Below are positions 1 to 64,000 of a stretch of DNA of 64,000 nt, in pieces. The stretch comes from Terriglobales bacterium (GTDB lineage Bacteria; Acidobacteriota; Terriglobia; Terriglobales; Acidobacteriaceae), in assembly GCA_035561515.1 (NCBI GenBank), contig DATMXP010000019.1, forward strand, positions 1-64,000, in the 5' to 3' direction. The notes below the pieces were generated by a model. It had not been told where the DNA came from, ran no database searches, and saw only the letters and a list, made by a program, of their open reading frames with translations. Position 1 is the stretch's first letter, and every line of letters starts with the position of its first letter. The position numbers were made by a program, and so were the translations under genes.

Positions 1-26
1 TGGTCGGCCTTAGAGGACGATTTTAG
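1..26. repeat. Left copy of imperfect direct repeat flanking the element
   Basis: Matches 52137-52162, directly after the integrase gene, at 22 of 26 positions. Both copies start TGGTCGG and end with an identical GACGATTTTAG. TGGTCGG is also the first seven bases of the tRNA-Pro fragment at 92 (the tRNA CCA end read on the plus strand). The repeat could be an attachment-site arm, or the tail of a second related integrase gene lying just left of the window. Confidence 0.6.
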
Positions 27-91
27 AACCCTGATGTTTGCCGAAAATTCTCGAACTTGGTTTTCAGCGAGTTACGCGGGATTTTGAAGAA

Positions 92-136
<45 letters not shown>

Positions 137-226
137 ACAAAAATGAAAACGATACAACCTATCGTCAATTCGCGGGCAGTAAAAGGTCTTCCAAGAAACA
201 TGCAGATAGCTCCGCACGGCTTCCAC

Positions 227-898
227 TTATTCCCGCAGAAGTGCTGCCCAGTCTCCGAAATCTTTCCCTGAGAGACCGGTGAAGAAATAGCTGACCTGCG
301 ACCGGAGGATGTTACAGATTTCCGTCGTCAAAGCAAACTTCGTAGGCTCAAGCTGGTTCTCGGCGATTGACTGCACTTCGTCCAGACGCGCGATACTGTC
401 AACGGTCAGAGGGCCACCTTTCGGGAGAAACAGAAATTGTCGGTACTCCAGCCTCCGAACGCGGTCTATGAATTCAAGGTCGAATTTGCTGTTTCCCGCA
501 TCATCCTCAGCGCTGTATACAAGCACAACAGGGCAGAGGTGTCGTACGACTTTTCCAGCATATCCAGCCTTTTTGACTTTGGTGAGTTCCGGGTCGGGCG
601 GCTGGATGAGGATGACAGGCCGCGGTTTCGCTTTCAAAGCGATAAACTCCTCATTTGTCTTCAGCGGAGGATTTGAGTAAGGAAGAGCACGACGGAAGGC
701 GTCCTGGCCTGCGCCTGTAATATTGAAGTTAGTGGCAATTCCAAGTTTCACATCAACGCTGCTCGGACGCCAAATGTCAAGCTTTTGGTGCGGATAGTAC
801 GCAGGCGCGCGGAAAAACTGGCCGAAAGCCCGACTGGCGAGGTCGACTGTTGCGGAGGTGTAGAACTGCTCGAAAATCTCATCTAAGAACGCCGCCAA
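227..898 (-). CDS. Possible MazF/PemK-like toxin, partner of a Panacea protein
   Basis: A 223-residue protein. Residues about 92-175 have the feel of a PemK/MazF SH3-like barrel: RPVILIQ near 93, PVVLVYS near 123, FLPKGG near 156, then DSIARLDEVQSI near 166. The tail TTEICNILRSQVSYFFTG is like the C-terminal helix of PemK-type proteins. The start is TTG at 898, with AGAGGA eight bases upstream inside the end of the preceding gene, so the two are translationally close. If the fold is right it would be an endoribonuclease toxin; this is inferred from motif spacing and gene pairing. It might instead be an unrelated effector. Confidence 0.5.
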   Translation of the reverse strand: MAAFLDEIFEQFYTSATVDLASRAFGQFFRAPAYYPHQKLDIWRPSSVDVKLGIATNFNITGAGQDAFRRALPYSNPPLKTNEEFIALKAKPRPVILIQPPDPELTKVKKAGYAGKVVRHLCPVVLVYSAEDDAGNSKFDLEFIDRVRRLEYRQFLFLPKGGPLTVDSIARLDEVQSIAENQLEPTKFALTTEICNILRSQVSYFFTGLSGKDFGDWAALLRE

Positions 899-902
899 TC
901 GT

Positions 903-1586
903 TCATTCCTCTTTGTCGAATTCGGCTAATGCGCGGAAGTATTTTTCGTCGAAAGGTGCAGACTGATGTTCAATCGACCGCCAGCTCTCCTGCCCAGATG
1001 CTTCTTCAAATGTCTGAGAGAATCTTCGGCGCACTGCTTTCAATTGCGAACTATCCGCACCGCTTTTCGTGCGGCGGTACAGTCGAGGAGGTTCTTTGGA
1101 AACCTTAGTGAAATCCAGCCGCTGCATCTTGACAGCATCCTGCATTGGCTCTGTTTCGAAATAGACGTAATCCAGTAGGCGTGGGACTCCTCTGTCCGCC
1201 CAAGTATCGACATGCCGTCGAGTTCGGAAGAAAACGTCCGTCGACTTGATTACGCTTTCCAGAGGGACTTTTTCCTTGGCGATTATCCTCTCGCCTTCGA
1301 CGCCACTCCCCGCCCAAGGCTCCAGTGTAAGTACGCCCTCGGCTTCCAACTGCTTCAGCAATTCGTCGTACTCGGCTGTCCAAGGACCGTAGAGAAAGTA
1401 AATCCAATCAAAACCCGTGAACGTTTCGCCCGTAGTTCTGAAGAATTCAATGTCCGCAAGATAAACGAGCTTCAGCAGCTTGGTTTTGTTCGCGGTTCCG
1501 TCCATCTCCTGAATGCGCGTCAGGACGGCCAACACCAAATCTCTCGCTTCCGGCTTCATCGGATTGTGGGCAGTACGTAACACCAT
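903..1586 (-). CDS. Panacea/SocA-like (DUF4065) antitoxin-type protein
   Basis: A 227-residue protein. The N-terminal ~95 residues match the Panacea pattern: TKLLKLVYLADIEFFRTTG at about 34-52, then a WIYFLYGPW segment and a helix ending in the EAEGVLTLE turn. Panacea domains are known as antitoxin domains that neutralise many unrelated toxins and also occur in the SocA proteolytic adaptor. The C-terminal half is not recognised and may contact the partner encoded four bases downstream. Start ATG at 1586; a second in-frame ATG at 1559 has a poorer leader. The antitoxin role is inferred from domain and pairing. Confidence 0.7.
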   Translation of the reverse strand: MVLRTAHNPMKPEARDLVLAVLTRIQEMDGTANKTKLLKLVYLADIEFFRTTGETFTGFDWIYFLYGPWTAEYDELLKQLEAEGVLTLEPWAGSGVEGERIIAKEKVPLESVIKSTDVFFRTRRHVDTWADRGVPRLLDYVYFETEPMQDAVKMQRLDFTKVSKEPPRLYRRTKSGADSSQLKAVRRRFSQTFEEASGQESWRSIEHQSAPFDEKYFRALAEFDKEE

Positions 1587-1686
1587 ATAGACGCGCGTAT
1601 CCTGTTATTTGCTGCAAGTTGTTGAATCGAACGCTCCCTCGGTCGTCCGGTGAAGATTGCATCCGGCGGAGACGTGCTTATGGATA

Positions 1687-2545
1687 CTACGTGACTGCTG
1701 CCTCCAAAGCAGTGATTTTCGCCCGGAAATCGTTCAGCAATCCATCCTTCTCGTTGAAATAGGTCCGAGAAGTAAGCAAGTCGATGTCGTCTGCCCCAGC
1801 TTGGTCATTTGCATCAAGGCGTAGCATCTCCTCAATTAGGCTTTCCACTTCACGCCTTACCGGCTCCGAATGCCACTCGCGAATAGGTTCAAGTATTCTC
1901 TTCCGGCCATACCGAACTATGAACGCCTGCTCGCGAGGCGGTCTCGTCTTCATGTAGGTGACGAAACAGCACACACCGACTCTTGCGCATACATTTGCGA
2001 GGCGTCTCATTGTGCAGGCGAGCCGTGAAAATAGTTCCGTAAGTCCTGTGTGCCTAAACTCATGTGCGATAAGAAGTGACTCGTAGTTGTTTTCGTTCCT
2101 GAGTTCCTTCGCACTGCGGAGTACCGACGAAAGCTTGTCAAGTTTCAAACGTACATCCGGGACACCTACTCGCTCCCAGAAATGCTGAAGGGCTGCTGAA
2201 TCGACTTCGGCTCCAGTTCTTTGGGCCTGAGGCACTGCATTCTGTCGAAGAAACTTCGCAAGCCAAGTCGTCGAAACGTGATTCGTTCCTTTCAAGGCAG
2301 TGTGGCAGTTGTGCGTGACTCGTCGGGAAATCGCCATAGGGGACGAATACTAATAGTCGCGCTGTATGTACGATGGAGTAGTACAGACTTGTCGCCGCCC
2401 AGTTCAAGCGGGCAGGGCTAGCTTTTACACCCTCCAACGTGTCCGCTCCAGCGGCGTAGTCTAGGAGTGAAGACGCTAGTTCACAGAACGCTACGTAAAG
2501 CCGCTGTTCTGCTCGTGTTCTCCAGTGCGACTCTGGGGGGATCAT
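1687..2545 (-). pseudogene. Frameshifted gene of unknown function, third in the kinase-NTPase operon
   Basis: Reading starts at ATG 2545, overlapping the stop of the 1232-residue fusion, behind a strong GGAGGAAGG. The first frame gives a coherent helical segment with SLYYSIVHTARLLVF, HEPN-like in character. Somewhere between about 2270 and 2335 the coherent sequence moves to another frame (LIAHEFRHTGLTELF, then a charged C-terminus) and ends at 1687. The span is one base more than a multiple of three, so intact protein needs one base removed or a programmed shift. It may be a broken gene, a sequencing error in a homopolymer such as the CCCC near 2338, or real recoding. Confidence 0.5.
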
Positions 2546-5500
2546 CAATCCTTCCTCCTACGCGGCTCCGTGTTGTCTTCCGAGGAGCGGCTCCCCAACA
2601 ATTCAAAACAGCGTGTCTCGCAGGTTCCTCTTGTGAAGCGATCCATGTCATACGCTTTTGGTGATACGTACCACGCCGCGGCCACTCGTGCGACTCCGGC
2701 CAAAGCTCCAAAAGCGATAGAGTGCATTTTTGAGCCTGTAAGTCCAATCTCGATATTGGCACCACTGCCGAAGTACAGTTCGTTATAGACTTCCTCAGCC
2801 TTTCGAAGCGCACCCGGTAGATCATTGGTATCGACATCAATCAATGCCACGTTGGAATCGGCTGCACTAGCTGACAACTGAGCGGCGACTCGGGCGACTC
2901 GCCTGCGTATGGATGTCGGCGGAGGAGCAAAAATTCGTGCCGCGTCATAAGTTCGCGCGTCCAAAAGGTGCAACAAGCGATCATTCTTGGGTGATGCGGA
3001 TGCCATCAGCGCCCTCCAGCGCTCAGGCTCGGCCATCTCCTGATGAACTTCGGTAAGGTTATATGGAGCCTGCTCTCCCATGAAGACATCCCCCAAGCGG
3101 CTCAAAATGTCGTTATCTTGGGAATCGATTGAAATGCCCCGTCCCTCAAGATCTTCGTCGCGCGGGAAGTATTCTTCCGCAAGCGTATGCACCACAAGTA
3201 GTCGTCCAATCTGTCGAACACGGTCGCGGGCAGCTACGAACAGGAAGGGCTTGGAAAATCCCGAAGCGTCAAGAACCACTTCACCTGGGATATCGCTCAG
3301 CTCACGGCACAGGTCTTGATATGTGCCAACCCGTTTAGCGGGAATACGTAGTCGATTGACCTCATCGGCAATCTCACGCCCCTGATGGTCGTCGTATTGG
3401 ACAAGAATGAGACGTCGCGGACGAACAACACTTAACAATCGTTTTGCAGATTCTACGGTGCGATCCTCGAACCCCAGAGCAATGACTGCAGCTTCCACAT
3501 TACGATCAGCAAGTTGTTCTATATCAAGCGCTTCGGCATATAAACCCAGGGATGGATAAATGGGAGTACTTGTGCGCTCTGTACTAGATTCGGAAAACGT
3601 GAGTTGAACTGGTTTCGGCTGGGACGATTCTCCCGCATGTGGTTCGACTGAAGGCTGGCTATCGAGGTGCCGTGTTTGCACGTCTGCATCCTCCTGCCTT
3701 TCAGTATCTGCTGCGATGCTCTTGGATTCGCTCTCAACCAGAATGTCCTTTGCATCTGCGGGATTGGAAAGCCATTGCTTCAGATTCTCCCCTGACAATT
3801 CAAACCTGTCACGATCAGAAAGTCCCATGTAACTCGCCAGCCCAAGCATCTTTCGATATGACAGTTTGAACTGCAGAACTGGATCGTTGTCACGCGTCTT
3901 GGCCCGGGGCGCTCCCCCGTCGTAAACAAATACTCCGGCGTCTAGTAAATCGAGCAGCGTTGCGACGACGGAATCGAAATCTGGTCCTGCATCCACTCGT
4001 ACATAGAGTTTCGTGTATTGTCGAAGCCGACGCTTACCCGTGGTGCCGTTCTTGGCTGAGCGAGTCAGTAGTTCTCCTGAAGCTTGAGCAAAGGACAACG
4101 CCAAGCTTTTCTTATGCTGATCTCTCCGATTCAGAAAATGCATTAGGCTGGCAGAGTGCTCTAGAAAACAATCACATTGCTTTTCCGGCGATACCGTCGG
4201 TTCACTCGGATTGGCCCGCATCAAGATTTTCTCGTACAACTTGACTACATCGCCGAGGTCACCGACACAAACCGCTTGCAAGGCCCGCAAACCACGATAT
4301 ACGCGTTTTCGGGCAGGCGAAGATGCTGATGAGGTAGCAATCTCGTCGGCGATTTGCTCCAAACTGATATCTCCCAGCAACTCAACAGGCTCGCGACGAT
4401 ATAGTTCGTCTTGAAATTGTTTCCCGCGTCTGCGGAGGATTTCGGAAACAAATTCCATCTTTTCCTTTGTAGATCCCTCTTGCAACAACCGATATACCTC
4501 ATTGCCCAGGTCGAATTCATCAAAGTCGCGGTTTGGGTCCGCGGGCGCGGTGCCGCCAGGCGATAAAAGCATTCGCTGTAGCGCTTGGGCTTCCGTTGTA
4601 ATACGAAACGCGCACTTAGGATGCTGAAACAATAGCTTCGAAATCACCTCCCTGACCATGTCGTAGTGCAAGTACCTCGTGGAAACGTCATCAAGAAGAA
4701 AAAGCACATATTTCCCGGCGAAGACAGGTGCGGCGCCTTGGAGGATCATTGCTAAATGCCCAAATGCCTCAGCAGGAGCCATTTTCAACTTGCAGCCTGC
4801 TTCTCCTTCAGCGAGCTGAAACTGCAAGTCCGTCAAGAATTGCTCAAATGACCGTTCGCCGGTGTCGAAACTCGCGCCAGAGGAAATCTCAAGCGGCTTG
4901 AGTGAATCGCGAAGCAGGACATCAATCGAAGCAACCACAGCAGAGGAATCCATCGATCTTAAGTGGCGCAACACACGGATCGCATCCCGAATGTAAGCAA
5001 CGTAGAGCCGCTCGAACGGCAATGCAATACCCGTTTCATTGCCCTCTGGCCGACGGTAAGGATCAAGAAGTTTTTGACAAGACGCGTAAAGTCCTAAGAA
5101 TTGATCGCGGTCTAGCTGACTCGATATCGCGCCACCACGCTTTTGTGCTTCTGCCGCCCGTGCGTGAAAATGTAAGGCCCTCAGCAGCATGGTCTTTCCG
5201 CAGCCCCGCATTCCAGTGATTACTTGGGGTCCTCGCGCGCTAGTGCGGGTCAACCACTTGTCTTGAGGATCGAACCACAGCTCGGGCACATGCCACGATT
5301 CAAGCGCTTGAGCGTTATACGCATCACCAAAGCGGTGTAGTGAAAGTGGCTGACGCCAAGGTTCGTCGATAGAACTGAGAGCGCTGCGAAGCGCTGCAGA
5401 GGCATCATCAACCGTCATTACTCGTTGTGCCCCGGTTTCGGGCGCGAGATGTTCAGCCAGTCCCCTGAGCGTTCCTGCAATTCTGTAGTCGAGATCCGAG

Positions 5501-6243
5501 CTTCTACGATTCTGAACAGAAGTGGCGAGATGAGAGATGTGTCGAGCTATCTGGTGTTGATCTCCCAGAACGCGACCTCCGTGATCGCCACTTCGATCCG
5601 CATCTAGGACGGACCCCAGGTCGATAGCAACCGCCCGAACGCCGGGATCAATAACACCTGACCTGAAGCTCGTGGGCGGTACGCGCTGCACGATGATATT
5701 GCCGCCGTGAAGATCATTGTGAAAGCGCTCGCGATGGGCAAATAAGTGAAATATTTCGAACAGGTCGGCAGCGATCTGTGCTGCTGTTCGTGGGGTCAGC
5801 TGGTTTCGATCGGGGTCCGTGAGCACTTGCTCCAGAGTCGGCCCTGGAATGTTTTCTAAAACCGCGACAAAACATTCGATCGGCGAACTGCTGATTGTGA
5901 CAGTTGCCCTGAATTGATCCGTAATATTAGCGACAAAAGGAGTACCCTCCGCAATTTTGGCGTGTTCCTGGCATTCTTTTGACCAGTCTTTCTTGAAGTA
6001 CTCATAAATGGAAACGGGAACGATTTTCAACACGACTGTTCGCCCCAAAGACTCCTGTCGTGCTCGATAGACGGCGCTGTAGAAGCCACGTGAAATCGCT
6101 TCCTCAATAACGAAAGATGCCACGCGGCTAGGAGGCTGCTGCAAAGGGACCTCAAAAGCTCGCCCGCACGTTGCGCACTTCTCGCCAGGTTCTCTATTTG
6201 TAAAGTCGGAAGCAGGACACCAAAAACAACACAAGCTCGGCAA
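2545..6243 (-). CDS. Zinc-ribbon / protein kinase / STAND-like NTPase / CARF-like fusion protein
   Basis: A 1232-residue multidomain protein. A zinc ribbon (C6-x2-C9, C23-x2-C26) is followed by a Ser/Thr-type kinase: glycine-rich loop at 50-61, Lys73, catalytic loop FHNDLHGGNI with Asp177 and Asn182, and metal-binding Asp208 in AIDLG. A P-loop NTPase follows, with Walker A GMRGCGKT at 344-351 and Walker B VLFLLDDV at 513-520, then a long helical region typical of STAND signal-transduction ATPases. The C-terminal ~320 residues look Rossmann/CARF-like: VIALGFEDRTVESAK at about 920, DASGFSKPF at about 992 and GLTGSKMHSIAFGA at about 1168. The start is TTG at 6243, set by AGGAGG six bases upstream. 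It probably works with the upstream phosphorylase-like enzyme. Defence function is inferred; domain calls are by eye. Confidence 0.75.
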   Translation of the reverse strand: MPSLCCFWCPASDFTNREPGEKCATCGRAFEVPLQQPPSRVASFVIEEAISRGFYSAVYRARQESLGRTVVLKIVPVSIYEYFKKDWSKECQEHAKIAEGTPFVANITDQFRATVTISSSPIECFVAVLENIPGPTLEQVLTDPDRNQLTPRTAAQIAADLFEIFHLFAHRERFHNDLHGGNIIVQRVPPTSFRSGVIDPGVRAVAIDLGSVLDADRSGDHGGRVLGDQHQIARHISHLATSVQNRRSSDLDYRIAGTLRGLAEHLAPETGAQRVMTVDDASAALRSALSSIDEPWRQPLSLHRFGDAYNAQALESWHVPELWFDPQDKWLTRTSARGPQVITGMRGCGKTMLLRALHFHARAAEAQKRGGAISSQLDRDQFLGLYASCQKLLDPYRRPEGNETGIALPFERLYVAYIRDAIRVLRHLRSMDSSAVVASIDVLLRDSLKPLEISSGASFDTGERSFEQFLTDLQFQLAEGEAGCKLKMAPAEAFGHLAMILQGAAPVFAGKYVLFLLDDVSTRYLHYDMVREVISKLLFQHPKCAFRITTEAQALQRMLLSPGGTAPADPNRDFDEFDLGNEVYRLLQEGSTKEKMEFVSEILRRRGKQFQDELYRREPVELLGDISLEQIADEIATSSASSPARKRVYRGLRALQAVCVGDLGDVVKLYEKILMRANPSEPTVSPEKQCDCFLEHSASLMHFLNRRDQHKKSLALSFAQASGELLTRSAKNGTTGKRRLRQYTKLYVRVDAGPDFDSVVATLLDLLDAGVFVYDGGAPRAKTRDNDPVLQFKLSYRKMLGLASYMGLSDRDRFELSGENLKQWLSNPADAKDILVESESKSIAADTERQEDADVQTRHLDSQPSVEPHAGESSQPKPVQLTFSESSTERTSTPIYPSLGLYAEALDIEQLADRNVEAAVIALGFEDRTVESAKRLLSVVRPRRLILVQYDDHQGREIADEVNRLRIPAKRVGTYQDLCRELSDIPGEVVLDASGFSKPFLFVAARDRVRQIGRLLVVHTLAEEYFPRDEDLEGRGISIDSQDNDILSRLGDVFMGEQAPYNLTEVHQEMAEPERWRALMASASPKNDRLLHLLDARTYDAARIFAPPPTSIRRRVARVAAQLSASAADSNVALIDVDTNDLPGALRKAEEVYNELYFGSGANIEIGLTGSKMHSIAFGALAGVARVAAAWYVSPKAYDMDRFTRGTCETRCFELLGSRSSEDNTEPRRRKD

Positions 6244-6253
6244 AGAAGACCTC

Positions 6254-7441
6254 CTATTGGATCAGTTCTGTGCTGCGCCTTCTGATCGGTTCTTTCGAGT
6301 GGAAGAAGACGTTCCTTAGCTCGTCGGCGAGAGACCCAAGTGCTTCCGTTGCGCGAATCTCCGCGATTGCATCTCCCGCCCTCATCTTCTGGCCATAAGG
6401 AATGAGCAGCGTGATTCCACATGGATCTGAGAATGCTTCCTTCGTCGGTTGCCCGAGCTGTTGCCTCGATGACAGTATTCGCCTGATTGAATTGAGATCG
6501 ACGCCGACGAAACCGTCAGATTCTGCTCTGATCACAGCTCGCGGTTCCGAACCAAGTTGCAACAGTTTGCGCTGGAAATCCTCCCAGGAAGCCCCCTGCT
6601 GCTCCAGATGATTCTGAAATTTCGCGGCCAAAACTGCTGGCGGAGCCCCCAGTGGAGAATCAAGGCAAGACCGCGCCATCTGCCTGCAAAGCTCGGCATG
6701 GTGCTTCAGATCATCAGGAGCATTCCCGCTGAAGACGCTATTCAACGCGACAAGGGCTTCTCCACGCCCAATAAAACCCTGATACGGCATACTGCCATCA
6801 GTCAAGAACGCGGTCGCGCGAATTCCAAGTCGAGCAGCCACTCGTACAAACCGTCGTGCATTTTCACGTGCCTGCTCCCACCCGCCGAAATTCGTGAATG
6901 AGGCGACTCTGACGTCCAAACACACACGATTAACTCCGACTGCGATCTTTTTCGAGAGCAGGCTTGCTACGGCGAGGCTCGGCACGTCTTGAGCCCCGAC
7001 CTTTTGCCGGTATGAGAACAGCATGGCATCCAATGGGGCAAAACGCGCACCAGCCAAGAAATGCGCATAACCGCATTTATTCAGACAGCGGCGTACCTCC
7101 GTCGCGTTGAGACTTACTCTAAAGCCGGGAATGCAGGCCAAAACATCGACACCGCCCGCCGGTCTACCTGGCACCCCCAATTTGGGAACCATCGCACCGC
7201 CCGCAGCCAGTTCGAGCGGTGATAGCAGTGTCGATAAACTTGATGGGCCACCAGTCGATGGGACATCCGCAACAACTGCTTGCGGCGTGTGTTCCATTAC
7301 CTCGCCGTTTGTTCCAATACCATTTGCAAGATAAGCAATGTCCTCATCCGATACCGTGTCTGCCCTAAAACAAGAAATCAGCGCATCCATCGTCGTCGGG
7401 TTCGGGTTCTCAAGAAAGTCATCGATCAGTCGCTTGGTCAT
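6254..7441 (-). CDS. Thymidine/pyrimidine-nucleoside phosphorylase-like enzyme
   Basis: A 395-residue protein related to DeoA-type phosphorylases. It keeps the phosphate loop STGGPSSLSTLL, IPGFRVSL, a YRQK arginine matching the substrate Arg, ASLLSKKIAVG matching the Ser and Lys that hold the base, and a conserved GRGEALVAL. The Lys-His that precede STGG in classical enzymes are replaced (ADVPSTGG), so chemistry may differ. Typical enzymes split thymidine to thymine and deoxyribose-1-phosphate. It is the first gene of an operon, ten bases upstream of the kinase-NTPase fusion, which suggests a nucleotide-metabolism role inside a defence or signalling system rather than salvage. Confidence 0.7.
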   Translation of the reverse strand: MTKRLIDDFLENPNPTTMDALISCFRADTVSDEDIAYLANGIGTNGEVMEHTPQAVVADVPSTGGPSSLSTLLSPLELAAGGAMVPKLGVPGRPAGGVDVLACIPGFRVSLNATEVRRCLNKCGYAHFLAGARFAPLDAMLFSYRQKVGAQDVPSLAVASLLSKKIAVGVNRVCLDVRVASFTNFGGWEQARENARRFVRVAARLGIRATAFLTDGSMPYQGFIGRGEALVALNSVFSGNAPDDLKHHAELCRQMARSCLDSPLGAPPAVLAAKFQNHLEQQGASWEDFQRKLLQLGSEPRAVIRAESDGFVGVDLNSIRRILSSRQQLGQPTKEAFSDPCGITLLIPYGQKMRAGDAIAEIRATEALGSLADELRNVFFHSKEPIRRRSTELIQ

Positions 7442-7623
7442 TTCATTGTGGATCTTCGAGTGCCTCCGAGCATTTTACTTCCTTCAGCTCAGCCCAAATA
7501 CGAGAGCTCGGCTCACGATAGCCGAAAGTCGTTGATTCTGAAAGGGTTTGCGTTTCATCAACAGAGCACTTTTTGTGTAGTAGTAGAAGAAATATGAATA
7601 GTAAAATGTTATAACTTCCGCAT
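7442..7623. promoter_or_regulatory. Divergent promoter region between two defence operons
   Basis: A 182-bp gap between the leftward phosphorylase-kinase operon and the rightward methyltransferase operon. The stretch 7565-7615 is A/T-rich compared with its surroundings, with a TATAAC hexamer about 11 bases before the ATG at 7624, which would give a very short leader. No clear -35 or operator was recognised. A promoter role is inferred from the gene arrangement. Confidence 0.4.
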
Positions 7624-7866
7624 ATGTCTGCAAAGTTCACGCTTCGAGGACACACCTACGAAAAGGACAAAACCGACGTGGTGAAGGCGGCAAAAGGTCT
7701 CACACCGGGACGAATTCAGAAATATTCGACCATGGTCAATGGAGTTCAGTTCCCAATCCGACAGCTTGTTGCAGCTCTCACGGGGGTGCCAGCAATTGAG
7801 ATTACCTCTCAAGATGCATATCGAGTCCTGCAGAAGCTGGGCTTGGAGATTCGAATTGACGAATAA
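7624..7866 (+). CDS. Small protein of unknown function leading the C5-methyltransferase operon
   Basis: An 80-residue protein. The pattern IQKYSTMVNGVQFPIRQLV followed by a Ser-Gln-Asp-Ala helix and VLQKLGLEIR resembles a small 'FP-K/R-Q ... LGF' domain that I associate with restriction-related proteins. It has no catalytic motif. It lies 18 bases upstream of the methyltransferase and is probably cotranscribed. It could be a control protein or a subunit of the methyltransferase/helicase system; the function is not known. Confidence 0.6.
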   Translation: MSAKFTLRGHTYEKDKTDVVKAAKGLTPGRIQKYSTMVNGVQFPIRQLVAALTGVPAIEITSQDAYRVLQKLGLEIRIDE

Positions 7867-7884
7867 GAGTGCATCGAGGTATCT

Positions 7885-9006
7885 GTGGGACAGCTACATC
7901 GCGGAAACTCAATAGGGACGATCTCACGACCGCGCAGTCGCACCGCGATAGATCTCTTCGCTGGCAGCGGTGGGCTGACCGAGGGGCTGAAGACGGCTGG
8001 CTTTACGGTTATCGCTGCTGTCGAGATTGATCCTCTTGCCGTAAAAACATATTCCAAGAACCATCCAGAAGTCGTTGTCTTCGAGACGGACATCCGCAAG
8101 CTAAAGTGCCGGACTATGATGCGGAAGGTTCGGAAGAAAAAAGGCGAGATCGATCTGTTAGCGGGATGCCCGCCGTGCCAGGGGTTCTCGACTCTGAAAA
8201 CGCTCAACGGCTCTGCTCAAGTTGAAGACAAGCGGAATGATCTCGTTTTTGAATACCTGCGCTTCGTGCGGGAGATCCGTCCCAAGGCCATTATGCTTGA
8301 AAATGTTCCGGGGCTTGCTTCCGACAAGCGCATGGAAAAGCTCAGTAAAGCCCTTGAGGAGCTTGGGTACGAGTGCCAATTCGAGGTCTTGGATGCTCAA
8401 GAATTTGGAGTTCCGCAGCGTCGTCGGCGATTGATCTTGGTTGGGAGCCTTTACGGTAAAGTGGGGTTCGGCAGGCGCACCATCAAACCCAAGACGGTCT
8501 GGCAGGCTCTGCGCGGGCTGAGTAGCAGAAAGCGAACGGACCCGTTACATGATGTCAGACCTTCAAAGCGATCAGATCGAATAACTGAGCTCATTGCGCT
8601 TATTCCGAAAAACGGGGGTAGTCGTTCCAGCCTTCCGAGACGCATGAAGTTGCGCTGTCATCGTCGGTCCACGGGATTTAAGGATGTTTACGGTCGAATG
8701 GCTTGGAAGAAGGTAGCCCCGACGATCACGACCGGTTGTGTGAATCCGTCAAAAGGTCGGTTTTTGCATCCTGTAGCTAATCGTGCGATCACGCTACGAG
8801 AGGCTGCGGTCCTTCAATCATTTCCCAGGAGCTACTTTTTCTCGCTTGAAAAAGGTAAGTTTGCAGTGGCTGCTCTCATCGGGAACGCACTTCCACCTGA
8901 GTTTATTCGCCGCCATGCAAGAAAAATTTACAGATTCTTAGAGAAGTCGGATGCCCAACATAGAAGAAGTCCTCGCGCAAAATCTCACGCGCCCAAATCA
9001 GTATGA
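7885..9006 (+). CDS. DNA (cytosine-5) methyltransferase
   Basis: A 373-residue enzyme with the C5-methyltransferase motifs in order: motif I IDLFAGSGGLTEG near 21 (SAM binding), catalytic GCPPCQGFS in the N-terminal third, the ENV motif MLENVPG, QRRRRLILVG (motif VIII) and a C-terminal GNALPPE (motif X). It would methylate cytosine C5 in a short recognition sequence. The start is GTG at 7885 with GAGGT just upstream. It overlaps the helicase gene by 56 bases and lies in one operon with vsr, so it probably modifies the site that Vsr and the helicase-nuclease act around. Confidence 0.93.
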   Translation: MGQLHRGNSIGTISRPRSRTAIDLFAGSGGLTEGLKTAGFTVIAAVEIDPLAVKTYSKNHPEVVVFETDIRKLKCRTMMRKVRKKKGEIDLLAGCPPCQGFSTLKTLNGSAQVEDKRNDLVFEYLRFVREIRPKAIMLENVPGLASDKRMEKLSKALEELGYECQFEVLDAQEFGVPQRRRRLILVGSLYGKVGFGRRTIKPKTVWQALRGLSSRKRTDPLHDVRPSKRSDRITELIALIPKNGGSRSSLPRRMKLRCHRRSTGFKDVYGRMAWKKVAPTITTGCVNPSKGRFLHPVANRAITLREAAVLQSFPRSYFFSLEKGKFAVAALIGNALPPEFIRRHARKIYRFLEKSDAQHRRSPRAKSHAPKSV

Positions 9007-11893
9007 CGCGGCACTGGACGACACCCCTGAAATATTGGCCCTAGCGTGTGCTGGCTCAGGCAAATCCCGGACTCTCGCCTATCGGATTGCAAGGCTAATC
9101 GCGCAGGGCATCGACCCAAAGGGGATCGTCGCATTTACGTTCACTGAAAAGGCTGCCGAGTCGATCAAGCTGCGAGTTGCGTCGGCATTAAAGGCCGTCG
9201 GCATTCCCGACACAATGCTCGGTGCGATGTATATCGGAACAATTCACAGTTACTGCCAGAATCTGCTTGGCGCAATGGACGCACGTTATCGTCAGTTCGA
9301 TGTACTGGACGAAAACCGGCTCAAACTCTACTTGATCTCACGTTATCCCCAGCTTGGGCTTCATCACTTGCGAAACCGCAATGGCCGGCAGGTCGGGTAT
9401 TTTGAGGTAATTCGGCAAGTCTCTGATGCTTGGAAGGTGCTGAACGATGAAATGCTTGATATTGCCAGTGTCGGTCAGCATGATGCTGCACTCGGAGACG
9501 TATTGCAATGTCTCCGTACACGTCTTAACCAAGATCAGTACATCGACTTTTCGATGATGATTCGCCTCGCAGTCGAGGCGCTACTGGCCGGAACCCCGCA
9601 AGCTAGACACGCGGTAGGAGAACTTCGGCATCTCATCGTCGATGAGTACCAGGATGTAAACCCTGCACAGGAAGTGCTGATATCCCAGTTGCATTCGCTT
9701 GGTGCGACGCTATTCGTTGTGGGAGACGATGACCAAGCCATCTATTCTTGGCGAGGTGCGGATGTTTCAAACATTCTCGATTTCCAACAGCGATTTCCGA
9801 ATGCCGCCCGCCACAATCTTCCAAAGAACTTCAGAAGCACACCCGCGATTGTCGGCGCAGCAGACGCGTTCATTGCAGCCGAGCTTGGCGCACGACGACT
9901 TACGAAGAATCCCCAAGCTGATGTACCTAACGGTCCCGAGGACTTCCGGAAGCTGTGGTTTCAGAGTCGGGCTGACGAAGCAAGTTGGGTCGCGGATCGA
10001 ATTTTGGCGTTACTGGGTACTCGGTACCAAGAGAAAGACGGCACCATCCGCGGCCTGACTCCAGCCGATTTCGCAATTCTGATGCGCTCGACGCGTCAAC
10101 CGGAGGGGGATGGCTCTCCCCGGCATCTCGCGTTTACGCAAGCACTTTCAGCGCGCAAGATTGACTACAGTCTCGAAGCTGGAGGCGGAATCTTCGACCG
10201 TCCCCAGGTCAGAGTTCTGCGGGATATCTTTGGACTGCTGCGCAACGACAATCCCGCGCGCGATATACTTCAGAACCTTTTTGAGTCTGCAATCGAGCCA
10301 GTCTATCCCGATGCAAATTTTTCGCGATTCGCGAATGTGATGGCAGACTGGGGCCGAAGAATTCATCCGCCAGCCGGTGTTCGGCAACGGCTCTTCCCTC
10401 AACAGCTCGTTCACGATCTTCTCGAAGCACTTGGAATTCAGAGCTCGAACTTCGATTCTGGCACGATGCAAGATCTTGGGGTTTTCAGCCGAATGCTTCA
10501 AGACGTCGAGACGGTATATCTCAGTATTGATTCTCCAAGGCGATTTGGAGAGATACTCAATTTTCTGGAGCATGTGGCAGAGACAGGTTACGACACATCA
10601 ACGCATGATGTGCTTCTGCGACCCGATGCCGTCACGGTTTCCACGGTTCATAAGGTAAAAGGACTCGAATTCCCTGTAGTTTTCGTCGTTGATGTGGAGT
10701 CCCAGCGTTTCCCGAAGAATCGCAGTGCATACGACGGCTGGTTACCCCAGGCTGTAATCGGTTCGTCGCTGAATCGTGGCGCATACCAATCGACACCACA
10801 AGAGGAAGCACGTCTTTTCTACACGGCAATCACGAGAGCGGAACGCTTCCTCTATGTAACGGGCAGCGCTAATCTGCCCGGCGCACGAAGGGTAAAGAGT
10901 CGATCATCGTACTTCCTGAGACTGGCTCACCAACAACTTTTGGAAATCCCGAACGGGTTACCGGCCGGACTGCAACCGCATGCGCAGCGCCGTCGAATTG
11001 ATGAAACGGTGATGCCGACCAGTTTTTCGGAGGCCCGCTATTTCTTGCGATGCCCGAAGGATTTTCAATTCAGAAAGAGCTTCGGTTTTAGCCCAGCAAT
11101 TAGTGAAATGTTCGGTTTTGGGAAGACGGTTCACACGGCCGTCGAAAAATTGCATGAGCTATTTCCCACAACCGTTCCTACAAGCGATCAAGCAGGCCAG
11201 ATTGCTGAGCAGACATTCCACCTTAAGCACGTCGCACCCAGTCAAGATCCGATAAACCGACCAGGCGGCTACGAGCGAGCCAAGGCCAAAGCCGTTTCAA
11301 TCCTGAGGGAATACACAAACCAATTTGCGGAAGACTTTATCCAGGAGAGAGCCGTAGAGGTGCGCTTCGAGATACCCCTGACACATGCGGTCTTAATGGG
11401 TGCTATCGATCTGCTCCTGAAAGTGGACGAAAACAATCAGATTCTGGACGCGACCGTCATCGACTTCAAAGCGATAGAAGGCGGACCTGATCCGACAAAC
11501 AACCCTGATCTTGACTGGACGATGTTGGCGCTACAAGTCCAGTTATATGCCCACGCCGCCCGCGAGGTGCTGACTCAGGCGGCGAGAACTGGATCAGTGC
11601 ACCTCTTGAAGGACAATCAGCGCCTCGAAGTCCCGATTACCGATCAGTCGATTGCGGCCGCGATTGCCAATGTTGAATGGGCGGTTGATCGGATACTCCT
11701 AGGTGAGTTTCCGATGCGACCTCATCCAGACAAATGCGCCACCTGTGACTTCAGGTCGCTTTGTCCCAAAACTCCGCAGAATTTCCAAACCGCAGCGCCA
11801 CCCGAGATTCACGTGCCCGGTGGCCTGAAATTTGCACCAGCCATTAGCGACTTTGTGGCAGCCGCAAACGCCGTGGGAGTACAGCAACCTTGA
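8951..11893 (+). CDS. UvrD/Rep-type DNA helicase with C-terminal RecB-like nuclease
   Basis: A 980-residue protein. Superfamily 1 helicase motifs: Walker A ACAGSGKSRTLAYRI near 28, AFTFTEKAA (Ia), VDEYQDVNPAQ (II), GDDDQAIYSWRGAD (III) and TVHKVKGLEFPVVFV (V). The C-terminal third carries a PD-(D/E)XK nuclease signature (GAIDLLLK ... ATVIDFKA) and a final CATCDFRSLC cysteine cluster, as in Cas4/AddB-type iron-sulfur nucleases. It would unwind and degrade DNA. Fusion with a nuclease and tight coupling to a C5 methyltransferase and Vsr suggest a restriction role; this is an inference. Confidence 0.9.
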   Translation: MPNIEEVLAQNLTRPNQYDAALDDTPEILALACAGSGKSRTLAYRIARLIAQGIDPKGIVAFTFTEKAAESIKLRVASALKAVGIPDTMLGAMYIGTIHSYCQNLLGAMDARYRQFDVLDENRLKLYLISRYPQLGLHHLRNRNGRQVGYFEVIRQVSDAWKVLNDEMLDIASVGQHDAALGDVLQCLRTRLNQDQYIDFSMMIRLAVEALLAGTPQARHAVGELRHLIVDEYQDVNPAQEVLISQLHSLGATLFVVGDDDQAIYSWRGADVSNILDFQQRFPNAARHNLPKNFRSTPAIVGAADAFIAAELGARRLTKNPQADVPNGPEDFRKLWFQSRADEASWVADRILALLGTRYQEKDGTIRGLTPADFAILMRSTRQPEGDGSPRHLAFTQALSARKIDYSLEAGGGIFDRPQVRVLRDIFGLLRNDNPARDILQNLFESAIEPVYPDANFSRFANVMADWGRRIHPPAGVRQRLFPQQLVHDLLEALGIQSSNFDSGTMQDLGVFSRMLQDVETVYLSIDSPRRFGEILNFLEHVAETGYDTSTHDVLLRPDAVTVSTVHKVKGLEFPVVFVVDVESQRFPKNRSAYDGWLPQAVIGSSLNRGAYQSTPQEEARLFYTAITRAERFLYVTGSANLPGARRVKSRSSYFLRLAHQQLLEIPNGLPAGLQPHAQRRRIDETVMPTSFSEARYFLRCPKDFQFRKSFGFSPAISEMFGFGKTVHTAVEKLHELFPTTVPTSDQAGQIAEQTFHLKHVAPSQDPINRPGGYERAKAKAVSILREYTNQFAEDFIQERAVEVRFEIPLTHAVLMGAIDLLLKVDENNQILDATVIDFKAIEGGPDPTNNPDLDWTMLALQVQLYAHAAREVLTQAARTGSVHLLKDNQRLEVPITDQSIAAAIANVEWAVDRILLGEFPMRPHPDKCATCDFRSLCPKTPQNFQTAAPPEIHVPGGLKFAPAISDFVAAANAVGVQQP

Positions 11894-12288
11894 CGGACAA
11901 TCTCACAATAGCGCAGCGCAGTTACTGCATGTCGCGAGTCCGGAACAAGCAGACCGGACTTGAGCGGCTCATTGAAAAGGTTTTACGGGACAAAGGGATC
12001 AAGTTTGACCGAAATCATCGAGAACTACCGGGCAGTCCGGATTTTGTTATTGCAAACTTGAAAACGGCTGTGTTTGTCGATGGTGATTTTTGGCATGGGT
12101 ACAGGTTTCCGTGCTGGGCGAATTCACTGTCGCCTTTTTGGAAAGAGAAAATTCAGAAAAATCGAACGAGAGATCGCCGGAGTCATGCGAGGCTGCGGCG
12201 AATGGGATGGCGCGTCGTGCGCCTCTGGCAACATCAAATCAAACACGATCTCGATCAGTGCGCCAAAAGAATTCTCAATGAGAAATGA
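11890..12288 (+). CDS. vsr: Very short patch repair endonuclease
   Basis: A 132-residue Vsr-family nuclease with SRVRNKQTGLERLIEK near 15, the catalytic core LPGSPDFVIANLKTAVFV, the GDFWHGYRFPCW zinc/active-site segment and KNRTRDRRSHARLRRMGW. Vsr nicks 5' of the T in T:G mismatches left by deamination of 5-methylcytosine and normally travels with a C5 methyltransferase, as here. The TTG start at 11890 overlaps the helicase stop by four bases (TTGA), so the genes are translationally coupled. Confidence 0.93.
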   Translation: MTDNLTIAQRSYCMSRVRNKQTGLERLIEKVLRDKGIKFDRNHRELPGSPDFVIANLKTAVFVDGDFWHGYRFPCWANSLSPFWKEKIQKNRTRDRRSHARLRRMGWRVVRLWQHQIKHDLDQCAKRILNEK

Positions 12289-12322
12289 AGAGAGATTCTA
12301 AGCAGTGCAACGAGCCGCAAAC

Positions 12323-15300
12323 TTAGATGATATCGGAAGCGTTGTCATTAAGAATTCGTGAAAAGAGCTGCTGCAAGTAGACTGCTCCGCCGTCCTCCAG
12401 AAACAACACATTTCGATCTTGCACATTTTGCTTTGTGACGCCACCGTTGATCCACGTGATCTGGTTGAAAGGGGTACGCGATAAGATGAAGGAATTCAAG
12501 ACGATTTTGGGATCGTTCAATGCCTTTTGCTTTTCCTTGATTAGCCGGTAGAGCTGCAATTTTGGGGAGTCTAGTCCGAACTCGTGAATAATCCCTTTGG
12601 GATCGACGAACGTGATGTACTGGTTTTCGTCGCTGAGTACCCAAACTATGAAATCAGGATAGAAATTGCCAGCCTCAAAAAAGCCGATTCCCCGGCCACG
12701 AGAACGGTTTCGGAGAAGATACAACTCCTTTCCCGCAAAAAGGCGGGCCTTTTCAGCCTGATAAAAATCGCGCAGTTCTTCTACGAATTGACGTTCGCCG
12801 TCGTTTAACGCTACCGGTGTCACTTCGACGCCATCTGCGTAGATCAGCGGATGGTAGAGGTGCTGGCGGACGAACAACGGCTTCAACTCTGGCCCGAACC
12901 CGGCTAACACCACACCGCTGAAGTCGCCGCTCTTAATTGCTTCTCTCAAACGAAAGATCGTTGCTCGCAAGTCTTCCAATTGGTGTTGCAGACCGACATC
13001 GCCCTCGTCTAAACGCACAACATATTGATCGGCCTCGATAAAGTTTTCATCTTCGGGCGTCAATTCCACGTATTTAAGATGCGGCGCCTCGGCGGCAGAC
13101 TTTTTGAGGTTGTAAAACCTCTCGCAGTACTTCTTGAGCAAGCCGACAGCGATCTGCTCCCAAATCCGAACTTGCCCGAAATCCCGAAATTGAAGAATCT
13201 CCGGGGGAATGAATAGCGTGTACCAAGTTTGATCGTTCAAAAGTTCCGCGATCTTCGGTTTCGGCAAGCTGAGATTATGCCAACCCTTATCGCTCTTGAA
13301 CTGCTGAAGTTCGAAATAAATCGAATCCAAATTTACGAAAGCCAGATGAGCCGAAGTCAATTTTCCTTCGCTCTTTGTTGCTTTGCGGTCATCTGCGCGA
13401 TCATCCGCAGCTCTCAGAGAAAAGACCCTCGGATACCAATCCAGCACAATTCGAGGAGCTTTGCCTCCTGGCCACCTATCCAGAGCCGGGTTTTCACCGT
13501 CTTTCTTAAAATCAAATCCAACTGATCGGAGTACACGCAAGCGCGAGGGCCAAGAATTCTTAACAATCGGTAACGATAGCTCAATTACCTCTGCTGGGAC
13601 GCCTTCGGCGTCGAGAAACTCTCGAAAACGATCCATGTAGTCGGCCTTCAGGCCGAAGACATACAGCTTCTCCAATTCCGGAAGGTGTGTTGGGTGTTTT
13701 CCGGGTAGCGTTTTGCTTCGCTTCAACGAAAAGTCCCGTCCCCACAGTCGGACACCACGACCAAACAATTGAATAATCTGTGAGCCTTCAGACTTTCCGA
13801 CGTTCATCAGACCAAGGGTCGTGACTCGAAAACTATTCCAGCCCTCACTGAACTTCTTGGCCCCAATCAAGAGATTAACTGAACTTTCCCGAGCATTGAT
13901 GGTTTCGAATAACGACGTCGATAATTCCTGTTCCGTCGCGTTTATGGATTTTTGCGCGCGAGACTGATCGAACAAGTTCTTCGAATCCCCAATGTTCACC
14001 ACACCGAAAGGGGCGTTCTCGCCGATTTGCAGAGCGAGTTCTCCGTCACTACGTTTTAGCCAATTGAGCCTTAGCGTGCCGGGGCTGTGCGTATTGAAAA
14101 CAGTGTGCAGGATGTCCTCGAAGACCTGTTCCGCGGACATTCCCAGCGTCGCAAGATAACCGAAGCTCCTGCGAAAGAGAGCTTTCTGCTCGCGATCTAC
14201 TATCGCAGCAGTTCCGCTGACGAGGGCCTCTAATCGTTGCAGCACTGCTGGGTGATCTTCTGCGCTTAAAAAGCGGCCTAGAAAAAGCAGAACGTCCATA
14301 ACATCGGAGACTTCCTTTGCCGACGGCATCGCCGCAACGCGTGCAGCAACGAACACCCACAGTGGTTTTTCTATGTTGTACGGCATCACTTCAGGGCCGA
14401 AGTCTTGGAAGATCCGAAGTTGCTGATAAAAAGCCAGGAGACACGCGGTTAGATATATCTCGCGGTTTTCTGATATCCAGTCGTTTAGGTTGAGGATTTG
14501 GTATTGCTTGCCGTATCCGTCGCGGTAGAAGTACTTGTAGGAATAGTCGAAAAGGATTGATTTCGCATATTGATCGGGAAGGTCGCGATTGTTTGTGGCC
14601 CGCATAGCCTGACCAAAGGTGGCGGAGTACTCAAACGAAAACCCTTGAGCACACAGCTTGGCGCGGTATTCCATCCACGCGCTCTCCTCTCCTGAGGACC
14701 CGCGGTGGCCTTCATCGACCAGTACCAAATTATTGCCTTCAAATGCTTCGACATCGACTGTTTTCTGCCTTGACTCTTCCCTGAGCTTGTAGATGTCGAT
14801 GATCTCTACACGATTCTCCTGAAAAAGCGTCGCGGCGTCCTTTTGGAAAATCTCACCGTGAAGGCCAGACTTCTCGAACTCGGTTTCGTGCTGTTCTGAA
14901 AGTCGTTCGTTCGGCGTCAGCAGAATGATTTTGTTTAGGTTGCGCTCTTGGCCATACTTTTTCGAATAATGCAGGTATTGTTTGACATTGACGTGCATCA
15001 GCAGCGTTTTGCCCGATCCAGTTGCAGACCACAGAGCGAGCTTTCGAAGCTCGTCAGTCTCATACGGGGAGAGTTGCTTCTTCAACCCGTTGTTGAAAGC
15101 TACCAGATGTTCGTTCAAATTCAGCCGCAGCGTTTCGATGTCATAAAAATAGCGATCAAGGTAGATCTCAGTAAATAACAAAGCCAAATACTGGAAGTAT
15201 TTTGGCAGCGGACGTTTGCCGTTTTCCTGCCGGCGAGCTGTGATCTCGTTCCAGTGCCTAACAATGTTGGCGTCATATTCTGTCACGAGCTCCCTTGTGA

Positions 15301-15535
15301 TTGACGGATGATTGCCCTTTCGGTTGCTGATCAGTGGGAGAAAAACTGTCTGACCTTCCTCCGTAAAGCCCTCGTACTCATCCCAGTGCCCATCGGCCGT
15401 CAAATCTCGCAGATCCTTTGCGCCGAAGAGTCCAAATAACCATCGGCACAATGCCAACCGCTGATCAAATCGGTCCTCATTACTATCGAGCTTGGAACTA
15501 CTCACACGTTTTGGTTTTCGCGCGGTGCTTTTCAA
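12323..15535 (-). CDS. Type III restriction enzyme, Res subunit
   Basis: A 1070-residue protein. SF2 helicase motifs: Walker A WSATGSGKTLLMHVNVKQYL near 168, ILLTPNERLSEQH and motif II LVDEGHRG (DEGH in place of DEAH), with later motifs including LFGRGVRLWGRD. The C-terminus has a PD-(D/E)XK nuclease, YPDFIVWVL ... FVDPKG. It translocates on DNA and cleaves when paired with the Mod subunit encoded just upstream. The start is TTG at 15535 with a GAGGG-type site. It lies 20 bases downstream of mod in the same operon. Its length is normal for the family. Confidence 0.92.
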   Translation of the reverse strand: MKSTARKPKRVSSSKLDSNEDRFDQRLALCRWLFGLFGAKDLRDLTADGHWDEYEGFTEEGQTVFLPLISNRKGNHPSITRELVTEYDANIVRHWNEITARRQENGKRPLPKYFQYLALLFTEIYLDRYFYDIETLRLNLNEHLVAFNNGLKKQLSPYETDELRKLALWSATGSGKTLLMHVNVKQYLHYSKKYGQERNLNKIILLTPNERLSEQHETEFEKSGLHGEIFQKDAATLFQENRVEIIDIYKLREESRQKTVDVEAFEGNNLVLVDEGHRGSSGEESAWMEYRAKLCAQGFSFEYSATFGQAMRATNNRDLPDQYAKSILFDYSYKYFYRDGYGKQYQILNLNDWISENREIYLTACLLAFYQQLRIFQDFGPEVMPYNIEKPLWVFVAARVAAMPSAKEVSDVMDVLLFLGRFLSAEDHPAVLQRLEALVSGTAAIVDREQKALFRRSFGYLATLGMSAEQVFEDILHTVFNTHSPGTLRLNWLKRSDGELALQIGENAPFGVVNIGDSKNLFDQSRAQKSINATEQELSTSLFETINARESSVNLLIGAKKFSEGWNSFRVTTLGLMNVGKSEGSQIIQLFGRGVRLWGRDFSLKRSKTLPGKHPTHLPELEKLYVFGLKADYMDRFREFLDAEGVPAEVIELSLPIVKNSWPSRLRVLRSVGFDFKKDGENPALDRWPGGKAPRIVLDWYPRVFSLRAADDRADDRKATKSEGKLTSAHLAFVNLDSIYFELQQFKSDKGWHNLSLPKPKIAELLNDQTWYTLFIPPEILQFRDFGQVRIWEQIAVGLLKKYCERFYNLKKSAAEAPHLKYVELTPEDENFIEADQYVVRLDEGDVGLQHQLEDLRATIFRLREAIKSGDFSGVVLAGFGPELKPLFVRQHLYHPLIYADGVEVTPVALNDGERQFVEELRDFYQAEKARLFAGKELYLLRNRSRGRGIGFFEAGNFYPDFIVWVLSDENQYITFVDPKGIIHEFGLDSPKLQLYRLIKEKQKALNDPKIVLNSFILSRTPFNQITWINGGVTKQNVQDRNVLFLEDGGAVYLQQLFSRILNDNASDII

Positions 15536-15555
15536 GAGCCGTCCCTCATCCCCTT

Positions 15556-18500
15556 CTAAACGTCTCTTCCGTCGAACATCCTCTCTTGGAATTCCTTCTC
15601 GATCAGCCTCACCTCCCAGCGGTCTTGAGCGCTGCGAAGGTTTTCCAAGTGGTTGTCACCATTTACATAGATGATGTCGATCTTGGCCTTTCTGGTGTTG
15701 TAGGACTCCAAGAAGAAAGCATCGAGGTCTGCGATTGACTTTTCTTTTGTATTCCGCCAAATGACTAGGGCGGCTTTTCTTTCCGAGGTGTGCCCCTCTA
15801 CGATTCTGAAGCCATTATGATGATCAACCCGAGTCACTCGCAAACCGATGAGATAGTTGAATGTCTCCACCAGATCAATGGTGACAGATCGTGTTTCTCC
15901 TACGGTGCCTGTTGCGATCTGCATTGAGCAATTGAATGGTTCTCCGAAGTGATCGACGCTTAATAGAGAGGCAGATGCTTCTGCCTCTACATTCAACATG
16001 TAGCGGAGCAGATAATCCTCGCGCATTGACTCATAGCTGTCGAGTAGGCTTTGCTGTGCGAACGTCCGCGGTCTAAGCCGAAGATTGTTAAGAGCATCTT
16101 CATAGGACTCCAGGCGTAGATATTTCACCATTGCGCTGCGTCCCTCTTTGTGATTCGGAATGCCATCGACCCATCTTTTTGAAAACATCAGTTTCTTCAA
16201 TCGCGGAAGCATGATGTCATCAAAGTGAGCTCCCATGTCACTTGCCACAAACCGCAATGGTTTACGCAGCTCTTCCGCCGCCTCCCATGTCGCCTGAAAC
16301 GTGGTGCCCGAACCGGCGAAAAAGTCCATTACGTAATCACCACCACTACAAGTCTGAAGGATGAATCTTTGGATCAGTGTGGAAGGCTTTGGATTGGGGA
16401 AGGCGTTTGCTCTTCCGAAGAGGTCAGCTACTTGTTTTTCGCCATCGGTGTAGTCGTGTATCACGGACTTCGCCACATTTGTTTCAACCTCGTGCAGAAA
16501 GCGTTTGTACCTCGGAACCTTGGTTTCGTCTTTCCCCCACACTATGCGATCTCGTTGCGCAAAGCGCTCAAAACTCTCGCGGCTTTCATCCGGCCATCGA
16601 TATGGCATGCGCCACCCCGTCTTTGGATGAGGACATGGCTGTCCGGTGATGGGGTGCGGTGGCTTGTAAAAGCGAAAGTTATCGTCGTTTGGATCTCTAG
16701 TCGTCGGAGATTGTTTTGCTGCTGGCATTGAAGCGTCGGACTCGGTCCAAATGACGAGAGTTGCGTTCTTTGCTTTTGCTTCCGATTCAGGTACGAGCCG
16801 CCCATCAGGATCTCGATATTCTGCGAAGCTGTAACTGTAGATTCCACGCCAAGGGTCCTGCTTCTTGGTTTCGGAGTTGTATTGCAGACCCATACTGGCG
16901 AGTTCTTGCTTGTATTCTTCCAGGTGCTGCATCATTACCTTTTGAATCTCTTCTTGGACTTTTTCAATTGATGGGTATTCAGGGTTGAGCCGCGTCACTA
17001 AGTCCTGCAATTCAACAAACCCGGGTTTCGGCTCACGATACATACTGGGTTCCTGCATAGTGGCTGGTTTGTTCTTAGCAAAAACCTCAACGTATTCGTG
17101 ATTTGTCGAGTATGTCGGCGATTGACTGTGAGTCGTGTTCTGCACCCAGATCAACTCTTCAACCCGATTATTGCCCCCGAATACCTCTGACAGAGCATGC
17201 TCCAAATTCGCGCGCTCGTTCTCATCAATGCTGGCAAATATGACTCCATTTTTCGCGAGGAGTGGATGGGACATCGCAAGCCGTTCACGGATCATCGTCA
17301 GCCAACTGGAGTGCTGGTAATTGTCTTTGTAATTGAAATCATCCCCTCCCCGGTTGTATGGCGGGTCGATATAGGTGCAGCGGATTCGGTCCTTGAACGC
17401 TTCTTGAATCAACCGCAGTGAATGGGCGTTATCGCCTTGGATTAGTAATCCGCTGATCGATTCATCGAAGTCCTGAACATTCGACAAAAGTGCATCGCGA
17501 AAGTTCTGATCGAAATGACAAGTATCGACTACTAGGCTCGGCAGCCTCTTCAAATCCTCAACGCGAATGTTTTGCGGATTAATCTCCACATCAAAAACAT
17601 CTTTCGGCAGGTTTCCAATTCTCAGCAATTCACCCCACTCCTGCACCTGAGCGTTATTCTCAACGATCGCGGGATAAAGCTCAGGTGCGATGCGATCCAC
17701 CGTGATGCAGTAATTGACCTCCGTTACGAACTTCTTCTTGAGCCAAAGCTTCTTCTGGAAATCTTCGAGCTGAGCTAGGAAATCAATGAGCTTGTGAGCA
17801 ATCCCGCGAATCGCCTTGACCTTCGCGAGATACTGGTTTGCCTGGGGTGCCGTTGCAGAGTCGAGATCGTCCAAATGAACGATCTCGTTCTTGACGAAGA
17901 AGTCGAGCTCTCTCCGCAGGAACCCGCCTAGATCCTTATGAATGAAATAGTCGAATTTATTTCGTGCAGTGAATTGACCAAGATGCCACTCGAGAATTGT
18001 CTTCTCAGGGTTTCGCGATGCAGTCGCTAATCCAGTAATCCAGGGCAGAGTCTCCGCATTGGACATAACGGCCTGAATTGTCTGTGCGTTTCGCTGCTCT
18101 GCCGTAACTCGTTTCTTTGATTTGTCCTCCACCTCCCGGTCTGAAGGTTCTGCTGACTCAGTGGCTTTGTTGTTCTCCGACTTGTACTCAAAGCGAATTA
18201 CAAGCTCTCCACCTACAACGATGATCGGATCGGATTCTGCCAAGACGAATCGCCGATCTTGAGTTTTGGAGGTCTGGTTGTTGCTCACGTCAATTTCAGC
18301 GGAGACAACCTTGAAGTGGACACGGCGACCGTCCGGAAGGCGAAAAGCGTAGTCCCGGAAGTACTGTGCACTTTTTATGTAGTACTGGTCCGCATTGGCC
18401 CAGTGCAGCTTGACCTCTTCCCCTTCGTAGGGAATCGCATACACACCCGGTTTGTAACGACGCTGTGATATGAAATCGCCGGCGTCGTAATAACGACGAA

Positions 18501-18852
18501 AGAAGTTGTAGAGGCTGGAGAAGATCTCCTCTTCACTAGCGGCTACGTCGTGGTCTTCCCGAAGATGTCGGCGAAGCTCCTGGACTCTGGGGATTGTGTC
18601 GGGAGAGACACCCAACTCCCCTGCCGCCTTCATAGCTTTGTCCAACTCGGTTTGGATCTCCGTTCGCCTCCCCTGATCCAACGTACCGAGCGCAAGTCTG
18701 ACTTGCGGAAGCAAGTCGTTGTCCAGGAATCGGCTGATCTCCTCCCGTTTGGCATTCATAATTCGATAAATGCCGAAATCGAGATCGGCTTGGTCGAACA
18801 TGAATAGTTCGCCTAAGAGCTTCTTGAATTTGTCGTAAGCCTGAGTGCTCAT
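15556..18852 (-). CDS. Type III DNA N6-adenine methyltransferase, Mod subunit
   Basis: About 1098 residues. Motif IV YIDPPYNRGGDDFNYKDNY and motif I DYVMDFFAGSGTTFQATWEA appear in the order typical of beta-class amino-methyltransferases. The long N-terminal and C-terminal parts fit target recognition and Res binding. It methylates adenine in an asymmetric site and is needed for both modification and cleavage. The frame is open to a GTG at 18870, but the ATG at 18852 (MSTQAYDKFKKLLGELF) begins the coherent sequence and is preferred. Neither start has a good ribosome binding site. Confidence 0.92.
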   Translation of the reverse strand: MSTQAYDKFKKLLGELFMFDQADLDFGIYRIMNAKREEISRFLDNDLLPQVRLALGTLDQGRRTEIQTELDKAMKAAGELGVSPDTIPRVQELRRHLREDHDVAASEEEIFSSLYNFFRRYYDAGDFISQRRYKPGVYAIPYEGEEVKLHWANADQYYIKSAQYFRDYAFRLPDGRRVHFKVVSAEIDVSNNQTSKTQDRRFVLAESDPIIVVGGELVIRFEYKSENNKATESAEPSDREVEDKSKKRVTAEQRNAQTIQAVMSNAETLPWITGLATASRNPEKTILEWHLGQFTARNKFDYFIHKDLGGFLRRELDFFVKNEIVHLDDLDSATAPQANQYLAKVKAIRGIAHKLIDFLAQLEDFQKKLWLKKKFVTEVNYCITVDRIAPELYPAIVENNAQVQEWGELLRIGNLPKDVFDVEINPQNIRVEDLKRLPSLVVDTCHFDQNFRDALLSNVQDFDESISGLLIQGDNAHSLRLIQEAFKDRIRCTYIDPPYNRGGDDFNYKDNYQHSSWLTMIRERLAMSHPLLAKNGVIFASIDENERANLEHALSEVFGGNNRVEELIWVQNTTHSQSPTYSTNHEYVEVFAKNKPATMQEPSMYREPKPGFVELQDLVTRLNPEYPSIEKVQEEIQKVMMQHLEEYKQELASMGLQYNSETKKQDPWRGIYSYSFAEYRDPDGRLVPESEAKAKNATLVIWTESDASMPAAKQSPTTRDPNDDNFRFYKPPHPITGQPCPHPKTGWRMPYRWPDESRESFERFAQRDRIVWGKDETKVPRYKRFLHEVETNVAKSVIHDYTDGEKQVADLFGRANAFPNPKPSTLIQRFILQTCSGGDYVMDFFAGSGTTFQATWEAAEELRKPLRFVASDMGAHFDDIMLPRLKKLMFSKRWVDGIPNHKEGRSAMVKYLRLESYEDALNNLRLRPRTFAQQSLLDSYESMREDYLLRYMLNVEAEASASLLSVDHFGEPFNCSMQIATGTVGETRSVTIDLVETFNYLIGLRVTRVDHHNGFRIVEGHTSERKAALVIWRNTKEKSIADLDAFFLESYNTRKAKIDIIYVNGDNHLENLRSAQDRWEVRLIEKEFQERMFDGRDV

Positions 18853-19123
18853 TGCTTGTTTTTGGCACACATATCCATTTTCGGGAAAATACCCCCGTTA
18901 CGGACGCGCGATCACAAAATGGTTAAACTTTCAGGAGTGTACAACACGGCTCAGAACCAACGGGCTGAAAGCGCGTCCGATTGAGGACTTCTGAACGTAG
19001 CACTTGTTAAGGGCACGTGCAATCGGGATGCCGACAAAGCGAATCCTCGGCGTCAAGGACGAAGAAGGCGACTGCGCATGCAGCCCAAACCGTATCGTCA
19101 CGATTTCTGAATCTGAAAGAACG

Positions 19124-19558
19124 TCATTGCTTTGTGACGCTTAGTGAAATCGTCTCCGTCGCTGCTCCGAGAATCATACTGCGGGATGTCATGTTGGCTG
19201 TGCCATTGAGCGTCGAACCGTTCACTGTACCGTGAAAAGTCAGTTCGATGGATGCCATTTGGAACTGATTTTGACCCGAAAAGGTCAGCGAATCCTTGGA
19301 TACGACGCCCGAAGATATCGGCACCTGAACGCGCCCCGCCTGCGGCGGAGTGAAGACGAATGTTCCAGTGATGGCGTCTCCATTCTGATTCAACGTCAAT
19401 TCAGCGGGTCCCTGCCACTTGTGCCCGCGCTTGTCGGTGCCTTCCATTGATCCTTTCCACACTCCGGATACGTTTGGTCGTGACAGCCGTTCGCAGCCGA
19501 CACTCGCCATAATGGCAAAGCACAAAGCGAATATGAGCACAGGGCATTTTTTGCGCAT
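19124..19558 (-). CDS. Predicted secreted lipoprotein, unknown function
   Basis: A 144-residue protein. Signal peptide MRKKCPVLIFALCFAIMASVG with a lipobox Cys at about 22. The mature part is beta-rich with alternating Ser/Thr/Gly (VSGVWKGSM, DAITGTFVF, SLTFSGQNQF, VNGSTLNGTANM), resembling small beta-barrel lipoproteins common in Acidobacteriota. Its start is clear: ATG at 19558 behind GGGAGGA. It lies between the type III operon and a sigma-like gene and shows no defence motif. Confidence 0.75.
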   Translation of the reverse strand: MRKKCPVLIFALCFAIMASVGCERLSRPNVSGVWKGSMEGTDKRGHKWQGPAELTLNQNGDAITGTFVFTPPQAGRVQVPISSGVVSKDSLTFSGQNQFQMASIELTFHGTVNGSTLNGTANMTSRSMILGAATETISLSVTKQ

Positions 19559-19776
19559 GTTTCATCCTCCCGCGCCGACTCTTTGGGCGCCGCGCAGCAT
19601 AGACGAAGTATTGTGGCACGCGCGTGGTGGAAGACTGCCAGTTGAGACGCCTTCCGAACAGGAGCATAATACCTCGAATCGGCAGCAACTCGGGGCCGGT
19701 GCGCCGCTATTCGCCTGAATCATCCACAAGAAGTCGGAGGCTCCCGGCCTGTTCGATAGGTCCCGGTGTACCCACA

Positions 19777-20334
19777 ATGGCGGCTGAAGGTTCTCGCAGT
19801 CTCTTCCGCCTCAACGCTGTTGACCGGCGTGGCAGGAAAATCGACCCAGCAGTGCTGGAGGCGGCTGAAAGAATTTATTCCGAAGCGCTTGAATACGGTC
19901 GGAAATTGCTTGGCGATCCTGCGGTGGTCACGAATGTGCTTGAGGAAGTCGCGGCATCGGTTTCGCTGACAGCAAGGGTTAAAAATCCCACTGGCAATCC
20001 AATGCAGGGTCGCGACCTGCGGTTATACCTTTTTCGCGCGTTTTTGAACGAACTCAATCGTCTAAAGCGTAAACAGCCCACGTTGCTCGGCCTGAGCGAG
20101 GTGATGACGGTTTCAAATCCGTCGTGGGCTGATCCGTTACGGGAATTAGAAGACAAGATGTTGCTCGAAGAATTTCTGAGGCTCTGCGAGCCTTGGATGC
20201 AAGATATGGCGCTGCGACGACTGCAGGGATTCTCCTGGGACGAGATTGGCCAGGCTTATGGCGTGTCGGGACACGCGGCCGAGGCAAGGTTCAGTCATGC
20301 GCTACGGCAGGCGCGGGAGCGACTCAAGATTTGA
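19777..20334 (+). CDS. RNA polymerase sigma-70-family (ECF-like) factor
   Basis: A 185-residue protein from ATG 19777 (the frame is open further upstream but that part looks non-coding). The C-terminal region WMQDMALRRLQGFSWDEIG, then a turn and ARFSHALRQARERL, has the form of sigma region 4 DNA binding. The middle part with LRLYLFRAFLNELNRLKRKQ fits region 2. It would direct polymerase to a specific promoter set. The small CCSPCF protein downstream could act as its partner; that pairing is inferred only. Confidence 0.65.
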   Translation: MAAEGSRSLFRLNAVDRRGRKIDPAVLEAAERIYSEALEYGRKLLGDPAVVTNVLEEVAASVSLTARVKNPTGNPMQGRDLRLYLFRAFLNELNRLKRKQPTLLGLSEVMTVSNPSWADPLRELEDKMLLEEFLRLCEPWMQDMALRRLQGFSWDEIGQAYGVSGHAAEARFSHALRQARERLKI

Positions 20335-20408
20335 AATAGGAGGGCGGGCCACTCTATGCCAGACTGAGATCAACGGATGCTTCTCGGGTGAGGTCCGCTA
20401 CGCGACCA

Positions 20409-20654
20409 ATGCGGAAGAAAAAGCGGAAGGAAATCAACGAGGAAGAATTCTTCGGCTTCGCTAAGAAGTATCTTTCCGAAGCCTTCCCTAACCCAGAGCG
20501 AATCGATTGTCCTCCGGATTCCGAATTGATCGGCTTGGCCGAACATCCCAAAGTTGCCGATCCGTTTGTCCCCCAGCACCTCACCTGTTGTTCCCCCTGC
20601 TTCAATCGATACATGGAAATCCTGGCAGACCTGAAACGCAGGAAAGCGGGATAG
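20409..20654 (+). CDS. Small CCSPCF-motif protein (possible zinc-binding partner of the sigma factor)
   Basis: An 81-residue protein from ATG 20409. A lysine-rich start (MRKKKRKEINEEEF) is followed by FAKKYLSEAFPNPERIDCP and HLTCCSPCFNRYMEIL. The Cys/His cluster suggests metal binding, as in anti-sigma zinc fingers. The frame opens 21 bases earlier at a GTG, but the homology to the second copy at 23881 supports the ATG. That second copy is frameshifted. Confidence 0.65.
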   Translation: MRKKKRKEINEEEFFGFAKKYLSEAFPNPERIDCPPDSELIGLAEHPKVADPFVPQHLTCCSPCFNRYMEILADLKRRKAG

Positions 20655-20923
20655 CCGCCCATTGTGCGGCGTCTGGTCGGAATTTCGGGCAGCGCGAAAC
20701 CGACTTTTGCGTTTTTGCTCCCTCGTCCATTTGAGCACTTGTCTCAGCCCATCATGCACTTGCAAACCATTACTCGGGAGCATGGTCGGAAATCCGACCA
20801 GACAATAGAAATTTCACCGCTTGACGCGAAATTCACGGTAGTCTCCGCTCGTGCTCGCGCAAATGTGCAGCCGGGCGTTAGGGTAGTTGCGGCGAGGTCA
20901 AAAGAACGGTTTCCGGGATGGGC

Positions 20924-21175
20924 TTACCTAGAACGCCGGGGACGCTTTGGCGGAATACCGTCTAACGTCCTCACCACATCGCACATCGGTGTTGAAAACA
21001 GGCGGCAGATGCGAAGAAGTGTACGTAATGTTATCGGTTTTCCGGCTTCAATCTTTTGCCAATAACGCACGGAGTAGCCGTGCGACAGCATGTCCTCCTG
21101 GCTGTAGCCAGCGTGTTCACGTAGCTGCTTAATCCTCGCTCCCAAGCCTTTGAAAAAGTGGGATTCATCGGGCAT
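20924..21175 (-). CDS. XRE-family transcriptional regulator
   Basis: An 83-residue helix-turn-helix protein: ARIKQLREHAGYSQEDML, then a turn and the recognition region VRYWQKIEAGKP, with TLLRICRLFSTPMCDVV as the closing helix. It is divergent from a second XRE gene across an 85-base gap with a strong inverted repeat, so it probably binds there and controls one or both genes. The basic tail KRPRRSR is unusual. Start ATG at 21175 has a weak ribosome binding site. Confidence 0.8.
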   Translation of the reverse strand: MPDESHFFKGLGARIKQLREHAGYSQEDMLSHGYSVRYWQKIEAGKPITLRTLLRICRLFSTPMCDVVRTLDGIPPKRPRRSR

Positions 21176-21194
21176 GATCTTTTTTCTAAGCGTT

Positions 21195-21244
21195 ACGTAC
21201 TAAAAAGAACACGTCCTTTTTAGTACGTGTTATATTTAGTACGT
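21195..21244. promoter_or_regulatory. Operator-like inverted repeat with a third half-site
   Basis: ACGTACTAAAAAG at 21195-21207 is repeated in perfect inverse at 21216-21228, with eight bases between. A third half-site TTTAGTACGT lies at 21235-21244. The array sits between two divergent XRE genes and probably overlaps their promoters. Three similar half-sites suggest cooperative binding of dimers, as in phage-type switches. The binding protein is inferred, not shown. Confidence 0.75.
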
Positions 21245-21267
21245 AGAGCGTAGCAGTAGAGGCTGTC

Positions 21268-21666
21268 ATGACGGAGTGGAGATATCCAGGAGACGAAGCC
21301 ATACGGATGGCATTCCTTGCGGGGGTCACAGAACTTGCACAAGAGAGAGGTCTGACTTTAGAGGAGTTAGAACGTCTTGTGGCGGCTCAGGGGCAACACG
21401 ATGACGGATCACACGAACGGGCCTTGGGACGGGCTGTTAAGAAGTTGCGCGAAGAACAACATATGAGCCGAAAGACGCTGGCTGTGTCAGCGGGCATTCC
21501 AGTGCGGCTCTTGATTCAGGTCGAGCGAGGTCATGGAGGCCATGCTTCGCTAGCAGAAGTTTGCCGGATAGCCCACGCCTTGAAGCTGACGCCGCACGAA
21601 TTGATGGCGGTTTATGAGAAAGCCTACAAGCAGGCCAACTGGAACCCAAATTCTGATAACAGCTAG
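21268..21666 (+). CDS. XRE-family transcriptional regulator
   Basis: A 132-residue protein. The N-terminal ~50 residues are helical (AFLAGVTELAQERGLTLEEL). A clear XRE helix-turn-helix follows: LGRAVKKLREEQHMSRKTL, then VSAGIPVRLLIQVERG and SLAEVCRIAHALKLTPHEL. Start ATG 21268 with GAGG close upstream. It is the first gene of a rightward run of very small genes and may control them through the palindrome at 21195-21244. Confidence 0.8.
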   Translation: MTEWRYPGDEAIRMAFLAGVTELAQERGLTLEELERLVAAQGQHDDGSHERALGRAVKKLREEQHMSRKTLAVSAGIPVRLLIQVERGHGGHASLAEVCRIAHALKLTPHELMAVYEKAYKQANWNPNSDNS

Positions 21667-21706
21667 GCAAGCGTGGTTGCCGGACCGGGGAACTGAGGAG
21701 GTTTTG

Positions 21707-21937
21707 ATGTCCCACAATGTTGTCGAAATCGAAGGAGTCGCTGGCAAAACGGTCCAGAAGATCACGGTTACTAACGAATGGGATTTTCGAATGATCACTG
21801 TGCGATTTGCTGACCGAACAGCGATTCACTTCAACCTCCACCATCGGATTGACATCGAGCCAGAACTCTTTGACTGGAAAACCGGGGATGGTGAAGTCCT
21901 GAAAGAGTACGCCGTCATTTATGAGCATGAGCACTGA
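21707..21937 (+). CDS. Small protein, paralogue family A, copy 1 (unknown function)
   Basis: A 76-residue protein; start ATG 21707 is set by GAGGAGG. It shares with the products at 21955, 22468 and 23240 the pattern GK-[TV]-[VL]-Q-x-V, then N/D, a hydrophobic strand, F-x-D-x-T, another strand and E-L ... D-x-E-[VIL]. Here these read GKTVQKITVTNEWD, VRFADRTAIHF and ELFDWKTGDGEVL. Alternating strands suggest a small beta barrel. No catalytic residues are evident. The family was not recognised. Confidence 0.6.
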   Translation: MSHNVVEIEGVAGKTVQKITVTNEWDFRMITVRFADRTAIHFNLHHRIDIEPELFDWKTGDGEVLKEYAVIYEHEH

Positions 21938-21954
21938 ATTTTTTTCGGTGGGGG

Positions 21955-22242
21955 ATGGGAGTGGCGAAGCAAAGACAGAGACGATATCGCCGCAAGCTTA
22001 ACCAAGGCACGTTCAGCGCCGGGATCAAGGGCAAAGTGTTGCAATCTGTCAGCATCTCGAACGAGTTGGAATGCCGGTACATTTCGCTGGAATTTGCAGA
22101 CAAAACAGAACTGACAATTTCGCTAGATACCCACCTCTCGGGAAAGCTGGAACTGTTCGACTTCAAGACCGGGGACCAGGAACTCATCCGAAAGGTCGGA
22201 CTGGTTCCCAACGACACGCCTCTCTGGCGACCGAAGGAGTGA
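21955..22242 (+). CDS. Small protein, paralogue family A, copy 2 (unknown function)
   Basis: A 95-residue protein with a basic N-terminus (MGVAKQRQRRYRRKL) absent from copy 1, then the shared core GKVLQSVSISNE, LEFADKTELTI and ELFDFKTGDQELI. Of the four family members it is closest to copy 1 in the core. The basic extension could contact nucleic acid. It lies 17 bases after copy 1 and is probably cotranscribed. Confidence 0.6.
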   Translation: MGVAKQRQRRYRRKLNQGTFSAGIKGKVLQSVSISNELECRYISLEFADKTELTISLDTHLSGKLELFDFKTGDQELIRKVGLVPNDTPLWRPKE

Positions 22243-22246
22243 TGGA

Positions 22247-22471
22247 ATGGACCCGGAACCAAATTCAGAGAAGTTGATCACGTTTAGCAGCCTGCAAATC
22301 GAAGTGCTAGGACCGCGCAACCTCGGCAATAATCCCCTCGCAAATGTGTGCGCAGCAGACCTTCTCCGGGCTGCCGAGTACGAACTCCGAAAGTTACTCC
22401 GCGAGCGAGCAACATTGTTTCCGGACCTCAAGAGATTCGAACTCCAATTCGAAGGAAGGCGAAAACCGTGA
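22247..22471 (+). CDS. Small protein, paralogue family B, copy 1 (unknown function)
   Basis: A 74-residue protein. The core FSSLQIEVLGPRNLGNN, then a helix AADLLRAAEYELRKLL and FPDLKRFEL, matches the product at 22935 (FGGVHIDLIGPADLAHN, DFLRAEILATRHWL, NPVLKRFKV). Its stop overlaps the start of the next family A gene (GTGA), the same 4-base arrangement as in the second B-A pair downstream. Function unknown. Confidence 0.55.
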   Translation: MDPEPNSEKLITFSSLQIEVLGPRNLGNNPLANVCAADLLRAAEYELRKLLRERATLFPDLKRFELQFEGRRKP

Positions 22472-22737
22472 AAGACAAGCTCGTGCGCTGGCGGGGAGAA
22501 GGTGTCGAATACCCTGCCTTGGGCGGCAAGGTCGTTCAGCAGGTGCGATTTGTGAACAATGAGGACTACACTGCGCTGACGATTGAGTTCGATGACGACA
22601 CACTTGTGAGTTTTCGCTTCAAGGCAAGCATTGCTTTGTCGGCTGCCCCCGAACTTTCTGCCCTCAAGGGCGGGGACATTGTGAGTTGGAAGGAACTGAG
22701 ATCTCGTCCGGTGATGAGGCGAGTCCCAAGGAAATGA
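22468..22737 (+). CDS. Small protein, paralogue family A, copy 3 (unknown function)
   Basis: An 89-residue protein. The start is taken as GTG 22468, overlapping the stop of the preceding gene (GTGA), because upstream sequence in this frame is not coherent. The core GGKVVQQVRFVNNED, IEFDDDTLVSF and ELSALKGGDIVSW fits family A. It ends in a basic tail (RSRPVMRRVPRK). Translation is probably coupled to the gene before it. Confidence 0.55.
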   Translation: MKDKLVRWRGEGVEYPALGGKVVQQVRFVNNEDYTALTIEFDDDTLVSFRFKASIALSAAPELSALKGGDIVSWKELRSRPVMRRVPRK

Positions 22738-22800
22738 CATGTTGGCCAGCCACATCCGAAAACGAAAGTGCCAAGTGCAGAGCGCGAAGTACTCCGTAGC

Positions 22801-22938
22801 GTGATCTACGAATGTGACGCATTCATAAACTGGGCCTACTGGTCGCGTCTGCATGAAAGGTCTCGGCGCTCCGTTATCCAAATGTTGAAGATCGTTCGCA
22901 AGGTCGCGCTCGGGGGGCTACGGAGGGGGCACAGATGA
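22801..22938 (+). CDS. Possible 45-residue ORF coupled to the next small gene
   Basis: GTG 22801 opens a 45-codon frame (VIYECDAFINWAYWSRL ..., ending GGLRRGHR) whose TGA overlaps the ATG at 22935. The overlap and the GGAGG-like stretch before 22935 suggest translational coupling, but there is no good ribosome binding site for this ORF itself and no homology was recognised. It could simply be leader sequence. Confidence 0.3.
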   Translation: MIYECDAFINWAYWSRLHERSRRSVIQMLKIVRKVALGGLRRGHR

Positions 22939-23243
22939 GCCGCACTTCGAAGAAGGAGTCAGGGATCAACCGTGACCGCAAGGAAATACGCTTCGGCGGT
23001 GTACACATTGACCTCATCGGTCCCGCTGACCTGGCACACAATGAAGAGGCGAAGGACGCCGCCATAGATTTCCTACGCGCTGAGATTCTGGCCACTCGGC
23101 ATTGGCTCAAAGACTGCGGCAAAATCAACCCCGTGCTGAAACGCTTCAAGGTGAAAGCCTGCCGCACCTGCATCATCCATCGCTGTCCGACCTGCGCGCG
23201 TCACCGGCGAACACATTCGTCGGCTAAGGAAAATCGCTTATGA
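22935..23243 (+). CDS. Small protein, paralogue family B, copy 2, with Cys-rich tail
   Basis: A 102-residue protein; ATG 22935 follows GGAGGGGG. The central part matches the family B product at 22247. The C-terminus adds CRTCIIHRCPTCARHRRTH, a likely zinc-binding knuckle not present in copy 1. Its stop overlaps the ATG of the next gene (ATGA). Function unknown; the zinc knuckle suggests nucleic-acid or protein contact. Confidence 0.55.
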   Translation: MSRTSKKESGINRDRKEIRFGGVHIDLIGPADLAHNEEAKDAAIDFLRAEILATRHWLKDCGKINPVLKRFKVKACRTCIIHRCPTCARHRRTHSSAKENRL

Positions 23244-23560
23244 AAACACCGATGAAGAGGGCTGATATAGGGAAGCCGATTACTCCAAACGAGCGGAGGC
23301 GACTTGCTGCGAGAATCAAGAAACGGGAGGAACAACTGCGGAAAAGATTTCGCAAAATTCACGGCAAGGTGGTGGATTGGGTTAACTACGTCGTTGAGGA
23401 CCGCACTCTGTACGTCAGCATCCGTTTCAAGGACAAAACAGATTTCTCGTTGTACTTCTATCCTCGAATCATTACGGACAGAAGAGTCGAACTGTGCGAC
23501 AGTACGACCGACGATTTCGAAGTAATTCGGCTGTACGAAGGAAAGAAGCTGGACGCCTGA
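23240..23560 (+). CDS. Small protein, paralogue family A, copy 4 (unknown function)
   Basis: A 106-residue protein. A strongly basic helical N-terminus (RRRLAARIKKREEQLRKRF) precedes the family A core HGKVVDWVNYVVED, IRFKDKTDFSLYF and ELCDSTTDDFEVI. The start ATG overlaps the family B stop. The basic helix suggests DNA or RNA binding. A hairpin lies across its stop codon. Confidence 0.6.
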   Translation: MKTPMKRADIGKPITPNERRRLAARIKKREEQLRKRFRKIHGKVVDWVNYVVEDRTLYVSIRFKDKTDFSLYFYPRIITDRRVELCDSTTDDFEVIRLYEGKKLDA

Positions 23561-23576
23561 ACTCACAGGCGTTCAG
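23549..23576 (+). terminator. Hairpin across the end of the small-gene run
   Basis: CTGGACGCCTG (23549-23559) pairs with CAGGCGTTCAG (23566-23576), with one G-T wobble and a six-base loop. The stop codon lies in the loop region. It is followed by TTCTCACAATTATTGTT, only moderately T-rich, so termination may be partial. Confidence 0.45.
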
Positions 23577-23610
23577 TTCTCACAATTATTGTTAAAGGGT
23601 ACCTAGCGCG

Positions 23611-23844
23611 ATGGGCAATCCATTCGATTTGAAAAGTGGCATCACGGCGGGGGTGTTGAGGTTGGGCATCGCCCTGGGTGGCTACGTCGCCTATGTCGAG
23701 GTCGCGGATTCCGGAGTTGATTTCTTGTATTTTGTGACCCGTGATGGTGTTCGCCTTTCCGAAGGACATGCACCGGATTTCCCAACGGCGAAGCAGAAGG
23801 CTGAGGAAAGACTGCGACTGCTCTGCTCTGTGCCACTTCAGTGA
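23611..23844 (+). CDS. Small hypothetical protein
   Basis: A 77-residue protein with a strand-rich core (VLRLGIALGGYVAYVEVAD, FLYFVTRDGVRLSEG) and a C-terminal helix (PTAKQKAEERLRLL). It does not match families A or B. It lies between the hairpin at 23549 and a frameshifted CCSPCF gene and may be the last working gene of the cluster. Function unknown. Confidence 0.5.
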   Translation: MGNPFDLKSGITAGVLRLGIALGGYVAYVEVADSGVDFLYFVTRDGVRLSEGHAPDFPTAKQKAEERLRLLCSVPLQ

Positions 23845-23880
23845 TGCGGCATGTCTACTGATGCTGCGGAGGCCGGCGCC

Positions 23881-24146
23881 ATGCAGAGAGGTGAGCGAAG
23901 AGAACTTAACGAGGCGGAATTCTTCGCCTTCGCCAAGAGGCATCTCTCCGAAGCATTCCCAATCCGCAGCGGATCGACTGCCCTTCCGATTTCGAATTGA
24001 CACGATTGGCCGAGCATCCCAAGGAAGCCGATCTATTTAATTTTAGGCACCTCACTTGCTGCTCCCCTTGCTTCAACCGTTACATGGAGAGTTTGGCCGA
24101 TCTGAAGCGCAGAAGAGCAGGGACAGAATCCGAACATCCGCACTGA
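23881..24146 (+). pseudogene. Frameshifted copy of the CCSPCF small gene
   Basis: Starting at ATG 23881 the translation (NEAEFFAFAKRHLSEAFP) matches the intact gene at 20409. A single-base deletion near 23960 then shifts the frame. The second half continues in another frame (RIDCPSDFELTRLAEHP, then HLTCCSPCLNRYMESLADL) to a stop at 24144-24146. DNA similarity across the break is high, so this is a decayed duplicate about 3.4 kb from the intact gene. Confidence 0.7.
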
Positions 24147-24184
24147 AAGAAGGATCTCAATTTGTGATTATCCTATCGAAACTG

Positions 24185-25405
24185 TTAGAGCTCGCTGTGG
24201 TCATCAGCGAATGGGTTCGGAAGCGTTTTCAGATATTCGATGTTTTCGGGTTGGAGTTGCTTCCGAGTCAGGATGAAATCGTAAGACCGCCCACTCACGC
24301 CGCTATCGGTGGCCACTCCGAAGGATTGCTTGACCTGGTATTTGAAGTGGGCGTATGTCACGAGAAACTGTAGATGAGCTAAGCGGTCCTTTCGAGCTTC
24401 ACCGGAGATAAGATAAACGGCAACCGTTCCTCGTGATTTTTGGAAATGTGTAAAGTACTCGGGATTCCCCGTCGCTTCGCTCTTGATGCAGGCGTCTAGC
24501 ACTCGTTTTCCTAACCTGATGCGCCGATCACGCGAGAGCCACCCCAGAAACCGCGCTACATCGGCAGCGGTAGCGGCTGGTCCCTTATTCCATGGAAGAT
24601 CAGGATCAATGTTGTGTGCCCGCGCGATCATGTCATCGATGGCTAGTCCATAACGCCACTCGGCTGATCGTACCAACTCGCCCGAAGCTTTTCGCCGGAA
24701 AGCCTCGACGGTCCGCGCAAGAACCTCGGGCGTGATGGGCTGCATCCGTAGCCTGTAAATTTGCGGAGCGAAGTCGATCATGCATGCCAGGTTTTGCTCT
24801 TCGTTGTTCACGCGAAAAGTTGTTCCCGCCGTGCCTATATCGGTGCGCAACTCGATGAAGTGGATGAAGTCGGCAGCTGTATCGAAACGGTCGGTTAGCA
24901 GCTTGATGTCTTGGAGGGAGAAAACAAACACCGGTAAGACCGATTCCTTGATTTCTGGAACCAAGTCATAAGGATCGAAGGGTTCAGCCTCTTGGGCGAG
25001 GATAATGATCCCGTACATGTTGGGATACTGCGCGGGATCGAAATCGAGCTTGCCGTAAACTTCGTTCGCCAAGGTATTGATCGTGCCCGATGCAAGACTG
25101 GCGTGCGTGGTCTGCACCTGTTTTAGGGCTTTGAGAATTGCTTCGGTAGCCCATGCTTTCGCTTCGTGGTTCCCACATTTGGCCTTCACTTGAACGAGAA
25201 GGGCAACGTCATCGAACAGAACGACAGCGTCGGCAAGCTCCTCTCCCTTTTTCTTTTGCGGATTTCGGTATGTGAAATCACGAAAAAAAGAACGCTCTAG
25301 AAACCATTGACTGAGGCGTTCCTCGTAGTCCCCAGGCTGGCCCCCGGATTTGGGAACTTCCGTCATCCCGAAGCGCACCTTCGCGAGATCGTCTTCCGAG
25401 GACAT
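24185..25405 (-). CDS. PD-(D/E)XK-like protein, possible restriction or defence nuclease
   Basis: About 406 residues from ATG 25405, chosen because GGAGG precedes it. Residues about 50-80 read KKGEELADAVVLFDDVALLV followed by QVKAK, matching the E ... D-x10-QxK pattern of restriction-type nucleases. The rest is alpha/beta with no known motif; the C-terminal part may recognise the target. It runs convergently to the small-gene cluster and 73 bases after the HNH gene on the same strand, so the two could form one unit. Cleavage activity is inferred. Confidence 0.55.
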   Translation of the reverse strand: MSSEDDLAKVRFGMTEVPKSGGQPGDYEERLSQWFLERSFFRDFTYRNPQKKKGEELADAVVLFDDVALLVQVKAKCGNHEAKAWATEAILKALKQVQTTHASLASGTINTLANEVYGKLDFDPAQYPNMYGIIILAQEAEPFDPYDLVPEIKESVLPVFVFSLQDIKLLTDRFDTAADFIHFIELRTDIGTAGTTFRVNNEEQNLACMIDFAPQIYRLRMQPITPEVLARTVEAFRRKASGELVRSAEWRYGLAIDDMIARAHNIDPDLPWNKGPAATAADVARFLGWLSRDRRIRLGKRVLDACIKSEATGNPEYFTHFQKSRGTVAVYLISGEARKDRLAHLQFLVTYAHFKYQVKQSFGVATDSGVSGRSYDFILTRKQLQPENIEYLKTLPNPFADDHSEL

Positions 25406-25478
25406 CTCTAGCCTCCATGCCTTCAACAAATGAATGGACGAGCGTGCCACTCGCACCCGGAATGAATGCCTCTGTCCA

Positions 25479-26561
25479 CTAGCTGCTCGTCACGGCTGGT
25501 GTCGTCGGGGAAAATTCCATGGCAACTCGGACGGGCGGCAGCGGCGTCGCCTCCCCAGAAAATCTTCCCTGTTTCCCCTCTGAAAAGTAACGATAGAGAT
25601 GGGCATGGGCGGTCTGGTCACAGATCACGGGATCCTGTGCCAGATTGACCGTATAGATAAGGCCAGGATTCTCCTCAGTAAGGAACATTTGGACGTGCGC
25701 CAAGCATCTACCCGGGCGCGTTTCCGCCGCGAGGACGTGTGCCCGCCATCCATCAGGCCGGGCGTTAGAATTCAGCATTGGCAGAAGCAGCGGATGATGC
25801 CTCATCTGGACAAATTGGTTCACACGTCGAACAGGCCCCTTCGTTTCCTGGTAGATGAATGATCGAATGGGAGAAAAGAACTGCTCACTGCCAGAATAGA
25901 TCGGCGATTGCGTCAGAAAGTAGTGGAAGCCGATCTTGGCGATTCCTCGGAAATAGCGCTCTCCGAGTTGGAACTTTACTGAGGGTTCCTCAATGACATG
26001 GCTCATCTGCCTCGATTCGGAGAATGTAATCCCCGGTGAATGTTGTCGGAGCAGTTTCTCAACCCATGCCCGCTCGTGCGGATAGCACGACAGCCTGGCT
26101 TCATATGGTTTGCGAACGGCACTCCGCTCGATTGTAGTTCGGAGCTGATCTGCAGTGGTGGTTTCCGCAAGCGGAAAGTGATGGGTCTTTCCCGTCTCCG
26201 TCTCAACGAGAATCAACTCGCACATCTGGGTCACAATGCCGCCTCGGATCTCCAAGTTGACCTCGACTCCCACTTCGCGGTCGAATGTCGAGAACTCTAG
26301 TCTGCTCGCTCCGGCACTCCCGCGAGCGAATGGATTCACCGTAACGTGATGGGCGCGCCCCCTCACACCATAGAACTCGCGCATAAACCCTTCTGGGCCA
26401 CATCTAGCGACCTGTTGGTCGAGTAAGCCTAAGCGTTGGTTATTACAGATCGAACAAATAGGAGCCTGTAGTTCGGGGGCATCCCTGAATTCGCCAAATG
26501 CGGCTGGAATCACGTGTTCACGCGTATCGCCGTCGGAACTGCAATAAAGGCACTTTGTCAC
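25479..26561 (-). CDS. HNH-endonuclease-like protein
   Basis: About 360 residues if translation starts at GTG 26561. The open frame runs much further upstream but overlaps the opposite-strand sigma-like gene and looks non-coding there. The N-terminus is an HNH-type zinc motif: CLYCSSDGDTREHVIPAAFG, then CSICNNQRLG with the final Asn. The remainder is unrecognised. HNH proteins cut DNA and are frequent in restriction and mobile-element contexts. It lies beside a PD-(D/E)XK-like gene. The start is the weakest part of this call. Confidence 0.6.
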   Translation of the reverse strand: MTKCLYCSSDGDTREHVIPAAFGEFRDAPELQAPICSICNNQRLGLLDQQVARCGPEGFMREFYGVRGRAHHVTVNPFARGSAGASRLEFSTFDREVGVEVNLEIRGGIVTQMCELILVETETGKTHHFPLAETTTADQLRTTIERSAVRKPYEARLSCYPHERAWVEKLLRQHSPGITFSESRQMSHVIEEPSVKFQLGERYFRGIAKIGFHYFLTQSPIYSGSEQFFSPIRSFIYQETKGPVRRVNQFVQMRHHPLLLPMLNSNARPDGWRAHVLAAETRPGRCLAHVQMFLTEENPGLIYTVNLAQDPVICDQTAHAHLYRYFSEGKQGRFSGEATPLPPVRVAMEFSPTTPAVTSS

Positions 26562-26819
26562 GCTTTCATTATTGCGCACGCCGAAGCCGCAGAAGTTAGT
26601 CGTCAACTCAAAATTTGTAACGATAGGTCGGCCTGCGAAAAAAAATCTGTTATCTGCTTTTGAGGTTTTCGAGTTTATCGGCCTTTGTATAAGTGGGGGA
26701 GAAAATCTTGGATTGGTCTTCGAGTCGCCGATTCGACGAACTGCGCTCTTTCGAGAGGCTCGTTCTGCGATGGCTAGGCGATTCCGAAGCCCCCATCTAT
26801 CCCTCAGGAGTACCAGCCG

Positions 26820-27767
26820 ATGAACAAGGAGAACAACTGCCAATGCGTTGTCTGCAATGTCGAGGCGGCACTGCTCGATTCGTTTAGCACACAAATAGCC
26901 CGAACCCAATTCCAAGCGCTTGCCAGCATCTACCCTGTTTTGAACCACTTCAGCTCGCCGATTGATCTGGTCGAATATTTGCACCAGCAAGACAACGCGG
27001 CGAACCACAATGCCGGAAGCGAGATACTCCACGCGGTGATCCACGCAATCGCGGAGAGGGCCACTCGCGAGTTCGGGCAGCAATTGCTTCTCCTTGCATT
27101 CACACCCGCAATTCACAAGCTCTGTCGCGAGATTTCCCAAAGGTTCCCATCATTGACTCCTGAGGACATCGCGCAACAGGCAGTGCTGTGTCTTTTGGAA
27201 GCAGCAAGATCCACTTTCATCGCACGCCAAAATGGACATCTGTTGCTCGCCCTGGTCAGGGAGTTCCGCAAGAACACATTCCGCTGGGCGATCAAGGAGG
27301 CCAGGATCACTACGGCCGAAGAGGAAAACAGCGAGACCGAATGTCCCGAACAGGTGTCGGAAGACACCTTGGAGCGAGACTACGCGCTCGATGACTTCCT
27401 CCAACGCTGTCGGTCCAGAGGTGTGCTGTCTGACGCCGATTACGAACTGTTGCTCAAATTCCATTGCGAAGAATTCGAAGCGATGGAGTTGCGAAGCAGT
27501 AGATGGCGGTCGGCCAAGGCAGTCCATCACCGCTTGGAAAAAATCCTGAACCGGTTGCGGCGGATAGCAGCAGATCCTGACTCGCTTCAACTGGATCATG
27601 CGACTGTTCCCACATCACCAATCTCAGCTAAACAAAATAAATCTCAATCAGGGGGCGGAATTTCGCCGGGGGTATGCCCATTTAGTAATAGTGAGAAGGG
27701 ATTCTCACCGGAGCTTTCCCGCCCGATGCCTCAAGTCGAAACCGATGTCACGCACATTGCTGCGTGA
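26820..27767 (+). CDS. Sigma-70-like regulator heading the transfer region
   Basis: A 315-residue protein. A Cys pair near the start (CQCVVC) precedes helices with IHKLCREISQRFPSLTPEDIAQQAVLCLL, which resembles sigma region 2. A later region with DYELLLKFHCEEFEAMEL and KAVHHRLEKILNRLRRI resembles sigma region 4 but is less typical. The tail is low-complexity. It lies directly before a strong terminator and the virB operon, so it may switch transfer genes on. Assignment rests on weak motif resemblance and position. Confidence 0.5.
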   Translation: MNKENNCQCVVCNVEAALLDSFSTQIARTQFQALASIYPVLNHFSSPIDLVEYLHQQDNAANHNAGSEILHAVIHAIAERATREFGQQLLLLAFTPAIHKLCREISQRFPSLTPEDIAQQAVLCLLEAARSTFIARQNGHLLLALVREFRKNTFRWAIKEARITTAEEENSETECPEQVSEDTLERDYALDDFLQRCRSRGVLSDADYELLLKFHCEEFEAMELRSSRWRSAKAVHHRLEKILNRLRRIAADPDSLQLDHATVPTSPISAKQNKSQSGGGISPGVCPFSNSEKGFSPELSRPMPQVETDVTHIAA

Positions 27768-27814
27768 CGTAGGAAACGAAGTGAGGCACCGAAGTCACCC
27801 TCTGACTTGAATGC

Positions 27815-27867
27815 AACGGGAGCAGGAACCTTCCTTCAGCATCTCGTGCTGATCCTGCTCCCGTTTT
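27815..27867 (+). terminator. Intrinsic terminator before the virB operon
   Basis: A 13-bp perfect stem: AACGGGAGCAGGA (27815-27827) with TCCTGCTCCCGTT (27853-27865), a nested CAGCA/TGCTG hairpin in the loop, and a TTTT run at the right edge of the stem. It separates the sigma-like gene from virB2 and could be a control point for transfer expression. Confidence 0.75.
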
Positions 27868-27908
27868 GCTGCTTCGGTAGAAAGACCAACCATAAAGGGA
27901 GAAGACTT

Positions 27909-28220
27909 ATGGCTCGACTTTCGAGTAGGCGAGGAAGTGGTTGTGCGCGCGGCTTGCGCCAGGCATTCAGCCAGCTTGTGCTCATGACGTTTTTCGGTTT
28001 GCCCGCCTTTGCTCAAGTCGGCGGGGATCGCGTTACGTCGTTCCTTTCAAATTCTCTCAGCTACGCCCAAGGGCTCGGCATTTTCGGTGCCGGTTTTCTC
28101 GTGATGTGGGCTGTGGCGAACGTCGCTCGGGAGCGTCCGAGCAGCAAGCAGTGGGCTGGAGCAGGCGGCGCGTTGCTGCTGTCGTCAGTTCTGCAACTCC
28201 TCCGCACTTTCGCAGGGTGA
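27909..28220 (+). CDS. virB2: VirB2/TrbC-like pilin subunit of the type IV secretion system
   Basis: A 103-residue protein; ATG 27909 follows GGGAGAAG. A long positively charged signal peptide (RRGSGCARGLRQAF then LVLMTFFGLPAFAQ) is followed by two hydrophobic segments, LGIFGAGFLVMWAVANV and a Gly/Ala/Leu-rich second one, the layout of VirB2/TrbC pilins. It is the first gene of the T4SS operon, ahead of a VirB3-like gene. Confidence 0.75.
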   Translation: MARLSSRRGSGCARGLRQAFSQLVLMTFFGLPAFAQVGGDRVTSFLSNSLSYAQGLGIFGAGFLVMWAVANVARERPSSKQWAGAGGALLLSSVLQLLRTFAG

Positions 28221-28223
28221 GTC

Positions 28224-28559
28224 GTGCCGCTCCGACTCAAACCCGTCGCGCGTTCGCTTTCAGTGCGAGCAGAGTTTTTCGGCTTGGAACTGGAGGACTG
28301 GGGTCTGGTGATCGCCTGGGCAATCCTCATGCGATTGATCGGAGACCACATTCACCGCGTGTTCCTCGGTTTCTTGCCGGTCTCAACAATCTTGGCCTAT
28401 GGCACATCCGCTGTCCTGGTTCTGCTGATCCGATGGGCGAAACACGGTAAACCGCGTGGCTACCTGGTCGATTGGCTTCAGCACCAATTTCGCCCGAATG
28501 CCCACAGCGCACGATCGAATGATTTGCAGTTGTCATATCTCATCGAGGATGAACAATGA
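28224..28559 (+). CDS. virB3: VirB3-like inner-membrane protein
   Basis: A 111-residue protein, GTG start at 28224. Two adjacent hydrophobic stretches, WGLVIAWAILMRLIG and ILAYGTSAVLVLLI, and a basic tail fit VirB3. It lies between the pilin and the VirB4 ATPase as in most virB operons, and its stop overlaps the virB4 ATG (ATGA). Called mainly by position, size and topology. Confidence 0.6.
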   Translation: MPLRLKPVARSLSVRAEFFGLELEDWGLVIAWAILMRLIGDHIHRVFLGFLPVSTILAYGTSAVLVLLIRWAKHGKPRGYLVDWLQHQFRPNAHSARSNDLQLSYLIEDEQ

Positions 28560-31312
28560 TCCAGCCCTCGACAATTCATCTGGTTGCCGCACTCATCGGA
28601 GTCCTCGCGCTGCTGACACTCGCGCTCGCGGTATTCCTACCATACGGCAGCGCCAAGAGGCGATCCGAATGCGACGGAAGCGGTGATAAGGAAGTATCTT
28701 CGCTCGCCGGCAGAATTCCCGTGTCGGAAATCCGGGATGACCTCATCGTGCGCAGAGATGGCTCGTTCTGCGCAGGATGGGAGTGCGTTGGAATCGCAAG
28801 CCAATTCGCTTCCGCTGAGCGTCTCGAAGCAGTCAGCAGTGCTCTGGATGCCTTCATAAAGGGATTCCGGCACCCAGAGATTGAGCTTCAGTTTCGTTAC
28901 GTTGTAGATCACGAAACACCGCAAGTTCTGCAGGACAGGAAGACTTCCTCCAATTGCGTTAATTCACCTGCAGCATGGCTCGAAGAAAATCGTCTCTCAT
29001 TCTGGAGATCGGCAATCGATGCGGGTCAAGTACGTTCTATCAAGCTCATTGCACTCTTGTCCTGGAAACCCATCCGCACGTGGGACACTCGTTCGGCAAT
29101 CTCACGATTCGCCGCAGCGTTTTGGGCTGGCCTTACGCGGGAGGGTTTCTCGAAATTCCCGAATGTCATCCGCCTCGCACTGACCGAAGCCCAAACCAAA
29201 GCATTGGTGCAGCGCAATCGCATAGCACACAATCGCCTGGTCGCCGAATTCAATCAACTTCTTGGAACGTATGGCCTCGGCCTCGAAGCGATTACTCCGG
29301 TGCGGCGGCTCAGAGAGCCCGAACTCGCTGGTCTGGTGTACCAGTCATTCAACCCAGCGGATCGGCATCCGGCAAGTCGGAGCCGCGATCTCGAATCCTT
29401 GCTTAACACGGATTGGTCGGAAGGCGTCCGCTTTCTTGATCTCGGTGGCGTTCTGAAGGGCGTTGTCACGCTTTCGGAACTGCCGGAGGCAACATTCGCT
29501 TCTCTTCCGCGCCCTCTGCTCGCGCTGGATTTTCCTTGCGAAATCGTTGTGAGTGTCCGAGTGCCTGATCAAGCAGCAAAAGTGCGCAAACTTCGTCGTC
29601 TGCTGAAGAAGAGCCTCGCTTTTCAACTGCGGAAGGACGGCAGCCGCCGGCGCGATTTTCAAGCAGCCGCTCTCGAAAAGGACTCGGTCGATACGCTGAC
29701 TTCCGCTGTAACTTCTTCTCAGCGGCTCGTTGAGATCGAGTTGGCAGTGATTGTGTCGATCTCGAAAGTCGCGCACACTGCCGCAGAACGCGAGAATGCA
29801 GAGCTGGAGTTGGCGCAGCGGGTTGAGTCCGTGTTACAGGCAATTGGACAGATGAACGGCGCCCGCGGATACCGTGAAGACACCTCGTTACTCCCCACGT
29901 TTATTTCGTTCCTGCCCGGTGTTCAAGGAGTTCGGAAGTCCAACCGGGAATTCACTCTGCTCTCCGGGCAGGCGGCAGATTTTGTTCCAACAGAGCTGCC
30001 ATGGACCGGAACTCATCATGACGCTCCTGCCTTCTTGGCACGGACACGCGAAGGAACATTGCTTCGCTTCAATCCGTTCAGCAATGAACTCACGAATGCC
30101 AACATTCTCGTGACCGGCAAGACCGGTTCTGGCAAATCGTTCCTAGTGAAGCAGCTTCTGCTGCAGTTGCAAGTGCTCAATCCACGTATCGCTATTGTCA
30201 CCAAAGGCGCAGATTATCGCGCTTTGATCGAACTTCTCGGAGGTCAGTATCGGGAGATCAGCCTACGCACAAAGTTGGTGAAGAACCCATGGGATCTCGA
30301 TGGGACAACCCACGAGTTGGATTCCGCTCAGGTTGCAGGTGTGGCGTCTCTCGCCTTCCACATGGCTGGTAAGACCGGCTCCGACGATGCGGTCATACTG
30401 AACTTTCTGGAGAAGGCCGTTCGCATGACCTATGAGCGGCTACTCGCCATCGGCAAGACTCCCCGTTTCTCCGACCTGAAATGGACATTGGAGCACTATC
30501 CATTTGAGAACGCAGTTATTGAGCAGCTCGCCCACGTGCTTGCATTGAAATTGAACCGCTGGACGGGAGAAGGCGTTTACGCGCAACTGTTCGACCAGGA
30601 CACGAGCCCGGAACTGCGAAAGACGGAAGACATCATCTGCTACGACATCGACGGACTTAAGGAATCTCCCGAACTGCAAGCAGCCGTGGCCTTCACCATC
30701 GCGAGAGCCATAGACCAACAGATTGGCCGGAAAGACACGAGCGGAAGCCTTCGGCCAACAGTCGCTGTGTTCGACGAAGTCTGGGCAATGCTGGCCGATC
30801 CAGTATTAGGGACGCAGGTTCTCAATGCATTTCGGACGGCACGCAAACGGTATGGTTCGATCATCGCGGCCAGTCAGGGCATTGAAGATTTCGTGGGCAC
30901 GGCCGAATCTCCGCACACCGTAGGTTTGGCGATCCTGCAAAACACGGAGGCGAAATTTGTTTGCGCGCAACTGGGAGAACTGTCCCGTCTTCGCGAAGTT
31001 CTGCACCTCTCAGAACCGGCATTAGAGGCAGTGAAGGAACTGCGCAATGTGCCGGGACATTTCGCCGAAAGTTATCTCCTCGTCGCTAATCAGCCGGAAT
31101 CAAGCACGGTAATACAGCTAACGGCGACTCCGTTTGACTATTGGGCAACCACCAGCAATCCGGTGGAAATGGAATTCAGGGAAAAATTCGCAAAAGAGCA
31201 CCAGGAACTGTCCGCGCTCGAAGCCATTTACAGGCTCGGCTTGGCCCACCCACAGGGCCTTGCGTCACCGCAAGCAAAGAATCAAAAGGAGACCTATGCG
31301 GCTGCTTCGTAG
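28556..31312 (+). CDS. virB4: VirB4-family conjugation ATPase
   Basis: A 918-residue protein. An N-terminal hydrophobic segment (LVAALIGVLALLTLALAVFL) anchors it to the membrane. Walker A is NILVTGKTGSGKSFLVKQLL and Walker B is TVAVFDEVWAMLADP, followed by ARKRYGSIIAASQ typical of VirB4/TraC. It powers pilus assembly and substrate transfer. With VirB11 not found, it and VirD4 are the recognised secretion ATPases. Length is normal for a VirB4 with an N-terminal extension. Confidence 0.9.
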   Translation: MIQPSTIHLVAALIGVLALLTLALAVFLPYGSAKRRSECDGSGDKEVSSLAGRIPVSEIRDDLIVRRDGSFCAGWECVGIASQFASAERLEAVSSALDAFIKGFRHPEIELQFRYVVDHETPQVLQDRKTSSNCVNSPAAWLEENRLSFWRSAIDAGQVRSIKLIALLSWKPIRTWDTRSAISRFAAAFWAGLTREGFSKFPNVIRLALTEAQTKALVQRNRIAHNRLVAEFNQLLGTYGLGLEAITPVRRLREPELAGLVYQSFNPADRHPASRSRDLESLLNTDWSEGVRFLDLGGVLKGVVTLSELPEATFASLPRPLLALDFPCEIVVSVRVPDQAAKVRKLRRLLKKSLAFQLRKDGSRRRDFQAAALEKDSVDTLTSAVTSSQRLVEIELAVIVSISKVAHTAAERENAELELAQRVESVLQAIGQMNGARGYREDTSLLPTFISFLPGVQGVRKSNREFTLLSGQAADFVPTELPWTGTHHDAPAFLARTREGTLLRFNPFSNELTNANILVTGKTGSGKSFLVKQLLLQLQVLNPRIAIVTKGADYRALIELLGGQYREISLRTKLVKNPWDLDGTTHELDSAQVAGVASLAFHMAGKTGSDDAVILNFLEKAVRMTYERLLAIGKTPRFSDLKWTLEHYPFENAVIEQLAHVLALKLNRWTGEGVYAQLFDQDTSPELRKTEDIICYDIDGLKESPELQAAVAFTIARAIDQQIGRKDTSGSLRPTVAVFDEVWAMLADPVLGTQVLNAFRTARKRYGSIIAASQGIEDFVGTAESPHTVGLAILQNTEAKFVCAQLGELSRLREVLHLSEPALEAVKELRNVPGHFAESYLLVANQPESSTVIQLTATPFDYWATTSNPVEMEFREKFAKEHQELSALEAIYRLGLAHPQGLASPQAKNQKETYAAAS

Positions 31313-32060
31313 GAAATCACTCATTGGCCTGACGATTACGTCTGTTCTTCTTGTGCCACTTGCGGCTCACGCGTTCTTCGGAACTATGCCGGTGATCGAC
31401 TGGACTGCCGTCGCACGCATCGGCCAACAAATCGGACTTTCGCAGGAGACATTGAACACGCTTGGTCTCTACGTGCAGCAATATAACCGCATCAATGCGG
31501 GGGTCCAGGAAGGGGTCGCGCTTGTTCGCGGAAGACAGCTTCAGGGACTTCTGAATGAGGCTGTCGGGAGCCAATTCCCAGAATTTCAACAACTGCAGCG
31601 CGACTTTCGCAACGTCCTCGTTGACCCCGCCACGGTCCGCGGAGACCTCGAACTGACCTACGGGGTCATACCGTCTGCTGACTTCCCGTTGATTCGCAAA
31701 AGAAGAATTGATGCGACGGATGCCACGGCAACGCTCGGGCTATTCGATGCTTCGCGGATGGAACTCGTGTCAGTACAGGAAGAAACCGATGCTGATGATA
31801 TTGAGGCACGCGCGGCAAACGCGAGTCCAGGGGGTGCGGCCAAGTTAGCCGCCGCCGCGAATGGGGCCTTGCTGCGCTCGCAAGCCTACGACCATCGCCT
31901 ATTGGCTCGGCTGATGAGATTGCAAGCCCTCTCGATCGCCCGCGACAACTCACAGGAAAAAGAACTCGAACAAGTTCGTCAAGCACAACTGACCACAGTC
32001 TCGACCATGGTCGGCAGTATGCAACTGTCGTATGGCATTGGAGATAGGGTGGGACACTAA
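31296..32060 (+). CDS. VirB5/TrbJ-like periplasmic protein
   Basis: A 254-residue protein from ATG 31296, behind AAAGGAG; it overlaps the end of virB4 by 17 bases. Signal peptide RKSLIGLTITSVLLVPLAAHA. The mature protein is largely helical (IGLSQETLNTLGLYVQQYN, coiled segments near the end with QEKELEQVRQAQL), as in the VirB5/TrbJ minor pilus proteins. The gene order virB4-virB5-virB6 supports this. Confidence 0.6.
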   Translation: MRLLRRKSLIGLTITSVLLVPLAAHAFFGTMPVIDWTAVARIGQQIGLSQETLNTLGLYVQQYNRINAGVQEGVALVRGRQLQGLLNEAVGSQFPEFQQLQRDFRNVLVDPATVRGDLELTYGVIPSADFPLIRKRRIDATDATATLGLFDASRMELVSVQEETDADDIEARAANASPGGAAKLAAAANGALLRSQAYDHRLLARLMRLQALSIARDNSQEKELEQVRQAQLTTVSTMVGSMQLSYGIGDRVGH

Positions 32061-33019
32061 TGCCGGACTTAGGAACAATCAGCAGATTTCTCGCGGCTTT
32101 GGGCGGACTTTGGGACCGTGCCGAGCAGTACCTGCCCCTGATCTTGGGCATCGCATTGCCTCTCGCAGGGTTGGTGTTCACGTTCAGCATGTTGCAGGCG
32201 TTCTTCCAGGACGGCGCGGAGGAAGACTACTTCCGCATCATGTGCCGTTTTGGCATTACGCTGGCGGTCCTTGCTGACTATCGCAGCCTCTTTATGAAAT
32301 TCAATGTCTTGAGCTCCGACTTGGCTCACCATTTCGGAGATCCGAACAGCTTTCAGAGCTTTTTTCAGCAGGTCCAATCGCAATTCGATAGTGTCAGCGG
32401 GGCGATTGTCTTCACCGCGCGACTATCGACGAGCATCGTTACGCTTCTAATTTTGATTTCAGGTGTAATCCTCGTCCTAGCCTACATCGGGCTTGTCGCC
32501 GCGCAAGCTTTGGCCGTCATTCTGCTGTACATCTTTGGTCCGTTACTGCTCGCACTACTGCCCAGCCGTCAACTCAGCACGGTTGCTTATACGTATTTGA
32601 AAGCCCTATTGCAGGTACTGCTCTGGCCGGCGATGTGGAGCCTTGTTTTGGCATTGTTGACCGGAGCGTTGTTGGGAGTATTAACCGCCGGGCCGTTCGT
32701 TGATCTGGTTCCTGCGATATTCCTGGTCCTTTTGGCAATCCTGTTGACGCAGATCCCCCGCCTCACTGGATATCTGACCAGCGGGGCACTGAATGCAGTA
32801 GGCGCGACAATTTCGACACTTGTAACGGCTGGCCTAGCCTATGCCACCTACAAAGTTGCCGAGACTGGCGCATCCGCTGTACTTGCGTATGCAACCGGAG
32901 GTGCGGCAGTCACGGTTCCCCAGGCAATCGGTTATGTCGCCCGAAGCCGGAGCAGCGAGGCCGTTGTCGTGCCTCCGCCGACGAAATTCGCACCGTTACC
33001 ACCGCCAAAGACTGCGTAG
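32060..33019 (+). CDS. virB6: VirB6/TrbL-like polytopic membrane protein
   Basis: A 319-residue protein with five or more hydrophobic segments, among them LILGIALPLAGLVFTFSML, IVTLLILISGVILVLAYIG, ALAVILLYIFGPLLLALL and a fourth near LVLALLTGALLGVL. This and the position before VirB8 fit VirB6/TrbL, the inner-membrane channel component. The start overlaps the previous stop (TAATG). A proline-rich C-terminus (VPPPTKFAPLPPPK) is unusual. Confidence 0.75.
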   Translation: MPDLGTISRFLAALGGLWDRAEQYLPLILGIALPLAGLVFTFSMLQAFFQDGAEEDYFRIMCRFGITLAVLADYRSLFMKFNVLSSDLAHHFGDPNSFQSFFQQVQSQFDSVSGAIVFTARLSTSIVTLLILISGVILVLAYIGLVAAQALAVILLYIFGPLLLALLPSRQLSTVAYTYLKALLQVLLWPAMWSLVLALLTGALLGVLTAGPFVDLVPAIFLVLLAILLTQIPRLTGYLTSGALNAVGATISTLVTAGLAYATYKVAETGASAVLAYATGGAAVTVPQAIGYVARSRSSEAVVVPPPTKFAPLPPPKTA

Positions 33020-33033
33020 ACGTGGAGAACTGT

Positions 33034-33714
33034 ATGAGCACTGTCACATCGGTTTCAAGTGATGACATGCAACAGAAGAAGCTGGAGCTTGGTGATTATT
33101 GCGACTTCTACACCCACTTGGCTGTCCAGGCACGCCGTGCATCGAGGGTCGCTTTGCTTGCGTGTAGTGTCGCGATGGTCGCGATGATCTCGGCAATCCT
33201 GGCGCAATTAAAACCGCCGATTTTGCTCCGTGTGCAGGATGGCAAAGTTTCCTCCTTGAACGGTTCGGGCGTAGGGGTGGCAGAGACTGCGGCGCAACAA
33301 CAACCGGACGAAGCCGAAAAACTGTCGTTCGTCGGGAGTTTCTTGGATCGGTTCGTGAACATCGACCCTGTCACAGTGAAGCGTAATACGACAATGGCGT
33401 TAAACCAGATGACGAACACGTTGCGGCAACACATCCTTGCGCAGCTCAACGAACAGCATTTTGTCGATACCGTGCGTGACAACAACGTCACCGCGACGCT
33501 TGCGGTCAAGTCAGCAGAACTGGTCTCAGGAGACCCATACACAGCAGTTGTATTTGGACAGAAGCGCATCACGACATTGGTCAACGGCCAGGAAAACAAG
33601 AAGGAGCTGCTCGTGAAATACATGATACGGCTCGCACCTGTGCCTCGCGCCGGTGGCAACGGCTGGAGCGGGTTGGAAGTGGCCGATTACAAGGAAGAGG
33701 TGCTACAGCAATGA
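33034..33714 (+). CDS. virB8: VirB8/TrbF-like inner-membrane scaffold protein
   Basis: About 226 residues from ATG 33034 (GGAG just upstream). A short cytoplasmic part is followed by one transmembrane helix, VALLACSVAMVAMISAILAQ, then a periplasmic alpha/beta domain, the topology of VirB8/TrbF. It nucleates the inner-membrane complex. The stop overlaps the ATG of virB9. Confidence 0.75.
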   Translation: MSTVTSVSSDDMQQKKLELGDYCDFYTHLAVQARRASRVALLACSVAMVAMISAILAQLKPPILLRVQDGKVSSLNGSGVGVAETAAQQQPDEAEKLSFVGSFLDRFVNIDPVTVKRNTTMALNQMTNTLRQHILAQLNEQHFVDTVRDNNVTATLAVKSAELVSGDPYTAVVFGQKRITTLVNGQENKKELLVKYMIRLAPVPRAGGNGWSGLEVADYKEEVLQQ

Positions 33715-34634
33715 AATCGATTGTCCAACTCACGCTGTTGCTATCCATTGCCGTTGGCTGTCTGGCTCAGTCCCAAGCTGGTGGTGCTGTGCAGCAACCA
33801 AAGACGAATCCTGATGGAAACGATACTGGCGTTGTGCCACTGGTCCGGCCATACGCCATTTCAACCGCTCCACATTTCGCTGTGTTAGTGCAGTTTCCGA
33901 AGGCTGACTCAATTCGCCGCATTGCGCTAGGAGACAGCAACTATTTCCTTGCAGAGGCCGATAAGGACGATCCGCACTATGCCATTGTGAAACAAATACG
34001 GGCGTCGGCAGAAAAGGCAAAGTCGCCAATCGAGACCAACATGCTCGTCTATATGGCGTCCGGGCGCGTGGTCAACATCATGCTGAAGTCCGGAAAGCTG
34101 GCGGAGACAGCGTACTCGATCAATTACCCGGTTGCAGAGCCTCCGGTGCGTCACAATCCTGCGCCAGCACAATTGGACCCCGAAGTTACTGAAAGGGCGA
34201 AGCGCGACCACGCCAGAAAAGAACTCACCGAGAAGATGCTCGATGACGTGCGAAAGGGCTCTCGGAAGCGGGCCAGCATCGTAGCAGGTGGCCTGACCCT
34301 GCATCCCTACAGAACCGAGCGACTGGACGAACTTGCTCTTGTCTCATTCGACATCGAGAACACATCTGCAGCGGTTGTTGACCTCGAAGATCCTCAGATC
34401 AATTTAGTGACAACAGCAGATAAAGGAAAAGATCGCAAGAAAGGCGTTCCTGCGAAGGTCGAGCCTGTTCAGCTTGCCGATTCCATAGTTTCAGTCAGGC
34501 AGCTACCTCCTGGCGGACGCGCCATCTGTTTGGTTGCGTTTAAGCCTCCGGTTCATGACAGCGACCAGCAGGTCGTGCTCTCGGTGTCGAATCGTGCAGT
34601 GGCAGATCACCCGGTCACGTTCCGTATTGAATAG
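33711..34634 (+). CDS. virB9: VirB9/TrbG-like secretion protein
   Basis: A 307-residue exported protein with signal peptide MKSIVQLTLLLSIAVGCLAQ. The N-terminal beta domain (HFAVLVQFPKADSIRRIALG, TNMLVYMASGRVVNIMLKSG) and a C-terminal beta domain match the two-domain VirB9/TrbG layout. VirB9 links VirB10 to the outer-membrane channel. It sits between virB8 and virB10. No VirB7 lipoprotein gene was seen nearby. Confidence 0.75.
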   Translation: MKSIVQLTLLLSIAVGCLAQSQAGGAVQQPKTNPDGNDTGVVPLVRPYAISTAPHFAVLVQFPKADSIRRIALGDSNYFLAEADKDDPHYAIVKQIRASAEKAKSPIETNMLVYMASGRVVNIMLKSGKLAETAYSINYPVAEPPVRHNPAPAQLDPEVTERAKRDHARKELTEKMLDDVRKGSRKRASIVAGGLTLHPYRTERLDELALVSFDIENTSAAVVDLEDPQINLVTTADKGKDRKKGVPAKVEPVQLADSIVSVRQLPPGGRAICLVAFKPPVHDSDQQVVLSVSNRAVADHPVTFRIE

Positions 34635-34650
34635 CCTCGGAGCAACTGAT

Positions 34651-36030
34651 ATGGACAAGCCCTCGAAGACAGCAGTCATTGAGCGAGACGAGGCCGCATT
34701 AGCCTCGGAGATCGAACGCGACCAAGAACTTGCTACGCAAGCCCTCGATGAGATTCGTGGAGCTGAAAGGCTCAGCGGCTTTGGACGCTTCGCGAACAAG
34801 ATGCAGAGCATCTTCCAAGGCCAGCAGGCGCAGGCGTCGAACTCGACAGGTCACTTACGCGTAGCTCCAATCATGATGTCCGCCGGGGTGCTGTTACTCA
34901 TTGCAACGGGCTTGCTATATCTCTTTTCGAAACCTGAGAGTACCGTCCCAAGCCATTTTCGTCAGCCCACGGGACTCAGCGAGGCAGACACTCAAAAGCG
35001 TGCCGCTGGTGCTGCTGATGCCCAGGCTCCCGTAACCGAGAATCAACTTATCTCCAGCGATAAGTCTGCAAGTACGGAGCAGAAGAAGGCCGGTTTGCAG
35101 AACGGGAATGGCAGTCGAGATATGGCTGCAATGCGGCATCTTGGCGTTGCTGGCGATCAAGGAAGTGCGGGCACTCAGAATATCGTTTCACCGCAAACGA
35201 TGACGAATGAATTGCAGACCCCGGCCACAGTGTTCGTCGCAAGAATTTCCGCTGCACCCGCTGCAACCTCTCCAAATGCATCTCCACAGCCAGGGCGGCA
35301 GTCACAGCTTCCAGCGGGTACAGAGATCGTAGCGCATACGACCAATGCGATAAGTAGTGGATTGGAATCGCCGGTCATCGCTGTTGTTGACAGAAATGTC
35401 GAACTGAACGATTCAGTCGTTATCCCGCAAGGTGCGCGCGTGGTCGGCTACACATCAGGAGCCGTGAAGGACCGGATCAATGTGCGATTTACGTCCATAC
35501 TGTTGCCCAATAACCGGGAGATGACGATCTCCGGTCTGGCGCTCATGAAAGACGGAAGCGCCGGTTTGGTTGGCAAGGCTCAGGGCAGCGGTCATCCCGT
35601 CCTATCCACAGCCGCTCGTATCGGAACTGGTGCAGCGGTTGTGGCGACTGAGTTTGTCGGGCAGGGATCTCTCAATCAGGCTTTTTCCCAGGCCGACTAT
35701 CTTAGAAATCAGATGGCTGCAGAAGTGGCGGTGCAGGGGAATCGCTTGTCGAACCGTCTTCAACAACCGATGAGCGTCCCGATCGTGAACGTGAGCACTA
35801 ACCAGCCATTGCGCATATTTTTGCTGAACGCAATTGATCTCGGTGGTGGACGCAATCAAGGCTCGCAGTCAGCGGCCTCCTCCGCCTTCGCCAGCGCGAT
35901 GCAAGATCAGAACGCACCCTCGGAACAATCGTTGGTCGCGGCACAGACAGCCTATATTCAGGCGCTAGAAGCACAGTTGGCAGACATGCGCGCTGCCCTC
36001 AACGGAAAGCAGACCAATGGACAGCATTAA
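34651..36030 (+). CDS. virB10: VirB10/TrbI-like channel protein
   Basis: About 459 residues from ATG 34651 (GGAGC upstream). Cytoplasmic N-terminus, a transmembrane helix MMSAGVLLLIATGLLYLF near 70-90, a Gln/Ala/Pro-rich linker, then the VirB10 beta barrel: GTEIVAHTTNAISSGLESPV, VIPQGARVVGYTSGAVKDR and RFTSILLPNNREMTI. It spans the envelope and senses ATPase energy. The stop overlaps the next ATG at 36017. Confidence 0.85.
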   Translation: MDKPSKTAVIERDEAALASEIERDQELATQALDEIRGAERLSGFGRFANKMQSIFQGQQAQASNSTGHLRVAPIMMSAGVLLLIATGLLYLFSKPESTVPSHFRQPTGLSEADTQKRAAGAADAQAPVTENQLISSDKSASTEQKKAGLQNGNGSRDMAAMRHLGVAGDQGSAGTQNIVSPQTMTNELQTPATVFVARISAAPAATSPNASPQPGRQSQLPAGTEIVAHTTNAISSGLESPVIAVVDRNVELNDSVVIPQGARVVGYTSGAVKDRINVRFTSILLPNNREMTISGLALMKDGSAGLVGKAQGSGHPVLSTAARIGTGAAVVATEFVGQGSLNQAFSQADYLRNQMAAEVAVQGNRLSNRLQQPMSVPIVNVSTNQPLRIFLLNAIDLGGGRNQGSQSAASSAFASAMQDQNAPSEQSLVAAQTAYIQALEAQLADMRAALNGKQTNGQH

Positions 36031-36928
36031 GGACTGCCGCACTTTGGTTTCAGCCAGCGATCTGGGGATGATCTTGGCGGAGCACGGTTACATTGCGAAG
36101 CCGGAGACCACGAACGTGATGTATCTCGCTCTTCGTTTACAAAAGCCGTTGCTGCTGGAGGGACCTCCGGGCGCGGGAAAAACTCAGGTAGCGAAGGTTT
36201 TGTCGGAGGCGCTCGATATGCCTTTGATTCGGTTGCAATGCTATGAGGGAATTGACGAGGCGAAGGCGCTTTACCAGTGGAACGAGTCTCTGCAGCGCAT
36301 TGCACTCGAATACATGCGCCAGAGTCAAGGCGGATCGCAAACCACGTGGACCGATCTGAAGCGACTGCTTTATAGCCCGGACTTTCTAATTCCTGGCCCG
36401 ATCCTGCGAGCTTTGCAGTCCGATAGCAAGGCGGTGTTGTTGATCGACGAAGTCGATAAGACTGGCCCGTCGTTCGAGGCGTTTCTCTTGGAGATTCTTT
36501 CGGACTTCCAAGTTTCGATTCCTCAACTCGGTACGGTTGTCGCGACGCATCGGCCAATTGTGGTGCTAACGTCGAATGCCCAGAGGAAATTGACGGATGC
36601 TCTGCGTGGACGTTGCTTCCTGTTGTGGATGAATTATCCCGCACCAGATCAAGAGGCCGAAATCATCACGACGCATTCGCCCGCGTTTGAATCTCAGCTT
36701 GCAACGCAGGCAGCCCGGTTCACCGCCGCTGTCCGTCACCTGGGAATGGCGAAGCCGCCCGCGATCCGGGAATCTCTCGATTGGATTGACGCGCTGACTC
36801 TTTTGGGAGCAACGGAACTCACTGCTGACGTGGTTTCTGCCACCCTCCCCGTGCTACTAAAAACCCGAGAGGATATCGACCGGGCCGCAGGAAATGTTGC
36901 GTTGCTTCTTCAACGCGCTTGCGCTTAG
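36017..36928 (+). CDS. MoxR-type AAA+ ATPase within the transfer operon
   Basis: A 303-residue AAA+ protein: Walker A LLEGPPGAGKTQVAKVL, Walker B AVLLIDEVDKTGPSFEAF, and a sensor-type arginine in VVLTSNAQRKLTDALRGRCF. MoxR ATPases are chaperone-like and often act on a VWA partner, which is not visible here. It lies inside the T4SS operon between virB10 and virD4, where VirB11 might be expected. It is not a VirB11 homologue by motif. Confidence 0.85.
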   Translation: MDSIKDCRTLVSASDLGMILAEHGYIAKPETTNVMYLALRLQKPLLLEGPPGAGKTQVAKVLSEALDMPLIRLQCYEGIDEAKALYQWNESLQRIALEYMRQSQGGSQTTWTDLKRLLYSPDFLIPGPILRALQSDSKAVLLIDEVDKTGPSFEAFLLEILSDFQVSIPQLGTVVATHRPIVVLTSNAQRKLTDALRGRCFLLWMNYPAPDQEAEIITTHSPAFESQLATQAARFTAAVRHLGMAKPPAIRESLDWIDALTLLGATELTADVVSATLPVLLKTREDIDRAAGNVALLLQRACA

Positions 36929-36972
36929 TTCAACACGATCATCCACAATCGGCACCGCATCGCCCATCCACA

Positions 36973-38658
36973 ATGAACTGCAAGGAGCCTGATTTGTCCT
37001 TCGCTGTCGCGCAGATTCGACGATTACCGTACCTGATATTCGGGTGGGCGTTGATAGCTGTCGTGTCTTTCTCAATGCCTGATCGAATGTTCTTGAGCAG
37101 AGCCCAGGGCCGTTGGTTCGGAATCGCCTTGTTAGGGGTCGCGCTCCTGCGTGGATCGCGACAGGTTAGTCAGAGTCTGCCAGTCGAGCTTGATTCTCTC
37201 ACTCTCTCGCAATTGCCCCGCAAAGACCAGATGCAATACGTGGGACACGGCTTCCTGTGGAATTCCGAACGCGCCAATCAAGTGCTTGCAGTTGAACGGA
37301 TGAGCGAAACCATCTCGCGTACTCGCGGCCCGGGGGATCTTGGCGGTGTGACGGTGCTTCACGCGGTCGGTCGAAAGCGAGAACAGCCGACTTTCCTTCC
37401 CCTCAGTGATCTGGAAGGACACATGCTCGTGGCCGGAGCGACTCGCACTGGCAAGACCCACTATCTCCAACTCGACGTTGTGCAAGCCATTGAACGGGGT
37501 GATGAAGCCGTCATCTTCATTGACCCGAAGGGCGATTTGAAAGTCCTGCATCGAGCCTATGATGCGGCCGTGCGGATGGGTCGCGAAAAAGATTTTCTAT
37601 TCTTCTCGCTCGCGTTTCCTCATATCTCCTGCACCTATAACCCGCTCCACAATTTTGTGCTCGGCATGGAGATTCCCGACCGGCTCGCTGGCTTACTTCC
37701 AGGTGGCGGCCAGTCAGAACCCTTCAAGGCATTCGCGTGGGAAGTAATCAATGTGATCGCGCAGGCGATGCTGCTGGCGGGAGAGCGCCCACTGCTCTCA
37801 AAGATCGCGCGTTACGCGAAGGTCAACGGTACGCTGGAAGAACTGTTACCCAAGATCCCCGAGCAGACTCCCGAATATGAGTATTTGCTGGGACTCATCA
37901 AGCATCCACCCGACCACTACGACAAGATGGTTTCCTCGTTGAAACCGCTGCTTTCGAAGCTCGACACGCCGGACTTTCGCAGCCTGATGTCGGTCCCGAA
38001 CCCTGAACTGGACTGGGATTGCGCCATCCGAAACAAGCGCATCGTGTACATGTTCATGGGTTCGATGATCGTCAAAGAAACAGCGTACGCAATTGGAATG
38101 CTGGCCTTACAGGACCTGCTGAACTTTATCGGGCGAGCATATGCCTATGAACAAGCGAAAACTCCTGTGAGGCTCGTGGTAGATGAGGTTGGCAGGCTGG
38201 TCTTTCCGGGCTTTGTCGATTTGTTGGCGCAGGCCGGGGGGCAAGGCGTCATGGCCGTGCTGGCATTCCAAAGCGTTGCAGATTTGTTGAGCGTCCTAGG
38301 GCCAGCAGGGGCACAGCAAATTCTCGATAACACGAACACAAAACTATGGTTCAGAGCCACGGACTACGCGACGGCCAAGGCTTTTGCTGATGTCGCCGGC
38401 CAGGGTCCTGTTCTCACGAAGCGCGAGTCCGCGAGCTATCGCCCTGTCTTGGACGGTAAGCACGCACCACGTGGCCTGGCGTTCGATGCCACCTTTTCCC
38501 AACAGTCCACAGAGATGATCGACAACCTTGTTCGCGAAGACTGGGTCATGAAACTTCCGCGTGGGCAGGCTTTCCTGTACGCGAGCGGCTACACGTATAA
38601 AACACGTTTTCCACTACTGCCCGACCCGAAGCACCACTTTCCCTTGGAGAAGTCATGA
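36973..38658 (+). CDS. virD4: VirD4/TraD-family coupling protein
   Basis: About 561 residues from ATG 36973. A TTG at 36994 has a better AAGGAG site six bases upstream and may be the true start. Two membrane helices near the N-terminus (LIFGWALIAVVSFSM, then WFGIALLGVALLR), Walker A LVAGATRTGKTHYLQLDVVQ, a following FIDPKGD, and Walker B PVRLVVDEVGRLVFPGFV. It recruits the relaxosome to the secretion channel. The stop overlaps the next gene's ATG. Confidence 0.9.
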   Translation: MNCKEPDLSFAVAQIRRLPYLIFGWALIAVVSFSMPDRMFLSRAQGRWFGIALLGVALLRGSRQVSQSLPVELDSLTLSQLPRKDQMQYVGHGFLWNSERANQVLAVERMSETISRTRGPGDLGGVTVLHAVGRKREQPTFLPLSDLEGHMLVAGATRTGKTHYLQLDVVQAIERGDEAVIFIDPKGDLKVLHRAYDAAVRMGREKDFLFFSLAFPHISCTYNPLHNFVLGMEIPDRLAGLLPGGGQSEPFKAFAWEVINVIAQAMLLAGERPLLSKIARYAKVNGTLEELLPKIPEQTPEYEYLLGLIKHPPDHYDKMVSSLKPLLSKLDTPDFRSLMSVPNPELDWDCAIRNKRIVYMFMGSMIVKETAYAIGMLALQDLLNFIGRAYAYEQAKTPVRLVVDEVGRLVFPGFVDLLAQAGGQGVMAVLAFQSVADLLSVLGPAGAQQILDNTNTKLWFRATDYATAKAFADVAGQGPVLTKRESASYRPVLDGKHAPRGLAFDATFSQQSTEMIDNLVREDWVMKLPRGQAFLYASGYTYKTRFPLLPDPKHHFPLEKS

Positions 38659-39191
38659 AACTGCTTTCGATTGGTGCATTTGTTCTGTTTGTGGCATGTG
38701 CCGCTTCGCTCGTCTCTGGCGGACAGGCCACAGGTCTTCTCCAGCATACTTGGCGGCGTGCTGCGGATGTGTTGCCCGAACGGGAGATCAACGAATTGGA
38801 AGTCGTGATTCCAGCCTACACAGCGCGCGTTTTCGAAGTGTTCCCGCCGAGGCTTCGTGAGAAGGTTGCCACCAAGACGTGGACTGCCGTCGAACTGATA
38901 ACGCTGCGGCTGCTACTGGCTTTGTATCTTGCGCCAACATTCATTATCGCTGCTGGGATTGGTTTTCTCGAAGGCTCTTGGGCACGATCGAATCAGAAGA
39001 GCTTAGTGAAGATTCACTCACCGATGCGGTTCAGCCTTGCCTTGACCGGGGTGGGCTTGTGTCCTGCGGTGATTTTACTGTGGGCGACTGTGCCCCTCAT
39101 GGTGCCGGTAATCATCCTGGGTTTGTTTGTGTCCACGTTGGCAGTCTTCAGTGTTCGCAACCTAGTTGTCCACTCACCAACGCAGTTCTAG
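38655..39191 (+). CDS. DUF4400-like ICE membrane protein
   Basis: A 178-residue protein. An N-terminal hydrophobic segment (SIGAFVLFVACAASLVSGG), a second (LRLLLALYLAPTFIIAAGIG) followed by EGSWARSNQKSLVKIHSP, and a C-terminal hydrophobic pair (VPVIILGLFVSTLAVF). This resembles DUF4400 proteins found next to the coupling protein in ICEs. The role is unknown. It overlaps virD4 by four bases. Confidence 0.5.
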   Translation: MKLLSIGAFVLFVACAASLVSGGQATGLLQHTWRRAADVLPEREINELEVVIPAYTARVFEVFPPRLREKVATKTWTAVELITLRLLLALYLAPTFIIAAGIGFLEGSWARSNQKSLVKIHSPMRFSLALTGVGLCPAVILLWATVPLMVPVIILGLFVSTLAVFSVRNLVVHSPTQF

Positions 39192-39251
39192 CCGGGAGGA
39201 ATCCACGAAGTCGTCTAACACAATTTGATCGCGATTGAAGGTTCACATCAC

Positions 39252-40109
39252 ATGTCTGACCGTTCACAAAATATCACCCTCGTAGCAATCCACGGCGAAT
39301 TCACTATGGGAGTGTGGATGCTGATGAGTATTCGGTTTTCTGAGCGCCTGGCGTCGCTTGACGAAAAAACAGGCGAGTTCCTGAGAACTCTGGGATACAT
39401 GGGCGGATATTGCACGGTCGATCAAGCGCGGAGGCTCGATCTCGCTAACTCGCCTACGCGGGTACTCGAACGGCTGAAGAGGTTGGAGGACCATAGATTC
39501 CTACGTCGGGTCGTCACATATCCGCTTGTGTACCAAGTCACAAAGTCGGTGACTCGGATGTTGGGGACCGATTTGATGGCGAGACGGGTTCATCCGGTGG
39601 AGACCGTGCGCTGGAGGTTGCTGGCAGTGAACTTCTACCTGGAGGCAAGGACTTGGCCGGCCGAGTTCATCTTGGATCATGACGGGAGGGTCTCCGCCCT
39701 GCAGCGGATCGGATGCCCCGCAGACGCTCTCCCGCAGCGCAGGGGTCAGCCCTATCTGTGGCAAGCCTTCATCCTGGACCTGCATGATGGCGGTCTGTGC
39801 ATCTCTGTTGTTGATCGTCCGGACTGCAGCGCCTTACTACAAGCATTGGGCTTTGTGAGGCGATTTGCCGCGTGTCGGCGGTCGATGGGCGAGCGACTTT
39901 CTCTGGTGGTAGCAGTTAACTCCGATGCTCGCCGTCGGCTCTATTCCAAAGCAGTGAGCCACGCGAAGGTGCGAGAGTACACGCAAGGTTTCTCCGAACC
40001 ACTGAGCATCTACCGCGTGATCCTGCCGGTTCAATCTATTCACGCAACGACCCACGAGTCCGACACCCACACCGACAACTTAATTCGAGGAGGCCACGAA
40101 AGGCCATGA
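39252..40109 (+). CDS. Winged-helix protein, possible replication-relaxation family
   Basis: About 285 residues from ATG 39252. The region LGYMGGYCTVDQARRLDLAN, then VLERLKRLEDHRFLRRVVTY and PLVYQVTKS, looks like a winged helix of the replication-relaxation type found on mobile elements. The C-terminal part (YLWQAFILDLHDGGLCISVV) may be a nuclease-like alpha/beta domain without visible catalytic residues. It lies two genes upstream of the relaxase and may be a relaxosome accessory protein. Confidence 0.4.
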   Translation: MSDRSQNITLVAIHGEFTMGVWMLMSIRFSERLASLDEKTGEFLRTLGYMGGYCTVDQARRLDLANSPTRVLERLKRLEDHRFLRRVVTYPLVYQVTKSVTRMLGTDLMARRVHPVETVRWRLLAVNFYLEARTWPAEFILDHDGRVSALQRIGCPADALPQRRGQPYLWQAFILDLHDGGLCISVVDRPDCSALLQALGFVRRFAACRRSMGERLSLVVAVNSDARRRLYSKAVSHAKVREYTQGFSEPLSIYRVILPVQSIHATTHESDTHTDNLIRGGHERP

Positions 40110-40381
40110 AACTGACCGGCACAATCCTGAGGTGCTTGGCTCGGAAAGTCAGCTCCGGAGGCAAAGAAACTTACGTCACCAACCTGCTGATTTTGGACCC
40201 TGACAACAGCACGGGAACCAATTATGCGGTCGAGGTTTGGGGCGACAATCCCCATGATCTGCGGCTGATGTCCGACGTTTCTTTGACGGTCGTCGGGGTC
40301 GTCAACAAGAACACTGGCGTTCCGGCATTCCGCGCCGTCATCGGTCCTCGGCCTGAGGCAGAGGTCCCGGCTGCGGCGTAG
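40106..40381 (+). CDS. Small OB-fold-like protein next to candidate oriT
   Basis: A 91-residue, strand-rich protein (KLTGTILRCLARKVS, NYAVEVWGDN, VSLTVVGVVNKNTGVPAFRAV) whose pattern resembles a small single-stranded-DNA-binding OB fold. The start overlaps the previous stop (ATGA). It immediately precedes the inverted-repeat cluster before the relaxase, so a role at oriT is possible. Identity is tentative. Confidence 0.45.
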   Translation: MKLTGTILRCLARKVSSGGKETYVTNLLILDPDNSTGTNYAVEVWGDNPHDLRLMSDVSLTVVGVVNKNTGVPAFRAVIGPRPEAEVPAAA

Positions 40382-40410
40382 GTGGTTACCGGAGCCGTAG
40401 CCTGAACCCG

Positions 40411-40534
40411 GTGAATCTTCGGCGCGATTCACGGTTAAAGGCGTCGCGCCGCGACGCCTTTAACCATTCCCTTACCGGCCACCCCCGGGGGTACCCGCCG
40501 GGGGTGCCTGTTGGGGGTAGGTGAGGCACCCCCG
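40411..40534. promoter_or_regulatory. Inverted-repeat cluster, candidate origin of transfer (oriT)
   Basis: Three perfect inverted repeats lie in the only sizeable gap beside the relaxase: GTGAATC at 40411-40417 with 40426-40432; a 16-bp arm at 40433-40448 (starts GGTTAAAGGC) with 40450-40465, one base between; and CGGGGGTGCC at 40499-40508 with 40525-40534. The area between is rich in C and G runs. None has a T-tract, which argues against terminators. oriT is inferred from position; the nick site is unknown. Confidence 0.5.
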
Positions 40535-40549
40535 CGAAGAGGAAAAGAA

Positions 40550-41623
40550 TTGGCAGAAGTTCAAGACATGACGGAGCGGATTCTGTATCGCCTCTCGCTA
40601 GACCCGAAGGCGCGCTCGCTGGCTGAGAAGTTGCTCGGACGATTCCGCTGTTTAGTCGGCAACTTGCCAGCCAGCGCCGACCACCACCACTCGGAACCAG
40701 GTGGGCTTTACTCCCACTCCGTGGAAGTAGCGCTCGGCACGCTTGAAGCCTTTGAGGGCAACATTATTATGGAGCGCAAGCCCGACGGCAGCGTAGACAG
40801 TTTCCAAAGCTCCCGTAATCGTCCGCGCTGGCAATACGCCACCTTCATCGCCGCCCTGTGCCATGACCTGGGAAAGTTGTTCGATCTTACGTTGAAAGCG
40901 GATGGACGGCGCTGGTACCCGCTGAAGCAGACATATGCAGATTTCGTCCGAGTTGATCGAAAGCCTCTGACAGTCACATGGAATGCGGAGCGACAGCATG
41001 GCGCTCATGCGCTGCTTTCCTGCTTGCTGGTTCATCACCTTCTGTCATCCGAAGATACGGACTACCTTGGGCTTCCGCGCCTCGTCCACATTGCCGAAAC
41101 GTTGGTGGGAAGTCATAGCCGAACCAAGGGGAGCCAGATTGGTCAAAGCGTAAAGAAGGCGGATCAGAAGAGTGTAGAACGCGCCCATGTTGCGCTCTCA
41201 GCGCGGCCTGACAGTAAGGTCGGCCAGTTCCTGGAAGCATTGGAAGAGTTGATCGTGGGAGGACAACTGAACGTAAACGCTCCGGGTGCACAGGTCTGGG
41301 TGTCTGGAGAAAGAACGGCTGTAGTCGTGCCTCTTTCTCTGGATCTGGCCCGTGATCGTCTCATGGAACGAAAAGTTGTTCTTCCTCCGAACATTCATTT
41401 CTATAACACCCTGCGGAACGCAAACCTCGTGGAAGCCGACAAGATCGGGCACTGTGTTCGCCAAATCAAGGTCCCCGGCAAGCACGGCACTGTGTCACTA
41501 AGCGCCCTGATTTTTCCCACAGAGAAGGTCATACCCAAGCAGATTCTGCCCACCCTACCTGTAATCCAATTCGAAATTGAGACTGCGCCCGAGGCCGAGA
41601 TTGTAGCCGTGGACGGGGCGTAA
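40550..41623 (+). CDS. MOBH-type relaxase-like protein (HD-fold, TraI_2-like)
   Basis: About 357 residues. The start is taken as TTG 40550; ATG 40568 is an alternative. SADHHHSEPGGLYSHSVEVA carries the triple-His and GGL-x-HS signature of the TraI_2/MOBH relaxase fold, with CHDLGKLFDLTL as the metal-binding HD and HGAHALLSCLLVHHLL following. It would nick oriT and lead the strand through the VirB channel. It is shorter than many MOBH relaxases. No other relaxase was seen in the window. Confidence 0.7.
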   Translation: MAEVQDMTERILYRLSLDPKARSLAEKLLGRFRCLVGNLPASADHHHSEPGGLYSHSVEVALGTLEAFEGNIIMERKPDGSVDSFQSSRNRPRWQYATFIAALCHDLGKLFDLTLKADGRRWYPLKQTYADFVRVDRKPLTVTWNAERQHGAHALLSCLLVHHLLSSEDTDYLGLPRLVHIAETLVGSHSRTKGSQIGQSVKKADQKSVERAHVALSARPDSKVGQFLEALEELIVGGQLNVNAPGAQVWVSGERTAVVVPLSLDLARDRLMERKVVLPPNIHFYNTLRNANLVEADKIGHCVRQIKVPGKHGTVSLSALIFPTEKVIPKQILPTLPVIQFEIETAPEAEIVAVDGA

Positions 41624-41641
41624 GTCTGACGGAGAACTGCC

Positions 41642-42541
41642 ATGAATACTTTGATTGCCAATCAATACGGTCGAGTTCAGGGAGAGGTGGGCGGCAGCGG
41701 ACCGGTTTTGGCTGTGGCTGCGCAGACGCCGCGACGCGACTCGGTCGAACTCCAAACCAGTCTTGACTCGGTTGAACAACAACTCTATCTCCTCGCCATC
41801 TTGAGAGCTGTGGAACGCCGGATCGAGCAGTTTCAGTTGCGGGACTCAGGCGTCGCAGAGCCGCAAACGCGGGAGCCCGAGAGTCCTTTCGAGGGAGCGG
41901 TCTGTACTGAGGGTGACCTGTTTAACGCAAATGGCGCCTCGAAGAACAAGATTTACGGCCGCTTTGCCAACTTCTTGATTTACGAGCAAGTCGATCAGGG
42001 CCGACTACGGGTCTTCTTTGCTGTTCGAGATGAGGCGAAGCGTGTGGCTCGATTCGACCTGCATCCCGGAGAAGTGCAGGCACTTTGCGCTCTGGTGAGA
42101 CGTGCATTATTCGGTTGCGAGCAGATTGATTTACTCCTTCGCGACGACCTTTCGCTGACGGTTGCTCTCCAGGTCTCCGGCAACGGATTGCGACTCGAAG
42201 TGCAGACGCCTCTCTGGCGGTCTGAATTCGGTGTCACCAAAGGCAACGAACTCGCCACACTTGCAGTGTTCACACAGCGCGCCATCCATCACGAAAAAGT
42301 CGTGCCGATTCGGTTCGGGGATGAGGCAAATCAATTCAGCCTGAGGAAACGCTCCGATGGGCAGGTCTTGGCCGAGTTCCAGCACCAGGAGTCAGTCGAG
42401 CGAGTTCCGCTTTCGACACTGCAACTCTATGAACTCGAAATCCTTGCTCACTACGCGCTTCATCGTGCGTTCGAGCCGTCAGATGTGAGCCTTCGAAGTC
42501 AGGTTCCGCCGCCGTCGGCAACTGCTGCCCAAATTGCCTAG
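41642..42541 (+). CDS. Element protein of unknown function
   Basis: A 299-residue protein, ATG 41642 behind GGAG. A helical N-terminus (LDSVEQQLYLLAILRAVERR) is followed by a beta-rich region (NFLIYEQVDQGRLRVFFAV, LTVALQVSGNGLRLEVQTP) and a C-terminal helix (LSTLQLYELEILAHYAL). Nothing catalytic was recognised. It directly follows the relaxase and is probably cotranscribed, so a role in DNA processing is possible. Confidence 0.6.
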   Translation: MNTLIANQYGRVQGEVGGSGPVLAVAAQTPRRDSVELQTSLDSVEQQLYLLAILRAVERRIEQFQLRDSGVAEPQTREPESPFEGAVCTEGDLFNANGASKNKIYGRFANFLIYEQVDQGRLRVFFAVRDEAKRVARFDLHPGEVQALCALVRRALFGCEQIDLLLRDDLSLTVALQVSGNGLRLEVQTPLWRSEFGVTKGNELATLAVFTQRAIHHEKVVPIRFGDEANQFSLRKRSDGQVLAEFQHQESVERVPLSTLQLYELEILAHYALHRAFEPSDVSLRSQVPPPSATAAQIA

Positions 42542-42603
42542 ATTGCATTTCCAACTTTCTCAATCCACAAACCTTCGAAATCACAAAAAAGGAGAATCCG
42601 CCA

Positions 42604-42879
42604 ATGAACCAGACACGGTGCCATAAAATTCAGTCCATGTCCATTTACGAGCCGGGGGATTACGTCAAAGTCGAGTTCAAGGACGAGTCCGATCCCATTG
42701 GAGAGTGGATGTGGGTTCGCGTAGAGAGCTGTGACGACGCACGACGACTATTGTTTGGAACCCTCGATAACGCCCCGGTGATGGATTACGGCGACAAGCT
42801 TGAGCTTGGGTCGCGGCTCGCAATCAGCTACGACAAAATTCGAGAACACAGAAAAGCGACTGAGTTTGGCCGTCAGTAG
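42604..42879 (+). CDS. DUF2314-like small protein
   Basis: A 91-residue protein behind AAAAAAGGAGAA. The pattern DYVKVEFKDESDPIGEWMWV, then LFGTLDNAPV and LGSRLAISYDKIREHRK, matches the short DUF2314 type in which W-x-V is followed by G-x-LDN and a final I-x-EHR. Function unknown. It lies between an unknown element gene and the sliding clamp gene. Confidence 0.6.
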   Translation: MNQTRCHKIQSMSIYEPGDYVKVEFKDESDPIGEWMWVRVESCDDARRLLFGTLDNAPVMDYGDKLELGSRLAISYDKIREHRKATEFGRQ

Positions 42880-43022
42880 TCCTCGGGTTCGCTAAGTCAT
42901 TCCTCAAGTTTTTTCTTCCACAAACCCTGTCCAGATCCCACAAACCCTGCAAAGACCACAACCCATACCCGTGCGGAACAAACGCGCGGAGATGCCCCAA
43001 TCCACAAAAGGAGTCTCAACCC

Positions 43023-44144
43023 ATGAACCTAGAAACCAAAAAACTGAAGGCCGCACTGGAGCGACTCTGTCTGGTGGTGCCGAAGAAAGGAACCTTGCCG
43101 GTGCTGGAAAACTTTCGATGGCGCGTTGTCAAAGGTCATCTAGAGTTGACTGCTACCGACTTGGACAACAGCATCCATATTTCAATGCCCTTCGCTGCGT
43201 CCGTGATCGCCAACTCGGTTGATGTGCTGGTTCCAGCGAAGGAGTTATACCAAGCCGTGAAAACAGAATCTGCCCTGACCCTGGAAATCCGAATTCACGA
43301 TGGCAAGTTTGAAGTGCGCGCCAACAACCGTACCCTGGTGCTGCCCGCAAGCGAGCCGAAGAACTTCCCACAGATTCCTGATGGGGAGTTGAGTCTAAAA
43401 GGTCGGATTCTCGCTTCGGCACTCGAAACAGCTCTGACCAAGGCGCTGTTTTGTCTTTCCACGGAATCGACGCGTTACAGTACCGATGTTGTCAAACTTG
43501 AAATGCGAGATTCGACTTTTCGTGTCGTGGGCACAGACGGACATCGACTGTCAGTGGTGGAAGGAGCCGCGAAGACCGGAAGTAATTCCGCTGCCTTCTC
43601 GACTCTTCTGCTCCGCTCGACAGCCTCCATCCTCAGCAAGCTTCAGGCGGATGGCGAATCTGGTTGGGCACAGTTTTCAACCTGCGGCTCAGAACAAGAG
43701 TTCAATTTGTTCGTGCTGCCGGACGGATCCGGCCTGATCGCTCGCCGGGGACAAGGACAGTTCCCGAGTTACGAGAACGTCATTCCCAAAGCGCCGCTCG
43801 AAGCCAAAGTCGTGTTTCAGCGCGACGAACTGCTGGACGGACTGACGAAACTGTCAGCCACCGCACGCAAATCGCAGAACGCAGCGGTGAAACTCGAATT
43901 GTCGAAATCGCCAGCCTGCATCAAGGCCGAAAACGACGGCACAGCAAATCGTGTCGCTCTGGAGCACGCTCGTGTCTCAGGAAGAGCCAGGGACATCGGT
44001 CTGAATCACCACTACCTGGTTCAATACGTGAAGAGTCTGGAGACCGATACGGTCTCAATGAGGCTCTTCCCACAAGCGATCTCCGAAGTGATTGTGTTTG
44101 ACAGCTTCCGCTATCAGCACCTGCTGATGCCGCTGCGCGATTGA
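43023..44144 (+). CDS. dnaN: DNA polymerase III beta subunit (sliding clamp), element copy
   Basis: A 373-residue protein with three similar domains: LVVPKKGTLPVLENFRWRV and ELTATDLDNSIHISMP in the first, LCFS-like TDVVKLEMRDSTFRVVGTDG and HRLSVVEG in the second, and RQGQFPSYENVIPKA, then the closing LLMPLRD in the third. Length is normal, so it is not a fragment. Clamps tether polymerase to DNA; a copy on a mobile element suggests its own replication or repair. It has the CCACAAAAGGAG leader shared with the SWIM-finger gene. Confidence 0.85.
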   Translation: MNLETKKLKAALERLCLVVPKKGTLPVLENFRWRVVKGHLELTATDLDNSIHISMPFAASVIANSVDVLVPAKELYQAVKTESALTLEIRIHDGKFEVRANNRTLVLPASEPKNFPQIPDGELSLKGRILASALETALTKALFCLSTESTRYSTDVVKLEMRDSTFRVVGTDGHRLSVVEGAAKTGSNSAAFSTLLLRSTASILSKLQADGESGWAQFSTCGSEQEFNLFVLPDGSGLIARRGQGQFPSYENVIPKAPLEAKVVFQRDELLDGLTKLSATARKSQNAAVKLELSKSPACIKAENDGTANRVALEHARVSGRARDIGLNHHYLVQYVKSLETDTVSMRLFPQAISEVIVFDSFRYQHLLMPLRD

Positions 44145-44312
44145 TGCTGGCTTCTCAAGCGTAACCCACAAACCGCTTTACCCACTCCTCAGAATCCATG
44201 CATGTCCGGCGTTTCTCTCATGCCGACCCAATCGGCCTGAATCGTGAGAGGGCTGAACCCGCTTGCGGGACCAGCGATTCCGGTCACCAATCCACAAAAG
44301 GAGAATTCCACA

Positions 44313-45224
44313 ATGTCTTTAGCGATCCAAGCACCAACTCCACAATCCGCATCCCTGGCACTGTCCATCCTTCAGTCGAAGGCGGGCAATCGCTGGGGCC
44401 GGGCAGTGGAAGAAATGAAAACGAAGCGCCTGCGCGTTGAAGGCGACTTCCCGGAGTTCGTCGTGACTAACAAGAGCGGAACTGGATACGAGGTGAGACT
44501 CGATCCGCACGGCAGTGGCTCTTGCACCTGTCCCGATTTCCAAGTGCGCATTGCGCAGGAAGGGCGGATTTGCAAGCACATTGCTGCGGCGGCGATCATC
44601 GCCTTGGCTCCGCAGGTCCAGCCTCCATCGCCAGGAAACGGGAACGGGTCCGTTATGAAAGCGAATGGAGTACCGACTACGGAGGCGTCCCCGCTCGTCT
44701 TTCGCATCCGGCGCAACGTCCAGACGGACGGCAAGAACGGCGTGCAAGTTGAGGTTCAAGCGCGTGTAACAAATGATGAGGCTCAGGACCGGGAAACCGC
44801 GTCTTACGCATACGATTTGTTGGACCGTCTGGCTTCACTTGCGGCCAAGAACACCGCACCCTCAGAAAGCAACTTCGTTCGGGAGGCAATTTCCCCGAGC
44901 GCGGCGAAGAAACCGCCGATGAGGTCTCGCACCATCTCCACCACAAAAGGGAGTCCTGTTCCTGCGGTCGTCACCAAGATTGATCGCATGAAGACCCGTC
45001 AGGGCGAATCTCTCTTTCTCAAGGTCGATGTTGGTGGCGAGACGGTGCGCGTGTTCGGCCGCCCGGAAGAACTGGCGGAACGTCTGGAAGCGAGCGGTTA
45101 CGACATTCCGGCAAGCGAAATCGAAGCCGGAATGGAACTCCATCTTCCTTGCCTGGTAAAACTCGGCCAGGGCAACAGCGGATACAAGATCATCGAAGAG
45201 TTCTTGCCCGAAGCTGCCGCTTGA
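44313..45224 (+). CDS. SWIM zinc-finger protein
   Basis: A 303-residue protein from ATG 44313 (AAAAGGAGAA upstream). The SWIM signature CTCPDFQVRIAQEGRICKHI lies at about 70-89 (C-x-C ... C-x-H). A basic central region (KKPPMRSRTIS) and a C-terminal beta part (ESLFLKVDVGGETVRVFGRP) follow. SWIM fingers bind DNA or proteins and occur in recombination proteins. It lies next to dnaN and may take part in replication or repair of the element. Confidence 0.75.
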   Translation: MSLAIQAPTPQSASLALSILQSKAGNRWGRAVEEMKTKRLRVEGDFPEFVVTNKSGTGYEVRLDPHGSGSCTCPDFQVRIAQEGRICKHIAAAAIIALAPQVQPPSPGNGNGSVMKANGVPTTEASPLVFRIRRNVQTDGKNGVQVEVQARVTNDEAQDRETASYAYDLLDRLASLAAKNTAPSESNFVREAISPSAAKKPPMRSRTISTTKGSPVPAVVTKIDRMKTRQGESLFLKVDVGGETVRVFGRPEELAERLEASGYDIPASEIEAGMELHLPCLVKLGQGNSGYKIIEEFLPEAAA

Positions 45225-45340
45225 CTGAGGCCATACCCACCTTTTCCGGGTCAGAGAGACGAAAGGCGCTCTCTGACTCGGATTCTTCCATCCTTCCCGC
45301 AGTCCGAAACCAAGACATTGAATTTCGTGATGCGTGCGGT

Positions 45341-46573
45341 ATGCTCTTAATCCGAAATTCCTGGTACTCAGATATGAAAGTCGCAACCGGACAGCCGTTA
45401 ATCGACGGCCTGAATGCCATGGCCTGCAAAGTGCGTCATCGACTTTGGATCAGCTCCCCGTTTGTAGGGGGATGGCGTGCTACCAGATGCATCGTCAATG
45501 TGGTTTGGCAGCAGAATTCCAACATAGATGTTCGCTTGCTCACGGATACCAGCAACATAGGTTGGCTTGATCCGGTCACGATTCAGCAGTTCGCAAATCA
45601 CGGAGCGATCAAAGATCTTCGCGGGCTGCACGCTAAAGTTTTCATTGTTGATGACCGCGCATTGATAACTTCCGCCAATCTCACCCGTAAAGCATTCACA
45701 CAGCGCTATGAAGCCGGTGTTTTCCTCGATGCACAAGAATCCACCAAGGTCGTCAACTTTTTCGAGGAATGGTGGAAAGTCGCAAACGATCCACCGCGTG
45801 GTTGGATCGCCAAGCTCGTTCCGAAGGGCAAGACACAGAAAAAGAACAAACAGGACGAGCCAAATAGCAGCGCGCCTCGGAACCTCAATACGCTGCCGCC
45901 GCTTCCGCAGCAACCCGCACACGGCACCGTTGGCGACTACGAAGTCTTCCGAAAACGATATCAGGAATTGGCGGGTATATATCGGAAAGTCGGCCGAATC
46001 TGGCCTAAAGTGCCGCTCTACTTAGAGGTTGATGCGTTCCTAAATTACTTGTTCCATGAGGCCCCGGGCAGGCCCTCCAACAAATACCAGCAATCGAAAC
46101 GCCCGCCCCGCAAACTTACACCCGCACAGCGCCTCAAGGACATGAAAAGCCAAGCTGCTGCATTTGCGACGTTCGCGAAAACAAAGCCCGGTTACATGGC
46201 GGACCGGGTGAAGCGTTCGCAAACGGTGCGCACCCTCCTGAATCGCTCAAGAATCGCCCGTCTCAGCCGATCTGAGGCTAAACAGGTCGTGGATGTCTTC
46301 CACTGCTTGGGCAGCCGACCGCACCATAAGACGAATTTTCTCAAGTCAGCGAACAATGACCTGCAAACAATCAAAGATCAATGGCAGAGGGTTCTATATC
46401 CCAACGGTTCCCTCGAAGCCGCGATGCATCAGTGCATCCGAGTCCTGAAGGGTTTTGGAAAATCGAGTGTTCAGGAGCTGTTGGGATGGTTCGATCCTGA
46501 CAAATATCCAATACGAAACTTGAATTCGAACGCGGGACTGCGGTACTTCGGATATGACGTGTCCCTGCGTTAA
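45341..46573 (+). CDS. Phospholipase D-family (HKD-like) protein
   Basis: About 410 residues. The start is uncertain: ATG 45341 or 45374, neither with a clear ribosome binding site. An HKD-type motif is visible: LHAKVFIVDDRALITSANLT (H-x-K-x4-D-x6-S-x-N), with the first half near NAMACKVRHRLWISSPFVGG. PLD proteins cut phosphodiesters in nucleic acid or lipid. The basic, lysine-rich C-terminal half is unrecognised. A single HKD suggests a dimer, as in PLD nucleases such as BfiI. Confidence 0.65.
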   Translation: MLLIRNSWYSDMKVATGQPLIDGLNAMACKVRHRLWISSPFVGGWRATRCIVNVVWQQNSNIDVRLLTDTSNIGWLDPVTIQQFANHGAIKDLRGLHAKVFIVDDRALITSANLTRKAFTQRYEAGVFLDAQESTKVVNFFEEWWKVANDPPRGWIAKLVPKGKTQKKNKQDEPNSSAPRNLNTLPPLPQQPAHGTVGDYEVFRKRYQELAGIYRKVGRIWPKVPLYLEVDAFLNYLFHEAPGRPSNKYQQSKRPPRKLTPAQRLKDMKSQAAAFATFAKTKPGYMADRVKRSQTVRTLLNRSRIARLSRSEAKQVVDVFHCLGSRPHHKTNFLKSANNDLQTIKDQWQRVLYPNGSLEAAMHQCIRVLKGFGKSSVQELLGWFDPDKYPIRNLNSNAGLRYFGYDVSLR

Positions 46574-46751
46574 AGCGTAAATCCACAAACCCTCTAACCA
46601 GCCCCCAATAAGCACACCAACCTGAGTTGCAGAGGCAAACGGCTTCTGTGATTTAGACCCACTCCTTTGCGTTCGTAATTCCACCCACAAACCACAAAAA
46701 GGCACTTCGCTTCGCGCGAAGAGCGAGGCGATTTGCCGCTCGGAGTACCCC

Positions 46752-47570
46752 ATGAACCCACAAACGCTTTCACCACCACTGTTGATCGCAACCGGCCACA
46801 TACGTGCCATGAGAGGAGGAGCGCAGTCGCATATGCTCACTGCCAGTGATGGTCATGCCTATGTGGTCAAGTTCGCCAACAATCCACAATCTCTGCGTGT
46901 GCTTGCCAACGAGTGGCTCGCCTGCTCGATTGGACGCGCGGTCGGACTCACGATTCCAGAACCGGCGATTTTGTACGTGCCGATCAGACTAGTCGAGAGT
47001 TCGCCGTCACTGGTGATACAGCTTTCCAATTCAACACTGAAATGTTCACACGGCCTGGCATTTGCTTCGCGTTTCATTTCAGGGGATGAACTCTTCGACT
47101 ACCTGCATGAGTCGATCCTTCCGAACATCGAGAACTTGCAGGAGTTCGCTGGCGTTTTCGCATTGGATAAATGGCTGTGCAACTGTGACGGTCGGCAGGC
47201 TGTATTCTGCCGCAGAAGACCGAACCGATGCTTCCGCGCTCATTTCATTGACTTCGGCTACTGCTTCAATGCCGGAGAGTGGAATTTCACGGACGCTCCA
47301 TTACGCGGCGTTTATGCGCGCAAGGCCGTCTATCAGCAGGTCCGCGGATGGCAGTCGTTCGAGCCCTGGCTTAGCCGAATCGAATCCTTCGATCTGATCA
47401 AGCTCTGGGAAATCGCGGCTGACGTTCCGCCGGAATGGGTTGAAGCACAACAAGTCGCCCAACTCATAGAGTGCATAGATGCCAGACGCGGCCGTGTTCG
47501 GGAACTGATCGCGGCAACTCACCAATCACAACACAACCCATTCGGCGCGTGGACGGAGGCAAAACCATGA
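46752..47570 (+). CDS. HipA-like kinase family protein
   Basis: A 272-residue protein. It has a phosphotransferase pattern like HipA-related proteins: HAYVVKFANNPQSLRVLANE with a lysine in the beta strand, FALDKWLCNCDGRQAVF with the catalytic Asn-Asp region, and HFIDFGYCF for the metal-binding Asp. It may phosphorylate a translation-linked target. It overlaps the next gene by four bases (ATGA), suggesting a two-gene unit. The toxin role is inferred. Confidence 0.65.
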   Translation: MNPQTLSPPLLIATGHIRAMRGGAQSHMLTASDGHAYVVKFANNPQSLRVLANEWLACSIGRAVGLTIPEPAILYVPIRLVESSPSLVIQLSNSTLKCSHGLAFASRFISGDELFDYLHESILPNIENLQEFAGVFALDKWLCNCDGRQAVFCRRRPNRCFRAHFIDFGYCFNAGEWNFTDAPLRGVYARKAVYQQVRGWQSFEPWLSRIESFDLIKLWEIAADVPPEWVEAQQVAQLIECIDARRGRVRELIAATHQSQHNPFGAWTEAKP

Positions 47571-48076
47571 CGCCGAAGTTTTGGAAATACCTCATTACAA
47601 ACTGCTACGGTTCGACGATCCGCCTTGTCGCCGAGTCAGACCGTGAATGGGCCGAGAAGGAATTGGAAAGTGATTCGCACCTTCTTAGCTATGAAGCACA
47701 ACCACAATTTGAATCGCCGGTATTCCGCAGTCCAGCCGAACGAGTTTTGCGGAATCTTCGGCGGATACGGCTAGACCTACAAAGAATGGAGGTGAAGCAA
47801 TTGCACGACTTCGTTGTCACCATCAACAACACGCATTGGCCGGCGTACCAACAAGAAAACGGAACGCTGGTTGACTTGCGAATACTTGATCCAAACGACC
47901 GCAGCCCGAAGCCTCGGCTAGTGTTCCGGCCTGATGCACTCCGCCAATCCGGAATCCCTGAGGCGCTCATTGAGGCAGCAGCCCGATCCAATCCACCTGG
48001 GCTGGTTCTCCTTGAAGACATGCCACAATTCAAAGGCTGCGACGATCAACCCACCGAAAAAGAACCCACCCTCTGA
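47567..48076 (+). CDS. Unknown partner of the HipA-like kinase
   Basis: A 169-residue protein from ATG 47567. A short strand-rich start (KFWKYLITNCYGSTIRLVAE) precedes a charged helical segment (RVLRNLRRIRLDLQRMEVKQ) and a proline-rich end. It does not look like DUF3037, which I associate with HipA_2-type kinases. The overlap with the kinase gene suggests they act together. No function is recognised. Confidence 0.5.
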   Translation: MTPKFWKYLITNCYGSTIRLVAESDREWAEKELESDSHLLSYEAQPQFESPVFRSPAERVLRNLRRIRLDLQRMEVKQLHDFVVTINNTHWPAYQQENGTLVDLRILDPNDRSPKPRLVFRPDALRQSGIPEALIEAAARSNPPGLVLLEDMPQFKGCDDQPTEKEPTL

Positions 48077-48155
48077 ATCAGATCTGAACGCAAGTTCTGA
48101 CCTGAGCCTTCTGATCCAACTCCCCAAAATCCACAAAACTGACCGGAGGTGCGCG

Positions 48156-48440
48156 ATGCGCCAGACGAATGAGAACACGTCCGTCAACCTGAAACTGGTG
48201 ATGCTCTTTGACTGGCGGAAGCACGTTTACTGCATCTGCAGTCACAATCTCTCGCCCGAAGATGCATCCGCGGAAGTCACTGAGCTACGTCGCGACGGTC
48301 TTCCCGCTTTCACGATTGATCAGCGCTCACGGCATGTGCAGGACGATGCCGAGGAGTGCGAAGCCTGCCGCGCCGATGTTAAGCAGTGCGTTAATCCACC
48401 GCCTGCTCTTGAACGCAGCAGACGGGAATTCCGCCGCTAG
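48156..48440 (+). CDS. Small element protein with Cys motif
   Basis: A 94-residue protein; ATG 48156 follows GGAGGTG. An N-terminal strand pair (VNLKLVMLFDWRKHVYCICS) precedes a helical region and ECEACRADVKQC, which could bind zinc. It is preceded by an AATCCACAAAA copy at 48128. Not recognised. Confidence 0.5.
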   Translation: MRQTNENTSVNLKLVMLFDWRKHVYCICSHNLSPEDASAEVTELRRDGLPAFTIDQRSRHVQDDAEECEACRADVKQCVNPPPALERSRREFRR

Positions 48441-48524
48441 TCGCCACCTCAAAACCACAAAACGGAAACACCCCTGATTCCTTCTCCCACAAATCACCAA
48501 ATCCACAAAACCTTGGAGGTGCTT

Positions 48525-48719
48525 ATGTCCAGTGACGGCAACAGCTACACGCATTATGTCGTCCTGAACGACACGATCCTCGGCGAAGCCCGCATTATCG
48601 AGAAGTGCAACGAGTGCATCTCGCTTGCATTCGTGAAACTCGGGACTGGCGGGCCAAAGCCGTTCAACGACTACGCCTTCGTCGAGAATCGCGCCCTCGT
48701 TCCCAAAATCCTGAACTGA
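48525..48719 (+). CDS. Small hypothetical protein
   Basis: A 64-residue protein; ATG 48525 is set by GGAGGTG upstream and follows the CCACAAAA copy at 48499. A strand-rich core (THYVVLNDTILGEARIIEKC, CISLAFVKLGTGGPKP) gives no family. It could be the remnant of a longer protein, but the good ribosome binding site argues for a real gene. Confidence 0.5.
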   Translation: MSSDGNSYTHYVVLNDTILGEARIIEKCNECISLAFVKLGTGGPKPFNDYAFVENRALVPKILN

Positions 48720-48772
48720 ATCCCCAAACCACACACCCACGCAGTAAATCCAGCCACAACTCCTTCCACTCC

Positions 48773-48810
48773 GCACGATGGGCGACGTGTATCAACGTCG
48801 GCCATCGTGC
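48773..48810. repeat. 16-bp imperfect inverted repeat
   Basis: GCACGATGGGCGACGT (48773-48788) pairs with 48795-48810 with one mismatch and a six-base loop. There is no T-run, so it is not a clear terminator. A shorter hairpin with the same CGATGGG/CCATCG arms is at 49198. Both follow small genes at a similar distance. Confidence 0.6.
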
Positions 48811-48868
48811 CTTCCACCCAAAAACGGGAAATAGCGAAAGCCTTAGAGGTTACAATGGAGAACATCAA

Positions 48869-49135
48869 ATGATTGCTGATTACACAACTTGGCTCGGCGA
48901 CGTTCGTACAGCGCTCGCATCGATCAACATGCCAATGGATCAGTGGCAAAGCGCTTGGCGTTTTGACTTCGAGCGCGAATACAGAGCGGGTACGGGCGCA
49001 AATGTTGCCGCAGAAAGAGCCAATCGTTATTGGTGGCATGAGCAGAACAAGAGCATCGGCCAAAACTGCCTGAGAACACCGAATTGCTGGCTGCCCCGTA
49101 ACCACAGCGGGGATTGCCAGCCAGTTAACGCTTAA
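48869..49135 (+). CDS. Small hypothetical protein with C-terminal Cys/His motif
   Basis: An 88-residue protein; ATG 48869 is preceded by GGAG. It starts MIADYTTWLGDVRTALASIN and ends CLRTPNCWLPRNHSGDCQPV, whose Cys and His could bind a metal. Two aromatic clusters, FDFEREY and RYWWHEQ, are visible. No family recognised. It lies between the two hairpins and has a normal start. Confidence 0.45.
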   Translation: MIADYTTWLGDVRTALASINMPMDQWQSAWRFDFEREYRAGTGANVAAERANRYWWHEQNKSIGQNCLRTPNCWLPRNHSGDCQPVNA

Positions 49136-49197
49136 CAATCATCGGGCGCACTTCCAAAAGCGAGTACAACCCACTCTCCGACTCTTTCCACACAGCC

Positions 49198-49228
49198 CGA
49201 TGGGCCGTGCATGAGGCAAGCCCCATCG
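49198..49228. repeat. Hairpin with arms shared with the 48773 repeat
   Basis: CGATGGG (49198-49204) pairs with CCCATCG (49222-49228). Its left flank (TCTTTCCAC ... GC-CGATGGG) resembles the left flank of the hairpin at 48773. The pair may be regulatory RNA elements or recombination-related repeats. Confidence 0.4.
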
Positions 49229-49266
49229 TGTCTCTTGGCCACTGGATTTTCTTTGGAACAAATGAA

Positions 49267-49288
49267 ACAAACGGAAATTTCCATTTGT
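49267..49288. promoter_or_regulatory. Near-perfect 22-bp palindrome before the ATPase gene
   Basis: Centre GGAAATTTCC with ACAAA and TTTGT on the outside and one C/A mismatch on each side. It sits 27 bases upstream of the GTG at 49315 and could be an operator for a dimeric regulator. The protein that binds it is not known. Confidence 0.5.
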
Positions 49289-49314
49289 AACTTTTGTTCC
49301 ATTCGGAGAAGGCT

Positions 49315-50442
49315 GTGATCCCGGAACCGAACTTTCCCGCAAAGCCTAATGAATTCGTGGGCCGAAAGCTTCAGATTGAGGCATTCCGCAACGCCTTGAG
49401 GCAGGGAGTTGCAACCGGTAGAACCCCGTCATTCGCCGTCTTAGGGGAATGGGGCATCGGGAAAAGCAGTCTTCTCTTGAAATGTTCAGCCGTGTGCGAC
49501 GAGCCAGAATTCAAGATGCTGGCCGTCCCGTTTTCAGTCTCAAAAGAGCTAGGCGACTATCGCCAATTTGCGGAAACCTTGTTGGACACCTTCAGTGACT
49601 GTGTTGCGCGTTCCCCGTCCGTCGAAGCTCGTATCCGACGGGAACTGCAAAATTGGAAGCTCAAGCGCGTGAACGTTGGCGCGTTCGCATTAGATAGGAA
49701 CACACAACAATTCTTTCTTTCCTCTGGAACGGCAATTCTCAAACACGCGATTCAGGATGCTTGGCGTCGTTTTATTCGTCCCACTCAACTGAATGGCGTC
49801 GTCTTTCTTCTGGACGATCTCCACAACCTCAATACGCCGAGTCAGGATGGAATCGCACTGGCACTGCGCGATCAATTTCAGTCCTTCGCCATCGAAAACA
49901 TCAATTGCAGCGTTTGCTTCTCCGCGCCCATGAACTACTTCTCAAATATCAGGAGCCTAGCCGAGCCTGCCGTTCGCTTCTACGACAAGGTGTATCTCGA
50001 CACATTTTCCTTGGTAGAGACAGGTGAATACGTCAAAGCGGTCTTCCGCACGGCAGCAAATCATACCGAGCTTGCCCAATGGGTACACTCAAAAACGGGT
50101 GGCCATCCCTACTTCATAGCGTTTATCTGTCGCCAGTTGGCGGGCCTTGCACAGAGTGCTCCAACGCTAGAAGCCACACGCCACTGGCCCGAAATCTTTG
50201 AGCACCTCGAAAAGGAGAAATTCCGTGCCGATCTCGCCAACGTCACAGACCGCGAAGTGCAGCTTTTACGCGCAGTAGCGCGAAGCGACGAGGAAGGAGT
50301 CAACCTCAAGCAATTCGATCAACGATATGAGCGCGTGTACTTCAGCAGACTCACTGATAAAGGCTTGCTTATTCGAACCGGGCGCGGACGATACAAGCTG
50401 TACCACCCATTATTTCGACAATTCCTGCAACAGCGTGAATGA
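49315..50442 (+). CDS. AAA/STAND-like ATPase
   Basis: About 375 residues. GTG 49315 is chosen because GGAGAAGG lies just before it. Walker A is AVLGEWGIGKSSLLLKC and Walker B is GVVFLLDDLHNL, with a sensor-like ACFSAPM-type region further on (CSVCFSAPMNYF). The end (TDREVQLLRAVARSDEEG, then RLTDKGLLIRTGRGRYKLYH) is a winged helix. This Orc1/STAND-like layout occurs in element and defence proteins. Its role here is unknown. Confidence 0.7.
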   Translation: MIPEPNFPAKPNEFVGRKLQIEAFRNALRQGVATGRTPSFAVLGEWGIGKSSLLLKCSAVCDEPEFKMLAVPFSVSKELGDYRQFAETLLDTFSDCVARSPSVEARIRRELQNWKLKRVNVGAFALDRNTQQFFLSSGTAILKHAIQDAWRRFIRPTQLNGVVFLLDDLHNLNTPSQDGIALALRDQFQSFAIENINCSVCFSAPMNYFSNIRSLAEPAVRFYDKVYLDTFSLVETGEYVKAVFRTAANHTELAQWVHSKTGGHPYFIAFICRQLAGLAQSAPTLEATRHWPEIFEHLEKEKFRADLANVTDREVQLLRAVARSDEEGVNLKQFDQRYERVYFSRLTDKGLLIRTGRGRYKLYHPLFRQFLQQRE

Positions 50443-50487
50443 GATTCACCACGAACTGCGGAGCGCCGAAAAGCAACATGCGACAAG

Positions 50488-50510
50488 GTGCCGGGCCGCA
50501 GGCCCGGCAC
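50488..50510. terminator. GC-rich hairpin after the ATPase gene
   Basis: GTGCCGGGCC (50488-50497) and GGCCCGGCAC (50501-50510) form a perfect 10-bp stem with a three-base loop. No T-run follows. It lies in a 183-bp gap between the ATPase and excisionase genes and may terminate transcription or mark a boundary. Confidence 0.4.
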
Positions 50511-50625
50511 GGCGCTAATCCGCAGGGCGGACTCCTTTCCCTTAACCCATTTGCTCCTTATCCATTCCCGTTCGGGATTTTCCACCCTTGCCCATTCCAT
50601 TTGAATTTCGCAATCGGAGTTCGCG

Positions 50626-50841
50626 ATGGACAATACAGCGACAATTCCAAATCTCGGCTTTCCACCGACCGGAGACGTGCTTCTGAATGCTGAGGAAGTA
50701 GCGCAAATTCTGCGTGTTCCCAAGAGTTGGGTTTACAGCCACCTGCATGAGCTTCCTGCTATTAGGCTCGGTCGTTACGTGCGCTTTCGCCGCCGCGAGA
50801 TTGAGCGCTTCCTGGAAGAGCGCTCAGGAGCTTGCCAGTGA
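50626..50841 (+). CDS. xis: Excisionase-like helix-turn-helix protein
   Basis: A 71-residue protein; ATG 50626 follows GGAGTTCGCG. DVLLNAEEVAQILRVPKSWV followed by LPAIRLGRYVRFRRREIERF is the MerR/AlpA-type helix-turn-helix of excisionases. It overlaps the integrase by four bases. It probably directs excision and may regulate int. Confidence 0.85.
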   Translation: MDNTATIPNLGFPPTGDVLLNAEEVAQILRVPKSWVYSHLHELPAIRLGRYVRFRRREIERFLEERSGACQ

Positions 50842-52130
50842 GTCCGCTTCGTGCTACTCGTAGATCACGGTTGAAGCACCACGGAAGGAGAATCGTGGTG
50901 CGTGAGAAATACCAGAAACCCGAGGTGAAGGACCTCGGTACGAAGTGGAAGATGGTGTACTGGGACTACAGTTCGAGGCCGCGCCGCAAGCGCTCCAAGG
51001 TCTGGGCAAAGAGCACTGCGCCGAGCAAGCGGGACGCGCAGCGCTTGGCCGACCAGTTCATGGAGAGAGTGAACGCGCGGAACAACGAACCGGGTCTCTA
51101 CCCGTCTGATGATGAAACCCTGGCCTCGCTGATCGTGAAGTGTCGCGAGAAAACGTGGCCCCATCTCAAGAACTCAACGCGGCAGCATTACGAGTTCTTG
51201 ACCGACAAATACCTGTTGCCAGCCTGGGGAACGATGAAGCTCCGCAAAATGAACATCATCGAACTTCAGGATTTCTTCAACGCTTTTTACCCACGCCTTT
51301 CGCCAAAGTCGATCCGGCTGATGCACGCCTGCTTACGTGTTCACCTGAATCAAGCGAAGGTCTGGGGAATGGTTGAGAAGAACGCGGCAATTGGGGTGAA
51401 GCTGCCTCGGAGGAAGCAGCGCAAGCCTACGATCCTGTTGCCGTTGGCGACAATCGGCAAGCTGATCGAGCTTCTTCCCGAGCCCACCAAGAGCGTCGTC
51501 GTGCTGATCGTGTTCGGGTCTCTTCGCATCGGTGAAGTGCTGGCCCTGCGCTGGCGTCACATCCAAGCAGACCGAATTACTGTGGAAGAACGCGTCTACG
51601 AAGGCGAATTCGACGACGTAAAAACCGACGCCGGCGAGCGACAGGTACCGTTCGACCAGCGCGGGTTGATGAAGAGCGCCCTGATTGGACGATGGAACGC
51701 GAGCAAGCACCAGCAGCCGAACGATTTAGTGTTCTGCACGCGTAAAGGCAAGGGTAAAGGCGGTCCTTTGGGCAGGCGTAATCTGTTGCGCCACATCAAG
51801 GCGGCCGCTACCAAGCTGGGCCTCTCCGCTGCCGTTGATTTTCGGAGCTTCCGCACCATGCATTCCAGCCTCATGCTGAGGGAGGGTGCAAGGCCGGAGG
51901 TCGTCCGGGACAACATGGGCCACGCCAACATCGATGTGACCCAGAACGTTTACGGCAAGAGCTGGTGGGAAGAGCGAGTGGAAGCGGTCACGCGAGCGGT
52001 AGAAGCGGTGTCCGTCGCCACCGAGAACGCAGAGAAAGCAGAAGCCAAACCGGATCAGCCTAAATCCTTCAGCGACCAATGGGTGCCCCTTTGGGTGCCC
52101 CAGCAGGAAACCAAAGTTGCAAGTTGTTGA
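50838..52130 (+). CDS. int: Tyrosine recombinase, element integrase
   Basis: A 430-residue protein from GTG 50838, overlapping the excisionase stop (GTGA). Basic N-terminal arm-binding part, core-binding domain at about 95-180, and catalytic domain with Arg230 in GSLRIGEVLALRW, Arg339 in VDFRSFRTMHSS, His362 in MGHANIDVTQ and Tyr372 in VYGK. The position usually holding His (three before Arg339) is Arg336. It integrates and excises the element, probably at tRNA-Pro; the target is inferred from the fragment at 92. Confidence 0.9.
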   Translation: MSPLRATRRSRLKHHGRRIVVREKYQKPEVKDLGTKWKMVYWDYSSRPRRKRSKVWAKSTAPSKRDAQRLADQFMERVNARNNEPGLYPSDDETLASLIVKCREKTWPHLKNSTRQHYEFLTDKYLLPAWGTMKLRKMNIIELQDFFNAFYPRLSPKSIRLMHACLRVHLNQAKVWGMVEKNAAIGVKLPRRKQRKPTILLPLATIGKLIELLPEPTKSVVVLIVFGSLRIGEVLALRWRHIQADRITVEERVYEGEFDDVKTDAGERQVPFDQRGLMKSALIGRWNASKHQQPNDLVFCTRKGKGKGGPLGRRNLLRHIKAAATKLGLSAAVDFRSFRTMHSSLMLREGARPEVVRDNMGHANIDVTQNVYGKSWWEERVEAVTRAVEAVSVATENAEKAEAKPDQPKSFSDQWVPLWVPQQETKVASC

Positions 52131-52136
52131 AGGTAT

Positions 52137-52162
52137 TGGTCGGCTCTAGCAGACGATTTTAG
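52137..52162. repeat. Right copy of imperfect direct repeat
   Basis: It begins seven bases after the integrase stop codon and matches 1-26 at 22 of 26 positions. Upstream, TTGAAG-x4-TGGTCGG resembles TTGAAGAA-TGGTCGG at the tRNA fragment (84-98). It may be the right attachment arm. Confidence 0.55.
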
Positions 52163-52772
52163 GAAAAGATTCGCGCTGTGCTCGAATCAAGAAGGAAAGG
52201 AACACCCCGCAATTGGAAAGCCTGCCGAAGCGGTTACGGTTACTGCGATCTTTCTCGACTCGCACCAGAAGAAACTCGCGCCCTCGCGCTAACGAGCAAG
52301 TAGCCACCCGCGAGTCTTCTTCTAAACTGATTGAAGAGACCTGCCGCATTCCAGGCAGCACGTCTTTTTTCGTGAGGTGATCAGGCCGCAAAACGGGCAC
52401 ATCCGTTGCGATCTGAAATCTTTATTATTTGATTCGAAGATCGCTAGTGGTCTCTTTAGTGAGTTGGTTAGGAAGGTAAGGCATTTACGTAGCTGATTTT
52501 TGAACTGGCGAACATTAGTTTTGATAAATGTACCTGGCATATGCCTTCCTGATTGTTTTCACCGGCCTAACAGATTCAGGATGACAGATCACTCGATGAA
52601 ACTCTGTGCTCTATTGCTCGGACCGGGCCGAACCGATCTTAAAAATCTGTTAACACACAAATTTCTGCTCGACTAGATCGTGAACGCGTACAACTTTTTC
52701 GACCATCGATCCGATGGAGTTGGGAAGATTGCGATCCTAACGTGATTCGACGAAGAAACGTGGCGTCTCTTG
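52163..52772. other. Gap with possible small zinc-ribbon ORF
   Basis: A 610-base stretch right of the integrase with no convincing gene. On the minus strand a frame ending at 52322 carries MCPFCGLITSRKKTCCLECG, a neat zinc ribbon of about 26 residues from its own Met. It could be a tiny protein or a remnant. The rest shows nothing I can support. Confidence 0.35.
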
Positions 52773-54095
52773 TCACTGTGCCGGAGTGCCTTCGGCAGCC
52801 GTATCCAGCCCCACCGACTTCAACTGATCCAGCGATATTAGAACGTCCTGCCAGAGAACCGGGGCTTTCTTCGTCTCGATCGGAACCGAGAGGTCGGAAT
52901 AGAAGTTCAGGATATTGTCGCGCAACTCTACCGACGTTCGGTCGAACTTACGTTCTGACAATCGGCCGAGCAACTTAGCATAGCTTTCGTCGGCCAACGA
53001 ATATTCCGCTGCTTTGGTCACCTGGCCAGTATCGAAATCACAATTGGGGAGAACGAGCGAATCAATGCGTACCTGTTCGAGAAAGGCCCGGTATTGATCA
53101 ACGGTCGCGTTGATGCTCTTGATATATAGATCTTCCGTTTGCGGAGTCGGATTGTTGAAGGCCAATCCTTTTAGTGGTCCGATTTTCGGCATGAACCGCA
53201 GAAGAGTCGATAAGATACGCGTACCCCAACCAGGTTTCACGTAGTCTTTATCCCACTGCTTTTCGTAGTCAGAGCGGGAGAGCCGATAAAGGAACTTCTT
53301 CTTTGCGAAGTTTGGTGTTTCACGTATCAGTTCCTTCTTGTGGGTTTGCAGCGCAACCTGCGTCATTTGCGGAATCAATCGGCTCACCGCGAAACGATAC
53401 GATCCTACTGCCATATCCTCATGGGTAAGCACGTCTTTGAGTTCTACTCCGTATATCACGGGAAAGACGCGTTCCAACAGAGATTTCGACACTTGGAACC
53501 CGATGAAATCATGATACTGCTGCGACGCGTAACGGTTCCGCGCGACCTGCACCGTGTCGAACCCAAACTCTGTTTTCAAGTGTGCTGTCTTGTCCTGAGC
53601 GTATCGAACGGATTTGCCAAACTTTGCTTGCAGCTTCGGGTACTCGATCGCAACCGCCTGGTTAACGGCCGGGTGACCGGCAATATCCGACGCATAGTGC
53701 GACAGAGCGCCCAGCGCGAAGGCGTACTCATCGGCGTCCTGGCTCTCAAGCAGCAACTCGCAAACAAAATCTCCGCTGCGAACGTAATGCACCAAGTCGC
53801 TGAATTCTTTGCTGCCGAACGGGTAATAGCCGAGATCCTGGATGACAGCGCCGCCGTACGCGTAGGAATGCGCCTCTCTTAACTGATCTTCCGACAATCC
53901 CGGAAATCGTTTGAGCAAGAGAGGCTGGATTTCACTGCTCCAAACCAAGTCAACGATTTCCTCGTGTGTCAGAACCGAGTACGCGATAGATCCTCCACTG
54001 CACATGAGGAGAACAAGAAGAAGCGCCACCACGCGGAGAGTGTGGAGGCGCCAACTTCTAGCTATGTCGCCGTGCAATATATCTCGAAAGTTCAC
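52773..54095 (-). CDS. Zinc-dependent phospholipase C-like exported protein
   Basis: A 440-residue protein. N-terminal signal/anchor (LRVVALLLVLLMCSGGSIAYS), then His/Asp-containing helices typical of the zinc-dependent PLC/S1-P1 fold: LTHEEIVDLVW, SYAYGGAVIQDLGYYPFG, ALGALSHYASDIAGHPAVN. The enzyme would bind three zinc ions and cut phosphodiesters outside the cytoplasm. It is the first gene right of the integrase that looks chromosomal. The substrate is unknown. Confidence 0.75.
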   Translation of the reverse strand: MNFRDILHGDIARSWRLHTLRVVALLLVLLMCSGGSIAYSVLTHEEIVDLVWSSEIQPLLLKRFPGLSEDQLREAHSYAYGGAVIQDLGYYPFGSKEFSDLVHYVRSGDFVCELLLESQDADEYAFALGALSHYASDIAGHPAVNQAVAIEYPKLQAKFGKSVRYAQDKTAHLKTEFGFDTVQVARNRYASQQYHDFIGFQVSKSLLERVFPVIYGVELKDVLTHEDMAVGSYRFAVSRLIPQMTQVALQTHKKELIRETPNFAKKKFLYRLSRSDYEKQWDKDYVKPGWGTRILSTLLRFMPKIGPLKGLAFNNPTPQTEDLYIKSINATVDQYRAFLEQVRIDSLVLPNCDFDTGQVTKAAEYSLADESYAKLLGRLSERKFDRTSVELRDNILNFYSDLSVPIETKKAPVLWQDVLISLDQLKSVGLDTAAEGTPAQ

Positions 54096-54098
54096 GAA

Positions 54099-54254
54099 TC
54101 AGATCCGTCCCAGAACAAGGAGAATGATCACGATCACGAGGACCAGTCCCACTCCTCCAGTCGGATAATATCCCCAGTTTCTACTATGCGACCATCTGGG
54201 TAATGCTCCCAAGAGGGCCAAGATTAAAATCACGACCAATATAGTTCCAAGCAT
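54099..54254 (-). CDS. DUF3309 family small membrane peptide
   Basis: A 51-residue peptide read on the minus strand from ATG 54254, with GGAG upstream. It starts MLGTILVVILILALLGALP and has a central WGYYPTGGVGLVL and a second hydrophobic stretch ending LLVLGRI. This is the DUF3309 pattern (two helices around a Trp/Tyr/Gly hairpin) common in soil bacteria. Role unknown, perhaps stress-related. Confidence 0.85.
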   Translation of the reverse strand: MLGTILVVILILALLGALPRWSHSRNWGYYPTGGVGLVLVIVIILLVLGRI

Positions 54255-54302
54255 GATTCACTCCTAACTTTCTGTCCCTGTTGGACATTCAACACAACTC
54301 CG

Positions 54303-54974
54303 CTAAAACGAGATATTGATGGCGATTCCTGTCGAGGGATATCTGCGGTTGTACAGGTAATAGCCGTTGTCAACGTAGTTGACGTAAACGTCGTCGGTGT
54401 CATACCAGTCATACGCCCAACTCTCGGGCCATGGATCAACAAGACTGAACCAATAGCCGTTGTACTGGAAACGTGGATATCCGCCGACAACCTGGAAAGG
54501 AAGGCCGTGGATGCGGAATCCATGGCTGGGCCCGAAGTATCCGTGGAACCGGTCATCGGGGATGCGATAGCCGTTGTAGCCACCGCGCTGTTGCCATGTA
54601 CGGTGGTCCGATTGCCAGCTTCGCGCGCGATGCTGCTGCCACGCTGCTTGGTGGGCATGTTGCCGCTGGCTGTACTGCGGTTGTTCTTTCGCTTGATGCT
54701 GCTGATTTGGCGTCGGACGTTGTTGAGCACGCGCTTGTTTTTGATTCTGGTCTGGCCGAGGCTGAGTGTGCACTTGTTTCTGATTTTGAGCTGGGCGCTG
54801 CGCTTGCTGTGCTGGTTTGGGTTTTTGAGTTCGCGATTGTTGCGGTTGAGCATGCTGTTGTGCAGGCCGAGGTTGCTGATGTTCGCCTTGCTGCCCCTGC
54901 CTGGCATAGGCAGGAGCGGCGACTCCGAGGAGCAGAGCCAGAATGGCTGTGCTGGTGGTTCCTATTGCTTTCAT
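54303..54974 (-). CDS. Exported Gln/Pro-rich protein
   Basis: About 223 residues. ATG 54974 is preferred over 54992 because AAAGGT precedes it. Signal peptide AILALLLGVAAPAYA, then a long Gln/Pro/Ala-rich low-complexity region (about residues 25-110), then a Tyr/Trp-rich C-terminus with DDVYVNYVDNGYYLYNRRYP. Similar exported proteins are common in Acidobacteriota. The function is unknown; cell-envelope association is likely. Confidence 0.65.
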   Translation of the reverse strand: MKAIGTTSTAILALLLGVAAPAYARQGQQGEHQQPRPAQQHAQPQQSRTQKPKPAQQAQRPAQNQKQVHTQPRPDQNQKQARAQQRPTPNQQHQAKEQPQYSQRQHAHQAAWQQHRARSWQSDHRTWQQRGGYNGYRIPDDRFHGYFGPSHGFRIHGLPFQVVGGYPRFQYNGYWFSLVDPWPESWAYDWYDTDDVYVNYVDNGYYLYNRRYPSTGIAINISF

Positions 54975-55015
54975 GGATAGTACCTTTCTCATTGCCGACT
55001 GGGGTCCACGTGCGC

Positions 55016-56557
55016 TCAGCGCAAGCTTCCCGTTGTCGTATTAGCCGGACTTCCGATCGCTTCACCGGATACCAGCAGTTCAACTCTTCGGTTCTGCTGC
55101 CGGCCGGTGGAGTTATCGTTGGAGGCTACTGGCAGTGTTTCGCCGAAGCCCTTAGATGTGATCGAGTTCGTGGGAACTCCCTGTTGCACAAGGTAGTCAC
55201 GCACGGAAGCGGCGCGGTTCTCGGAAAGCGCCTGATTCATTGCATCACTGCCGACGTTATCCGTATAGCCACCGACCACAATGTTGAGTCCTGGATACGC
55301 CAACAAAATGCCGGCGACCTTCGCCAGTTTTTCGCGCGTGCCAGATTTCAATGAGTATTTTCCGATGTCGAATAAAACATCGGACATGCTGACGATGAGC
55401 CCGCGCGCAGTGTCCCGAGTCTGGAGTACCAGATTCAACTGCGTGGACAGCCTGGCGCGCATGGCTGCTTTGTCGTTGTCCGATTGTTGCGCGGCTAAGC
55501 GAGATTGCTTGGCATCGGCCTGAGCCGCCGCCACTGCCGCGGCGGATGTTGCCTGGTTGGCGGCTAGATCAGCCTGCGCCTTGGCGGTATCAGACTGCGC
55601 TCTTGCGGTATCAGCCTGAGCAAGTTGCTTCTGCCAAGTAGCTTCATCCGCCCTACCTTGGGATTCCGCTTGTGCCTCTGCTGAAGTCCGGCGTTCGCTT
55701 GCCAAGCGCACTTCGTCCATTTTCTTTACTGCAATGGCGCGGGCATCTTCTGCGGTCTGCACGGCTTCGCGAGAGACTGCGATCAGCTGTTTCCTGGGTA
55801 CGTTCTTGTCAATCGCATAGCCGTCGGCCTTTGCCATTAATTGCATTGCACGCTGATAGCTATCGCTGGCGTACTGCTCGGCTCCCTCGGATTGCGCAAT
55901 GCGAACTGCGTTACGCGCTTCGAAGAACTCCAACGGCAACTTGCTGTTCAGGACCACCGGGTCGAAGTTGTAACCGGTGGGAATGTATCCGCCGCGTTCC
56001 AAAAAGTCGTGCTTGGTATTGAGCGCCTCGACTGTTCCCTTGGTGTCGGCACGGACCACATTTTCGAGGACCACTACGTTGCTGGGTTCCCGCACTGCGA
56101 AGTAAGGCTCCGCCGTGACGATCAGTGCGAATGCCTGCAAATCGGTGGTGACATCTACCTTGCTGCGACGGTTGTCGCCGACCAATATTTCGCCGAGGTT
56201 TACGGCACGGCCTTCCGGCGAGATTGCCCACAAGATGTAGGTGAGATACTCATTGCCAAAAGTATTAGGCTTTTCCAGATTGCCGAATTCCACTTCGATT
56301 TCGATGTAACCCTTCTTACTTTCTACTTTGGCTTCACCGTTGGCCGCAGGCATTAAATCCGTACCCGCAAAATCCATTTTCGTCGCTCCGCTGCGATGTT
56401 GATAGTTAACCGCCTGCACGGTGCGGCTAACGACATTCACTCGGAATATGGGCGTTGGATTCATGGGCTCGACGGCCATGGTTGTTGGAGAATTGGTTTG
56501 AGCGAATGCGCTCAAACTCAGGATGATTCCGGCTGCTAACAAGAACTTGCTTTTCAA
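55016..56557 (-). CDS. OmpA-family outer-membrane protein
   Basis: A 513-residue protein. Signal peptide FLLAAGIILSLSAFAQ. The C-terminal ~110 residues are an OmpA peptidoglycan-binding domain: VLFDIGKYSLKSGTREKLA, GGYTDNVGSD, LSENRAASVRDYLVQQGVP and NRRVELLV. The middle is an Ala/Gln/Lys-rich coiled region (AQADTARAQSDTAKAQADLA). The N-terminal domain is beta-rich. It would tether the outer membrane to the cell wall. Confidence 0.9.
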   Translation of the reverse strand: MKSKFLLAAGIILSLSAFAQTNSPTTMAVEPMNPTPIFRVNVVSRTVQAVNYQHRSGATKMDFAGTDLMPAANGEAKVESKKGYIEIEVEFGNLEKPNTFGNEYLTYILWAISPEGRAVNLGEILVGDNRRSKVDVTTDLQAFALIVTAEPYFAVREPSNVVVLENVVRADTKGTVEALNTKHDFLERGGYIPTGYNFDPVVLNSKLPLEFFEARNAVRIAQSEGAEQYASDSYQRAMQLMAKADGYAIDKNVPRKQLIAVSREAVQTAEDARAIAVKKMDEVRLASERRTSAEAQAESQGRADEATWQKQLAQADTARAQSDTAKAQADLAANQATSAAAVAAAQADAKQSRLAAQQSDNDKAAMRARLSTQLNLVLQTRDTARGLIVSMSDVLFDIGKYSLKSGTREKLAKVAGILLAYPGLNIVVGGYTDNVGSDAMNQALSENRAASVRDYLVQQGVPTNSITSKGFGETLPVASNDNSTGRQQNRRVELLVSGEAIGSPANTTTGSLR

Positions 56558-56643
56558 AGTATCTCCTTGAGGCAGATGTCTGCCGTTCTACGTTGTTCTA
56601 ATGCTCTTCGTGGTCGCATGGCAGGGCCTTTCGCCGTGGTCCA

Positions 56644-56835
56644 TCAACTCCCAACGTGAATTCTGGAAAGCGAATGGAAGAGTCCAAAAATGTTGAGAAT
56701 CCACAGGATCACGGCGATAACCACTACGCCATTCAGGATTGACTTGATGGATCCCTGCATGGGGATGAAGCGATTTACCAGCCACAGCAGGACTCCTACT
56801 ACAACTAGTACTTCGAGAACTAGAATCAAAGGCAT
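56644..56835 (-). CDS. Small membrane protein (Thivi_2564-like)
   Basis: A 63-residue protein from ATG 56835 (AAGAAGGT upstream). Two transmembrane helices: MPLILVLEVLVVVGVLLWLV and SILNGVVVIAVILWILNIFG, separated by NRFIPMQGSIK. This matches small two-helix proteins of the Thivi_2564 type. The function is unknown. Confidence 0.7.
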   Translation of the reverse strand: MPLILVLEVLVVVGVLLWLVNRFIPMQGSIKSILNGVVVIAVILWILNIFGLFHSLSRIHVGS

Positions 56836-57219
56836 GATCTTTACCTTCTTTATTTCTTCCGGGACAATCCTCTGCTCGCCTGGAAGTTTTGCTGGCTTCC
56901 TGTTCGAGATAAGGCTCGAATCGTGATTCGCCACGAGGTCCCGCGGCATCCACACGGATAAAGAATTCCAATTGGCTGGATGTTGGTCGTTCGTGTTGAC
57001 GGCGGCCCCGACCTAAGTAAAGAGATCTATGAGTCGGCGGTCGCCGCTCTGTTCCACACACTCAGGAGTAAACAATGACACATGTAGATTTTCGTGTCTG
57101 AGCTATATCGCTCAACTCTGCTGCTGGTGTCTATGTCCGATCAGGACACATCGATGCGTGCTTACCTCACAGCACATGCTGCTGACCGAGCACAAGGTTA
57201 ATGTAAAGCTTATAGGAGG
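56836..57219. other. Intergenic gap with no gene seen
   Basis: A 384-base gap between a response regulator end and the small membrane gene. Reading both strands I found only short incoherent frames and no clear hairpin or promoter. It may hold the promoter of the gene at 56835. Confidence 0.4.
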
Positions 57220-57843
57220 TCAGCCCCGTTGCGCTGGCGACGCTACGGAGAGCGAAAAGTCGATGATGTATCGGACTGTGCTGAGACAGAAAATACAAGG
57301 CGTCTCCGCGACCTCGGGATTGATGGCTTCCGACACATGCAACGGAAATGACCGCAAGCACTGCGCACAGGTCAGTACAACGTAAGGCTTCCCCGTTGAA
57401 TCCTTCCCATTTCGCGGAATCCAAACCGGAGCTGCCTTCGCCCGATGCGCTATTCGGCGCGATGAAGACGTCTGGAGGACGTCGGCGACGACTTGTAAGA
57501 GCGTCCCGGGATCCGTTCCTCCCCCTTTAGCATAGAAAGCGTCGGCAATCACCCCCCCGGGGATAGCTTCGCCGTTGTCGTAAGCGCCACTCATGGCGAC
57601 GACCAATATCTCCGGAAATCTGCGGCGAATCACCGAGAGAAATTCGAATCCCGACATCTGCGGCATGTTGAGGTCGGAAACGATCAAGGCGGGAATAGTG
57701 TCTCGCAGTTGCAGAAGCGCATCGAATCCGTTTTCGGCCGTGCTGACTTCGTATCCTGCAGACTTAAGCAACATGGTGACCGTAGTTCGAATGCTGGCCT
57801 CGTCGTCGACCACTAGGATCTTGTGCGCGAATTTGCTGGGCAT
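57220..57843 (-). CDS. Response regulator receiver protein with C-terminal zinc ribbon
   Basis: About 207 residues from ATG 57843. Receiver domain: KILVVDDEASIRTTVTMLLK, phosphorylation Asp57 in ALIVSDLNMPQMSG, then AMSGAYDNG and a Lys in AFYAKGGGTD. The C-terminal ~80 residues have LTCAQC and CIFC, a likely zinc ribbon in place of an output domain. It may act on a partner protein. It lies near the Crp and kinase genes. Confidence 0.8.
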   Translation of the reverse strand: MPSKFAHKILVVDDEASIRTTVTMLLKSAGYEVSTAENGFDALLQLRDTIPALIVSDLNMPQMSGFEFLSVIRRRFPEILVVAMSGAYDNGEAIPGGVIADAFYAKGGGTDPGTLLQVVADVLQTSSSRRIAHRAKAAPVWIPRNGKDSTGKPYVVLTCAQCLRSFPLHVSEAINPEVAETPCIFCLSTVRYIIDFSLSVASPAQRG

Positions 57844-57965
57844 AGAGAACGCCTTTTTATAGGTAGTACGAGTCATCTGTTGGGTAAAGACTACGCAATC
57901 TCAAAGATTTCTCCGCACTTGTATGAAAGAGGACACCCTCCGGAGACTTGACCTTAGGGAATGCA

Positions 57966-58718
57966 CTAGTCGTGCAGGATGATGTTGAGAAGCGAACTGT
58001 GTACATCCATTGAGTTGCTGTTGTAATCAATAAACCCCAGTTTGCGGAAACGGTTCATGAAGAAACTGACCCGCGACCGAGTAGTGCCAACCATTGCGGC
58101 CAAGGTTTCCTGGCTGATCTTTGGAATCATCGTTTCGGGTTGGCCAGGCTTACCAAAGTGAGCCAGCAGCAGGAGAATCCGGGCTAGGCGCTTCTCGCTG
58201 GAATTGAACAACTGGTCGACCAGGTCTTCCTGGATGCGCGCATTACGCGTGAGCAGAAATGCGACAAACAAGTCGGACAAAGCGTGCTGCTGGTGAAGTG
58301 CGTGCACCATCTCCGCTTTGTTGATCCTAAGAAGCGTGCACGGAGTAATCGCCGTTGCGGTGGCAATACGTGTCGGGTGAGCAGAAATGATGCAGTCTTC
58401 TCCCACAAACTCTCCCGGTCCCAGCAGAGCGATGTTCGCTTCCTTGCCACTGTGGGAGACGACGGTGAGCTTCACCCGGCCTTTCTGAATATAGAAGACG
58501 GCGGCGGCAGGGTCGCCTTGTGAAAATGCGCGTCCCTTTGCTGCCAACTCGATGATCGTCTTGCCGACTCCGGACTCCTCCAGAAAGGCTTCCGGATCAA
58601 AATGGACATTCAACGTTTCGCGCTTAACTACAGCAATTTTGGAAATCGGCTTGCGCCCAACCGCAGGCACTCGGAAAGTCGGGGCCCGAACGCTTGCGGC
58701 AATGGATCTCGTGCTCAT
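57966..58718 (-). CDS. Crp/Fnr-family transcriptional regulator
   Basis: A 250-residue protein. A cyclic-nucleotide-binding-like domain (FSQGDPAAAVFYIQKGRVKL, NIALLGPGEFVGEDCIIS) is followed by a helix-turn-helix: KISQETLAAMVGTTRSRVSF and FMNRFRKLGFI. No clear four-Cys cluster, so it is not an oxygen sensor of the Fnr iron-sulfur type. Ligand unknown. It lies between the response regulators, pointing to a shared stress or signal pathway. Confidence 0.9.
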   Translation of the reverse strand: MSTRSIAASVRAPTFRVPAVGRKPISKIAVVKRETLNVHFDPEAFLEESGVGKTIIELAAKGRAFSQGDPAAAVFYIQKGRVKLTVVSHSGKEANIALLGPGEFVGEDCIISAHPTRIATATAITPCTLLRINKAEMVHALHQQHALSDLFVAFLLTRNARIQEDLVDQLFNSSEKRLARILLLLAHFGKPGQPETMIPKISQETLAAMVGTTRSRVSFFMNRFRKLGFIDYNSNSMDVHSSLLNIILHD

Positions 58719-58854
58719 GGTGTGCTAGTTCTCTCAATGATTGCCGGTTGGTTGGGTTGGTTTGCCTCGGTAAGCCACTTGCTGCGACGCTTGGTAAATA
58801 GTGTGCCGCACACATATGGGCAGCGGTATCGGGGAGGTTGCTTGAAATGGAGGG

Positions 58855-58880
58855 TCTTGTCGGGGGAATCCCCGACAAGA
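58855..58880. terminator. Perfect 11-bp hairpin after the NarL-type gene
   Basis: TCTTGTCGGGG (58855-58865) and its exact complement at 58870-58880 with a four-base loop. It lies 28 bases downstream of the response-regulator stop on the minus strand. No T-run follows, so it could stabilise mRNA ends rather than terminate. Confidence 0.5.
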
Positions 58881-58907
58881 TGCCGTTCAGACTCCGAGCC
58901 GAGCGGT

Positions 58908-59591
58908 TCAGGTCTCCAGCGATTCTGCGGTCAATAGACCCATTCGGACTGCATAGCGAACCACCTCACTGCGCGACCGAAGCCCGAGTTTGTTGGCGAT
59001 ACGAGCACGATAAGTTTCCACGGTCTTGATGCCGACAAAAATCCGCTTGGCGATTTGTTGACTGCTGTATCCCTGCGCCACAAGGATGAGCACCTGCCAC
59101 TCACGGTCGCTGAGGATGTCGACCGGCCGCACGCAACCGGCTTTTGTGCCTCTCTTGGCGAGCACGTCCTGGACAAGAATGTTGGTCAGACTCGGGTCCA
59201 CGAAGGTCCCTCCGCGATGCACTGCTCGTATGGCTGCAAGCAGCTCTGAATCTACGCTCTGTTTCAACAGGTAGCCAGCCGCTCCGGCAGCCAACATCGA
59301 TCGTAAATATGCAGCATCATCGTGCATCGTGAGGACGAGCACCCGAATCTTGCGACATTTTCGCTCTATCTCCTGAAGCGCCTTCATGCCCCCGCCTCCG
59401 GGCATGGCGAGGTCGAGCAATGCCACATCCGGTCTCGTTTCCAGTGCCGCTTGAACGGCCTTTTCTCCATTGGGGGCTTCGGAGACAACTTCCATATCGG
59501 CTTGGGCATTGATCAGCATTTTTAGTCCTGCGCGGAGAATGGCGTGATCATCCGCGATCATGATCCGGATCTTCGGCGTTCGCACCGGCAT
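58908..59591 (-). CDS. NarL/LuxR-family response regulator
   Basis: A 227-residue protein. Receiver domain IRIMIADDHAILRAGLKMLI with phosphorylation Asp60 in VALLDLAMPG, and a C-terminal LuxR helix-turn-helix (LSDREWQVLILVAQGYSSQQ, IAKRIFVGIKTVETYRARI, NKLGLRSRSEVVRYAV). The kinase gene ends one base upstream, so this is its cognate pair. It would switch target genes on phosphorylation. Confidence 0.93.
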   Translation of the reverse strand: MPVRTPKIRIMIADDHAILRAGLKMLINAQADMEVVSEAPNGEKAVQAALETRPDVALLDLAMPGGGGMKALQEIERKCRKIRVLVLTMHDDAAYLRSMLAAGAAGYLLKQSVDSELLAAIRAVHRGGTFVDPSLTNILVQDVLAKRGTKAGCVRPVDILSDREWQVLILVAQGYSSQQIAKRIFVGIKTVETYRARIANKLGLRSRSEVVRYAVRMGLLTAESLET

Positions 59592-60905
59592 TCAAATCTC
59601 TCCCTCAGAGGACTGAATCTCCCGGTCGTGAAGTGGGATTTGCACCAGAACTCTGGTTCCCTTAGCCTGGGATGTAAAATCGACCGTTCCGCCCAACATG
59701 ACGGCTCTCTCACGCATGCTCTGAATGCCCAATCGATGCGAGGAGGCAGTCACCGCTTCAGCGTCAAAGCCACGTCCGTCATCGGTCACGGTCACTTTCA
59801 GGACCGTGCCCGAACGCGAGAATGCGATGCCGATCTTTCCAGCTCCCGAGTGTCTTGCGACGTTGTTCAGAGCTTCCTGGAGAATACGATATAACCCGAG
59901 CTGAGCTGCTTGCGACAGGTTGCTGGAATCAAGTCCACGCAGTGTGAGATGGACAGTTATCTTGTGGGTCTCTGAGTACTCAGACACGTATCGACTCAGC
60001 GCAACACCCAGTCCGTGGTCGTCCAGCACCGCTGGGTGAAGCCCGCGGGCAAGTCGTCCGATCTCTTCCATCGCTTGAACAGCGATTTTTCGTAACCCAT
60101 GTCCCTGTGCCTTAGCATCTGCTATCTTCGCGCAGTCTTCCAGGTTGCGCAGGCCAACCAAAAGAGACGTCAGCAACTGGCTGGCTTCGTCATGCAATTC
60201 GCGCGCTATCCGGCGTCTCTCCTCTTCTTGCGCCGTAATCGTGCGTTGCAGGAAAAATCGGTGTATTGTTTCTGCCTGCTTGATTTCTGCGGCCTGCCTT
60301 CGCTTCTGTTCGCGCAGATCGGTGATCACCATGCCCAGCGCTTGGCCCTTGTATCCCTGAAAGCGGTTCAGCGATAAGTAGACCGGAACTAAGCTTCCAT
60401 TCCTGCAACGCAGATTGAATTCACCTTTCGCACTCCCTTTTTGGGCCTCTGCCAGCAGAGCTTCAAGGCTGTCACGCTCGGTTTTCACGACCAGAGACTG
60501 AACCAAACGTCCAATGACTTTATCCGGAGGCCGGTGAATCAGTTCTGCCAGCCTGCCATTGCAGTAGAGCACGACGCCATTGCGGGACACAGTGGCCGCG
60601 CCTTCGCTCATGGCCTCCACCAGAATGCGATAAGCGGACTCTCCCCCGGCCAGAGTAACCGCCCGCGCTCCCCGGCGACCGGAAACCATCAGCGCGTCAA
60701 CTTCACCGGACCGTATGGCGCACAGGGTTTCTTCCGCTGTTTTCAAGCGAGCGAGCAGCTTTGCTTTCTGATTCAGTGACGCGAATGACGCCGGCTTGCG
60801 TGAAGGTGATGCGACGCTTCTGTGCGCTTTCTTGGGCACACCGGCCTTGCCGAGTGGCCCTCGTTGAAGGACTCGACTGGCGGAACGCACTCGCTTGCTA
60901 GACAT
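59592..60905 (-). CDS. PAS-domain sensor histidine kinase (HisKA_3 type)
   Basis: A 437-residue soluble kinase. A Ser/Arg/Lys-rich start is followed by a PAS domain at about 88-200, a coiled linker and the dimerisation box RRRIARELHDEASQLL with phospho-His at about 238. ATPase motifs include EALNNVARHSGAGKI (N box) and TVTDDGRGFDAEAV (G1). No transmembrane helix, so it senses an internal signal. It ends directly before its NarL-type partner. Confidence 0.92.
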   Translation of the reverse strand: MSSKRVRSASRVLQRGPLGKAGVPKKAHRSVASPSRKPASFASLNQKAKLLARLKTAEETLCAIRSGEVDALMVSGRRGARAVTLAGGESAYRILVEAMSEGAATVSRNGVVLYCNGRLAELIHRPPDKVIGRLVQSLVVKTERDSLEALLAEAQKGSAKGEFNLRCRNGSLVPVYLSLNRFQGYKGQALGMVITDLREQKRRQAAEIKQAETIHRFFLQRTITAQEEERRRIARELHDEASQLLTSLLVGLRNLEDCAKIADAKAQGHGLRKIAVQAMEEIGRLARGLHPAVLDDHGLGVALSRYVSEYSETHKITVHLTLRGLDSSNLSQAAQLGLYRILQEALNNVARHSGAGKIGIAFSRSGTVLKVTVTDDGRGFDAEAVTASSHRLGIQSMRERAVMLGGTVDFTSQAKGTRVLVQIPLHDREIQSSEGEI

Positions 60906-60925
60906 CGGCGATGGAAATCCTTACT

Positions 60926-61270
60926 TCAGCGCACCGGTTGAAGATCCAACCCGACAAAAACACTCTCGGTCCTGGAGAGGTTCCCGATGATTTTCTTGAC
61001 CGGCGGCGGGAGCTTCCGCACCAGAGTTGGAATAGCGATGATCTGATCGCCCTTTGCCAGTTGCGGCTTCTTCAACAAGTCAATGACTTCGATTCGGTAC
61101 TTGCCCTTCAGTTTGTCCTCGCAAATCTTCTTGAGGTTGGCCATTGCCACAATCGAATTAGGGGTCTGGCCGGCGATGTAAAGCCGCAAGCGCCAATAGT
61201 CATTCGGGCTGCTCTTGGCGGGACGGCTCTTCATGGCTGCACTCTTCTTCATATCGACGCTCGTGTCCAA
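60926..61270 (-). CDS. kaiB: KaiB-family protein
   Basis: A 114-residue protein. The thioredoxin-like KaiB core: [78 protein letters not shown]. KaiB binds KaiC to regulate it. The N-terminal ~25 residues are a basic extension. It lies 12 bases after kaiC and 20 bases before the histidine kinase gene, so these form one operon. No KaiA is seen, as is normal outside cyanobacteria. Confidence 0.92.
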
Positions 61271-61282
61271 ATGGGAGAACTG

Positions 61283-62764
61283 CTATTCTTCGACGGCACG
61301 ATGGCCGGCAACGGCTGTGGCCGCTGCGGCGTCCTTCAGCGCCATGCCCAATTCGATACCACGGTGACTCACAATCAGCTCGCGCACTTCACGAGAATGT
61401 GCCATGCCGCGGGACTTGAGAACGAAAAGCTCGCGCGTCGGCCGTCCATTGGGTTTGCTATCCCGCAACACAATCCACGTGTCCATGAGAGAGGAGACGG
61501 CGGCTGCGGTTCTCTCCTGGGGGTCTCCCGCGAATGTCAAGTTTGTGAACATCGATGTAATCTGTTCCACCTTGAGAAAATCGACCAATCGCATAAGCAT
61601 CGACTTAACGTCATACGTACCCGCAGCCGAAACCAGATTCGTGATGGGATCGATGACCACGATACTCGGTCGTAGCTTGTCGATCAATTTGTGAATAGCG
61701 GCCAAGTGTCCTTCCAGGCCGATGCTGGTTGGCCGCATCGCGTGGACGTGCAACAAGCGTTTTTTTACCCACCGCTCCAAGTCAAGACCGACCGAGCGCA
61801 TGTTACGGAGAATCTGGCTGGGAGACTCCTCGAAAGAGAAATACAGGCAATTCTCGCCACGCTCGCAGGCAGCACTGGTGAAGTTCGCCGCCAGGCTGGA
61901 TTTCCCGGTTCCCGCCGTACCCGACACCAGCACACTGCTTCCACGGAAGAACCCCTTACCCTCCATCATCCCGTCCAATGTGGGAATCCCCGTGGAAACG
62001 CGGTCGGTCGGTGCTTTGTGAGCAAGTGCCAGGGAGGTGATCGGCACCACAGAGATACCTTCACGATCAATCAGGAACGGATACTCATCGGTGCCGTGAA
62101 GAGTGCCCCGATACTTGACGATGCGCAGCCGCCGCGTGGAAATCTGTTCCGTTACCCGGTGGTCCAGCGCGATCACGCAGTCGGCGACGTACTCCTCCAG
62201 CCCGTGACGTGTCAACGTGTGCTCTCCCGCTTCCCCGGTAACGACAGCGGTGAGTTTGTGGTCCTCCAGCCAATGGAACAGCCGGCGCAGTTCCGCTCGC
62301 AGAATCGTTGAGTCAGTCAATCCGGAAAAGAGCGCCTCGATACTATCCAGGACGACACGCTTTGCCTTGATCGCTTTAACCGCGTGAGCCAAACGGATGA
62401 ACAGGCCCTCGAGGTTGTATTCTCCCGTCTCTGCAATCTCGGTTCGCTCAACGGCAACGTAGTCCACCAATAACCTCTTGCGTTTGGTAAGCTCATGCAA
62501 ATCAAAACCCAGCGATGCAATGTTGGCCGCCAGCTTCTTCTCGGTTTCTTCGAAGTCCATGCATACGCCAGGCTCGCCGTATCGAACCGCGCCGTGTACC
62601 AGGAATTCCATCGCGAGTAAGCTCTTTCCACATCCTGCGCTGCCACACACGAGCGTGACACGGCCTTTCGGCAGACCTCCCCCTGTGACTTCATCGAGTC
62701 CTTGAATTCCTGTCGGGACTTTGGTCAGCGAGGGGCGAACTATCTTCGGCTTGGCGCGTGGCAT
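61283..62764 (-). CDS. kaiC: KaiC-family ATPase/kinase
   Basis: A 493-residue double RecA-like protein. The first domain has CGSAGCGKSLLAMEF at about 40-54 and FEETEKKL with catalytic Glu; the second has SGTAGTGKSSLAANF at about 281-295 and FEESPSQIL. Ser424-Ser425 in AAAVSSLMDTW match the paired phosphorylation sites of KaiC. It would hydrolyse ATP and autophosphorylate, probably signalling to the PAS kinase encoded downstream rather than running a full clock, as no kaiA is present. Confidence 0.93.
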   Translation of the reverse strand: MPRAKPKIVRPSLTKVPTGIQGLDEVTGGGLPKGRVTLVCGSAGCGKSLLAMEFLVHGAVRYGEPGVCMDFEETEKKLAANIASLGFDLHELTKRKRLLVDYVAVERTEIAETGEYNLEGLFIRLAHAVKAIKAKRVVLDSIEALFSGLTDSTILRAELRRLFHWLEDHKLTAVVTGEAGEHTLTRHGLEEYVADCVIALDHRVTEQISTRRLRIVKYRGTLHGTDEYPFLIDREGISVVPITSLALAHKAPTDRVSTGIPTLDGMMEGKGFFRGSSVLVSGTAGTGKSSLAANFTSAACERGENCLYFSFEESPSQILRNMRSVGLDLERWVKKRLLHVHAMRPTSIGLEGHLAAIHKLIDKLRPSIVVIDPITNLVSAAGTYDVKSMLMRLVDFLKVEQITSMFTNLTFAGDPQERTAAAVSSLMDTWIVLRDSKPNGRPTRELFVLKSRGMAHSREVRELIVSHRGIELGMALKDAAAATAVAGHRAVEE

Positions 62765-63381
62765 AGCAGCACTCTCAACTCCCTTATGCCGGGTATTGAA
62801 CCTAGATTAGCCCCTCTTATACCATGTCCTTGGTCTGATACGAAGGCGCTGAGATAAAAGAAGTACCGTTTCGGAACTCTTCGCTCCTGTCAGGAATCGA
62901 TCCGGCGATTCGCATGGGATCACGGTGACCCGACCAACGATCTCGGCATCCTGTGAGCGGGCGCAGGATGCCAAGCAACTGCGTGACGAGAACACGCGGC
63001 TTCTCCGAACAACGCTTTTTGATGGAGGCATCGGCCAAACCTGGTTGCTTAATTTCGATTGTTCGAAGGATGGATTAGCGAGGGTCCGCGACTATGACTA
63101 GATTGAGTGAGGGCGTGCCAGATGAGTAGCGACTACGTTCGGACGGCAGCAGGCCTCTGCTCGCTTGGCAATCTAGCAATCTTGAAATCGTTAGCCAAAG
63201 TGAATCCCTTACGGAAGAGTCCGCCCTCCCAGCTCTAAACCTCCTGACGAAATCAGATTAGTTCAAGGCAGAAGTGCTAACTGCGAGAGAGAAGCGCGAC
63301 CCTCAACGGTCGCGTAGTCTACTCTTTGTCCTCACTGCGGGAGCACTAATCCGGAGGTGCATTAGGTTGTAGCCGAAAGGT
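62765..63381. other. Intergenic region upstream of kaiC
   Basis: A 617-base gap holding the presumed promoter of the kai operon and the region after the 63382 gene. Frames of 70 or so residues exist on the minus strand near 62807-63038 but they read like shadows. No clear repeat, hairpin or operator was found. Confidence 0.4.
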
Positions 63382-63831
63382 TTAGGCGACCAACGACCGG
63401 TTGAACCCTTGATAGTTGGTGGCTACGCTCGCTCGGCATTCAGTATCTCTTCGTTCTTCTTTCGGCGGATAGACTTGAATCAACCCATGCTTATCGGGGA
63501 GCTTTGCGAACGCGCCCTCCTCCCCCATCAAATATTGCAATGTACGCGCGAAGGCTGCGGAGTAATAGTTGTTACTGAAACGTAAGCCAATGGTATGAAA
63601 CCACAAAGGGCGCAACCAGAACTCACAGACAAGATTCCAGTAGCCTCTGACTGTGGACGCCCATATCAACATAAAATCAAGCGAACCGTCGTGTCCGGTT
63701 TGATATTCAATGTGAATCAAGCCTGATTTTGAATCCGGCATCAGTTCATCCCAGTTCTGGGCGACGGCAGATTGCAAGGCGCAGTCGAGCTGTGCCGTTG
63801 GTTTCGATAGCGACTCTGAGATAGGCGTCAT
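63382..63831 (-). CDS. Hypothetical protein
   Basis: About 149 residues from ATG 63831, set by GGGGAGGAAAT upstream; the frame is open further but overlaps the regulator end. It has an aromatic-rich middle (GYWNLVCEFWLRPLWFHTIG) and a helix (SAAFARTLQYLMGEEG). No family recognised. It starts ten bases after the stop of a LuxR-type regulator and is probably cotranscribed with it. Confidence 0.55.
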   Translation of the reverse strand: MTPISESLSKPTAQLDCALQSAVAQNWDELMPDSKSGLIHIEYQTGHDGSLDFMLIWASTVRGYWNLVCEFWLRPLWFHTIGLRFSNNYYSAAFARTLQYLMGEEGAFAKLPDKHGLIQVYPPKEERRDTECRASVATNYQGFNRSLVA

Positions 63832-63841
63832 ATTTCCTCCC

Positions 63842-64000
63842 CTAAGCTGCGCGTACAGTCCATGTTCCTTGTTGTGCGGACGAAGCATACAAAACCAACT
63901 CGGCTCGGGTATGACAACCGAGCGAACGCAACAGCCACGAAGTGCAACCGCGGACGACGTCCTCATTTAGACGCAGCTTGTCGGCGATGGCAACATCGCT
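63842..64000 (-). CDS. LuxR/NarL-type regulator, C-terminal part (runs off the window)
   Basis: The last 52 codons of a gene whose start lies beyond the window. The frame reads SDVAIADKLRLNEDVVRG followed by SLGCHTRAELVLYASS, matching the LuxR helix-turn-helix end (compare IAKRIFVGIKTVET ... LRSRSEVVRYA in the gene at 58908). Probably a response regulator. The stop is at 63842-63844. Confidence 0.75.
   Translation of the reverse strand, partial: SDVAIADKLRLNEDVVRGCTSWLLRSLGCHTRAELVLYASSAQQGTWTVRAA

Follow-up and report, generated by a model that had tools for sequence, protein, structure and literature searches.

A CARF6-type fusion protein and an altered pyrimidine-phosphorylase-like protein, encoded by neighboring genes, form a co-inherited module at C5 restriction-modification loci. 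In the window analyzed here (64,000 nucleotides of a Terriglobales bacterium contig, DATMXP010000019.1), both open reading frames are real and intact and sit among restriction and defense genes, in line with the defense-island setting proposed in the initial annotation. The two genes are separated by 10 bp on the minus strand, with the phosphorylase-like gene first, and a C5 methyltransferase gene diverges from the latter, followed by two genes for candidate restriction endonucleases. The features of the locus are:

6254..7441, minus strand: thymidine/pyrimidine-nucleoside-phosphorylase-like protein, 395 aa (NF004490, 3.4e-30)
2545..6243, minus strand: CARF6-type fusion, 1232 aa, zinc ribbon - kinase - ORC/Cdc6-like AAA+ - tandem CARF (PDLC01925, PF24389)
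6145..6243, minus strand: zinc ribbon of the fusion, residues 1-33
5554..6114, minus strand: protein kinase domain of the fusion, residues ~44-230 (PF00069, 9.8e-5)
3754..5325, minus strand: ORC/Cdc6-like AAA+ region of the fusion, residues ~307-830, with P-loop at 344-351 and Walker B at 513-519 (PF24389, 2.6e-21; AF2 model)
2599..3501, minus strand: predicted tandem CARF domain of the fusion, residues ~915-1215 (AF2 model)
7885..9006, plus strand: C5-cytosine DNA methyltransferase, conserved partner (PF00145, 1e-61)
8951..11893, plus strand: UvrD-type helicase with PD-(D/E)XK nuclease domain, probable restriction component (PF00580/PF12705)
11890..12288, plus strand: Vsr-type endonuclease (PF03852, 1.3e-22)

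Three tightly packed leftward genes had been described at this locus, which holds for the two genes above, whereas the third is a broken gene. Positions 1687-2337 and 2138-2548 are overlapping open reading frames in different frames, and because a relative in another genome (G389) reads through both parts as a single open frame of 340 aa, the window copy must be frameshifted, either as a pseudogene or through a sequencing error. In the fusion loci retrieved, no fusion homologue had a relative of this gene beside it. Being both frameshifted and absent from these loci, it was rejected as a component of the system and is considered a bystander. The C5 methyltransferase and Vsr partners lie just beyond the 1687-7441 span and had been overlooked in the earlier reading.

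The fusion was initially presented as undescribed and its domain combination as unnamed, a view that has to be abandoned because PADLOC entry PDLC01925 ('CARF6--CARF_STK_AAA') matches nearly its whole length (E=0, 1143 bits, residues 1-1215 of 1232) and because the architecture was reported by Makarova et al. 2014 (PMC4012209) for a small family with a zinc ribbon, kinase, AAA+ with P-loop arginine, CARF and wHTH, for which kinase-mediated signaling was suggested. The domains themselves had largely been recognized correctly. All four cysteines of the N-terminal CxxC...CxxC zinc ribbon (Cys6, Cys9, Cys23 and Cys26) are present and conserved in the alignment, and the kinase catalytic residues Lys73, Asp177, Asn182 and Asp208 are invariant among full-length homologues (49/49), as are the core residues of the P-loop. 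Of the two P-loops originally assigned, GMRGCGKT at residues 344-351 was upheld, with Arg346 inside it in all 49 homologues, whereas the segment at 513-520 (YVLFLLDD) is a Walker B strand (FLLDD) and was rejected as a second P-loop. The AAA+ region was modeled using AlphaFold2 (pLDDT 84) and matched the archaeal ATPase 2qen (Z 13.0), archaeal Cdc6/Orc1 (2qby_B, Z 12.6) and eukaryotic Cdc6/ORC. Membership of the MADS system was also considered and rejected, as the kinase domain alone matches mad6, and weakly.

For the C-terminus, an AlphaFold2 model of residues 895-1220 was built from 47 homologues (pLDDT 94) and compared with solved structures. Can1, a chain with two CARF domains, was the top match both with VIA-align (6sce_A, Z 14.0 over 244 residues) and with Foldseek (3.5e-6). 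In the VIA-align comparison it was followed by Csm6 (11.8), by the SAVED domains of Cap5, a viral SAVED protein and Cap4 (~10), and by Cam1 (9.9), all above unrelated proteins at Z 7 to 8. Therefore, the modeled C-terminus is a tandem CARF pair, i.e., a nucleotide-sensing fold, which bears out and refines the "Rossmann/CARF-like" domain suggested from sequence, although no match of this domain to any solved CARF structure was found at the sequence level. The second CARF half reaches residue ~1220 in the model, and winged-helix-like elements precede the CARF region. As a likeness of predicted fold, this assignment says nothing about which ligand is bound.

The upstream gene had been identified as a pyrimidine-nucleoside-phosphorylase relative, and its product does belong to the thymidine/pyrimidine-nucleoside phosphorylase family. 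To place its residues, 38 phosphorylase-like members were aligned with the pyrimidine nucleoside phosphorylase of B. stearothermophilus, in which the base- and phosphate-binding roles of residues are known from published phosphorylase structures. The base-binding residues R168, S183 and K187 of the reference (R145, S160 and K164 here) are kept in 38/38 members. On the phosphate side, Lys81 is replaced by I/V/L (F once), Ser110 by G/A and Thr120 by G/A/V in all 38, His82 is replaced by A/P, and the glycine loop is swapped for an invariant GRPA within VPGRPAGG. Since the phosphate-binding Lys, Ser and Thr are lost while the pyrimidine triad is retained, ordinary phosphate-dependent cleavage appears unlikely from the alignment; more probably, the protein binds pyrimidines and works with another co-substrate. 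When the phosphate loop was aligned with TrpD (anthranilate phosphoribosyltransferase) of the same genome, a resemblance in D-x-x-[S/G]-T-G-G and K-x-G/A was seen, which is suggestive only and was set aside, the complete protein giving a much higher score against thymidine phosphorylase.

Relatives of the fusion were collected by scanning GTDB genome contigs, which yielded 64 loci. In 50 of these the fusion scored above 400 bits; contig ends cut a few of the 50 short, and two repeat the phylum genomes G360 and G307. Carriers belong to the Acidobacteriota, Thermodesulfobacteriota, Planctomycetota, Pseudomonadota, Actinomycetota and Bacteroidota, and further to the Nitrospinota, Bacillota and Zixiibacteriota, with one divergent archaeal member. 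A phosphorylase-like gene adjoins the fusion in 34/50 loci across phyla, mostly abutting or overlapping its start, and in all four carriers of the window's phylum, so that the neighbor whose conservation had been raised as a question is indeed conserved. It is not obligatory, as 16/50 loci have no phosphorylase, a few of them because the contig ends. A C5 methyltransferase was found within 5 kb of the fusion in 38/50 loci, about a dozen of which have the order methyltransferase-phosphorylase-fusion with the methyltransferase directly upstream, and Vsr is present in 22/50. Once two near-duplicates and the loci whose flanks were short had been set aside, the phosphorylase, the methyltransferase or both were present in 42 of the remaining 46.

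These associations were absent from two controls. None of 11 more distant ORC-type relatives had a phosphorylase, methyltransferase or Vsr, and in the same 48 carrier genomes none of 57 SWI2/SNF2 (PF18766) restriction-helicase matches had a C5 methyltransferase within 5 kb (Fisher p ~1e-18 for methyltransferase association at fusion loci versus SWI2/SNF2 sites). Pairwise identities of the fusion correlated with those of the phosphorylase (Spearman 0.55) and of the methyltransferase (0.62), against a benchmark of 0.78 between two domains of the fusion itself, and neither correlation was reached in any of 2000 permutations. In the window's phylum (396 genomes), strong matches to the phosphorylase subfamily (>240 bits) were confined to the four genomes with a fusion; scores then dropped from 249 to about 103-104, with the housekeeping thymidine phosphorylases below this gap. 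Likewise, the sole strong phosphorylase match in 296 genomes around a Bacteroidota carrier was the carrier already known. The search of plasmids placed the fusion on one Loktanella plasmid and gave no phosphorylase match at E <= 1e-25, and neither protein was found on phages or viral contigs. Shared islands could account for part of the proximity of methyltransferases and restriction genes.

Across fusion loci, the C5 methyltransferase is the constant element and the restriction enzyme the variable one. The five-gene set of the window recurs in another arrangement at one further locus (L075), the Loktanella plasmid carries a C5 methyltransferase and NaeI endonuclease near the fusion, and NaeI lies beside the methyltransferase at L070 as well. 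Type II restriction endonuclease and MzaB models recur around fusion loci, and the commonest other neighbor families are Vsr and HATPase_c_3. The phosphorylase position is also modular, with seven changes between presence and absence on the fusion tree, which was built by a quick method and has long branches. At a few loci the slot holds something else: a putAbiC protein in two Pedobacter loci (L054, L055), a TIR protein upstream of the fusion in Rhizobium (L046), and a histidine phosphatase in Rhodoglobus (L060). A thymidylate-kinase set is found upstream, beside the fusion or the methyltransferase, in Novosphingobium and Loktanella. Taken together, these arrangements favor a slot for an effector, or for substrate handling, under control of the fusion.

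Because the fusion travels across phyla with a phosphorylase-like enzyme and a C5 methyltransferase, it is probably not a new system in its own right but the signaling arm of an antiphage system of the restriction type, and, judged from this context, a defense role of the module is likely. We propose a nucleotide-sensing kinase switch with a pyrimidine-directed effector, attached to a C5-cytosine restriction-modification locus as back-up phage defense, a reading for which our belief and doubt are evenly balanced. It draws directly on the conservation of the gene set, the folds, the intact kinase and ATPase motifs, the kept base pocket and the altered phosphate pocket, whereas the ligand, direction of signaling, substrate and antiphage outcome are inferred. 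The methyltransferase would mark host DNA, and the fusion would act as sensor, with its ORC/Cdc6-like AAA+ region and zinc ribbon contacting DNA, or else an intermediate of DNA processing, and with the tandem CARF binding a small nucleotide that arises when foreign or host DNA is cut or degraded. Nucleotide binding would switch on the kinase and lead to phosphorylation of a partner, most likely the upstream phosphorylase-like enzyme, which may then use a pyrimidine nucleoside or nucleotide as substrate in a reaction distinct from ordinary phosphorolysis, stopping phage growth and so backing up restriction.

The source of the signal bears on two other explanations. The closest folds of the C-terminus are cyclic-oligoadenylate receptors (Can1, Csm6 and Cam1) and SAVED domains, as expected if the fusion were an accessory receptor for cyclic oligonucleotides that type III CRISPR or CBASS supply in trans and its link to methyltransferases were island hitch-hiking. 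However, clear Cas10 was found in just 3/48 carrier genomes and CD-NTase (SMODS) in 9/48, the window's own genome having no Cas10 match over the cut-off and a CD-NTase match on another contig, outside the operon. An obligate partner of either kind was therefore rejected, and barring another synthase family, the tandem CARF in most carriers probably does not depend on a dedicated cyclic-nucleotide synthase for its signal. Together with a methyltransferase association far above the defense-locus control, this makes an accessory role improbable. The lack of an obligate synthase would also fit a phosphorylase-like protein on the signaling side, as synthase or eraser of the CARF nucleotide, with the kinase or restriction enzymes as effectors; its kept pyrimidine and altered phosphate pockets, its co-inheritance with the fusion, and the methyltransferase usually retained by fusions without it are all compatible with this. 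Yet effector-type proteins (putAbiC, TIR) take its slot at some loci and CARF-bearing fusions persist without it in 16/50, and we consider this explanation possible but rather doubtful.

Alternatively, the module may regulate restriction-modification genes, by timing methyltransferase or endonuclease expression or by restriction relief, without attacking phage directly. The adjacent C5 methyltransferase, Vsr and endonuclease genes and the ORC/Cdc6 type of the AAA+ region would suit a regulator, but neither the conserved nucleotide-metabolism enzyme nor its replacement by abortive-infection proteins is explained, and the likelihood of this is small. We give a similarly slim chance to methylation-linked immune signaling without a cyclic-nucleotide synthase, where the CARF domain would read a pyrimidine nucleotide made or consumed by the enzyme, and kinase and ATPase would trigger an abortive response; an example of such a ligand is a pyrimidine nucleotide released on degradation of m5C-marked host DNA. 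As for the wider meaning, our understanding of CARF sensors is most complete for CRISPR and CBASS-type systems, where the signal synthase is known; the widespread CARF-kinase family described here has a C5 methyltransferase and an altered pyrimidine phosphorylase as its conserved partners. It thus offers a cassette of two or three genes where one can seek a CARF ligand outside CRISPR, as well as a nucleotide effector that is controlled by a kinase and coupled to restriction-modification.

Compared with known systems, the fusion shares the zinc ribbon, kinase, AAA+ with P-loop arginine and CARF of the CARF6 family, although the 2014 description places CARF and wHTH at the C-terminus where our model has two CARF halves. 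The main text of PMC4012209 mentions neither 'phosphorylase' nor 'methyltransferase', and no literature linking the fusion with a phosphorylase was found in a search that had the 2020 CARF classification outside its scope, an earlier mention of the neighbors being possible. Like Can1 (6SCE) and the SAVED receptors Cap4, Cap5 and CalpL, the fusion has two CARF-type halves per chain; unlike them, it has no nuclease or protease, carrying a kinase and an ORC-like ATPase instead, and no Cas10 or CD-NTase gene is linked to it. The phosphorylases 1BRW and 1AZY share family membership over most of their length and the base-binding Arg/Ser/Lys with the phosphorylase-like protein, which differs in lacking Lys81, His82, Ser110 and Thr120 (B. 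stearothermophilus numbering) and in its new VPGRPAGG loop. Finally, the C5 methyltransferase, Vsr and restriction genes are held in common with type II C5 restriction-modification loci with Vsr (NaeI, Mza-type), to which the kinase/CARF/phosphorylase arm is an addition here.

Several other genes in the window accompany the fusion, the 1232-aa CARF6-type protein, and its upstream phosphorylase-like gene:

903-1586, SocA/Panacea-domain protein
12323-18870, ResIII and N6_N4_Mtase pair (Type III-like restriction and methyltransferase)
28556-41623 and 50832-52130, genes for Type IV secretion/conjugation (VirB4/TraG, VirB8, TrbI and a coupling protein)
the same two ranges, TraI_2 relaxase-type protein and tyrosine integrase

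As conjugation genes, a relaxase-type protein and an integrase are all present, the defence island appears to be carried as cargo by an integrative conjugative element. Next to the conjugation genes lies a homologue of the DNA polymerase III beta sliding clamp (43023-44144), and a KaiC-like double ATPase was observed at 61283-62764. Within the island, the Type III-like pair directly adjoins the C5 methyltransferase/Vsr genes. On the other side of the fusion, 1687-2548 is a single gene disrupted by a frameshift, for which no Pfam family was found; an intact 340-aa relative is encoded in G389:C95, unaccompanied by the fusion. The SocA/Panacea-domain protein is followed by a 223-aa ORF (both within 227-1586), and the two are possibly a toxin-antitoxin pair.

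Elsewhere, the phosphorylase was absent from two alphaproteobacterial fusion loci (L045, 6082-8705; L058, 5617-8266), where a conserved upstream set includes a thymidylate-kinase-like and an AAA_28 protein, and from L046, where a TIR-domain protein (8705-9724) lies immediately upstream of the fusion. At L079, from the MAG of an archaeon (Candidatus Methanoplasma), the fusion is full-length and divergent and again has no phosphorylase with it. At L054 (6728-7984) and L055 (8745-9992), the phosphorylase position is occupied by a putAbiC abortive-infection protein that overlaps the start of the fusion. The fusion was also found on a Loktanella plasmid (L100, NZ_CP072995.1, 6983-13354), with a C5 methyltransferase and a NaeI-family restriction enzyme nearby.

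Follow-up and report, generated by a model that had tools for sequence, protein, structure and literature searches.

The non-coding segment directly in front of a MobH-type relaxase gene is probably the origin of transfer (oriT) of a family of integrative conjugative elements (ICEs) in soil Acidobacteria, as judged from its sequence and distribution. Because smaller islands without a MobH relaxase carry the same site, it very probably starts transfer; this would be the pattern expected of an oriT common to an ICE and to mobilizable islands. The original prediction had proposed a candidate oriT here, and the call is supported by conservation of the site at close MobH relatives and by its recurrence in islands without MobH.

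Layout of the repeat composite and of the surrounding element

The features of the window, that is the whole analysed stretch of 64,000 nucleotides, are collected in Table 1. Three perfect inverted repeats, one of them with a 16-bp arm and a one-base centre, had been claimed for this segment and were found exactly where they had been placed. No perfect inverted repeat in the 64-kb window (spacer up to 20) is longer than the 16-bp one; the longest in dinucleotide shuffles of the window (n=25) was 11. Whether treated as RNA or as DNA, a 150-nt stretch has a more stable fold than each of 200 shuffles (z -5.0 to -6.6). The repeats are real and far above chance. The half-site array had been overlooked in the earlier reading. 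Its direct GGGGGTR copies start at 40487, 40500 and 40513 (13-bp period) and the inverted copies at 40480 and 40527, with p=0.008 for direct and p=0.002 for inverted repeats against shuffles. A palindrome, ACCCCCGGGGGT, also lies within the site.

Table 1. Positions in the window of the repeat composite and of the element around it
Feature	Position	Strand	Remarks
Composite site	40411-40533/40534		about 125 bp; IR1, IR2, core and array of five half-sites
IR1	40411..40432	.	perfect 7-bp arms GTGAATC/GATTCAC (40411-40417/40426-40432); arms up to 12 bp in relatives
IR2	40433..40465	.	perfect 16-bp arms (40433-40448/40450-40465), 1-nt centre
Conserved core TTTAACCATTCCCTTACC	40459..40476	+	candidate nic or bind region
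Half-site array	40480..40533	+	CACCCCC inverted, three direct GGGGGTR at 13-bp steps, CACCCCC inverted
Perfect 11-bp inverted repeat	40499-40509/40524-40534		
Second common non-coding signature, TTAnCCATTCC repeats	50515..50600	+	upstream of integrase
T4SS genes (TraG/VirB4-like ATPase, VirB6-, VirB8-, VirB10-like)	28556..36030	+	profile matches
TraD/VirD4-type coupling protein	36919..38658	+	SXT_TraD 2.9e-97, below cut-off
Winged-helix gene ('wHTH'; winged helix + nuclease-fold-like)	39324..40109	+	site partner, same contig as 8/10 copies
Small OB-fold-like protein gene	40106..40381	+	predicted structure
MobH-type relaxase gene (HD hydrolase)	40550..41623	+	TTG start; TraI_2 and NF041494 MobH profile matches
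Tyrosine integrase of element	50832..52130	+	3.3e-16

The repeats had been placed in the gap directly before the relaxase, and there they lie: the gap spans 40382-40549 and the relaxase start was placed at TTG 40550 rather than 40511 (relatives have TTG, GTG or ATG at the equivalent place). The identification of this gene as a MOBH-like relaxase also held. It matches TraI_2 (PF07514) at 4.6e-31 and 108 bits (cut-off 23.9) and NF041494 MobH at 1.2e-45 and 155.9 bits, under the equivalog cut-off of 200, and is predicted to be a diverged, short MobH member of 357 aa. HHH and HD motifs are seen in the MobH alignment, with the first His changed to Asp in the related genome G014; the HHH we take to be the published 3H motif. 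The gene proposed across the gap is present, and for its product the OB fold has weak structural support (top PDB match of the model an OB domain, E 0.048, TM 0.56), while profile searches returned no family match. With T4SS genes, of which the VirB6 and VirB8 matches fall under curated cut-offs, the gene set reads as that of an ICE, on a contig of 212,781 bp. A sliding-clamp (DnaN-like) gene at 43023-44144 also lies inside the ICE, and the version in the ICE of G508 is 75% identical. Acidobacterial ICEs have been on record since 2011, according to an excerpt of the source (PMC3158045).

Two other readings of the segment were rejected. An attachment site would not be expected inside the ICE and far from the integrase, and a G-quadruplex was discarded by eye, as four G-runs are absent from some copies.

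Conservation, covariation and recurrence of the site

The search for MobH homologues covered 61, 396, 398 and 397 genomes (overlapping draws). Close relatives with upstream DNA came from G014 (65% identical), G508 (59%) and G475 (86%, gene broken); among the close relatives two are acidobacterial MAGs, one of Terriglobales. The composite stands beside all three of them in the order OB gene, IR1 region, IR2, core, array, relaxase. IR2 plus core agree with the window at 35/36 positions in G508, 31/36 in G014 and 35/36 in G475, and MobH DNA identity to the window is 59% for G508 and 64% for G014 (36% and 38% at third codon positions). IR1 is poorly conserved in G014 (8/25), where two IR2 pairs are altered on both sides with pairing retained. 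The G508 array has GCGGGTG for GGGGGTR in every half-site, at unchanged spacing. The G475 locus (L012, G475:C53) appears to be a deletion derivative of an ICE, in which the broken and truncated MobH gene is followed directly by an orf49294 homologue and an integrase.

The oriT call had been tied to conservation of the repeats near homologous relaxases. They are kept beside the three close MobH genes, and the more distant MobH loci gave no site match (three acidobacterial, of which L016 has only 46 bp upstream of its MobH match, and four on proteobacterial plasmids). Scans of viral contigs with MobH yielded no relative, the site DNA matched nothing among plasmid and phage sequences, and none of six single-arm matches was matched by the site model.

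To recover copies away from MobH, covariance models were built on four and then on seven copies. With the four-copy model, seven of 348 family genomes gave full-length matches of at least 53 bits, and three of the seven (G461, G546, G561) have no MobH at the site. Extra copies were found beside the winged-helix gene in G552 (48.9 bits), at a second place in the window's own genome (40.8 bits) and in G461:C34 (G461b, 22.3 bits). We accepted the last of these on account of its position, about 0.7 kb ahead of the winged-helix gene, and of its perfect 12-bp IR1. The total is ten copies, four at MobH (one broken) and six on contigs without any MobH relaxase. A genome-wide relaxase search, covering the MobH family, gave TraI_2 (PF07514) matches of 16.7-18.1 bits in G461, G546 and G561 (cut-off 23.9; true ones 97-99). 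Six genomes of the G508 genus returned the G508, G461:C29, G546 and G561 copies and nothing new, and 39 relatives of G552 no further copy. Matches in G492 and G600 were dropped as weak (24-25 bits).

On the contigs of four of the six MobH-less copies there are also a homologue of the winged-helix gene and a recombinase of the tyrosine or serine type; one of these four copies scores 22 bits and one has a very weak IR2. Recombinase and site without a relaxase occur together at G461:C29, G461:C34, G552:C124 and C19:84.8-88.2 kb of the own genome, and the last three of these copies precede a tyrosine or large serine recombinase. The G461:C29 island has a tyrosine integrase next to tRNA-Phe as well as a winged-helix homologue, and its cargo (L051:10128-14895) includes defence candidates: Upx-like pieces divided among three ORFs, and genes for a HEPN/nucleotidyltransferase pair (PDC-M05). 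The G546 copy, at a contig end, is 92.7% identical to that of G461:C29; the rest of the same island, including winged-helix gene and recombinase, is on another contig (C25). The G561 copy is degenerate, on a 7.3-kb contig without recombinase or winged-helix gene. The second own-genome copy is on the same contig as the ICE. In its small island (L021:3519-8153, C19:83.5-88.2 kb) the site lies together with an IS110-like transposase (identified by eye), a winged-helix gene and a large serine recombinase, and no relaxase was seen. At four island loci a tRNA gene adjoins the recombinase; no att repeats were found at the island ends, nor a clean empty site in the comparison.

The core CCATTCC is present in eight of the ten copies, G561 having CGATTCC and G461b CCCTTCCC. 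IR2 is weak or different in G552 and in the second own-genome copy. In the ten-copy alignment 80.4% of cells are paired, against 71.5% in shuffles (0/500 reach the observed value) and 32-43% when the same hairpin structure is slid along the alignment; 12 of 25 pairs are altered on both sides. The IR1 helix has 85.5% of cells paired and a change on both sides in 5/11 pairs, the IR2 helix 76.4% and 7/14. These figures support covariation of IR1 and IR2, as far as a small alignment with related rows can, short of proof. Array steps are 13 bp in the window, G475 and G508, 14 plus 12 bp in G014, G461a and G546, and 26 bp in G552 and the own second copy; the G461b array has no such period. Direct repeats are significant in 9/10 copies (G461b p=1.0), as are inverted repeats (G561 p=0.52). 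Both kinds of repeat appear to be kept under selection.

The array reaches up to the ribosome-binding site of the MobH gene. Such abutment would suit an arrangement with IR2 as the terminator of the winged-helix/OB operon and the array as an operator for the operon that starts with the relaxase, and related genomes (G620, G550, G461:C75) do have IR2-like AAAGGCG..CGCCTTT hairpins where genes end. We consider this improbable. The missing T-tract had been held against a terminator from the start; on its own that argument is weak, IR2-like hairpins standing at gene ends too, but the intrinsic criterion of a stem followed by a T-tract finds no counterpart at the site, and a terminator scan called no terminator-like site within the gap. 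Moreover, no relaxase gene lies downstream in six copies, and the core is conserved between elements, whereas terminators need no fixed sequence. In G552, the second own copy and G461b the AAAGG/CCTTT form is lost, yet IR1, a core and mostly the array remain. The terminator, attachment-site and single-gene operator readings fit worse than oriT. A terminator may have been the ancestor of IR2, or IR2 may serve as one in addition, and autoregulation on top of the oriT role is possible. The hairpins themselves were recorded at or near gene ends at L055:9513-9549, L058:7490-7525 and L057:1706-1756; model matches in G620, G550, G461:C75 and G454 were set aside as terminator-like.

The winged-helix partner and other roles considered for the site

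A profile of the winged-helix protein, searched in 300 genomes, detected 12 loci in 10 genomes. Eight of these loci share their contig with a copy of the site, and for the G546 locus the copy is on another contig; G530 and G481 are cut by contig ends, and G458 is a fragment without a site. Counted from the site, a winged-helix gene shares the contig of 8/10 copies and MobH that of 4/10 (one broken). The protein matched no Pfam or PHROG family and nothing in the plasmids searched. In eight elements, N-terminal identity of the winged-helix protein correlates with array similarity (rho 0.53, p 0.0014; hairpin part 0.30, p 0.07), a relation that owes some of its strength to two near-identical members, G461a and G546, and does not count as proof.

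So constant a partner might itself be the nickase in place of MobH. It would then be a MOBC-like relaxase, with a winged helix at the N-terminus and a PD-(D/E)XK-type fold at the C-terminus, binding at the array and cutting at the core, and even the small islands would come with a relaxase of their own. The C-terminal model does resemble restriction-endonuclease-type folds (XisH Z 8.0, SdaI 7.9), although a Z of 8 is common among unrelated folds. MOBC relaxases combine such a fold with a winged helix, and one of them, pAD1 TraX, is described in an excerpt of a review as binding five direct repeats (PMC12857230). Profile comparison with four MOBC proteins scored 24.6, the best of 40 column shuffles reaching 20.4, for the winged-helix part only, but hhalign gave a probability of 3.4-6.6%, no Pfam family matched, and Foldseek E was above 0.07 (against PDB, nothing with E up to 0.001 for the winged-helix and OB-fold-like models alike). 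By eye, the MOBC motif RPDG...ETER corresponds here to PYLW...VVDR, with no clear acidic/lysine counterpart. A missing catalytic motif would suggest a catalytically dead adapter, and nicking by this protein appears rather unlikely.

A function in replication was also considered. Directly repeated half-sites adjoin the winged-helix gene in several islands, as they might in an iteron-type oriV from which the excised circle would replicate once the winged-helix protein has initiated. This is very improbable: the protein matches no replication initiator family, the site of the ICEs sits at the relaxase, and hairpins with a conserved core are more typical of oriT. A double role as oriT and oriV is possible.

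A second signature bears on the core. TTAnCCATTCC-like repeats (up to 2 mismatches) stand upstream of the recombinase in 9/9 elements examined, the recombinases being unrelated. Because similar repeats precede recombinase genes, the core may be a common recognition word or regulator site instead of nic. An element-encoded activator might bind it and switch on transfer and excision together, with nic elsewhere. The core of the composite is, however, fixed to two covarying hairpins, and upstream of the recombinases the match is inexact, with p as high as 0.044 at single loci; we regard such an activator site as rather unlikely. The CAGGGCGGACTCC-type motif with TTAnCCATTCC repeats was located, apart from the window, at L051:16557, L021:6185, L084:7403, L085:10112 and L086:880, and further loci of this type are L022:6711(-), L083:2291 and L012:6504. 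Where looked at, it stands behind a GC-rich hairpin.

Proposed mechanism and relation to known systems

In the reading that we favour, MobH acts in trans and the winged-helix protein is the factor that binds the array; from it we infer nicking, binding partners, mobilisation and direction as follows. Each element's winged-helix protein would bind its half-site array and shape or recruit the relaxosome. Both hairpins and the core CCATTCC would offer a single-stranded substrate. The relaxase would nick in or near the core, MobH of the ICE doing so in trans for islands without MobH, and TraD would hand the strand on to the T4SS. A more specific version, which we put forward tentatively and at less than even chance, is an oriT with two keys: a core common to the ICEs and the islands that hitchhike on them, cut by MobH, and an element-specific array read by the element's own MOBC-like, perhaps dead, winged-helix adapter, the core motif upstream of recombinases coupling excision to transfer.

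Known systems are compared here as described in the available excerpts of their sources. The oriT of IncA/C plasmids (MOBH), which adjoins the accessory gene mobI, contains 14-bp direct repeats as well as inverted ones (PMC5587640). The likeness is one of architecture: about 150 bp, several inverted repeats with direct repeats of about 14 bp, an accessory gene needed for transfer and a MobH-type relaxase. The IncA/C site, in contrast, is AT-rich and away from the relaxase, and its nic could not be located (PMC5587640). The oriT of Salmonella Genomic Island 1 (SGI1) with MpsA/MpsB resembles the present site in its 125 bp, GC-richness, inverted repeats, self-encoded oriT factors and MOBH plasmid helper; MpsA, however, is of the tyrosine-recombinase type, and the SGI1 oriT differs from that of its helper, whereas the islands here have the core of the ICE (PMC6414798). 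By their gene content the islands appear to fit the iOriT criterion of recombinase plus oriT without relaxase. Like iOriT integrative mobilizable elements, they have an integrase and the proposed oriT, no relaxase or mating-pair genes and a need for a helper, which here is a proposed one; unlike those elements, each brings an array and a diverged winged-helix gene of its own (PMC11389934). MOBC relaxases (pAD1 TraX, CloDF13 MobC) are alike in winged helix, nuclease-type fold and a repeat array as bind site, and unlike in their catalytic motif, not evident by eye in the winged-helix protein (PMC12857230); at the hhalign probability given above, homology between the two is at most tentative.

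A 2025 review counts, in its excerpt, a single MOBH relaxase characterised at the molecular level (PMC12857230). Titles and abstract openings of the open-licence literature on MOBH oriT/iterons, Acidobacteria oriT/relaxase and Terriglobales integrative mobilizable elements do not describe the site. The ten natural variants narrow a poorly understood kind of oriT to a short candidate region with a protein partner, both open to direct tests, and they point to helper-dependent islands in Acidobacteria, at least one of them with candidate defence genes.
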